This document shows, piece by piece, positions 1 to 30,728 of a DNA stretch of 30,728 bases. The notes beneath the pieces are model-generated. The model saw nothing but the letters and a program-made list of their open reading frames with translations. It was not told the DNA's origin and searched no databases. How positions within the stretch are numbered: the first letter of the stretch is position 1; each line of letters begins with the position of its first letter. The DNA is from Oscillospiraceae bacterium (GTDB taxonomy: Bacteria > Bacillota_A > Clostridia > Oscillospirales > Ruminococcaceae): positions 1 to 30,728 of the forward strand of contig JAFWUX010000109.1 of assembly GCA_017523995.1 (NCBI GenBank), written 5' to 3'. Made by a program: the position numbers and the translations under genes.

Positions 1-55
1 CAAATTCTAACAATTTTATTTTATCAGAAAACAATATAAATGATTTAAATGTTTC

Positions 56-3000
56 TCAAATTACAAACTGTAATTTGTCACAAAATGTTAGAAAAAATTT
101 TGGAGAAGACGTTGTCGAAGTTGTAGTAGCCTTCTTCGTTGTAGAAGTTGTTGTGGTAGTGGTCTTCTTCGTTGTAGAAGTTGTGGTTGTAGTTGTGGTA
201 GTGGTGGTCGATGTGGTGGTAGTTGTAGTGGTGGTTGTGGTAGTAGTAGTGGTGGTGGTTGTAGTGGTGGTTGTAGTAGTTGTTGTTGTGGTGGTAGTAG
301 TTGTGGTGGTAGTTGTTGTAGTAGTAGTGGTCGGGGTTGTGGTGGTCTGTGTCACGTTGTAGACATTGACCATCGTGCCCTCGACATTGTAATAGCCTGC
401 GTTTTCATCGGCAGACTTCGCGGTCTTTGCCGTGGTATCAGCCTTGACAGTTGCAAGACCGTCCTTGCCGATGGTGAATACCAGCGAGCCCGCTGCTGCG
501 ATGTAATTCTTGGAAGTCGGAGCGCCGGATTCCTTGAGTTCATACTTGCCCTTGACAAGACCGCTGATTGTCAGCGCGCCCTTGCCGGAGGAAACAAATG
601 TCAGCGAAGCAGCATCGTCAGCACCCTTCGCGATAACCTTGTTGCCGTCCTTGACAACCACGCGGCTGTCGAGCTTGACCTTCGGATCCTTGGAAGTCAG
701 AACGAAGGTTGCGCCCTCGAGGTGGGTGATCGTGTTATCCGAATCATCCTTCTTGTTCAGCTGGAAGGCATAGCGCTTCTGCTCATCCTTGATGACCAGC
801 GTCTTGCCTGCGTCCTTGGTTTCGATGTGGGACTTTGCGAACTTCTCTGCTTCTGCGCGTTCCTCGGCGGTCATTTCTGCGACATCGCCGTCGGTCTTTG
901 CATCGTAGGAATCAACCTTGCCGTTCTTGACAACGAAGGTGAACTCTGTCACGGTGATGTCATATTCGACACCGTCCTTTTCCTTCGGCGGAGCAGTCTC
1001 TGTCAGACGGTAGGTGCCGTCGCTCAGAGAGGAGATATCGACCTTGCCGCCCTTGAAGGTCAGCTTCTTGCCGTTGATGTCCGCCTTTTCGAGCATGGTC
1101 ATCGAGGCAACCTCGCCGGCCTTTGCATTGACGCGGACTGTGTACTCTCTGCCGTCAGAGAGGCTGATGACATAAGTGCCGTCACAGAGACCTGCAATCA
1201 CGAGCTTGTCGCCGGTGATGCTGCCGCCGTACACATAATCGTTCTGGCGCGGTGCAGCTGCGTCATCGTTCAGGACATTTGCATTTCTCTGAATATCCTC
1301 AGCATTGCTGCCAACCTTAACGTGCTGGAAGGTGTTGCCGCGGATTTCAAAGGCCTCTGCATCTTTCGCATCAATGATGACGACCTTGTCATTGTTGTCA
1401 TTGCCGTCTTCATCGTGATCGACCTTTGCGGTGATGCCTTCTGCGCTCGTGCCGCTCTTGCTGACTGCAAGATTGCCGAGCTCAACAGGCTTGTTGTCAT
1501 CGCCGAGCTTTTCGAGGGTAAAGGTTGCATCCTCAAGGGAGTTGCCGCCCATATCCTCTTTGCTGATGGAAAGCGTGACCGATTCGTCGGTCAGGGTAAT
1601 GGTATCATAGTTGTTCTCGGTATCGTCCTTGCCGACGGTCTCGAGCTTGCCGGTTTTTGCATTGCGCTTGACGCTGAAGGTTCTTTCCGTCGGAAGGAAT
1701 CCGAGCGGAGTTTCTACTTCTTTAATAGTATAGTCGCCTTCCGGCAGTCCGGTGAAGACTACCGCGGAGCCGATGGATCTCCAGCGATATACTGCTGCGT
1801 CAGAAGACTCGTTCCGGATCAGGTTCTCATCATCCTGCAGCAGATAGTTCGTGCCGTTGTTTCTGCCGGAGCCGTCTGCAACGAAGAACTGGCTGTCGCG
1901 CGCCTTGACCTTCGAGAGGTCGATCGGATCGCCGTCAGCATTCTTGCCGCTCAGTTCAAGAACTGCGCCCGGAATCGGCATATCGTCCTTGTTGACCTTT
2001 CTGATGCCGACCGAGTAGATCGAGTCATAAACCGTCACGGTATAAGTCGAAGTCCCCTCTGCCTTGCTGATGCCGACCGGAGCCGGATTCGTGTTATTCG
2101 CATCCGCATATACGCCGGTGACGCCGGAATTGGAAATATTGATCTTTACCGGCTCAATCGGCTGATAGCGCTCCGGAGCGGAATCCTCCTCGAGGAGATA
2201 ATCGCCGTTCGGAAGATTGCTGAATTCGATATCGGTATCAACAACCGTCCAGCTGATAGACTTCTTGGTTGCTTCATCGAGGACAGGCTTGCCCTCAGCC
2301 TCGGATTTCTTTCCGTCAAGGTTTGAGGTTACCTTTTCCAGCGTACCCTCGTCCTTGTAGGTCAGCTTCAGCTTCGCACCGGTGATCTTCTCGCCGCTGC
2401 GGACTGTGGAATAGTTATCCTTGGTAACAGTGCCGAGCTTGTAGCCGTCAGATGCCTTTGTGAAGGCGATCTTGTTCTCGACAGCCTTTGCCTTGTTCGG
2501 CAGCTTGACGGTCACGGTTGTGCCGTTCTCGTCGATCTGGATTTTCGGATTGCCGACCCATGCCGGTGTGCCTGCGCACTGATATACCGCATCGCTGACT
2601 GCAAAAGAGCCGTCATTGTAATACTGATGAACCTCAGCCTTTGTCAGCGTGACCGGTTCTGCGTAGGTCAACATGAGCGTGCCCTTCGCAGCATCATACT
2701 CAGCGGTCAGGTCGCCTTCTGTAACGATATCGGTCGGGAACCTGCCGATGTTCGCATCAACCACTTCTCCATCTGCGTTCTTATAAGTAGTATAGACCGC
2801 ATCCGGACGCATTGTCGATTTTACGGTGACGCTCTTGACATTCTCGACCTTGTTGCTTTCCTCTGCAGAAAGCTGATTGCCTTCTTCATCGCAGAGGATG
2901 TAGAAGTTGGCAGCTGTCTTTTCAAAGACATCCGCTTTAATGGTGTTCGGTGCGCCGACCGTAACAGTCTGGTCAGCGTTGACGGTGAAGTACTGCTTGA

Positions 3001-5527
3001 CGTTCAGCAGGGTCTCCTCGTAGCCTGCCGGAACCGCGGTCTCTACTATATAGTATGTACCGGGCTGGAGCTCGAGCGGTTTCTCGCCGTCCATAACCAG
3101 GGTTGCGATGGTGGAAGTGGTGACCTCAGCAAGCGGTGCTGTGCCGTCCTTCTTCCAGAGCTGGAGTGTTGCATTCTCAACGTAGGCATTGGTGTCCTCG
3201 TCGATCTTGCCAAGCTGGATCTTGGCGTTGTCGCGCTTATCGCCGACAAAGAAGCTTCTGTCCGCAGCCTTGTTGATATCGAGCTGTGTCCAGCCGCTGT
3301 CCGGCTTGATGGTGATGTTCGTCTGCGGCATGCCCCATGCGCCGTTCGTTGTTGTATAAAGAACAGGCATGTTCGCCGGAGCTTCGCCCTTGCGAACCTC
3401 GGTCATGAAGTAGACCTTGCGGGAGCCGAAGCCGATTCCGATTCTTGCAGCCGCGATCAGGATATCGTTGGAAGAATTGAGATATCCCTTCGGAGCCTGC
3501 GTCTCGGTGATGCGGTAGATGTGACCGTAGTTATCGCCGTTCTTGGAAATGCTGCGGATAATATTGGTATCAAACGAGCACTGGAAGTTCTCGCTGTCCC
3601 ATGTAAATCCGGCGATGCTGCCCTGCGCAGCAGGACTTTCTCTGCGCTCGTAGGTGGTGGTTTCGCCTTCCTTTTTCTCGGTGTAGGTTTCGTCCACCAT
3701 GGTGAAGTCAGCGCCGGTCAGTGTCTGAGACTGATCTGCCGCATCGACTTTCGTCAGTGTGAATGCAGCCTTATCAGCGAACTCAAACTTTGTTTCGAGC
3801 AGATCGGAAAGATGGAGGTTTGCTGCTGCAACCTCGCCGTCTCTTGCGATGATGTAATTCTTCTCGCCGTTGTCAATGCTGACAGCCGTTGCGAAGAAGT
3901 GATCCTTTTCAGCCGCGGTGACATCCGTACGAGTGCCGTCCGCCTTGACTTCAAAGACCTTTGTCACAACAGGGCCTTCCTCGCCGTCCTCGACTTCAAC
4001 GGCATAGTTCTTGCCGCCGACATTGTAGGTGTTCTTTGCAACTGCCAGCGGAGAAATCGTCACTGCCGGTTCCTTTAGATCCGTAAAGTTTTCGTCTTTG
4101 TAGACGGTAACCGTCACGGTGCCGGTATACGGGGTGTTCGGCTGTTCGACATCGTAGCCGTTTTCCTTGCCGACCACTGCAGTTGCAGTGCCCTGATCGG
4201 ACTCCGCGACTTCGATGTAATACTTGTGCTCGGTGTCGAGCTGGAAACCTGCAGGCGGTGTGACTTCCTGAACCACATATCTGCCTGCATTGAACTTCAG
4301 CGCATTCGGGTTCTCACTGCCGGTTTTGACTCTGCGCGCCGGTGTCGAACCGACCGTGCCCTCATTGACCGGATAGAGACCGAGAATCGCGCCTGCAAGC
4401 GGATCGCCTTCGAAATCGCCGACATACTTATACAGGTCGATCGAATATGCGCAGCCCAGATCAAGCAGCGAGCGGTAGGAAAAGAAGTGCGCTTCCGCAT
4501 TGCCGCCGTTCGCGGATTTTGCAATGACGTTGCCCTCTGCGTTGCTGCCGGTCTGCTTGTAATGCGCGTTTGGTGCTACAACATGACCCGCAAGGTAGGT
4601 GCAATCAACATCGGTTGCATCCGGGAAGTTCCACACAAGGGAAATGCCCTGTGCAACATTCGTCTGCACATCATCGGCAGCGCCTTCAACATTTTGCATA
4701 TGCTGGAACGCGGTGGTCGAAATATTTTTACCGTTATACTCGATCATGATGCCGTCGGCTCCTCCCTCATCCGGGAAAGAACCAAACCGAAGCTTTGCAT
4801 CGCTGACACCGTCAAAAGTGAAAATCAGACCGCTGTCGCTCAGGTTCTGATAATTCGGCGCTTCTTCTGTTCCGTTCTTTTCATCCACAAACTCGATTTT
4901 CTTCAGAGAGTTGTAAACGTCAGCCGGAATGATGACCTCCGTGGAGCGTAGGTTCTTCAGATCGATCGTCAGCTTGCCGCCCTTCAGGTCATTCGTTGCG
5001 ACCGTCCACGCGCTGCTGCTGTTTTTCTTTTCCTCAGACCACTCATTGACCTTCCGGAACGCCTCCGCAAAGTCAATATAGTCGCCCTGAATCTGGAGAG
5101 AATCATTTTGCGTCATTCCCTCCTCGATTGTGTTGTAGTAAATGGTTCCGTCATCCTTGATTGAATCGTAGATTTCCGTATTTTTGTAGAATGTTGCATA
5201 GTCATACTGTGTTGACTTTGCAATATGCTTGAAATACGAATGCGTTACAGCGCCCTGACCGAAGCCTGCGCCGGGCAGCTCTGCGTTTCCGCCGACTGCA
5301 AGCGCGCCGACTGTATGGTTGCCGACCGTGAAGTCATCCTGAATGAAGTACTGATAGTCGCTCAGGATATTTTCAATGGTGTACTCCTTGCCGTACTTCG
5401 GTGCGGGCAGATCGTCAGCCCTGGCTGTCACTGTTTTCGGGATATCTGCAAACGGGACCAGATACGAGGCGAGCAATGCCACGGACGCAACGCCGGTGAA
5501 CGCGCGCAGCCTCTTCGTCTTTCTCAT
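56..5527 (-). CDS. Giant secreted adhesin with choice-of-anchor A region, multiple SpaA/Cna-B-like domains and poly-Thr tail
   Basis: 1823 residues. An N-terminal signal peptide (basic MRKTKRLR, then a hydrophobic stretch to about residue 37) shows export. Residues about 50-355 resemble the choice-of-anchor A region, with an early VGNHTVGALAVGG segment and a late GHVVAPNAHY...GNVIA segment. From about 360 to 1740 there are roughly seven prealbumin-like SpaA/Cna-B modules, recognisable by endings such as YVVQEVTPPAGF, YRITETQAPKGY, YYIVETAVPAGY, YLLEEDSAPERY and YTIKEVETPLGF; the E in these motifs is the usual isopeptide-forming residue. Such proteins are surface adhesins or pilin-like stalks. 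About 80 nearly pure Thr residues follow. No LPXTG, dockerin or transmembrane anchor is visible; the last 17 residues are read from AT-rich DNA and look foreign. The start follows GAGGAG closely. The anchor is probably missing through rearrangement or misassembly. Confidence 0.85.
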   Translation of the reverse strand: MRKTKRLRAFTGVASVALLASYLVPFADIPKTVTARADDLPAPKYGKEYTIENILSDYQYFIQDDFTVGNHTVGALAVGGNAELPGAGFGQGAVTHSYFKHIAKSTQYDYATFYKNTEIYDSIKDDGTIYYNTIEEGMTQNDSLQIQGDYIDFAEAFRKVNEWSEEKKNSSSAWTVATNDLKGGKLTIDLKNLRSTEVIIPADVYNSLKKIEFVDEKNGTEEAPNYQNLSDSGLIFTFDGVSDAKLRFGSFPDEGGADGIMIEYNGKNISTTAFQHMQNVEGAADDVQTNVAQGISLVWNFPDATDVDCTYLAGHVVAPNAHYKQTGSNAEGNVIAKSANGGNAEAHFFSYRSLLDLGCAYSIDLYKYVGDFEGDPLAGAILGLYPVNEGTVGSTPARRVKTGSENPNALKFNAGRYVVQEVTPPAGFQLDTEHKYYIEVAESDQGTATAVVGKENGYDVEQPNTPYTGTVTVTVYKDENFTDLKEPAVTISPLAVAKNTYNVGGKNYAVEVEDGEEGPVVTKVFEVKADGTRTDVTAAEKDHFFATAVSIDNGEKNYIIARDGEVAAANLHLSDLLETKFEFADKAAFTLTKVDAADQSQTLTGADFTMVDETYTEKKEGETTTYERRESPAAQGSIAGFTWDSENFQCSFDTNIIRSISKNGDNYGHIYRITETQAPKGYLNSSNDILIAAARIGIGFGSRKVYFMTEVRKGEAPANMPVLYTTTNGAWGMPQTNITIKPDSGWTQLDINKAADRSFFVGDKRDNAKIQLGKIDEDTNAYVENATLQLWKKDGTAPLAEVTTSTIATLVMDGEKPLELQPGTYYIVETAVPAGYEETLLNVKQYFTVNADQTVTVGAPNTIKADVFEKTAANFYILCDEEGNQLSAEESNKVENVKSVTVKSTMRPDAVYTTYKNADGEVVDANIGRFPTDIVTEGDLTAEYDAAKGTLMLTYAEPVTLTKAEVHQYYNDGSFAVSDAVYQCAGTPAWVGNPKIQIDENGTTVTVKLPNKAKAVENKIAFTKASDGYKLGTVTKDNYSTVRSGEKITGAKLKLTYKDEGTLEKVTSNLDGKKSEAEGKPVLDEATKKSISWTVVDTDIEFSNLPNGDYLLEEDSAPERYQPIEPVKINISNSGVTGVYADANNTNPAPVGISKAEGTSTYTVTVYDSIYSVGIRKVNKDDMPIPGAVLELSGKNADGDPIDLSKVKARDSQFFVADGSGRNNGTNYLLQDDENLIRNESSDAAVYRWRSIGSAVVFTGLPEGDYTIKEVETPLGFLPTERTFSVKRNAKTGKLETVGKDDTENNYDTITLTDESVTLSISKEDMGGNSLEDATFTLEKLGDDNKPVELGNLAVSKSGTSAEGITAKVDHDEDGNDNNDKVVIIDAKDAEAFEIRGNTFQHVKVGSNAEDIQRNANVLNDDAAAPRQNDYVYGGSITGDKLVIAGLCDGTYVISLSDGREYTVRVNAKAGEVASMTMLEKADINGKKLTFKGGKVDISSLSDGTYRLTETAPPKEKDGVEYDITVTEFTFVVKNGKVDSYDAKTDGDVAEMTAEERAEAEKFAKSHIETKDAGKTLVIKDEQKRYAFQLNKKDDSDNTITHLEGATFVLTSKDPKVKLDSRVVVKDGNKVIAKGADDAASLTFVSSGKGALTISGLVKGKYELKESGAPTSKNYIAAAGSLVFTIGKDGLATVKADTTAKTAKSADENAGYYNVEGTMVNVYNVTQTTTTPTTTTTTTTTTTTTTTTTTTTTTTTTTTTTTTTTTTTTTTTSTTTTTTTTTTSTTKKTTTTTTSTTKKATTTSTTSSPKFFLTFCDKLQFVI
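108..347. repeat. Poly-Thr coding low-complexity repeat (ACN codons on - strand)
   Basis: A tract of about 240 bp made almost only of GTN triplets on the plus strand, read as Thr codons with a few Ser, Lys and Ala on the minus strand. It forms the C-terminal linker of the giant adhesin. Third-position variation (GTT, GTA, GTG, GTC) shows it is selected as protein rather than being a simple microsatellite. Such tracts are prone to slippage and to misassembly. Confidence 0.9.
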
Positions 5528-5770
5528 TCACTCCTCATCCTTTCTGTTTTGGTTGTTGATTTCGCATCCGGCTTTCGCCGGTCTCTTTATAGGCCTGCAT
5601 GCCTTTGGCATACACCCTTCGGCAGCGGATGCTGTCCTCAGCTTCTGCGGCGCATCCGCCGAATCCCGCAAAAGCCAGCTTTCCAGAACCATTTCCCCTA
5701 AGTGAACCATACTTTCAGAGTGTGCTACGTAACGGGACGCACATACTCGCAATACAGTTTCATATGACAT
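5528..5770 (-). CDS. Possible 80-codon upstream ORF in the adhesin leader
   Basis: An open frame of 80 codons begins at an ATG just after AAAGGGGTAG and ends in TGA directly before the adhesin ATG (TGAATG junction), so its translation could couple to the adhesin. The predicted peptide is hydrophilic, has no recognisable domain or membrane segment, and overlaps three RNA hairpins, so it could equally be a chance reading through a structured leader. I do not recognise the protein. Confidence 0.3.
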   Translation of the reverse strand: MSYETVLRVCASRYVAHSESMVHLGEMVLESWLLRDSADAPQKLRTASAAEGCMPKACRPIKRPAKAGCEINNQNRKDEE

Positions 5771-5858
5771 CTACCCCTTTCCCTGTGACAGTTCAAATCA
5801 TCTCGGCATAATGCACAATTTAAAAGTAAATCCGCCTGATGATATGTTCTGTCTATTC
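5528..5858 (-). promoter_or_regulatory. Long structured 5' leader of the adhesin gene
   Basis: The promoter at 5865-5893 places the start of transcription near 5858, leaving about 330 nt before the adhesin ATG. On the transcript I see three consecutive hairpins close to the gene: a TTCGGC/GGATGC stem pairing with GCATCC/GCCGAA around 5625-5666, a GTATGCC-AAA-GGCATGC hairpin near 5597-5613, and CCGGC-GAAA-GCCGG near 5566-5580. I could not match them to a known riboswitch class. The leader may control translation or be a dispersed structured repeat. Confidence 0.45.
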
Positions 5859-5864
5859 TATTAT

Positions 5865-5893
5865 ATTATATTTCAATTTTACAGTGGTGTCAA
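5865..5893 (-). promoter_or_regulatory. Consensus sigma-A promoter for the adhesin
   Basis: Minus strand TTGACA (5893-5888), 17-nt spacer, TATAAT (5870-5865): both hexamers match the consensus exactly with ideal spacing. Expected start near 5858. Confidence 0.85.
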
Positions 5894-6192
5894 GTTTTTT
5901 TCGGTACTTTCTGTAAATATTCCAAATTTCTACAGATATTACAGCCAAAGCGGGCCGGTTTTGCGCGGATTGACGAAACCGGTCTATCGCATCACACAAA
6001 AAGTAAGTATCAGCACACAATTCATTATTTTCCCACTTTTAACAAAATAACAAGTTAACGGCACATAACCTGCTTGTATTGTTTGATTTGATGTATACAA
6101 AGTGTATAAAACATTATGACATCTTTATGATATTCCGTTGCATTTCGCACTCATTTTTCATATTTATTTGATTTATCCAGAACAACTGGATA
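5894..6192. other. AT-rich divergent intergenic region
   Basis: About 300 bp between the minus-strand adhesin promoter and the plus-strand GH operon control region. It holds short AT-rich repeats (for example two GTATA copies around 6092-6108 and two TTATGA copies around 6115-6130) and a short CCGGTTT/AAACCGG inverted pair around 5955-5982. I see no gene in it; it probably contains binding sites for regulators of the flanking genes. Confidence 0.5.
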
Positions 6193-6213
6193 TTGTGCAG
6201 ATATATTGCACAA
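6193..6213. promoter_or_regulatory. Inverted repeat, candidate operator for the GH operon
   Basis: TTGTGCA, 7 nt, TGCACAA: perfect 7-bp arms ending 19 bp upstream of the -35 box at 6233. Position and symmetry suit a dimeric transcription factor acting on the operon. No regulator gene is in the window, so the protein is unknown. Confidence 0.5.
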
Positions 6214-6232
6214 AAGCCTCCGCTTTTTCCGC

Positions 6233-6261
6233 TTGACTGCGCAATGATTATCGGTTATAAT
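6233..6261 (+). promoter_or_regulatory. Sigma-A promoter of the glycoside hydrolase operon
   Basis: TTGACT (6233-6238), 17-nt spacer, TATAAT (6256-6261). The expected start near 6268 excludes the upstream in-frame TTG at 6267 as a translation start and supports the ATG at 6318. Confidence 0.85.
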
Positions 6262-6317
6262 AAGAATTGAGCAGCGCAAACGCGCTGAAAATACGATACA
6301 GAAAGAAGGCGACCGCT

Positions 6318-8369
6318 ATGCAGGCACTGACCCCTTATCCGCACATGCTGCACGGCTGCGATTACAATCCCGAGCAATGGCTGAACCGTCCGGATATCCT
6401 CGCGCAGGATATCGAGCAGATGAAAGAGGCGAACATCAACTGCGTCTCAATCGGCATTTTCGCATGGGCAGCGCTCGAACCGCGGGAGGGCGACTATCAG
6501 CTCGACTGGCTGGCGAATATCATCAACAAGCTCTATGCAAACGGCATCTATACCGTGCTCGCGACGCCCTCGGGCGCAAAGCCTGCATGGATGGCGAAAA
6601 AATATCCGGAGATCCGCCGCGTCAATGCATCGCGCATCCGCGAGCTGCAGGGCAACCGGCACAACCACTGCTACACCTCTCCGGTCTATCGCGAAAAAAC
6701 GCGCAAAATCAATGAAAAGCTTGCCGAGCGCTTCGGGAATCATCCCGCGGTGATCCTCTGGCATGTCAGCAACGAAATTCAGGGCGAATGCCACTGTGAT
6801 CTCTGTCAGGCAGCATTCCGCGAATGGCTCAAGGCGCGCTACGGCTCACTGGACGCGCTCAATGAAGCATGGTGGACGGCATTCTGGTCGCACACCTTCT
6901 CCGACTGGGACGAGATCGAATCGCCGTCCCCGATCGGCGAGGAGCTGATTCACGGTCTCTCACTGGACTGGAAGCGCTTTGTCACCGCACAGACGCGCAG
7001 CTTCTTCGAGAATGAGATCGCGCCGATCAAAGCCGCAAACCCGAATATTCCCGTCACCGCGAATTTCATGGCGTTCTATGACGGCATCAATTACTGGGAG
7101 CTCGCAAAATCCCTCGATGTGATCTCATGGGACAGCTATCCCGCATGGCACAGCAAGGAGGACGGCGACGAAACCTATAACGCATTCTGGGCGGATGCCT
7201 ATTCCGATATGTGCCGCTCGATGCTGGGCAAACCCTTCCTGCTGATGGAAAACACACCCTCACAGGTCAACTGGCAGTCCGTCTGCCGGCCGAAAACATG
7301 GGGATTCCACCGCCTGACCGCGATTGCGAATCTCGCACACGGCGCGGACAGCATCCAGTATTTCCAGTGGCGGCAGAGCAGGGGATGCGCCGAAAAATTC
7401 CACGGCGCCGTGATGACGCATGCCAACCGCACGGATACGCGCGTCTTTCAGGAGGTGCGCGGCGTCGGCGCAATGCTGCAAAAGCTCGATGCACTCTGCG
7501 GTGCGAAAACCAACGCAAATATTGCGATTTTGTATGATATGGAAAGCCACTGGGCGGTCAACGCGGCTAAGGGTCCGCGCAACGGCGCCATCGGGGACAA
7601 TGACCTGATGCTCCGGATGTATCTGCCGTTCTGGAAGGCAGGCTATGCAGTCGATTTTGTCAATTCGGAGATGGATTTCTCCGGCTATCACCTGCTGCTT
7701 GTCCCGATGCTGTACCTGCTGCGCGCAGATGTGGCAAAGCGCATCTGCGACTTCACAAAGCAGGGCGGCACCGTCCTGCTGACCATGCACAGCGGCGTTG
7801 TAGATGAACATGACCTCTGCTATATGGGCGATACGCCCGCGGAGGGACTTGCAGAACTCGCCGGCATCCGGTTTCTCGAGATCGACCCGCTCTTTGATGC
7901 GCAGCACGAGACCATGCGGATCGTGAAAGCGCCGTTCCCGCTAGCGGAATCCTACCGGCTGGAGCGTCTCTGCGAGCGTGTTGCCGCGGAGGGCGCGGAG
8001 GTGCTCGCGGTCTATGAGCACGAGAATCCCTGCATGCCGGATGATCTGCCCTGCCTGACGCGCCACAGCTACGGCCGCGGCACGGCTTATTATCTCGGCG
8101 GCTTTGCGGAGGATCGCTTCTTCTCGGATTTCCTGATCTCGCTGGCAGAGCGGCTCGGCATCGCACCGGCGCTGGATACCACGCTACCGCACGGCGTTGT
8201 CGCCGCGGCAAGACAGGGCGCAGACGGCGTGATCTATCGCTTTGTGATGAACTGGACACGGGAGCAGAAATCGGTCAATCTGCCGCATCCGCTCAAGGAT
8301 TTCGAGACGGGCAAGGTTTATCAGAGCAAGCTCCCCCTCGCCCCCTACGGCGCAAAAATCCTGATATAA
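6318..8369 (+). CDS. GH42 beta-galactosidase
   Basis: 683 residues, usual length for GH42. The enzyme hydrolyses terminal beta-D-galactosides and is probably cytoplasmic, since no signal peptide is present. The N-terminal TIM barrel starts with HGCDYNPEQW; the general acid/base is likely E153 in HVSNE, and the nucleophile E311 in LLMENTPS. Cys118, Cys158, Cys160 and Cys163 match the zinc-binding cysteine cluster of many GH42 enzymes. The C-terminal half carries the trimerisation (GATase-like) and small beta domains typical of the family. The ATG at 6318 is chosen because AAGAAGG lies 8 nt upstream and the promoter lies just before. It is the first gene of an eight-gene operon with GH36 and GH74 enzymes, suggesting removal of galactose from plant oligosaccharides. 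Confidence 0.93.
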   Translation: MQALTPYPHMLHGCDYNPEQWLNRPDILAQDIEQMKEANINCVSIGIFAWAALEPREGDYQLDWLANIINKLYANGIYTVLATPSGAKPAWMAKKYPEIRRVNASRIRELQGNRHNHCYTSPVYREKTRKINEKLAERFGNHPAVILWHVSNEIQGECHCDLCQAAFREWLKARYGSLDALNEAWWTAFWSHTFSDWDEIESPSPIGEELIHGLSLDWKRFVTAQTRSFFENEIAPIKAANPNIPVTANFMAFYDGINYWELAKSLDVISWDSYPAWHSKEDGDETYNAFWADAYSDMCRSMLGKPFLLMENTPSQVNWQSVCRPKTWGFHRLTAIANLAHGADSIQYFQWRQSRGCAEKFHGAVMTHANRTDTRVFQEVRGVGAMLQKLDALCGAKTNANIAILYDMESHWAVNAAKGPRNGAIGDNDLMLRMYLPFWKAGYAVDFVNSEMDFSGYHLLLVPMLYLLRADVAKRICDFTKQGGTVLLTMHSGVVDEHDLCYMGDTPAEGLAELAGIRFLEIDPLFDAQHETMRIVKAPFPLAESYRLERLCERVAAEGAEVLAVYEHENPCMPDDLPCLTRHSYGRGTAYYLGGFAEDRFFSDFLISLAERLGIAPALDTTLPHGVVAAARQGADGVIYRFVMNWTREQKSVNLPHPLKDFETGKVYQSKLPLAPYGAKILI

Positions 8370-8404
8370 AAATCATTTGACACTGACACAAAGGAGAACG
8401 GAAC

Positions 8405-8821
8405 ATGAAAAAGAAACTGATTGCACTCACAGCGGCAGGGCTCCTGCTGACAGGCTGCGGAACCAAAGAACCGGAGACTTCGGTCGCATCCAAGGCATAT
8501 ATTCCGGCGGATGCCGTCATCCAGATGAACATGCAGGCAAGCGGCTATCAGGTCTCGCTCAATGACATGACCGCACAGACCGGCATCTCGATGCTCGCCG
8601 CAACGAACGGCAAGCAGCCGGAGGAGGGCTTCGAGGGTCTGTATGTCATCCGCGCAAACAACGAAGATACGCTGGAATCCTACCGGCAGACGCAGCAGAT
8701 CGACAAGCAGGTCGATCACTTCCGCTACATCGTCTACACAAACGATGCCGAATACGGCAATATCATGGTCTGCGGCACCGAGCAGGCACTCAAGGACGCA
8801 GGCATCACCGGCGGAAACTGA
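8405..8821 (+). CDS. Small lipoprotein of unknown function
   Basis: 138 residues. The N-terminus has a lysine-rich start, a short hydrophobic core and a canonical lipobox LTGC with Cys18, so the mature protein should be lipid-anchored outside the membrane. The rest (about 120 residues) has mixed alpha/beta character, with repeated references to Asn and Asp, and I do not recognise a family. AAAGGAG stands upstream of the ATG. It lies 35 bp after the GH42 gene and 21 bp before a second lipoprotein, clearly in the same operon. It may be a surface accessory of glycan use, but nothing in the sequence proves this. Confidence 0.8.
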   Translation: MKKKLIALTAAGLLLTGCGTKEPETSVASKAYIPADAVIQMNMQASGYQVSLNDMTAQTGISMLAATNGKQPEEGFEGLYVIRANNEDTLESYRQTQQIDKQVDHFRYIVYTNDAEYGNIMVCGTEQALKDAGITGGN

Positions 8822-8842
8822 CCGCATACGGAGGGACACACG

Positions 8843-9535
8843 ATGAAACGCAGCAAACATCTCATTCTCTGCGGCATGATGCTGCTCTGTTTTACGGGCT
8901 GCGCAGCAAAATCCGAACAGGCGGGCGCTCCCGCTGCTCCCATGACGGAACTGACGCTCCCGAAGCAGCTCACGGAAAGCGAGCTCATTGACCGCGGCAT
9001 TCAGTTTACCTATACAATCGGGCCGCTCGGAAAGAGCATTGACAATATCGAGGGCGATTTCACGGGCAAACCTGTCGAAACCGAGGAGGACGCCATGCAG
9101 GCAATCGCAGCGATCTCGGATCTGCTCGGCTGCAAGGATGTCTATGATGAACTCCGTCTTTACACTGTTACTTCCAGCGGAGGGCTCACGCATTATTATT
9201 TCCAGCAGAATTACAACGGCATCCCGATCAACTCGCACCGCACAAATCTGCATGTCCGTGACGAATCACACCGCATCATGTTTCTGCAAAACTCCTTTTT
9301 CCCGGATATCGAGCTCAACACCGTTCCCGATATCTCCGCAAAGGATGCAAAGAAAACAGCGGAGAAAGCCGTTCCGGACAGAAAGTTCAACGAAAAGCCG
9401 CAGCTTGAAATCACCGTGAACGGCGATGCGGCGTTTCTGATCTGGGATTTCGAGTCGGATGACGGCGGCACTGCCAAAATCGACGCGCACACCGGCGAAG
9501 TCCTTTACGCATTCAACGGAGAAATCGGCGATTAA
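8843..9535 (+). CDS. Lipoprotein with FTP/PepSY-like propeptide module, no protease domain
   Basis: 230 residues with lipobox FTGC (Cys20). Residues about 100-160 contain HYYFQQNYNGIPINSHRTNL, which strongly resembles the FTP segment of thermolysin (M4) or fungalysin propeptides (pattern H-x-R/Y-x-x-Q-x-Y-x-G-I/V-P-V/I). The end, with FLIWDFESDDGG followed by AKIDAHTGEVLYAFNGEI, resembles a PepSY-type domain. In M4 proteases this pair folds and inhibits the catalytic domain; here the chain stops before any HExxH site. It may be a stand-alone inhibitor or chaperone at the cell surface. The gene is flanked by a lipoprotein gene and a GH36 gene in the same operon. The family call is by eye and moderately certain. 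Confidence 0.7.
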   Translation: MKRSKHLILCGMMLLCFTGCAAKSEQAGAPAAPMTELTLPKQLTESELIDRGIQFTYTIGPLGKSIDNIEGDFTGKPVETEEDAMQAIAAISDLLGCKDVYDELRLYTVTSSGGLTHYYFQQNYNGIPINSHRTNLHVRDESHRIMFLQNSFFPDIELNTVPDISAKDAKKTAEKAVPDRKFNEKPQLEITVNGDAAFLIWDFESDDGGTAKIDAHTGEVLYAFNGEIGD

Positions 9536-9568
9536 AGCCAAAGTTCAGCCTGAAACGGGGGATTTACG

Positions 9569-11752
9569 ATGATTACCTATCTCGAAGAAGCAGGACAGTT
9601 TCAGCTTGACACACCGAACGCCAGCTATGTACTGACACTTGCAGATGAGGGTTATCTGCTGCACACCTACTGGGGAAAGCGCATCGCGCCGCAGGATCTC
9701 AGCGATCTGCTGCGGCTGAACGATCCGCCGTTTGTCCCCTCAAAAAATGAGCGCGAGCGTGCGAGCTTTATGGACTGCGCACCGTTTGAATACCCCTGCG
9801 CAGGCATCGGCGATTACCGCGAGGCGGCGTTCTGTCTCCAGAACGAACACGGCGCACGCGCATGTGATCTGCGCTATGTCAGCCACCGCATCTACAACGG
9901 CAAATACAATCCGCGTGCGATCCCGCACACATGGGGCAACGGCTGCGAATCGCTCGATATCAAAATGATCGACGCGCCGACCGGTGTCGAGGTCACGCTG
10001 CATTACACGGTATTCGAGGGCATCGACGCGATCATCCGCAGTGCCACGCTGGAGAACTGCGGCAACCGCGATGTTACGCTGGTACGCGCTTTTTCGGCAT
10101 CCGTCGATCTCGACGACGACCGCTTTGAGATGATCTCACTCTACGGCTCATGGGCGCGTGAACGGCAGGCAGAGCGTCTGCCGCTGCGCCACGGCAAACA
10201 GCGCCTCGACAGCGGACGCGGCGAGTCCTCGCATCAGTACAGCCCGTTTTTCGCGCTGGTCCGCCCCGAGACAACCGAGCAGCAGGGCGAAGCCTACGGT
10301 TTCACGCTGATCTGGTCGGGCGATTTCACCCTGCAGGCGGAGCTGACGCAGTTCTGCCAGACCAGAGCCCAGATCGGCGCACAGACCGACGATTTCCTCT
10401 GGTGTCTCAGCACGGAATCCGAATTTGATACGCCCGAGGCGGTGCTGGTTTACAGCGCGGACGGCATCGGCGCGATGTCGCGGGCATTCCACAAGCTGTT
10501 TTCCGATCACCTGATCCGCTCCGATTACCGCTATATCGAGCGGCCGGTGCTCATCAACAACTGGGAAGCGACCTACTTCGACTTCAATCTTGAAAAACTG
10601 AAAACCATCGCGGATGAAGCCGCAAAGCTCGGCATTGAGCTGTTTGTGCTCGATGACGGCTGGTTCGGCAGACGCGACAGCGATAACTGCTCGCTCGGCG
10701 ACTGGACCCCCGACGAGCGCAAGCTCCCCGGCGGACTGAAACCGCTGACCGACCACATCACCGGAAAAGGGATGCAGTTCGGGCTCTGGTTTGAGCCGGA
10801 GATGATCTCACCGGACAGCGACCTGTTCCGTGCACATCCGGATTATGCGATCGGCATTGAGGGCAGAGCGCGCACGCAGTCCCGCGCACAGTATGTGCTG
10901 GATTACTCTCGCCGCGATGTCCGTGATGCAGTCTGGGAGCAGATGAAGAAAATCCTCGATTCTGCGCCGATCTCATACATCAAATGGGATATGAACCGTC
11001 AGCTGACCGAGGAGCCGTATGCAGGCTACTCGCTCGAATATATGCGCGGCGTTTATCAGATGCTCGAGCGGCTCGTGACCGAGTATCCGGATATCCTGCT
11101 CGAAAGCTGCTCCGGCGGCGGTGCAAGATTTGATCCCGGCATGCTCTATTATTCGCCGCAGATCTGGGCTTCGGACGATACCGATGCAAAGGAGCGTCTG
11201 CGGATTCAGCACGGCGCATCGCTCTTTATGCCCCCTGCCGCGATCGGCTCGCATGTCAGTGTATGCCCGAACCACGCGACCGGCAGAGTGACGCCCTTTG
11301 AGACGCGCGCAAATGTCGCGATGTTCGGCACATTCGGCTATGAGCTCGATGTGACGCAGCTTTCCGAGGAGGAGCGCGCACAGATTCCGGAGCAGATCGC
11401 GCGCTGGCACAGCATCAGCCGTCTGGTGCGCGACGGCAGTCTGTGGCGGCTCGGCAATCCGTTCCGCCCGTCAGGCTATGCCGCACAGCAGAATGCGGAC
11501 TATGACGCATGGATCTTCGTATCTGCTGACAAATCCGAGGCGGTGTTCACCTATGTGCAGATCACGGCAGAAGCGAATATGAAGTCGCGCCGGATTCTGC
11601 TCGCAGGGCTTGATCCCGATGCGGATTATGCGTACACGATCCGCGGCACGGAGGATATCAAATCCGGCGCCTATCTCATGCAGTGCGGCGTCATGATCCC
11701 GAACCTCTGGGGCGACATGCAGTCCGTCCAGACCACACTCCAAAAACTCTGA
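9569..11752 (+). CDS. GH36 alpha-galactosidase
   Basis: 727 residues, standard for the large bacterial GH36 enzymes (AgaA/RafA type). It releases alpha-linked galactose from raffinose-type sugars and galactomannan fragments; no signal peptide, so cytoplasmic. The N-terminal beta-supersandwich covers about 1-320, then a TIM barrel begins with PVLINNWEATYFDF. Substrate-site motifs include DDGWFGRR (362-369) and LWFEPEM; the nucleophile is D474 in IKWDMNR and the acid/base is likely D536 in ASDDTD. The ESCSGGGARFDPG segment is also typical. GGGGGA precedes the ATG by 7 nt. Operon neighbours are the propeptide-like lipoprotein 33 bp upstream and a GH74 gene downstream, beyond a palindromic element. 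Confidence 0.95.
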   Translation: MITYLEEAGQFQLDTPNASYVLTLADEGYLLHTYWGKRIAPQDLSDLLRLNDPPFVPSKNERERASFMDCAPFEYPCAGIGDYREAAFCLQNEHGARACDLRYVSHRIYNGKYNPRAIPHTWGNGCESLDIKMIDAPTGVEVTLHYTVFEGIDAIIRSATLENCGNRDVTLVRAFSASVDLDDDRFEMISLYGSWARERQAERLPLRHGKQRLDSGRGESSHQYSPFFALVRPETTEQQGEAYGFTLIWSGDFTLQAELTQFCQTRAQIGAQTDDFLWCLSTESEFDTPEAVLVYSADGIGAMSRAFHKLFSDHLIRSDYRYIERPVLINNWEATYFDFNLEKLKTIADEAAKLGIELFVLDDGWFGRRDSDNCSLGDWTPDERKLPGGLKPLTDHITGKGMQFGLWFEPEMISPDSDLFRAHPDYAIGIEGRARTQSRAQYVLDYSRRDVRDAVWEQMKKILDSAPISYIKWDMNRQLTEEPYAGYSLEYMRGVYQMLERLVTEYPDILLESCSGGGARFDPGMLYYSPQIWASDDTDAKERLRIQHGASLFMPPAAIGSHVSVCPNHATGRVTPFETRANVAMFGTFGYELDVTQLSEEERAQIPEQIARWHSISRLVRDGSLWRLGNPFRPSGYAAQQNADYDAWIFVSADKSEAVFTYVQITAEANMKSRRILLAGLDPDADYAYTIRGTEDIKSGAYLMQCGVMIPNLWGDMQSVQTTLQKL

Positions 11753-11867
11753 GTGAGCAGTGAGAAGTGAGCGGTGAGGAGCTGCGGTCTCCGCTGAAGC
11801 GGAGAATTGAAAAATCATGCACGCAGTGCATACCGCATCTCCTAACTCCTATCTTCTCACTCCTCAC
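11753..11867. mobile_element. 115-bp palindromic MITE-like element between GH36 and GH74 genes
   Basis: An imperfect inverted repeat begins 1 nt after the GH36 stop. Outer arms 11753-11777 and 11843-11867 match at 19 of 25 positions; inner arms 11778-11788 and 11832-11842 match at 10 of 11. The centre holds two perfect hairpins: CTCCGC-TGAA-GCGGAG (11789-11804) and ATGCAC-GCA-GTGCAT (11817-11831). The fold is a cloverleaf. It encodes nothing and resembles non-autonomous palindromic repeats with GTGAG-rich ends; whether it is dispersed in this genome cannot be seen here. Confidence 0.65.
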
Positions 11868-11884
11868 GAAAAAGTGGTGTTTTT

Positions 11885-14065
11885 ATGATGAATCAGAAAA
11901 CAATTCGTACCGCAGCACTCGGAACAGTCTCCGCGATGCTGCTCTGCACGGGCTGCGGCTATGCAGAACCCGTGCGCGAGACCGAATTCGGCAATGTCGC
12001 AATCGGCGGCGGCGGATATATCCCCGGCATCGTCTACAGCAAAGGCGAGGAGGGGCTCTGCTACTGCCGCACGGATATCGGCGGCGCCTACCGGAGAAGC
12101 AGCGCCGACCGCGAATGGGTCCCGATCACCGACCACCTCGGCGGCGTCAACGCGGATGACTGGAATCTGATCGGAATTGAATCCATCGCCGCGGACCCCG
12201 TCGAACCGAACCGCGTCTATCTCTCCTGCGGCACCTATGCCGGCAGCAACGGCGCGATTCTCAGCTCCGCCGATTACGGTGCAACATGGCATCAGACGGA
12301 TATGCCCTTTGCAATGGGCGGCAATATGTCCGGCAGAGGTGTCGGCGAGCGCCTGATGGTCAACCCGAAAAACAACAAGCAGGTATTCTGCGGCTCGCGC
12401 ACCGACGGGCTCTATGTCAGCGGAGATTACGGCGTCACATGGGAAAAATGCGCCGCGTTTCCGGTCACCGGCGATTACTTTCAGGAGAAATGTCAGATCG
12501 GCGTGATGTGGATCGAATTCGATCCGGTCAGCAATGATATGTATGTCGGTGTCGCCATGCAGGACGGCACATGCATCTACCGCTCCAAGAATGCAGGCGA
12601 AACATTTGAAGCGCTGCCTGCCAATCTGCCGGGGATGTATCCGCTGCAGGCGGAGATTTCGCCGAACGGCTTTCTCTATCTCTGCTATTCCGATTCCTGC
12701 GGTCCGAACGCCGCGGTGACAAACGGCGCAGTCTGCCGCTATAACATCAAATCCGGCAAATTCGAGGATATCACGCCGCAGTGCAATGACGGCAGATACG
12801 GCGGATTCTCCGGTCTTTCGGTCGCGGGCGACGCTCCGGATACCCTCGTCTGCAGCACGCTGGGATTCTGGTCGGAGAAGGGCGAAAATGTCTACCGCTC
12901 CACCGACGGCGGCGACACATGGACACCGCTGTTCTCGAATTCCGGCGATTCGTATACAATGGATACCACCGAGGCATCGTGGCTGCTCTGGGGCGGTCAG
13001 CAGGCGAAAACCGGCTGGTGGATCGCCGATCTTGAGATCGACCCGTTCAACAGCGATGTAGTCTCGTGGGGCACGGGCGCAACGCTCTATTCCACGCAGA
13101 ACATGACAGCGCTCGGCAGCGGGACGCCCGTTGTTGTGCAGTTTGATGCAAAAGGCATCGAGGAGACTGCCGTTTTCAAGGTTGTCTCCGTCCCCAAAAC
13201 AGACGGCACCACGCCGGCGCTCTATTCGATCATGGGCGACCTGACGGGCTTTGCGCATCTGGATACCGGCATCCGTCCGGACGATCTGCACTTCATGAAC
13301 AACGGCGTCGCCTCGGATGTCGCGGCGGCATGGTCGGCGGGCAAAATCGCCGCATATACCTGCGACAACAAGAAATCGCCGCTCAACTTCACCACGGACG
13401 GCGGCTGCTCATGGTTCCCGTCCCCGAAGCTCCCCGAGCGCTCAACGGGCGGCACGGTCTCCGTCAACTGCGACGGCAGCCGGATCTTCTGGGTTCCGGG
13501 CAATGTCGCGGCACCGGTCTACTTCACAACCGATCAGGGCAATTCATGGTTCAAGCCGAACGGACTGGGACTCGGCGCGAAAATCTACGCAGATACGTCT
13601 GATCCGATGCTGGTTTACGCCGTATGCAGCGGCAGCATCTACCGCTCTGAGGACGGCGGCACGAATTTCACCGCAACCGGACTGAATATTGCGGATAACA
13701 GCGAGCTCGTTCCCTGCCACGATGCACCGGACGGCATCTGGATCCGCTCCGGCACAAGCGTCGGCTATTCCAAAGACCGCGCCGCAACCGTCGATTTTCT
13801 TAAGGATGTCTCGGCAAATGCGATCGGCACCGGCGCCCCGAAACATGAGGGCGGCACCGCACCGCTCTACATCATGGGCGAGGCAGGCGGTCAGGGCGGC
13901 GGCATCTATATGACCGAGGATCACGGCAAACACTGGAGCAAGCTCACAACCGAAAAAGACGGCTTCGGCAATCTGACGCCCTCAATCACCGGCGATGCCT
14001 CCGTCTACGGGAAATTCTATTTTGCAACAAACGGCAGAGGCATCGTCATGGGACAGGTGCAGTAA
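11885..14065 (+). CDS. GH74 xyloglucanase-like lipoprotein
   Basis: 726 residues. After a signal segment with lipobox-like CTGC (Cys24), the protein is a pair of beta-propellers with many BNR/sialidase-like turns of the form S-x-D-x-G-x-T-W (SADYGATW, SGDYGVTW, STDGGDTW, TTDGGCSW, TEDHGKHW). The opening VAIGGGGYIPGI and CRTDIGGAYR match GH74, placing a catalytic Asp at D64; the second is likely the Asp of GVASDVAAAW. GH74 enzymes cleave the xyloglucan backbone; the lipid anchor would keep it outside the membrane. The Shine-Dalgarno site is weak and lies at the end of the palindromic element, so translation may depend on it. ATG at 11885 or 11888 are both possible starts. Exact substrate specificity is inferred from family only. 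Confidence 0.85.
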   Translation: MMNQKTIRTAALGTVSAMLLCTGCGYAEPVRETEFGNVAIGGGGYIPGIVYSKGEEGLCYCRTDIGGAYRRSSADREWVPITDHLGGVNADDWNLIGIESIAADPVEPNRVYLSCGTYAGSNGAILSSADYGATWHQTDMPFAMGGNMSGRGVGERLMVNPKNNKQVFCGSRTDGLYVSGDYGVTWEKCAAFPVTGDYFQEKCQIGVMWIEFDPVSNDMYVGVAMQDGTCIYRSKNAGETFEALPANLPGMYPLQAEISPNGFLYLCYSDSCGPNAAVTNGAVCRYNIKSGKFEDITPQCNDGRYGGFSGLSVAGDAPDTLVCSTLGFWSEKGENVYRSTDGGDTWTPLFSNSGDSYTMDTTEASWLLWGGQQAKTGWWIADLEIDPFNSDVVSWGTGATLYSTQNMTALGSGTPVVVQFDAKGIEETAVFKVVSVPKTDGTTPALYSIMGDLTGFAHLDTGIRPDDLHFMNNGVASDVAAAWSAGKIAAYTCDNKKSPLNFTTDGGCSWFPSPKLPERSTGGTVSVNCDGSRIFWVPGNVAAPVYFTTDQGNSWFKPNGLGLGAKIYADTSDPMLVYAVCSGSIYRSEDGGTNFTATGLNIADNSELVPCHDAPDGIWIRSGTSVGYSKDRAATVDFLKDVSANAIGTGAPKHEGGTAPLYIMGEAGGQGGGIYMTEDHGKHWSKLTTEKDGFGNLTPSITGDASVYGKFYFATNGRGIVMGQVQ

Positions 14066-14095
14066 ACTGCAAAAAACAGAGAGAAGGCTGCTTGA

Positions 14096-14854
14096 TTGAA
14101 GAACAAAAGAAAACCCACAACACTGCTGATGCTTTCCGCGATTCTTGTCTGCGGTTTGCTGCTGTGGCATTTTGTCCAGACGGGCAGGCTGTGGTTCAAT
14201 ATGCCGCCGCAGAGCAGATATCCGGTGCGCGGCGTCGATGCCTCACACTATCAGGGGCAGATGAACTGGGATCGCATTGCGGAGCAGGGCGTCACCTTTG
14301 CCTTTCTGAAGGCGACCGAGGGCTCCGGCACCGTCGATGACTGCTTCGCAGACAACTGGAAGAACGCGCGCGCTGCCGGTCTGTATGTCGGCGCATATCA
14401 CTTTTTCAGCTTTGACAGCTCTGCGGCAACGCAGGCGGATAACTACTGCGCCGTTGTCCCCGATGACGAGGACGCGCTGCCGCCGGTCATTGATCTGGAG
14501 TTCTACCGCTCCGACAATCTGCCGGATGCACAGGCTGTCCGCGAAAACTTACGGATTCTGCTCGCAAGAATGCGCGGCGTCTACGGCAAAAAGCCGATCA
14601 TCTACACGACAAAAAAGTGCTGGGAAACCTATCTCGAGGGCACCGAGCTCGATTACACCCTCTGGATCCGCAGCATCTTCACCGCACCGCCGCAGTGGAT
14701 CACGCCGGAGTGGACATTCTGGCAGTATAATCCGCGCGGCATGCTGGACGGCTATTCCGGCGGTGATGTGCTGATCGACCTCAATGTCTTCTGCGGCACG
14801 CAGGAGGATTTCCGCAGGTTTGCCGGTTATGAGCCGGGAGGAACCGCACCATGA
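14096..14854 (+). CDS. Membrane-anchored GH25 lysozyme-like muramidase
   Basis: 252 residues. A single N-terminal membrane segment (about 9-28) is followed by a GH25 barrel starting at RGVDASHYQG. Expected catalytic residues are visible: D48 in GVDASHYQ, and D133 and E135 in VIDLEFY; FLKATEG and YHFFSF are also family motifs. GH25 enzymes cut the MurNAc-GlcNAc bond of peptidoglycan. The TTG at 14096 is taken as the start because AGAAGG lies 8 nt upstream and the next in-frame ATG would cut the membrane segment. It lies 30 bp after the GH74 gene, and its stop overlaps the next small gene (ATGA). A cell-wall enzyme in a glycan operon is somewhat unexpected; it could help assembly or release at the surface. 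Confidence 0.88.
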   Translation: MKNKRKPTTLLMLSAILVCGLLLWHFVQTGRLWFNMPPQSRYPVRGVDASHYQGQMNWDRIAEQGVTFAFLKATEGSGTVDDCFADNWKNARAAGLYVGAYHFFSFDSSAATQADNYCAVVPDDEDALPPVIDLEFYRSDNLPDAQAVRENLRILLARMRGVYGKKPIIYTTKKCWETYLEGTELDYTLWIRSIFTAPPQWITPEWTFWQYNPRGMLDGYSGGDVLIDLNVFCGTQEDFRRFAGYEPGGTAP

Positions 14855-14976
14855 CCGAATGCATGATTCCGGAATACGCAGACTCTCCGGAAAAGACACG
14901 CCGCAGCGGAAAGCTGCAGAAGGCGATCAGACACGGCACGATCACGGCGGAGGAAGCCGGGACACTTGCCAAATGA
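14851..14976 (+). CDS. 41-aa conserved-looking small protein, translationally coupled
   Basis: A 41-codon gene starts with an ATG that overlaps the GH25 stop (ATGA) and has an excellent site GGGAGGAA about 8 nt upstream. The peptide begins MTECMIPEY and ends ITAEEAGTLAK; it is charged, without a membrane segment, and the last half looks like one or two helices. Coupling, ribosome site and tight packing with the next gene argue that it is real. I do not recognise the family. Confidence 0.6.
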   Translation: MTECMIPEYADSPEKTRRSGKLQKAIRHGTITAEEAGTLAK

Positions 14977-14998
14977 GCAATCAACGGAGGATACACAC

Positions 14999-15610
14999 AT
15001 GACCGATCAGGAACTTGAAGCAAAAAAACAGGAATTTCTGGATATCTGGGATACTTATGTCAAGCGCCCGGGTGCCGACCGTCTGCGGAGCTACCTGCTC
15101 GCGGAGCAGAATGACTTTTTCACCGCACCGGCAAGCACGCGCTATCACGGCGCCTATGCAGGCGGTCTGCTGGAGCACTCGCTGAATGTCTATCACAATC
15201 TCAAGGCATATTTAGAGCGCGACCGTGTCCACAGCGTCTACGGCTTTCCGGAGTATTCCGAGGAAACCATCGCGATCTGCGCACTGCTGCACGATCTCTG
15301 CAAGATGAACTTCTACACCGTCGATTACCGCAACGCCAAAAATGCGCAGGGCGTCTGGGAGAAGGTGCCGTTCTACAAGATTGATGACCGCCTGCCTTAC
15401 GGCCACGGCGAAAAATCGGTGCTGATGATCCAGTTCTTCATGCATCTGCACCGTGAGGAGGCAATGGCAATCCGCTGGCACATGGGCTTTTCGGGACCCG
15501 AGGACAAGGGCACAATCGGTGCCGCGCTGGAAATGTTCCCGCTGGCATTTGCGCTCCATGTCGCCGATATGGAGGCATCCTATTTTCTCGAGGGACGCGA
15601 GGCAATCTGA
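14999..15610 (+). CDS. HD-domain phosphohydrolase-like protein
   Basis: 203 residues, cytoplasmic. Metal-binding motifs of HD proteins are visible in order: H60 in GGLLEH, H98-D99 in LLHDLCK, and D190 in ALHVADMEA; further histidines at H136 (YGHGEKS) and H161 fit the same site. HD proteins hydrolyse nucleotides, cyclic nucleotides or related phosphoesters; the substrate here cannot be read from sequence. The start at 14999 is preceded by ACGGAGG with 8-nt spacing, so the upstream in-frame ATG at 14966 is unlikely. It is the last gene of the glycan operon, just before a terminator. Confidence 0.85.
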   Translation: MTDQELEAKKQEFLDIWDTYVKRPGADRLRSYLLAEQNDFFTAPASTRYHGAYAGGLLEHSLNVYHNLKAYLERDRVHSVYGFPEYSEETIAICALLHDLCKMNFYTVDYRNAKNAQGVWEKVPFYKIDDRLPYGHGEKSVLMIQFFMHLHREEAMAIRWHMGFSGPEDKGTIGAALEMFPLAFALHVADMEASYFLEGREAI

Positions 15611-15623
15611 ATCCTTTTACAAC

Positions 15624-15656
15624 GCACCGTTTCACTTCCGGAACGGTGCATTTTTT
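15624..15656 (+). terminator. Rho-independent terminator of the GH operon
   Basis: Perfect 8-bp stem GCACCGTT/AACGGTGC (15624-15631, 15642-15649), 10-nt loop, followed by ATTTTTT. It begins 14 nt after the HD gene. Confidence 0.88.
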
Positions 15657-15679
15657 GTGCACCGGCAGGGTTTTGCCCA

Positions 15680-15708
15680 TTGACACGGATACCCTCCCAT
15701 GCTAGAAT
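15680..15708 (+). promoter_or_regulatory. Sigma-A promoter for the two membrane-protein genes
   Basis: TTGACA (15680-15685), 17-nt spacer, TAGAAT (15703-15708). Expected start near 15715. Confidence 0.82.
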
Positions 15709-15732
15709 AGAATCAGAAGGGAGATGATCTGC

Positions 15733-16404
15733 ATGAAGCAAACACACGCACCCGGGCTGAACCTTGCACGCACCGCCGCACTGATCATCTGGGTCTGCGC
15801 AGGTGTATTCCTGTTCAGACACCGCACACAGCTCACACCGCAGGCAATTCAACACATCTCGCCGGAAAACCAGCTCGTGTTGATCCTGTTTCTTCTGCTG
15901 CTCTATGCAGGGAAAACGCTCTCACTTGTGTTTCCGCTCAAGGTACCGCAGCTTGCTGCCGGATTGCTGCTGCCTGCGCCTTTCGCCGCTGCAGTAAACC
16001 TGCTCGGAACCGGCGTCAGCGCCGCGGTCGGCTACGGAATGGGGCGGCTGCTCGGCGGTGACAGCGTCCGCCGCATCACCGGAAAGAATCCGCGCCTTGC
16101 CACACTCCTGAACGAGCAGAACGGCGATGTGCTCTTTTTCAGTTTCTTTCTGCGGAGCCTTGTCTTTCTGCCGCTCGATGCTGTCAGCCTGTATTTCGGC
16201 GCTTCCAAGGCAGATTTCCGTTCCTATCTTGCAGGCAGTCTGCTGGGCATGCTCCCGAATATCATTCTCTCAACACTGATGGGTGCCGCATTGACAGATC
16301 CGAAGTCGCCTGCATTTTTACTGAGCACAGCGGGCTTTCTGCTGCTCAGTGCAGGCTCTGCACTGTGGTATGCAAAGCGGCGGAAACGGAGGGAAGAAAC
16401 ATGA
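15733..16404 (+). CDS. TVP38/TMEM64 (VTT) family membrane protein
   Basis: 223 residues with about five or six hydrophobic segments. The central part has the VTT/SNARE-associated signature: GYGMGRLLGG, then FFLRSLVFLPLDAVSLYFGASKA-type sequence and a following YLAGSLLGMLPNII, matching the R...P.D...GA...Y..G...G..P pattern. Members are linked to lipid scrambling or membrane homeostasis. The ATG at 15733 is preferred: GGGAG lies 9 nt upstream, while the ATG at 15724 overlaps that site. The stop overlaps the next start (ATGA), so the two genes are coupled. Confidence 0.85.
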   Translation: MKQTHAPGLNLARTAALIIWVCAGVFLFRHRTQLTPQAIQHISPENQLVLILFLLLLYAGKTLSLVFPLKVPQLAAGLLLPAPFAAAVNLLGTGVSAAVGYGMGRLLGGDSVRRITGKNPRLATLLNEQNGDVLFFSFFLRSLVFLPLDAVSLYFGASKADFRSYLAGSLLGMLPNIILSTLMGAALTDPKSPAFLLSTAGFLLLSAGSALWYAKRRKRREET

Positions 16405-17114
16405 ATTATTTTCTGATCCTGACCTTTTTGTTTGCAGTCGGCAGCGTGACAGGCTGGTGCATTGAACTGATCTACCGGCGCTTTGTCTCGCAGAAGCACT
16501 GGGTCAACCCGGGATTCCTTGCAGGTCCCTGTCTGCCGCTTTACGGCTTCAGCCTGTGTATCCTCTATCTGCTTGCACAGATCGAAGAAAACATCCCGAT
16601 CGGCAATGTGATCTGGCGCAAGCTGCTGCTCTTTCTGCTGATGGGTGCGGCAATCACAGCAGTGGAATACGCTGTCGGGCGCGTGATGATCGCTGCAGCG
16701 CATGTGCGTCTCTGGGATTATTCAGAGTGCAGATGGAACATTCAGGGCATCATCTGTCCGCAGTACTCATTCTACTGGATGCTGCTCAGCGCGCTGTATT
16801 ATTTCCTTGTACATCCGCATATTCTTGCCGCACTGGAATGGCTCTCGCAGAATCTTGCTTTTTCCTTCGGCATCGGCTTTTTCTACGGGATTCTCGTCAT
16901 TGATTTCAGCTATTCCGCGCAGCTTGTCGCAAAGATCCGGCGCTATGCCGATGAACAGCAGATTGTGGTGCGGCTGGAAGGACTCCGCGAACATGTCCGG
17001 AACGGGCTGGAGACACGGAAACCGCGCTTTTTACTCTCGCTCAAGACAGACCGCCCGTTCAACGAAATTCTGGAAGAATACGCCGCGCGGCTCAATACCC
17101 TGCGCAAAAAATAA
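16401..17114 (+). CDS. CmpB-type putative ABC transporter permease membrane protein
   Basis: 237 residues. Four or five membrane segments carry features of the CmpB family (putative ABC-transporter type IV): GWCIELIYRR near the N-terminus, VNPGFLAGPCLPLYGF, EYAVGR and LWDYSECRWNIQGIICPQYSFYW-like order, followed by a basic cytoplasmic tail from about 180. The transport role is annotated by family only and no ATPase is nearby. ATG at 16401 overlaps the upstream stop and has GGAGGGAAG before it. It ends 17 nt before a strong terminator. Confidence 0.85.
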   Translation: MNYFLILTFLFAVGSVTGWCIELIYRRFVSQKHWVNPGFLAGPCLPLYGFSLCILYLLAQIEENIPIGNVIWRKLLLFLLMGAAITAVEYAVGRVMIAAAHVRLWDYSECRWNIQGIICPQYSFYWMLLSALYYFLVHPHILAALEWLSQNLAFSFGIGFFYGILVIDFSYSAQLVAKIRRYADEQQIVVRLEGLREHVRNGLETRKPRFLLSLKTDRPFNEILEEYAARLNTLRKK

Positions 17115-17131
17115 ACCTTGCAGATTTCAGC

Positions 17132-17172
17132 ATCGCACCGTTTCAGCTTTGAAGCGGTGCGATTTCTCTTTT
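17132..17172 (+). terminator. Rho-independent terminator after the membrane-protein pair
   Basis: 14-bp stem (one G-T pair) with GCTT loop, 17132-17163, followed by TTTCTCTTTT. Confidence 0.88.
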
Positions 17173-17208
17173 CCTGTCATAAATATAGGATTATTCACAA
17201 TTTTGCTA

Positions 17209-17237
17209 TTGTGTTTTCCGGAATAATGTGATATAAT
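17209..17237 (+). promoter_or_regulatory. Extended -10 promoter of the zinc-ribbon/LRAT pair
   Basis: TTGTGT (17209-17214), 17-nt spacer, TGATATAAT with an extended TGn and perfect TATAAT (17232-17237). The leader to the ATG at 17336 is about 90 nt. Confidence 0.72.
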
Positions 17238-17335
17238 GGATGTATGTGCATAAGTGTATGCCGCAGCCGCGCTGACAGAGACATAATGGCTGCGTTCAAA
17301 TGATTTGTCTGATGTAGGAAGAGGAGGGAATCTCC

Positions 17336-18532
17336 ATGAAGTGTCCGCATTGCAAAGCCGCCGTACCGGATAAATTCTCATTCTGTCCGCAGTGCGGTGC
17401 CGCTGTCCGAACCGAATCCGGAAAGGTCATCCGTCCGGACGGTACACGCAGAGCCATCAATGCCGTCCTGATCGGCGTGCTTGCTGCAAATATCGCAGGC
17501 GGCGCGTTTCTGATCCACGGTATCCATAAGAAGAATCAGGCTCCGCCGGAGACGTCGATCGCTGAGGTGCAGCCGGAGGAAAGCAGCGAGGCGCAGACCA
17601 CAGAAGCGCCCAAAAATCCGGAAACCGAGCCTGAGACCGAACCGGAAACAAAGCCGGAGACCGCAAAGGCAACAACCGCGGCAACCACCAAAGCAACCAC
17701 GGCGAAAACAACGGAGAAAACCACCGAAAAGACAACCGCGAAAACAACAAAGCAGACCGAAGCAAAAACAACCGCAGCCCCCAAAACCACAAAGGCTGCA
17801 AAATCAACGAAAAAATCGGGGAAGACAACCGCTGCCCCGCAAAAGGATACATCCACCAAGACAACTGCCAAACCGCAGCAGCAGGCACAACAGCAGCAGC
17901 AGGTGCAGCAGCCTGTTCAGCAGGAGCAGCCGCAGCAGCAGAGCACTGCCGCAGCGGATTACTTTGCATCGCTCGGCGGCATGCCCTTTGTCTGCGGCAA
18001 CAACGGCGATCCGTTCCTGCCGCCGGGGATGTACACCAAAGCATCGAACGAGGACGGCACGGCGCAGAGCGAGGCGGATGCCAAGCAGGCCATGCTGAAT
18101 CTCCCGATTGACTGGGGCTATGACGCGGATATCTTCTGCGGCACAACGCCCGATAACAACGGCACATCCAATTCGACCTACCGCTATATTGCGAACGCAT
18201 TTCCGGTTCCGGGATTTGAGGACCTGCAGCTGCCCGCTGCAATCGACCTCTACATCCACAACGGCACCGCCGCGCACGGCAATCACCTGCGCGCAATTGA
18301 CTACCGGTTCGGCAATCATCCGGATTACGGCGGCCCGTATATCTGGACACGCGGTGAGATCGAATCCTATTACAACGCATTGACAGCGTATGCAGATACG
18401 CTTTACGGCGGTCATGAGGACGTCAGCGACAGCACGCTGGGTCACTGCCGCTACCGGAACGGCGCACTGGACATCGGATATTACGAGCGCAGCGGCAAGT
18501 ATATCCTGTGGATCTCGCGCTCGAACGATTGA
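17336..18532 (+). CDS. Zinc-ribbon, single-pass membrane protein with T/Q-rich linker
   Basis: 398 residues. An N-terminal zinc ribbon has Cys3, Cys6, Cys17 and Cys20 (CPHC...CPQC), followed by one membrane helix at about 39-61. Residues about 75-205 are low-complexity: Glu/Thr-Pro repeats, Thr-Lys-rich repeats, then a Gln-rich run. The C-terminal domain (about 210-398) starts with YFASLGGMPFVCG, is rich in Tyr, Gly, Asp and Asn, and I do not recognise it. The topology suggests an internal zinc ribbon and an external C-terminal domain held away by the linker. GAGGAGGG precedes the ATG. The next gene, an LRAT-like protein, follows after 19 bp, so the two probably act together. Confidence 0.8.
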   Translation: MKCPHCKAAVPDKFSFCPQCGAAVRTESGKVIRPDGTRRAINAVLIGVLAANIAGGAFLIHGIHKKNQAPPETSIAEVQPEESSEAQTTEAPKNPETEPETEPETKPETAKATTAATTKATTAKTTEKTTEKTTAKTTKQTEAKTTAAPKTTKAAKSTKKSGKTTAAPQKDTSTKTTAKPQQQAQQQQQVQQPVQQEQPQQQSTAAADYFASLGGMPFVCGNNGDPFLPPGMYTKASNEDGTAQSEADAKQAMLNLPIDWGYDADIFCGTTPDNNGTSNSTYRYIANAFPVPGFEDLQLPAAIDLYIHNGTAAHGNHLRAIDYRFGNHPDYGGPYIWTRGEIESYYNALTAYADTLYGGHEDVSDSTLGHCRYRNGALDIGYYERSGKYILWISRSND

Positions 18533-18551
18533 CTTCGCAGGAGGGATCACA

Positions 18552-19430
18552 ATGGAATTCTGGGACGCAGTCAGCCGCGGCATGGACCGTCTCGCGAATA
18601 AACTCGATGCCCTGTCCGAGAGCTATCAGACACAGCATTCGGACACCGGCTTCACAATTATGGATAAGGACTACTGCTGGGAGGATCTCGATTACGCAGC
18701 CGATGTGACACTGCAGCGGCATGTTGTCACCGGTGAATGCCGGATCGTCGATCAGTACGGTCAGATCATTGACCGCGGCACGCAGCAGCAGCTTGAACAG
18801 GCAATGGTACGGCGCGCAGCCCGCGCAGAGGCACTCCGCGATGCAGGCGGCGCAGTTCCCGTCGGCACGGATTTCAGCAGCATGCCGCAATCCGGTGCGG
18901 TTCCGTTTGCAGGCTCGCAGCCGGTGCAGGCACAGTACGGCGATATCATCGGCGTTGTGCGGCGCGGCGGTACATATGTCCACTACGGCATTTATGTCAG
19001 CGACACCTGCATCGTGCACTATAACATTCCGGCAAGCAAGACCATCGGGCATGCAACAGTGCATGCGACGAATCTGCGCAATTTCCTGCGCGATGATTCG
19101 GAGTATTTCATTCTGGATTTCCCGAAGCCCTATGTCCCGCCGGTCGCGCTGGGCAATGCCGGCAGCACGCCGCATACAAACAGCTATTCCGAGGAGCTTG
19201 CACGCTCACTGCAGCAGACCTACGGCTATCATCTCTATACGCCGGAGGAAACGGTCGCGCGTGCGCGGTCGCGTCTGGGCGAAACGAGCTACAATCTGTT
19301 CACGAATAACTGCGAGCATTTCGCGATCTGGTGCAAAACCGGCGTCAGCGAATCGCTGCAGGTGAACAATATGCTCGGCGCGCTGCTGAACAATCAGCAC
19401 TGGCAGTTCCGCAAGCCCATTTTCCGCTGA
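18552..19430 (+). CDS. LRAT-like (NlpC/P60-superfamily) protein
   Basis: 292 residues. The region about 128-265 matches the LRAT fold: GDIIGVVRRGG, then H144 in VHYGIYV, H156 in IVHYN, and Cys254 in TNNCEHFAIWCKTG, the expected catalytic cysteine and histidines. LRAT-type proteins are thiol acyltransferases or hydrolases. The first 125 residues form a separate region with WEDLDYAADVTLQRH and VDQYGQIIDRG, perhaps a small beta domain, that I do not recognise. No signal peptide or membrane helix is seen. The start at 18552 has GGAGGG 7 nt upstream; the longer frame from 18390 is rejected because it overlaps the upstream gene. Natural substrate in bacteria is not known to me. Confidence 0.85.
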   Translation: MEFWDAVSRGMDRLANKLDALSESYQTQHSDTGFTIMDKDYCWEDLDYAADVTLQRHVVTGECRIVDQYGQIIDRGTQQQLEQAMVRRAARAEALRDAGGAVPVGTDFSSMPQSGAVPFAGSQPVQAQYGDIIGVVRRGGTYVHYGIYVSDTCIVHYNIPASKTIGHATVHATNLRNFLRDDSEYFILDFPKPYVPPVALGNAGSTPHTNSYSEELARSLQQTYGYHLYTPEETVARARSRLGETSYNLFTNNCEHFAIWCKTGVSESLQVNNMLGALLNNQHWQFRKPIFR

Positions 19431-19442
19431 TGCATCAACATA

Positions 19443-19480
19443 TTCCCGGCAGACATGACGCCTGTCGGGAATTTCTGTTC
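19443..19480 (+). terminator. Terminator after the LRAT-like gene
   Basis: 10-bp stem TTCCCGGCAG/CTGTCGGGAA (one G-T pair) at 19443-19452 and 19462-19471, followed by the weak T-rich TTTCTGTTC. Confidence 0.65.
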
Positions 19481-19499
19481 AAATTATGAGGGAGGCAGC

Positions 19500-20093
19500 A
19501 TGCAAATCGAAGGCATATCGGCAGAAGTCCGCCTGATCCGCAGCAGCCGGCGCTCGCTCGCCGCTGAGATCATGCCGGACGGCACCGTGATTCTCCGCGC
19601 ACCGCAGCGCATGCCGGAGCAGGAGATCCGCCGCTTTGTGAACGAAAAAGCCGCTGATATCGAGCGGCATGTGCAGAAGCGCAGAGCGCAGCACGATCAG
19701 ATCGCCGCGCTGCCGCCGTTCACCGCGCAGGATATCCGCGGGATGGCGCGCCGTGCAGCCGAAGTGATCCCGCAGCGTGTGGCTTATTTCGCGCAGAAAA
19801 TCGGCGTGACCTACGGCAGAATCACAATCCGCAATCAAAAGACGCGCTGGGGCAGCTGCACCGCCGAAGGCAACCTCAATTTCAACTGTCTGCTGATGGC
19901 GGCGCCGCCCGAGGTTCTGGACAGCGTTGTGGTGCATGAGCTTTGCCACCGTCTGCACGCGAACCACTCGAAGGCTTTTTATGCCGAGGTTTACCGCGCA
20001 TTTCCGGATTATGACCGCTGCAGCAAATGGCTCAGGGAAAACGGCGGCATGCTGATCGGACGCATGGAAGCAGGCTTAAGCGCCGGACAATAA
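19500..20093 (+). CDS. YgjP-type zinc metallopeptidase domain protein (M48-like)
   Basis: 197 residues. The zinc motif is HELCH at 146-150 with a third ligand H156 in HANHSKAF, exactly as in the YgjP/WrpA-like family (older name DUF45). Before it stand RWGSCTAEGNLNFN and WxS-type motifs also shared by the family. The N-terminal half is a beta-rich region with RSLAAEIMPDGTVILRAP. It is cytoplasmic by sequence. GGAGG lies close to the ATG at 19500; the longer frame from 19455 runs through a terminator stem and is rejected. The cellular substrate is not known from sequence. Confidence 0.9.
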   Translation: MQIEGISAEVRLIRSSRRSLAAEIMPDGTVILRAPQRMPEQEIRRFVNEKAADIERHVQKRRAQHDQIAALPPFTAQDIRGMARRAAEVIPQRVAYFAQKIGVTYGRITIRNQKTRWGSCTAEGNLNFNCLLMAAPPEVLDSVVVHELCHRLHANHSKAFYAEVYRAFPDYDRCSKWLRENGGMLIGRMEAGLSAGQ

Positions 20094-20245
20094 TCGACGC
20101 TTTTCGCTTCTCGCTGCATTGTCATCTGAAAGTCACGCATCAACGTGGTTTTACATCCAATATAATTCCCCGGGAGGGGCTTGGGGGCAGAGTCCCCATC
20201 CTCAATCCGTCGGAGACACCTCAATCAAACAAGGAGGCAATATAT
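20094..20245. other. Short spacer holding a GC-rich repeat upstream of rsmD
   Basis: 152 bp between the metallopeptidase and rsmD genes. It contains a lone TATAAT at 20161-20166 without a clear -35 box, and a G-rich repeat unit at 20168-20198. No gene is seen. Confidence 0.5.
20168..20198 (+). repeat. G-rich REP-like unit (copy 1)
   Basis: The unit CCCCGGGAGGGGCTTGGGGG followed by CAGAGTCCCCA is related to the reverse complement of 22541-22574, where the core GAGGGG-x-TTGGGGGC is kept and the flank ends in CCCCA. This shows a dispersed intergenic family in at least two orientations. Confidence 0.6.
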
Positions 20246-20797
20246 ATGAGAGTGATTACCGGAACGGCGCGGGGCAGGCGCCTGATTACGCCGGAAGGGC
20301 TCGACACCCGCCCGACAACCGACAAGGTCAAGGAGGCGATCTGCTCCTCGCTGCAGTTCGATTTTCCCGAGGCAAATGTGCTCGATCTGTTCGCAGGCAG
20401 CGGACAAATGGCAATTGAGGCGCTGAGCCGCGGCGCACGGCGCGCCACCCTCGTCGATGCGGATCAGCGTGCAATCGCGTGCATCCGGCAGAATGTCAAA
20501 TCCTGCGGCTTTGCAGATCAGGCAACCGTGCTCAAATCCGATGCCGTCAGCTTTTTGCAGCGCACCTCCGAGCTCTTTGATATCGCGTTTCTCGATCCGC
20601 CCTACCGTCACGATATTCTGCAGCAGATTCTGCCGATTCTCGCGGAAAAAATGCAAAAAAACGGTATAATCGTCTGCGAACACGAGCCCGAATGCAAATT
20701 ATCTGAGAGAATTCTGCATTTTGACTTGCAAAAGCAGAAAAAATATGGTAAAATAATAATAAGTGTTTACAGGAATCCGGAGGAGGCGGCTGAATGA
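20246..20797 (+). CDS. rsmD: 16S rRNA (guanine966-N2)-methyltransferase RsmD
   Basis: 183 residues, the normal length. It methylates G966 of 16S rRNA during 30S assembly using S-adenosylmethionine. The start MRVITGTARGRRL and TRPTTDKVKEAI are typical; the SAM-binding motif is LDLFAGSGQMAIEALSRGA, and the catalytic motif is DPPY (within FLDPPYRHD). AAGGAGG lies 8 nt before the ATG at 20246, so the longer frame from 20027 is rejected. Its stop overlaps the start of a 44-aa gene, and coaD follows, the common rsmD-coaD pairing in Firmicutes. Confidence 0.95.
   Translation: MRVITGTARGRRLITPEGLDTRPTTDKVKEAICSSLQFDFPEANVLDLFAGSGQMAIEALSRGARRATLVDADQRAIACIRQNVKSCGFADQATVLKSDAVSFLQRTSELFDIAFLDPPYRHDILQQILPILAEKMQKNGIIVCEHEPECKLSERILHFDLQKQKKYGKIIISVYRNPEEAAE
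20721..20754 (+). promoter_or_regulatory. Candidate promoter inside the rsmD 3' end for the coaD group
   Basis: In a local AT-rich patch, two overlapping readings have 17-nt spacing: TTGACT with TATGGT (20721-20749) and TTGCAA with TAAAAT (20726-20754). Either could transcribe the small peptide gene and coaD. Confidence 0.4.
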
Positions 20798-20928
20798 AAC
20801 AGCTCTGCCGGAATCTGACCGGCAAACAGATTGTCAGGAAGATTCGGCTGCGTTCGCTGTTTTGTTCCGTCTTTTATGCGCTGATTCTGATTTTGCCCGC
20901 TGCTGCGGGCGCATATGCCGGTCTGTGA
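20794..20928 (+). CDS. 44-aa single-helix membrane peptide
   Basis: The ATG overlaps the rsmD stop (ATGA) and follows GGAGGAGG with good spacing. The peptide has a basic N-terminal half with KQIVRKIRLR and then a hydrophobic helix (about 22-43) with SVFYALILILPAAAGAYAG. It is too short for most gene finders. Coupling and ribosome site argue for expression. Function unknown; it might assist membrane processes or be a leader peptide for coaD. Confidence 0.6.
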   Translation: MKQLCRNLTGKQIVRKIRLRSLFCSVFYALILILPAAAGAYAGL

Positions 20929-20985
20929 CCGGACGCGGGTTGTATTATTTGGCGAATCAGATTCCGCAACTGAAAGGACAAACAT

Positions 20986-21579
20986 ATGAGTGATCAAAAA
21001 CGCCGCGTCGCGGTCTGCCCGGGCAGCTTCGATCCGGTTACATACGGGCATCTGGATATCATCAGCAGAGCCGCGAAACTCTTTGACAAGGTGATCGTGC
21101 TCGTTTCCGCAAATCTCGAAAAACGCCCCGTCTTTACCTTGACAGAGCGTCTGCTCATGATCGAAAAGGTGACAACGGGCTTTGATAATATCGTCATTGA
21201 CATTCTGGAGGATGAGCTCCTCGCAGATTATGTCCGCAGAGTGGGCGCGCATGCGATCGTCAAAGGTCTGCGCGCTGTCACGGATTTTGAATATGAGTTT
21301 CAGATGGCGCTGGGCAACAAAAAGCTGTTTCCGGGCGCAGAAACCGTGTTCCTGACAACCGCTGCGGAGAATATGTATCTCAGCTCCAGCATTGTCAGAC
21401 AGATCGCCACACTGGGCGGCGATATCAGCAGCTTTGTTCCGCCGGAGATTCTCTCCGTCATCATGGAGCGGCTGTACACAAACAAGAAGCATTCACCTTC
21501 CGGCGGAACTGCCAGTGAGCAGGAACTCCGGCAGGTGCAGCAATTTGCAAACGCAATCGGAAAGGAAGAATCAGAATGA
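20986..21579 (+). CDS. coaD: Phosphopantetheine adenylyltransferase CoaD
   Basis: 197 residues. It makes dephospho-CoA from 4'-phosphopantetheine and ATP, the fourth step of CoA synthesis. Nucleotidyltransferase motifs are present: CPGSFDPVTYGHLDI with the T/HxGH signature, VKGLRAVTDFEYEFQMA, and SSSIVRQIA (the ISSTxxR equivalent). The family is usually about 160 residues; here about 35 extra residues follow FVPPEIL...LYTNKK, charged and low in structure. AAAGGA lies before the ATG. Its stop overlaps the next start (ATGA), coupling it to the coiled-coil gene. Confidence 0.95.
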   Translation: MSDQKRRVAVCPGSFDPVTYGHLDIISRAAKLFDKVIVLVSANLEKRPVFTLTERLLMIEKVTTGFDNIVIDILEDELLADYVRRVGAHAIVKGLRAVTDFEYEFQMALGNKKLFPGAETVFLTTAAENMYLSSSIVRQIATLGGDISSFVPPEILSVIMERLYTNKKHSPSGGTASEQELRQVQQFANAIGKEESE

Positions 21580-22019
21580 GCGTATTTGATGTTCTTGACG
21601 AAATGGATGACCTTCTGGATAACGCGAAGGTGTTTCCGCTTGCCGCACACAAGATCGTCATTGACGGAGACCGCTTCCGCGAGCTGGTCAATGATATCCG
21701 CCTCAACATGCCGAAGGAGATGAAGCGCGCACAGACCATCGACTATGACTGCGACCGCATCATGAAAGAGGCACAGACCAATGCGGAAAAGATCATCCGC
21801 GGCGCTGAGGAGCGTGCAAAGGCACTCGTTGCGGAGAATTCGATCGTTGAAGAAGCCAAAAAGCGCGCCCACGAAATCCTTGCAAAGACCAAGACCAAGT
21901 GTGAGGATACCAAGGATGCAACCTCTGCATACGTGCTGCAATCCCTGACCGCGACAGAATCCAAGCTCAATGAGCTGATGCAGGATCTCAAGCGCGAAAA
22001 GAGCAATTGGGAAAAGTAA
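21576..22019 (+). CDS. Coiled-coil protein encoded next to coaD
   Basis: 147 residues. From about residue 50 to the end the sequence is an almost unbroken heptad-rich helix, with IMKEAQTNAEKIIRGAEERAKALVAEN-like segments reminiscent of DivIVA or ATPase stalk subunits. The N-terminus (MSVFDVLDEMDDLLDNAK) is short and conserved-looking. Such proteins regularly follow coaD in Clostridia, where they are often loosely named ATPase; I see no nucleotide motif. It overlaps coaD by 4 nt and the VanZ-like gene by 13 nt. Confidence 0.8.
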   Translation: MSVFDVLDEMDDLLDNAKVFPLAAHKIVIDGDRFRELVNDIRLNMPKEMKRAQTIDYDCDRIMKEAQTNAEKIIRGAEERAKALVAENSIVEEAKKRAHEILAKTKTKCEDTKDATSAYVLQSLTATESKLNELMQDLKREKSNWEK

Positions 22020-22540
22020 TCAGGCAGAACCGCGGACTGCTCTTCTGTGCGCTGCTGACACTCCTCTGGATGGGGATGATCTTCTGGTTTTCCGCGCAGA
22101 ATGCGGATGACTCAGGAGACATGAGCGGCAGCCTGCTCAAAATGCTGCTTTCGATCGTAGTTCCGCACTGGAAAGCGCGCTCTGCCGCCGAACAGCTTGC
22201 GATCATGGAAAAGCTGCACACAATCTTTCGGAAGTGCGGTCATTTCTCGGAGTATACAATCCTCGGGATTCTGCTCAGGGCGACATTCCGCCGGATTCCG
22301 AAGTTCATATCAGACAGCCGGCAGGCGATTCCGAAAAGGAGCATAATACTGCCGGCGCTTTGTGCGTTGCTCTATGCCTGCTCCGATGAGTTTCATCAGC
22401 GGTTTGTGCCCGGCAGAAGCTGCGAGCTGCGCGATGTCTGTATTGATTTCGGCGGCGCGTGTCTCGGCATCCTGCTCAGCATCCTCTGCCTCAAACTCAC
22501 CGGGTGGGTGCGAAAAAAGGTATCTCCGATGGATCAATAA
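22007..22540 (+). CDS. VanZ-like family membrane protein
   Basis: 177 residues with about four hydrophobic segments. VanZ-like motifs are clear: WFSAQNADDS, KCGHFSEYTILG (the KxxHxxEY signature) and SDEFHQRFVPGRSCELRDVCIDFGG. Family members can give low-level glycopeptide resistance in some contexts, but most have unknown roles. The TTG at 22007, overlapping the upstream gene, is the most likely start because the first hydrophobic segment begins soon after; its ribosome site (AAAAGAG) is weak. It is the last gene before the repeat-rich tail-to-tail spacer. Confidence 0.85.
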   Translation: MGKVIRQNRGLLFCALLTLLWMGMIFWFSAQNADDSGDMSGSLLKMLLSIVVPHWKARSAAEQLAIMEKLHTIFRKCGHFSEYTILGILLRATFRRIPKFISDSRQAIPKRSIILPALCALLYACSDEFHQRFVPGRSCELRDVCIDFGGACLGILLSILCLKLTGWVRKKVSPMDQ

Positions 22541-22596
22541 TGGGGGCTGCGCGCCCCCAACCCCCTCGCTGGGGATAGTATCCCCAGACCCCATGT
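22541..22596 (-). repeat. G/C-rich REP-like unit (copy 2, inverted) with two palindromes
   Basis: Begins directly after the VanZ stop. It holds TGGGGGC-TGCGC-GCCCCCA (22541-22559) and GGGGATA-G-TATCCCC (22571-22585). Its reverse complement is related to the unit at 20168-20198. The GC-rich palindromes may stabilise or end transcripts. Confidence 0.6.
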
Positions 22597-22618
22597 TTAT
22601 GTTGAAATAATATAAAGC
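22572..22618 (+). repeat. 47-bp direct repeat, copy A
   Basis: Identical over 47 bp to 22784-22830; it starts GGGATAGTATCCCC and ends AATATAAAGC. The copies are 212 bp apart, suggesting a tandem duplication of a unit made of GC-rich palindrome, AT-rich linker and hairpin. Confidence 0.85.
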
Positions 22619-22716
22619 TGCTCAAATTCACGTAAATCGGGTGGCTTTTCCTATTATGAAAATTGCTGTTTATCAGGGATAGCCCTTAAGAATCCCATTT
22701 TATGCATCAATATAAA

Positions 22717-22756
22717 AAAGCCGCTGAATTGATCGTCCTGACAATTCGGCGGTTTT
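22717..22756 (+). terminator. Hairpin terminator in the tail-to-tail spacer
   Basis: CCGCTGAATTG (22721-22731) pairs with CAATTCGGCGG (22742-22752) with one G-T pair; flanking AAAAG and TTTT extend it and give T-runs on both strands, so it can act in both directions. Confidence 0.75.
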
Positions 22757-22783
22757 GATATTGGAGCCGCGCACGGCGCGGTC

Positions 22784-22830
22784 GGGATAGTATCCCCAGA
22801 CCCCATGTTTATGTTGAAATAATATAAAGC
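22784..22830 (+). repeat. 47-bp direct repeat, copy B
   Basis: Exact second copy of 22572-22618, again followed by an AAAGC(C/T)GCT hairpin start. In copy B the following hairpin is perfect; after copy A it is decayed. Confidence 0.85.
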
Positions 22831-22865
22831 CGCTGAATTGAACGTCATGCCAATTCAGCGGCTTT
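22826..22865 (-). terminator. Perfect 15-bp bidirectional terminator hairpin
   Basis: AAAGCCGCTGAATTG (22826-22840), 10-nt loop, CAATTCAGCGGCTTT (22851-22865). It lies 28 bp beyond the radical SAM stop and ends the minus-strand YGPP operon; the A/T ends allow action from both sides. Confidence 0.85.
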
Positions 22866-22892
22866 CTATTTGTTGATGCGCGCAGCGCGGTA

Positions 22893-23969
22893 TCAGTCGA
22901 ACAGGACTTCCTTGAAGCAAACCTGCGGACAGTTGTTGTCAAAATCCCATGTGTGATAAGCGTCGCCGTGGCAGTATTTTGCCTCCTTGCAGTTGCGGCA
23001 CTTCTCATTTTCAAGGCTCAGATCCTTGCGGAAAATCTCGAACTTGTTTTCCCAGACATCCTTGAAATGCTCAGTCAGGACATTGCCCTGAATGAACTCC
23101 GGACGGCGCTCGATATCGAGACATGCCGTGATATCGCCGTTGACCATGATGCTCGCGGTGTAAAGTCCGGCGGTGCAGAGGAAGTACCAGTCGCGCACCT
23201 CGCGCTCATATTCCATGCCGAGATAGTGGCTGCAGCCATAGCAGACAGGCTCGCCGGCAATGCGCTTGTTGCGGATGTACTCGAACAGGGTCTTGTAATC
23301 CTCTTTTGTCAGCAGCAGCTCCGGATGCTCCTTTGCTCTGCCGATCGGATCCATATTGATGACACGCCACGAATCAATGTCCACATCCTTGAGGATGTTG
23401 TAGAGGTCATCAAGCTCGACGATGTTCTTGTGCGTGACAACTGTTGTCACCTGAATCGACTGGAAACCGCCGATCTTGATGAGGTTCTTGACGCCCTGCA
23501 TGCCGCGCTCCCAGCCCTGCGGTGTCCGGCGGAATGCATCGTGCGTTTCCGGCATGCCGTCGAGACTGATCGAAATGGTCTTCATGCCGCAGTCCTTGAG
23601 CTTCTGCGCGACCTCCTCGGTAATCAGTGTGCCGTTGCTCGTCATGCCCCAGTTGAAGCCGAGCTCGTTTGCGTGCCCCATGATCTCAAAGAAATCCTTG
23701 CGCAGCAGCGGCTCGCCGCCGGTGATGCAGAGCATGTAGCCCTCGGTGCCGAGATCGGCTTTGAGCTGATCGAGGACGCCGCACCACTGCTCCGTGGTCA
23801 TCTCCTCCGAGGGGACATCGCCGCAGCTCGAGCCGCAGTGCAGACAGCGCTCGTTGCAGCGGAGTGTCAGCTCAAAAAAGAGATTGTGAATCTGCGGCAT
23901 TGCCTTGAGACCTTCGCGGTAAACAGCAAGGCGCTGCATATTTTGTTCTTTCAGTTTCGTGTTCAGCAT
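22893..23969 (-). CDS. Radical SAM/SPASM enzyme of the YGPP array
   Basis: 358 residues. The radical SAM cluster motif is CNERCLHC (Cys38, Cys42, Cys45), followed by ITGGEPLLR (SAM-binding GGEP at 84-87). The C-terminal SPASM region has Cys243, Cys246, Cys265, Cys283, Cys324, Cys327, Cys333, Cys347 and Cys351, enough for auxiliary Fe-S clusters. SPASM enzymes mostly modify ribosomal peptides (thioether, C-C crosslink, cyclophane, epimer). The start at 23969 is chosen because AGGAG lies 6 nt upstream; the ATG at 23988-23990 lies beyond that site. It is the last gene of the array of YGPP proteins, 60 bp after the sixth, so these are its likely substrates. The chemistry cannot be read from the sequence. 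Confidence 0.92.
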   Translation of the reverse strand: MLNTKLKEQNMQRLAVYREGLKAMPQIHNLFFELTLRCNERCLHCGSSCGDVPSEEMTTEQWCGVLDQLKADLGTEGYMLCITGGEPLLRKDFFEIMGHANELGFNWGMTSNGTLITEEVAQKLKDCGMKTISISLDGMPETHDAFRRTPQGWERGMQGVKNLIKIGGFQSIQVTTVVTHKNIVELDDLYNILKDVDIDSWRVINMDPIGRAKEHPELLLTKEDYKTLFEYIRNKRIAGEPVCYGCSHYLGMEYEREVRDWYFLCTAGLYTASIMVNGDITACLDIERRPEFIQGNVLTEHFKDVWENKFEIFRKDLSLENEKCRNCKEAKYCHGDAYHTWDFDNNCPQVCFKEVLFD

Positions 23970-24029
23970 AGTGTTCTCCTGTCGAATCATATATATTTTG
24001 GCGGATCACGCCGCCGGTTGTTGAGATGC

Positions 24030-24860
24030 TCAGTACGCAGTCGGCGGACCGTAAAGCGGCATCGGAATATCCAGATACGGATCGGTAGTTGTCTCAGACC
24101 GCGGCGGAACGGTCGCATCGGTTGCGGTTGTGGTGACATCCGTTTCATCCGGATCTTTTTCGGGGGCGCCCGTCAGGCGGCGGATCATCTCCTTGACATC
24201 CGCCTTATCCAGCTTGCCGTCTTCATTCAGATCGCCGAGGCGGCGGGTCGCCTCATCATAAGAATCGTTGAGGACCGCACGCTTGAGCAGGCTCAGATCT
24301 GCTGCGTTCAGCTTTTTGTCATAGTTTAAGTCGCCTTCTTCAAACAGCACCCACGGCGGACCGTAAAGCGGCGCATTCGTCATGACCGGCATGGTGGTAG
24401 TTGTGATATCGGTGACCGGTGCAATCGTCTCATCCCAGCTCGGCGGACCATAAAGCGGCACAACCGTCATGATCGGCATGGTGGTGGTTGTGGTGTCGGT
24501 GACCGGTGCAATCGTCTCATCCCAGCGCGGCGGGCCATAGAGCGGCACTTCCGTCATGATCGGCAACGCCGTGGTTGTGGTGTCGGTGATCGGTGCAATC
24601 GTCTCATCCCAGCGCGGCGGGCCATAGAGCGGCACGGCTGTCAGGAACGGGTTTTCTGTTGTTGTCGCAGCAGGCTCCGTCTCAGAAAACCAGCTTGGCG
24701 GACCGTAGACATCCTGCGGTTCGGTTTCGGTCAGGCGGGTCAGATCGTCTTCAGCGGGCGCTGCGGATGCATTCGGTGCGGTTGCAAGACCGCCGGCAGA
24801 TGTTGTGACCGCGGCGGCGAACATCGCAGCCGTTAAAAGTGAGTGCAGTGATTTTTTCAT
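24030..24860 (-). CDS. Secreted YGPP-repeat dockerin protein 6 (four-unit repeat)
   Basis: 276 residues. A Sec-type signal peptide (MKKSLHSLLTAAMFAAAV...) is cleaved near residue 22-35. Six YGPP motifs start at Y52, Y79, Y108, Y137, Y166 and Y270; the four at 79-166 lie exactly 29 residues apart in tandem repeats PLYGPPRWDETIAP + Thr-rich spacer. Most read YGPP-x-W. A type I dockerin at about 176-230 has two calcium loops (GDLNYDKKLNAADL and GDLNEDGKLDKADV). A Thr-rich linker leads to the end LYGPPTAY. The protein should be exported and bind a cohesin. The signal is nearly the same as in the upstream paralogue, indicating recent duplication. GAGGAA precedes the ATG. The function of YGPP is unknown to me; it is the likely target of the radical SAM enzyme. 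Confidence 0.88.
   Translation of the reverse strand: MKKSLHSLLTAAMFAAAVTTSAGGLATAPNASAAPAEDDLTRLTETEPQDVYGPPSWFSETEPAATTTENPFLTAVPLYGPPRWDETIAPITDTTTTALPIMTEVPLYGPPRWDETIAPVTDTTTTTMPIMTVVPLYGPPSWDETIAPVTDITTTTMPVMTNAPLYGPPWVLFEEGDLNYDKKLNAADLSLLKRAVLNDSYDEATRRLGDLNEDGKLDKADVKEMIRRLTGAPEKDPDETDVTTTATDATVPPRSETTTDPYLDIPMPLYGPPTAY
24361..24621. repeat. Three 87-bp tandem repeat units in the last YGPP gene
   Basis: Units start at 24361, 24448 and 24535 with CCRTARAGCGGC and continue with GTCATGA-CGGCA, Thr codons, and GGTGCAATCGTCTCATCCCAG; a partial fourth follows. Each encodes one 29-residue YGPP module. High identity suggests recent expansion. Confidence 0.9.
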
Positions 24861-24887
24861 GTGTTATTCCTCTATTTCGTCTTCGTT

Positions 24888-25595
24888 TCAGTTCCATGCA
24901 GACGGCGGTCCGTAAAGCGGCATCACAGTGGTTGTGATCGTTGTATCTGTTGTGGTGTCAGTCACGACAGCAGTCGTCGTCTCCTCAGGAAGCTCCTCAT
25001 CCTCAGGTCTGCCGGTCAGTCTGCGGATCAGCTCCTTGACATCCTTCTTGTCAACCGCCCCGTCATAGTTGAGATCGCCGAGCGGCCGCCAGAGGCTGTC
25101 GAGATTATCAAAGAGAACCGCACGCTTGAGCAGCGTAAGATCCTGTGCATTGATGACGTGGTCGCCGTTCAGATCGCCCTTTTCAAACAGGACATAGGGC
25201 GGACCGTATGCCGGCTGCGGAATTTCCGCAGTCACATCTGTTGTTGTGGTGGTTATGGCTTCGGTTTCCGTATCAGAAAACCAGTGCGGCGGGCCGTAAA
25301 CGGACGGCGGGTCATTTCTTGTGACGTCAGTCATTGTTTCTGTTTCAGAAAACCAGCCCGGCGGGCCGTAGACATCCTGCGGTTCCGTTCCGGTTATATC
25401 CGTCAGTTCAGATTCATTTGTGAACCATTCCGGCGGACCGTACACGCACTGCGGCTCGGTGGTGGTCTCCGTAATCAGATCATTTTCAGCGGGTGCTGCG
25501 GATGCATTCGGTGCATTTGCAACGCTGCCCGCAGATGTTGTGACTGCAGCGGCAAACATTGCAGCTGTTAAAAGAGAGTGCAGTGATTTTTTCAT
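24888..25595 (-). CDS. Secreted YGPP-repeat dockerin protein 5
   Basis: 235 residues. The signal peptide (1 to about 22-35) is almost identical to that of the downstream paralogue. Five YGPP motifs start at Y52, Y76, Y100, Y130 and Y228; the first three read VYGPP-x-WF followed by acidic Ser/Thr spacers with a 24-residue period. A dockerin covers about 139-194 (GDLNGDHVINAQDL, GDLNYDGAVDKKDV). A Thr-rich linker leads to the end LYGPPSAWN. The gap to the next gene is only 27 bp, so co-transcription is very likely. The role is that of an exported, scaffold-binding protein, probably modified on its YGPP sites. A lone Cys at residue 50, just before the first motif, is unusual. Confidence 0.88.
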   Translation of the reverse strand: MKKSLHSLLTAAMFAAAVTTSAGSVANAPNASAAPAENDLITETTTEPQCVYGPPEWFTNESELTDITGTEPQDVYGPPGWFSETETMTDVTRNDPPSVYGPPHWFSDTETEAITTTTTDVTAEIPQPAYGPPYVLFEKGDLNGDHVINAQDLTLLKRAVLFDNLDSLWRPLGDLNYDGAVDKKDVKELIRRLTGRPEDEELPEETTTAVVTDTTTDTTITTTVMPLYGPPSAWN

Positions 25596-25622
25596 CGGAA
25601 TCCCCTCTGTTTCGTCTTCGTT

Positions 25623-26147
25623 TCAGTTCCATGCAGGCGGCGGGCCGTAGAGCGTACAGGTAGTTGTGTTTGTGGTTATTACATCTGTTGTGGTAATCTC
25701 AGTTACCGTGGTTGTGGTCTCCTCACCGGTTTGCTCCTTCACGGGCTTGCCGGTCAGTTTGGTGATCATCTTCTGCACGTCCTTTTTGTCCACAACCCCA
25801 TCCTGATTCAGGTCGCCGAGCGCCTGCCGCGTTACGAGTCCGTTGCTGCCCCATGACCAGACTTCGATCTTGCCGTCATGGTTCGTATCAATTACTTCTC
25901 CAAGATCAATGCTGCCTTCGCTGTTCAGCAGCATGCGCTTGAGATCGGATAAATCACGCGCATCAATGCACTCATCTTCATTCATGTCACCGATCCAGCG
26001 GTCAACCGGCGGCGGACCGTAAAGCGGTGCCATATATTCACCGGGTGCATTGGAAAGCGCAGCCTCCTGCGCAGATGCAGAAAGCGCTGAAACCGCTGAT
26101 GCAGAAAACATCGCGGCTGTCATAAGTGTTTGCAGTGTTTTTTTCAT
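25623..26147 (-). CDS. Secreted YGPP dockerin protein 4 with three EF-like loops
   Basis: 174 residues. Signal peptide MKKTLQTLMTAAMFSASA, mature start near residue 27. Only two YGPP motifs: one right before the dockerin (Y43 in APLYGPPPVDRW) and one at the end (Y167, LYGPPPAWN). The dockerin (about 53-132) is longer than usual: besides GDMNEDECIDARDL and GDLNQDGVVDKKDV it has a third calcium-loop-like DTNHDGKIEV between them. That insert could change cohesin binding. GGGAG precedes the ATG, and the gap to the next gene is 27 bp. Confidence 0.85.
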   Translation of the reverse strand: MKKTLQTLMTAAMFSASAVSALSASAQEAALSNAPGEYMAPLYGPPPVDRWIGDMNEDECIDARDLSDLKRMLLNSEGSIDLGEVIDTNHDGKIEVWSWGSNGLVTRQALGDLNQDGVVDKKDVQKMITKLTGKPVKEQTGEETTTTVTEITTTDVITTNTTTCTLYGPPPAWN

Positions 26148-26174
26148 TGAGCTCCCTCTCCCTCATTTTTCGAT

Positions 26175-26816
26175 TCAGTTCCATGCCGGCGGCGGGCCGT
26201 AGAGCACCATGTAGGTCGGGGATGTGACATCAGTTGTTGTTTCCGGCGGCGGCGGCATGGTCGGGAGCGTTGTGACCTGTGTTTCCTCTCCGTCCTCCTC
26301 CTCGGGTCTGCCGGTCAGAAGCCGGATCAGTGCCTTGACGTCTTTTTTATTGACGCTGCCGTCCTCATTGATATCAATGGTGTGATTTGAAAATCCCACG
26401 CCGTCAAGCTGATAGAGCAAAAACTGCTTAAGTATCGTCAGATCGCGCGCATCCAGACTGCCGTCGAAGTTTAGATCGCCCTTCTCGCTGAAAATCACCG
26501 GGTCCCCTGCCAGTTCCAATTCCTGTTCCGCCGTGGTCACATAGGGCATGATGTCTCCGGCAAGCGCCACTTCCTCGTTTGTTGCGGTGGTTGTTTCCTC
26601 AATCGGATACACCACCATTTCGCCCTGCGGAACCAGCGGGTCATCCGCTTCATTTGTTGTCCTCGTCAGAGCCGGCGGTCCATAGGTTGTCTGCGGCACA
26701 ACCGTGATATCATTCTCTGCACTTGCAAGCTCTGCCAGAACGGTACCTCCGGCTGCCGCTGATACGGTCGCGGCAAACACTGCCGCAGTCATCAGAGAAT
26801 GCATCGTTTTTTTCAT
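26175..26816 (-). CDS. Secreted YGPP dockerin protein 3
   Basis: 213 residues. Signal peptide MKKTMHSLMTAAVFAATVSAAAGG. One YGPP after the signal (Y45, QTTYGPPALTR) and one at the very end (Y206, LYGPPPAWN). Between them lie an acidic/Thr-rich spacer (about 50-112) with two ALAGD/ELAGD segments, and a type I dockerin (about 113-169: GDLNFDGSLDARDL, then DINEDGSVNKKDV). It shares its plan with the neighbours. A large hairpin separates it from the upstream gene, whose stop lies 99 bp away. Function is inferred as for the other array members. Confidence 0.85.
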   Translation of the reverse strand: MKKTMHSLMTAAVFAATVSAAAGGTVLAELASAENDITVVPQTTYGPPALTRTTNEADDPLVPQGEMVVYPIEETTTATNEEVALAGDIMPYVTTAEQELELAGDPVIFSEKGDLNFDGSLDARDLTILKQFLLYQLDGVGFSNHTIDINEDGSVNKKDVKALIRLLTGRPEEEDGEETQVTTLPTMPPPPETTTDVTSPTYMVLYGPPPAWN

Positions 26817-26852
26817 CCTGATTCACTTCCTTTCCCATTGAAACTGCAATCC

Positions 26853-26903
26853 GAAACGCCTGCGGTGCGGCAGCGGTACATCAGCCGCACCGCGGACGGT
26901 TTC
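26853..26903 (-). promoter_or_regulatory. Large hairpin between YGPP genes 2 and 3
   Basis: GCGGTGCGGC and GCCGCACCGC form a perfect 10-bp core, extended by GAAAC...GTTTC arms with a few mismatches. There is no T-run after it in the direction of transcription, so it is more likely an RNA stability or attenuation element than a terminator. Confidence 0.5.
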
Positions 26904-26915
26904 ATTCCATTGTAA

Positions 26916-27656
26916 TTACTGCCATGCAGGCGGCGGACCGTAAAGCGGGCAGATCGTTGTGACCGTTGTGGTGGTCTCCGGATAGATGGGATACCCCGTC
27001 ACATCGGTCTGCTGCGGTTCCTCATCCTCGCTCTCGGGCTTGCCGGTCAGAAGGCGGATCAACGCCTTGACATCCTGCTTGTCGAACTTGCCGTCCAGAT
27101 TGACATCCAGATTTTCTGCATAGCTCTGGAGATCGCCGTTTGCAAGCAGATACTGCTTGAGCAGCGAAACATCGCGCGCATCCAGACTGCCGTCCTGATT
27201 GGTGTCGCCGGGCTCGTGATAGATCGACATTACGCCGCCTGTCACCAGCTCACCATCCGGAATCGGCGCGGTTCCGTCGAGACCGACTGTTGTGCAGGTT
27301 GTAGTTGTTGTATCCTGCGGGACCGGCGCAGTGCCTGCAAGGCCGAGTGTGGTTGCAATCGGGATCACGGATGTTCCTGCGAGTGCAAGCGTCGAAGTTG
27401 CTTCTGTGGTCGTTTCAGGATAGAACGGTGCGGTGCCGTCCGGAACGAGCGTCTGCTCGGTTTCCTCGGTGGTCAGCATCATCTCCGGCGGACCGTAAAC
27501 CGGCTGCGGGAGCATAGTTGTGACTTCACCGCCCAGATAATCCAGTTCCGCGCCGAACGAAACACTCTGCGCTGAGGAGAGCGTATCATTCGCACCGGCA
27601 CCGAGTGCCGCTGCAAAAACCGCGGCAGTCATAATTGTTTGAACTGTTTTTTTCAT
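26916..27656 (-). CDS. Secreted YGPP dockerin protein 2
   Basis: 246 residues. Signal peptide MKKTVQTIMTAAVFAAALGAG. The first YGPP lies at Y54 (QPVYGPPEMM), followed by Thr-rich spacers with three LAGT/LDGTAPIP-type short repeats (about 85-130), a type I dockerin (about 143-202: GDTNQDGSLDARDV, DVNLDGKFDKQDV) and the end LYGPPPAWQ (Y239). AGGAGG lies 6 nt before the ATG, the strongest ribosome site in the array. The end of the array's upstream lipoprotein gene lies 137 bp away. Confidence 0.85.
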   Translation of the reverse strand: MKKTVQTIMTAAVFAAALGAGANDTLSSAQSVSFGAELDYLGGEVTTMLPQPVYGPPEMMLTTEETEQTLVPDGTAPFYPETTTEATSTLALAGTSVIPIATTLGLAGTAPVPQDTTTTTCTTVGLDGTAPIPDGELVTGGVMSIYHEPGDTNQDGSLDARDVSLLKQYLLANGDLQSYAENLDVNLDGKFDKQDVKALIRLLTGKPESEDEEPQQTDVTGYPIYPETTTTVTTICPLYGPPPAWQ

Positions 27657-27793
27657 GCATTGCCTCCTGTGCTTACATGCTGTCTGCTTCCGGCGCGGCT
27701 GTTCTCTGCGGCACCGGAGCCACTGTTTCAGGGATATTAAGGATGCATGCTTTGCGCTGTATGCCCGAAGCGGCCGGAACGTCTGTGCCGCAG

Positions 27794-28036
27794 TTATGGT
27801 GCGGATTCCGCCTTTTCCTCTGCGGGGGATGCAACAGATTCCTCTGCCTCCGGCTCAGCGTCGGCAGGCGGCGGACCGTATACATCCTGCGGCTCTTCCG
27901 TCACGGACTGCATTCCGGATTGCGTCTGCAGAGAAGAAGGGGGACCGTAAACACTTACGGGTTCTGTGCAGCCGCTCAGCGAAAGCATCCCGGCACAAAA
28001 TGCAGCTTGAACCGCGCGTTTCTTCTGAATTTTCAC
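27794..28036 (-). CDS. YGPP lipoprotein 1, first gene of the array, no dockerin
   Basis: 80 residues, GTG start with GGGAGG 8 nt upstream. Basic start and lipobox LSGC (Cys23) make it a lipoprotein. Two YGPP motifs (Y30, Y53) lie in a short acidic tail; the first is VYGPPSS and the second VYGPPPAD, both preceded by Val or Asp-Val as in the dockerin proteins. There is no dockerin and no C-terminal YGPPxAWN. It may be a membrane-tethered form or partner of the secreted proteins. It is the first gene after the consensus promoter. The 137 bp after its stop still reads protein-like in another frame (ending ETVAPVPQRT...), so a truncation is possible. Confidence 0.75.
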   Translation of the reverse strand: MKIQKKRAVQAAFCAGMLSLSGCTEPVSVYGPPSSLQTQSGMQSVTEEPQDVYGPPPADAEPEAEESVASPAEEKAESAP

Positions 28037-28078
28037 TCAGACCGCCTCCCGTTCCTGTCAATTTGGCTATACACTTTT

Positions 28079-28107
28079 ATTATAGCATGTTCGCCAGATA
28101 TTGTCAA
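28079..28107 (-). promoter_or_regulatory. Perfect consensus promoter of the YGPP/radical SAM operon
   Basis: TTGACA (28107-28102), 17-nt spacer, TATAAT (28084-28079) on the minus strand, an exact sigma-A consensus. Expected start near 28072 gives a leader of about 35 nt before the GTG at 28036. Confidence 0.9.
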
Positions 28108-28248
28108 GAATCGAAGCCGAAATTTAAGAAATACGCAATCGGGGCTGTATTTTCTGCCTTCTAATATATCTGACCAGAAACCGCACAGAAAGGTTACACG
28201 AAAATTTGGATTTTTCTGATATTTTCGCAAATTTATTCCTCGCATATG

Positions 28249-28284
28249 AAAACGCCCCGAAATGACCGCTGTCACTTCGGAGCG
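28249..28284 (-). terminator. Terminator after the MreB-like gene
   Basis: 14-bp stem with two G-T pairs and an AGCG loop (28284-28253), followed by TTTT. It separates the mreB-like gene from the YGPP operon promoter. Confidence 0.85.
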
Positions 28285-28302
28285 TCGCTTGATTCTGTTC
28301 GC

Positions 28303-29313
28303 TCAGGACTGGGTATATGCGTCGATGCGCTCGAATCCGTCGAGCAGGATATCGCGGCGTGTGAATGCCTTTTCCGTACCGCGTGCCACACAGGTCAGCG
28401 GGTCCTTCGCCGTGCGGCAGGAGACGCCGAGCATACGGGTCAGATAAGGCTCCAGACCGCCGAGCAGCGCGCCGCCGCCCGTCAGCAGAATGCCGTTTGC
28501 GCAGATATCCCCGACAAGCTCCGGCGGTGTTTCCTCCAGCACGCGCCGGATCGTCTCGCCGATTTCGTTGATATCATCCTCAAGCGCCTCGGAAAGCTCC
28601 GCTTCGCTCAGGTCGCACTGATCCGGCAGACCGCGCGAGATATTGCGCCCCTTGACCTGCGCAATCACATCCTCAGCCGGATTATAGAGATTGCAGAGCG
28701 TTTTTTTCACCTGCTCCGCGGATTTTGCACCGAGCAGAATCTGATATTTGTTCTGCACATAGCGGATGATCGACTGATCGAATCTGTTGCCCGCGATTTT
28801 CAGCGAGCGCGCCGTCACGATGCCGTTCATCGAAACCACAGCGATATCCGTTGTGCCGCCGCCGATATCCACAACCATGTGTCCGACAGGGCGGTTGATC
28901 GAGATGCCCGCGCCGAGCAGTGCGGCGAGCGGCTCCTGAATCAGATGCACCTTGCGCGAACCGGTGCTCATCGCTGCATCAAGGATTGCACGCTTTTCCA
29001 CATCCGTGATCAGGGAGGGGACGCAGATGACAATGCGCGGCTTGATGATGCGCGCACCTGCGACCACATCAATCAGCTCACGGATGAGCGCCTGCGTCAG
29101 AATATCATCCGAGATGACGCCGTCCTGCAGCGGATGCACAACCGCAATATACTTCGGCGAGCGCCCCTCCATTTTATAGGCTTCCTCTCCGACGGCGACA
29201 ACACGCTCCGTGCGCTTGTTGAAGGCGATCACCGAGGGCTCGTTCAGCACAACGCCCTTGCGGCGCTTCGTGATAATGATATTCGCCGTACCGAGGTCAA
29301 TTCCGATATCCAT
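28303..29313 (-). CDS. MreB/Mbl rod-shape determining actin-like protein
   Basis: 336 residues, standard length. Bacterial actin that polymerises under the membrane and guides lateral cell-wall synthesis. Motifs: phosphate-1 DLGTANIII (6-14), EPSVIAF, phosphate-2 DIGGGTTDIAVV (around 166-177), and adenosine motif LLTGGGALLGGLEPYL. Which paralogue (MreB, Mbl or MreBH) cannot be decided; no mreC or mreD is adjacent, so a stand-alone Mbl-like gene is plausible. GGAAGGA precedes the ATG. It ends with its own terminator. Confidence 0.92.
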   Translation of the reverse strand: MDIGIDLGTANIIITKRRKGVVLNEPSVIAFNKRTERVVAVGEEAYKMEGRSPKYIAVVHPLQDGVISDDILTQALIRELIDVVAGARIIKPRIVICVPSLITDVEKRAILDAAMSTGSRKVHLIQEPLAALLGAGISINRPVGHMVVDIGGGTTDIAVVSMNGIVTARSLKIAGNRFDQSIIRYVQNKYQILLGAKSAEQVKKTLCNLYNPAEDVIAQVKGRNISRGLPDQCDLSEAELSEALEDDINEIGETIRRVLEETPPELVGDICANGILLTGGGALLGGLEPYLTRMLGVSCRTAKDPLTCVARGTEKAFTRRDILLDGFERIDAYTQS

Positions 29314-29378
29314 AATGAATCCTTCCCGCGGAGTATGGCTCCGCTGCGTTTTGTTTCTCCTGTGTTCTGTTTCTGTTT

Positions 29379-29933
29379 TTATGACTGCGCGGCATCCCGT
29401 TCGATGCAGTAGCAGATTTCGCCCTCCGGCGATTCGCCTGCACGCCTGAACCGCTCAACTGTCTCTGTCCGGTGCATAGCGGATTTTTGCAGCACGCGCC
29501 CCGATTTCGGGTTTGCCGCGCGGTGATAGGCTTCGAGCTTTGCAAAGCCCGTCTGCGCAAATGTCCACATGATGACAGCCGCAAGCGCCTCGCCTGCATA
29601 GCCGTGTCCCCAGAAATCTGCGCCGATGCAGTATTCGATCTCGGCGGTTTTGCAGTCCGCCCAGACCTTGCAGAACGCAATCATCCCGATGTTCTGCCCC
29701 GATGCGCGTTCAACGATTGCCCAGCGGTAGAAATCCGGCTGCGCATAGCCTGCAAGATACGTTTGCAGCAGACTTTGCACGGCATCCGGTGTTTCATAGG
29801 TCGGCTCGCCGTATTCATGCTGCACATCCGGATCAGATGCCCAGTTTTGCAGCATATCGGCGGCGTTCTCCGGCAGAAAGCGGCGCAGGATCAGCCGCGG
29901 CGTTTCGATTGTCTTTGTGCCGCAGTGCTTCAT
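29379..29933 (-). CDS. GNAT acetyltransferase, RimJ/RimL type
   Basis: 184 residues. Opens with TIETPRLILRRF, the usual RimJ/L start, and has acetyl-CoA motif FWGHGYAGEAL (a Q/RxxGxG/A variant) followed by AYHRAANPKSGRVLQKSAM, the typical ANxxSxxvLeKxGM region. RimJ/L relatives acetylate protein N-termini or small molecules; the substrate here is not visible. The ATG at 29933 overlaps the upstream stop (ATGA), favouring coupling; an in-frame ATG at 29948 is the alternative. It forms a pair with another GNAT gene. Confidence 0.85.
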   Translation of the reverse strand: MKHCGTKTIETPRLILRRFLPENAADMLQNWASDPDVQHEYGEPTYETPDAVQSLLQTYLAGYAQPDFYRWAIVERASGQNIGMIAFCKVWADCKTAEIEYCIGADFWGHGYAGEALAAVIMWTFAQTGFAKLEAYHRAANPKSGRVLQKSAMHRTETVERFRRAGESPEGEICYCIERDAAQS

Positions 29934-30442
29934 TCCGCGAGTCTCCATTCCATTTCGGTGAATTTCGAGTTCTTCACGCGGAATCCGATTTTTTCGTAGA
30001 TGCTTTTGCCCATATCACTTGCGGAGAGCGTCACCTGATCGAGCCTGCGTTCTTTTGCCGCATCCTGAATCAGCTGCATCATGCGTGTGGCGATGCCTTT
30101 GCCGCGATATCCGGGCTCTGTGAAAACGCCGAGGACATAGCCCGTCCTGCCGTTCGGGAAGAACGGATTTGCCGGTTTCTCCTCGATCATCAATATAGCG
30201 TTTGCGATGAGCGCGCCCTCCGGTGTCTCTGCCGCTGCAACGATGCAGTCAGCCCCGAGATGCGCTGCAAAATAGTCCGGCAGCTGTGCCGCGATCGCCG
30301 AAAGCTGCTCCGCAGGCAGATCCCCGAATTCCTCATCAAAATATGCAAGCCGCAGTCTGCACAGCGCAGGGATATCCTGCTGCTCTGCCATACGAATCTG
30401 AATCTCCGTTTCTGCCGCCTCCTTCCGCGTCTGCTCATACAT
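29930..30442 (-). CDS. GNAT acetyltransferase
   Basis: 170 residues at the ATG used here. The acetyl-CoA motif is FTEPGYRGKGIATRMM, the Q/RxxGxG/A signature in RGKGIA, and the end with YEKIGFRVKNSKFTEMEW matches the usual GNAT C-terminus. The substrate is unknown. The promoter's -10 box lies only 5 nt before this ATG, so the mRNA would be leaderless; AGGAGG lies inside the ORF (about codon 7), raising the chance of a later, non-ATG or downstream start. Its stop overlaps the next GNAT gene. Confidence 0.75.
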   Translation of the reverse strand: MYEQTRKEAAETEIQIRMAEQQDIPALCRLRLAYFDEEFGDLPAEQLSAIAAQLPDYFAAHLGADCIVAAAETPEGALIANAILMIEEKPANPFFPNGRTGYVLGVFTEPGYRGKGIATRMMQLIQDAAKERRLDQVTLSASDMGKSIYEKIGFRVKNSKFTEMEWRLAE

Positions 30443-30447
30443 TATAT

Positions 30448-30476
30448 ATTATAGCACATTATAACGTAAAAAGCAA
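30448..30476 (-). promoter_or_regulatory. Promoter of the GNAT pair
   Basis: TTGCTT (30476-30471), 17-nt spacer, TATAAT (30453-30448). The expected start falls at or next to the ATG at 30442. Confidence 0.65.
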
Positions 30477-30544
30477 CCGGAGAGAAGGAATCTTTTGTGA
30501 AACGGTTGTTATGATACAATAGATAGGTAACAGAGGGAATAGAA

Positions 30545-30611
30545 AAACAACTTCCAAAATGATATAATGTTAAGTACCACCAAAACACCAATATCAAAAA
30601 GGAAGTTGTTT
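30545..30611 (+). promoter_or_regulatory. Insertion element left region: promoter inside an inverted repeat that can hide the ribosome site
   Basis: AAACAACTTCC (30545-30555) is a perfect 11-bp inverted match to GGAAGTTGTTT (30601-30611), which contains the transposase ribosome site. An extended -10 promoter TGATATAAT lies between them (30563-30568). Transcripts starting inside would lack the left arm and leave the ribosome site free; read-through transcripts would mask it. Confidence 0.6.
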
Positions 30612-30728
30612 ATGAACAGTATAACACAAGATGCGCACTTTCGTCAACGGGTTTTGAAATATTCCTTCAAAAAAGGTGTCAGCGAAGCAGCGCGGCGGTA
30701 TCATATAAGCCGGAAAACAATCTATGTG
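30612..30728 (+). CDS. Transposase N-terminus (HTH), cut by window end
   Basis: 39 codons are visible, from the ATG at 30612 to the window edge. MNSITQDAHFRQRVLKYSFK then GVSEAARRYHISRKTIYV is a helix-turn-helix of the type found at the start of IS481/IS3-like transposases and integrases (EAARRYHISRKTIY). AAGGAAG stands before the ATG. The gene continues outside the window; the exact IS family cannot be fixed from this fragment. Confidence 0.75.
   Translation, partial: MNSITQDAHFRQRVLKYSFKKGVSEAARRYHISRKTIYV

Follow-up and report, generated by a model that had tools for sequence, protein, structure and literature searches.

The window, by which we mean the whole 30,728-nucleotide stretch of DNA analysed here, contains seven consecutive minus-strand open reading frames (ORFs) that form an operon, six of them encoding proteins with YGPP motifs (hereafter carriers) and one encoding a radical SAM/SPASM enzyme. 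The intergenic gaps are, in gene order, 137, 99, 27, 27, 27 and 39 nt. A preliminary description had placed the seven genes between a perfect promoter and a strong terminator, and the coordinates and both signals bear this out. The promoter (28079..28107, minus strand), read from the sequence, has the form TTGACA-17-TATAAT with a TG preceding the -10 element and matches at 12 of 12 positions; the other eight of the nine promoter-like sites found by the scan (4.9 expected from shuffles) match at only 9 or 10. Downstream of the operon, a hairpin scan identified an intrinsic terminator-like hairpin with a 16-pair stem and a weak T-run after it (22826..22865, minus strand), which is the longest among the 14 terminator-like sites listed for positions 21500-30000 and sits inside a repeated intergenic element.

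The carriers, described here from their ORFs, Pfam matches and motif counts, are all encoded on the minus strand. Carrier 1 (27794..28036; 80 aa) has a GTG start, a lipobox-like LSGC and two YGPP motifs, with no dockerin and no Pfam match. Carrier 2 (26916..27656; 246 aa) has a signal-peptide-like start, a type I dockerin at residues 149-203 and two YGPP motifs, one of which is near the C-terminus. Two motifs each are also found in carriers 3 (26175..26816; 213 aa; dockerin at residues 112-167) and 4 (25623..26147; 174 aa; dockerin as two matched stretches, the best at 53-94), while carriers 5 (24888..25595; 235 aa; best dockerin stretch at 139-193) and 6 (24030..24860; 276 aa; dockerin at 176-229) have five and six, respectively. 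PF00404 is above its cut-off in five of the six carriers and all six fit a crude signal-peptide pattern; the six predicted exported proteins, 19 YGPP motifs (2, 2, 2, 2, 5 and 6) and five type I dockerins counted previously were recovered in full. Outside the carriers, a six-frame translation of the whole window contains a single YGPP, at position 18339.

The enzyme (22893..23990, minus strand; 365 aa), which we characterized by HMMs, alignment, trees and structure comparison, is a member of the radical SAM/SPASM superfamily and is related to TIGR04133; we propose that it modifies X-Tyr-Gly (XYG) sites. It scores 80.9 bits against PF04055 (cut-off 29.5) and 38.7 bits against PF13186 (cut-off 21.5). 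The CxxxCxxC motif and nine further cysteines reported earlier correspond to C45-x3-C49-x2-C52 and to nine residues beyond position 240. In a 15-member enzyme alignment, in which L025 was substituted for L026 (dropped for a stop codon within the stretch), the three cluster cysteines are invariant, as are Cys 253, 272, 290, 331, 334, 340 and 358. The best-scoring family is TIGR04133 (rSAM_w_lipo) at 288.3 bits, which is under the curated 425-bit cut-off, a threshold passed by none of the 391 genomes in a class sample. Further scores were 153 bits for AhbD, 147 for NirJ2, 143 for MftC, 131 for TIGR04053 and 125 for TIGR04103 (below its cut-off of 725), and by plain HMM score the first four are therefore nearer to the window enzyme than TIGR04103 is. 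Among the best 50 structures listed, anSME with peptide is the closest solved fold by Z, and none is named AhbD or MftC, which excludes neither. Foldseek ranks SkfB, a thioether-forming enzyme, first. Thioether chemistry of the kind found in sactipeptides and ranthipeptides was considered and rejected, since the carriers have no conserved core Cys: there are 63 Cys among 21,449 mature residues, and none in 82 of 128 carriers.

That the enzyme and the YGPP proteins form one system, as the preliminary description held, is supported by both linkage and co-occurrence. YGPP genes are directly upstream of the enzyme gene in 54 of 58 related loci, which is not the pattern of an enzyme conserved beside unrelated genes. 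The four exceptions are L056, where the contig ends, L050, whose carriers are located on other contigs of the same genome, L048, which at the locus itself has no YGPP gene beside the enzyme, and L058, where a YGV repeat protein takes the place of the YGPP gene. Some of the 58 loci nearly duplicate one another in the arrangement of their carriers (e.g., L040/L041, L002/L003 and L008/L009), and these counts are therefore of loci rather than of independent events. Cultured Ruminococcus flavefaciens strains MC2020, MA2007, ND2009, ATCC 19208, YL228 and SAb67 are among the sources of the loci. In a family sample of 157 genomes, carriers are present in all seven enzyme-bearing genomes, in one of them unlinked to the enzyme; two of these genomes (G005 and G020) are those of L026 and L050, so that five of the seven positives are new. 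YGPP proteins without the enzyme, the other pattern set out beforehand as evidence against a single system, were found in none of the 150 sampled genomes that lack the enzyme, using a carrier profile that is biased to carriers resembling those already known. This profile was used because a YGPP codon pattern proved uninformative, matching 156 of the 157 genomes, mostly below its reversed-pattern control, including in three of the seven enzyme-bearing genomes (G340, G378 and G416).

The abundance of YGPP at these loci is not due to chance. ORFs of at least 100 aa in the 58 loci contain 263 copies, whereas each of the 11 permuted tetrapeptides occurs 0-5 times, and the carriers alone, which had been picked for YGPP, contain 324, again compared with 0-5. 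The core of the motif is X-Tyr-Gly, usually YGxP, with a hydrophobic X: V, L, I, M or A precedes YG in 303 of the 324 carrier motifs, and a hydrophobic X is likewise found before YG in 57 of 60 Nif11 precursor tails. Across carriers YG is kept while the P positions vary, the third residue being P, A or I.

Dockerins occur in 85 of 125 carriers overall, those of the window included, and the only other Pfam matches are to EF-hand families, apart from one Plug_translocon and one FG-GAP_3; for this count, three overlapping short ORFs (L028, L037 and L049) were dropped from the 128 carriers. The dockerin had been taken as a defining part of the system, and we rejected this because many carriers lack one; dockerin proteins are one carrier type among others. 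Cohesin matches were found in eight of 11 related genomes tested, with 19 in the relative whose enzyme is 94% identical to that of the window (G001). Modification of Tyr before export and anchoring through the dockerin are both good inferences.

Our trees join the window enzyme to TIGR04133 and TIGR04103 enzymes in a supported clade. TIGR04103, which we take to be the family of the PlpX 'splicease', is placed there by the trees only and not by plain HMM score. For PlpX itself, a review names IPR026482. The trees include a TIGR04103 enzyme, NirJ and MftC, with PlpX and AhbD left out. MftC (in both trees) and NirJ, the sole heme-pathway enzyme included, fall outside the YG clade, and both are long branches in each tree; in the second tree, from which 12 of 51 rows were dropped, support for the TIGR04133-like branch falls to 91/94. 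The YG dipeptide tracks the enzyme clade over Bacillota, Bacteroidota, Spirochaetota and Cyanobacteriota, in quite different carriers, and is held by most clade partners in view, including the Nostoc partner (ALYGLPPELF). For clade members L083 and L084 no partner in view carries YG, for L101 no such partner was identified, and YA or YM replaces YG in three of six DUF1843 partners. The preliminary description had overlooked that the enzyme is related to TIGR04133/TIGR04134 and TIGR04103, and had missed the XYG core, which points to tyramine excision.

The closest known pair, TIGR04133/TIGR04134, comprises uncharacterised NCBIfam families. TIGR04133 is the best-scoring family of the window enzyme and a sister branch in the trees, and the partner protein is likewise exported and contains YGxP. 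What sets the window operon apart is that it encodes several carriers, each with several motifs, and that dockerins are present. None of its six carriers matches TIGR04134 at an E-value of 0.01, and one relative from the class sample (L066) has a partner with YGPP that passes TIGR04134. Besides its fold, anSME is of interest because it needs no RiPP leader to act on a short motif in an exported protein, converting the Cys or Ser of C/S-x-P-x-R to formylglycine, whereas the window motif is centred on Tyr-Gly. MftC, whose target is the C-terminal Tyr of one small peptide, is a radical SAM enzyme that acts on Tyr. Its reaction is described as oxidative decarboxylation with formation of a C-C bond to Val (PMC8326336). 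Our search of the open-licence literature (subscription papers and preprints being outside its scope) found no paper joining YGPP with radical SAM, and TIGR04133/TIGR04134 occurred in none among the matches listed.

PlpX removes tyramine at XYG, and this activity, together with the clade shared with TIGR04103 and the XYG core, leads us to propose a splicease-type reaction. We consider, with a probability of about 0.55, that the window enzyme excises tyramine at the (V/L)YGPP motifs of its co-encoded carriers, before their export and the docking of five of them. The YGPP system would then be a variant of known splicease-type chemistry, as judged from sequence. The six carriers are the likely substrates, and excision at (V/L)-Tyr-Gly-Pro-Pro would leave alpha-keto-beta-amino residues, with a predicted loss of about 135.07 Da (C8H9NO) from each site. 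The reaction would take place in the cytoplasm, while the chain is still unfolded, after which the carriers would be exported and five of the six docked on cohesins. In the weakest step of this proposal, which is drawn by analogy, the products could act as multi-headed alpha-ketoamide protease traps on the cellulosome, the cell surface or the membrane. Dockerin-bearing serpins, which may shield the cellulosome from proteolysis according to one report (PMC5301203), could be functional analogues in such a role, although they have a folded serpin domain and no radical SAM enzyme.

The substrates of the PlpX-type spliceases of Pleurocapsa share with the window carriers an X-Tyr-Gly core with hydrophobic X, often YGxP, and a RiPP leader is not required. 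The window carriers have no Nif11 or NHLP leader, start with signal-peptide-like sequences, and are exported structural proteins, unlike the small natural-product precursors of the PlpX type; their motif is YGPP instead of YGV or YGL, and activity at the window is predicted only. The Pro directly after Gly, unlike in these PlpA cores, counts against splicing. PlpX also acts with an RRE-like partner, PlpY; no PlpY-like gene was seen among those of the operon, and searching seven related genomes with the 71-aa ORF adjacent to the Nostoc enzyme gave no match, in a search run without a positive control. In an FtsZ test, only two of 16 tag placements were spliced, with LYG forms spliced in neither place tried (PMC10533398), and the XYG motif by itself is thus no guarantee of splicing. 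Also weighing against a splicease are the higher plain HMM scores for AhbD, NirJ2, MftC and TIGR04053, the first rank of SkfB in Foldseek, and the clade members for which no YG partner is in view or identified.

A broader form of this proposal, which we hold tentatively and at rather less than even odds, is that a leader-independent splicease edits the backbone of surface proteins in rumen and gut Ruminococcus, at almost 20 YGPP sites per operon, to produce a ketoamide coat. Dockerin proteins, lipoproteins and membrane proteins would carry arrays of alpha-ketoamide electrophiles whose P1 residue is Val or Leu, and on the cellulosome the coat could mediate covalent protease trapping or crosslinking. 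XYG recognition would then go back to a common ancestor of TIGR04133, TIGR04103 and the KYGxP-array enzymes.

The strongest alternative, which we regard as possible though doubtful, is another reaction at the same Tyr-Gly, e.g., a cyclophane or ether crosslink starting at Tyr, oxidation of the Tyr C-beta, or a Gly-centred change. Potential targets of a link are the Pro at +2 or +3, or an aromatic residue that often occurs five to seven positions on. The triceptide motif has three residues, of which the first is aromatic and linked to the third; Y-G-P has the right length, yet its third residue varies (P, A or I). Tyr-centred chemistry by triceptide, dynobactin and mycofactocin radical SAM enzymes is described in two sources (PMC11002830, PMC8326336). 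The higher score of the window enzyme for MftC than for TIGR04103 is in line with such chemistry. So is the presence, for 210 of the 324 motifs, of F, Y, W or M at the second to fourth following residue; a pool share of 10% would give about 27% across the three positions, and a crosslink explains this enrichment better than splicing does. However, no second residue is invariant while YG stays and the P positions vary, Trp follows only 104 of the 324 motifs, and the partner peptides of the sister clade hold the XYG core of splicease substrates, which favours tyramine excision.

We think it improbable that YGPP serves, unmodified, for binding or sorting and that its genes share only a regulon with an enzyme acting on something else, such as a small molecule or heme precursor. 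Proline-rich motifs often act as ligands, and after TIGR04133 the nearest functional HMMs include AhbD and NirJ2, both heme-pathway enzymes. Against this, enzyme and carriers co-occur even where they are unlinked, YG follows the enzyme clade through four phyla with very different carriers, and NirJ falls outside the clade in trees that left AhbD out. Least credible of all is the Tyr-Trp (YGPPxW) crosslink on dockerin carriers, suggested earlier as a possibility and here rejected as the general product, because Trp, common after window motifs (e.g., VYGPPSWFS and LYGPPRWDE), lies within eight residues downstream in only those 104 motifs and is absent after the motifs of 20 aligned short carriers.

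If tyramine is excised at YGPP as proposed, radical SAM backbone splicing would extend, at several sites at once, to proteins that gut and rumen bacteria secrete or display on their surface, and would no longer be limited to small natural-product precursors. It would give the TIGR04133/TIGR04134 pair a testable function and could supply leaderless, motif-directed enzymes for installing ketoamides in proteins. If XYG recognition is ancestral, non-canonical protein splicing would be widespread in gut Bacteroidota and Bacillota. In Ruminococcus flavefaciens FD-1, 118 proteins with unknown regions are mentioned in one report (PMC2930009), and the system, if it works as proposed, could account for some function-unknown dockerin proteins of this species, FD-1 not being among the genomes searched. 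The enzyme itself is rare, occurring in five of 295 genomes in an order sample and in seven of the 157 in the family sample (both at E 1e-60), and viral contigs gave eight weak partial matches.

We found a single operon on the minus strand of the window, running from 28107 to 22826, that comprises one promoter match, six YGPP genes, a radical SAM/SPASM gene (22893-23990, 365 aa) and a hairpin terminator. The 19 YGPP motifs, five dockerins and enzyme motifs listed in the preliminary description were borne out by a recount and a Pfam search. The first of the YGPP-motif proteins, or carriers (27794-28036, minus strand), is short and differs from the other five in lacking a dockerin and having a lipobox-like LSGC. 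Repeated intergenic elements of 67 nt (22567-22633 and 22779-22845) and 84 nt (22699-22782 and 22808-22891) occur 3' of the operon; their copies are 90% and 74% alike, respectively, and one copy contains the operon's terminator hairpin.

Scanning named genomes with the enzyme yielded 58 loci (identities 47 to 97%). Going by title, Ruminococcus and Oscillospiraceae predominate; a few Lachnospiraceae, other Clostridia and a single Bacilli MAG make up the rest. At least one YGPP ORF lies directly upstream of the enzyme on the same strand in 54 of the loci. Among the four exceptions, L056 has only 134 bases of contig remaining upstream of the match, and L048 and L050 have no adjacent YGPP gene and encode a large protein downstream of the enzyme. 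This protein looks like a papain-like peptidase with dockerin-like ends, and it is a possible target or partner. The fourth, L058, encodes a downstream protein beside the enzyme (11070-11744) with PKYGV repeats and a weak, below cut-off WXG100 match; it may carry this motif as a substrate for type VII secretion. Across ORFs of at least 100 aa in the loci, YGPP occurs 263 times vs 0 to 5 times for each permuted tetrapeptide.

The association was also evident in 157 genomes evenly drawn from the family of R. flavefaciens MC2020. The enzyme (E 1e-60) was found in seven of these, and in 5/295 genomes of an order sample. YGPP genes adjoin it in six of the seven; in the seventh genome (G020), three contigs other than that of the enzyme carry YGPP genes, four in all, which by eye look dockerin-like. 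A short-carrier profile (alignment A3, E 0.01) matched 28 of the 157 genomes, namely all seven with the enzyme and 21 without it. Because the matched regions of these 21 genomes (14 + 7 inspected) contain no YGPP, carriers with the motif occur, within the profile's reach, in 7/7 genomes with the enzyme vs 0/150 others.

The window carriers were compared with the proteins matching them best in 11 related loci, only proteins with one or more YGPP being considered. In this comparison, the YGPP residues were identical at 684/746 ungapped positions (90 of 836 were gapped), other mature residues at 4395/9648 (46%) and the first 28 residues at 58%. The tyrosine is preceded by V, L, I, M or A in 303/324 motifs. 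Carriers also have in common a start such as MKKTxxTxLTAAxFAAA: TAAx(F/L) falls within the first 25 residues of 80/103 carriers with a signal-like start vs 12/381 of the remaining ORFs of these loci that start in a signal-like way. This shared start may be a recognition leader or merely reflect common descent. A looser scan recovered 13 ORFs with a carrier-like start and no YGPP. Five (L007, L009, L010, L023 and L047) share the enzyme's strand, lie no more than 5 kb upstream of it and contain LYGPA, LYGPG, MYGAQ, LYGPV, LYGAP and LYGIK; the remaining eight are farther away or on the opposite strand and appear unrelated. The carriers in L007, L009 and L010 are longer and dockerin-like, begin with the shared start and have only one LYGPA or LYGPG, which may be a site that has departed from the YGPP form. 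One G020 carrier combines EYGIP, KYGAP, KYGIP, AYGAP and VYGPP. These variants and the mixed carrier therefore define the core as X-Tyr-Gly, mostly YGxP.

Similar motifs accompany more distant enzymes. In a class sample of 391 genomes, 19 contain TIGR04133-like enzymes (E 1e-50) in 20 loci, 13 of which have YGPP directly upstream. Small exported-looking proteins downstream of the enzyme in L067, L068 and L069 contain MYGSP, LYGVP and AYGID, respectively, and the L066 partner, which passes TIGR04134, contains GCGMYGPPPRSYY. Upstream 315-aa proteins in two further loci (L082:344-1291 and L085:485-1432) have arrays of KYGVP-like and LKYGYPCG repeats and no NCBIfam match at E 0.1; the best family for their enzymes is TIGR04103 (229.5 and 218.8 bits, under cut-off). 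No YG partner is in view next to the enzymes of L083 and L084, which belong to the YG clade and are followed by what is presumably a C39-type bacteriocin exporter. Among plasmid records, partners of TIGR04133 enzymes contain CEYGSPHANF (Parabacteroides), CEYGTPSADY (Phocaeicola, in an unannotated record) and CYGMPENYY (Treponema); a Nostoc TIGR04103 locus encodes a Nif11 precursor ending in ALYGLPPELF, and a short ORF upstream of an Agathobacter enzyme ends in VMYGTGVRM. Small proteins of two DUF1843 loci have YG in three of six cases and YA or YM in three, and no partner was identified for a Tropicibacter enzyme.

It is very likely that the enzyme modifies the X-Tyr-Gly site in some way, and we put the probability that the reaction is tyramine excision at 0.55. 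According to two reports, the tyramine-excising splicease PlpX acts natively at MYG and LYG, does not need a RiPP leader and works with a PIRPGYGLPI-containing tag on an Affibody; in FtsZ 2/16 tag placements worked, and the failure of most of them counts against excision here (PMC10533398, PMC11002830). A search with the Nostoc precursor matched 63 proteins, query included, with YG in the last 32 residues of 58 and YGxP in 32; X is L, I, M, A or V in 57/60 motifs. One match, a precursor from Pleurocapsa sp. PCC 7319, contains AVAAMYGVVFP; the published tag GAVAAGYGVVFPG agrees with this stretch save for the tag's engineered Gly. The (V/L)YGPP of the window has the same anatomy as the X-Tyr-Gly core of splicease substrates, which favours PlpX-type excision. 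Two points speak against it: radical SAM enzymes are known to perform other tyrosine reactions, and an aromatic residue or Met often follows the motif (210/324), as would suit a crosslink.

Also against excision, PlpX partners with PlpY, and no counterpart turned up in the window operon or in a search of seven related genomes with the 71-aa ORF beside the Nostoc enzyme. No RRE-like extension was seen on its 365-residue chain, which would be in keeping with leaderless motif recognition. The best match by Z of its structure model (pLDDT 84.3) is peptide-bound anSME (26.5, 3.1 A over 316 residues), followed by SuiB (25.5) and ChlB (25.3), and SkfB ranks top in Foldseek; the SPASM fold that the predicted structure shares with these matches is not indicative of a reaction. 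A further point against excision is that, by HMM score alone, TIGR04103 is a more distant match for the enzyme than the heme-pathway and mycofactocin models are. In a maximum-likelihood tree of 51 enzymes, 45 form one group (99/96), outside which fall MftC, NirJ, TIGR04053, TIGR04347 and two unassigned enzymes. Within it, TIGR04103/GDL/array enzymes (9 rows, 100/99) form the sister branch of the TIGR04133-like enzymes (36 rows, 97/97), which include the window enzyme. A second tree, with the two unassigned enzymes and ten other rows removed, retained the group (99/93) and the TIGR04133-like branch (91/94); MftC and NirJ were still long branches.

NCBIfam names TIGR04133 and TIGR04134 without function, and the matches listed from the open-licence literature included no description of YGPP carriers or of dockerin substrates of such an enzyme. 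The window system is not counted as a family member because it falls below the cut-offs of TIGR04133, TIGR04134 and TIGR04103, and it probably works like a splicease.

An alpha-ketoamide preceded by Val/Leu and followed by Gly-Pro-Pro is similar to inhibitors that bind serine and cysteine proteases covalently but reversibly. One study describes the splicing product as a moiety leveraged for protease inhibition (PMC11002830), and another suggests that dockerin-bearing serpins may protect the R. flavefaciens cellulosome (PMC5301203). By analogy, the carriers might have a similar protective role; alternatively, they could serve crosslinking of the surface layer.

A dockerin is present in 85/125 carriers. 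Other carrier types are short lipoprotein-like proteins, the carriers of L063 and L065, which have several membrane segments (topology by eye) followed by a YGPP tail, and the WXG100-like protein of L058. Of the 11 genomes searched for cohesins, eight contain some, the close relative G001 giving 19 matches; none were found in G015, G016 and G018, the genomes of L054, L055 and L058, whose carriers lack a dockerin by eye. Elsewhere in the window, a surface-protein-like ORF of 1823 aa (56-5527, minus strand) has a long poly-Thr stretch close to its C-terminus and presumably resembles collagen-binding or pilin-like repeat proteins.
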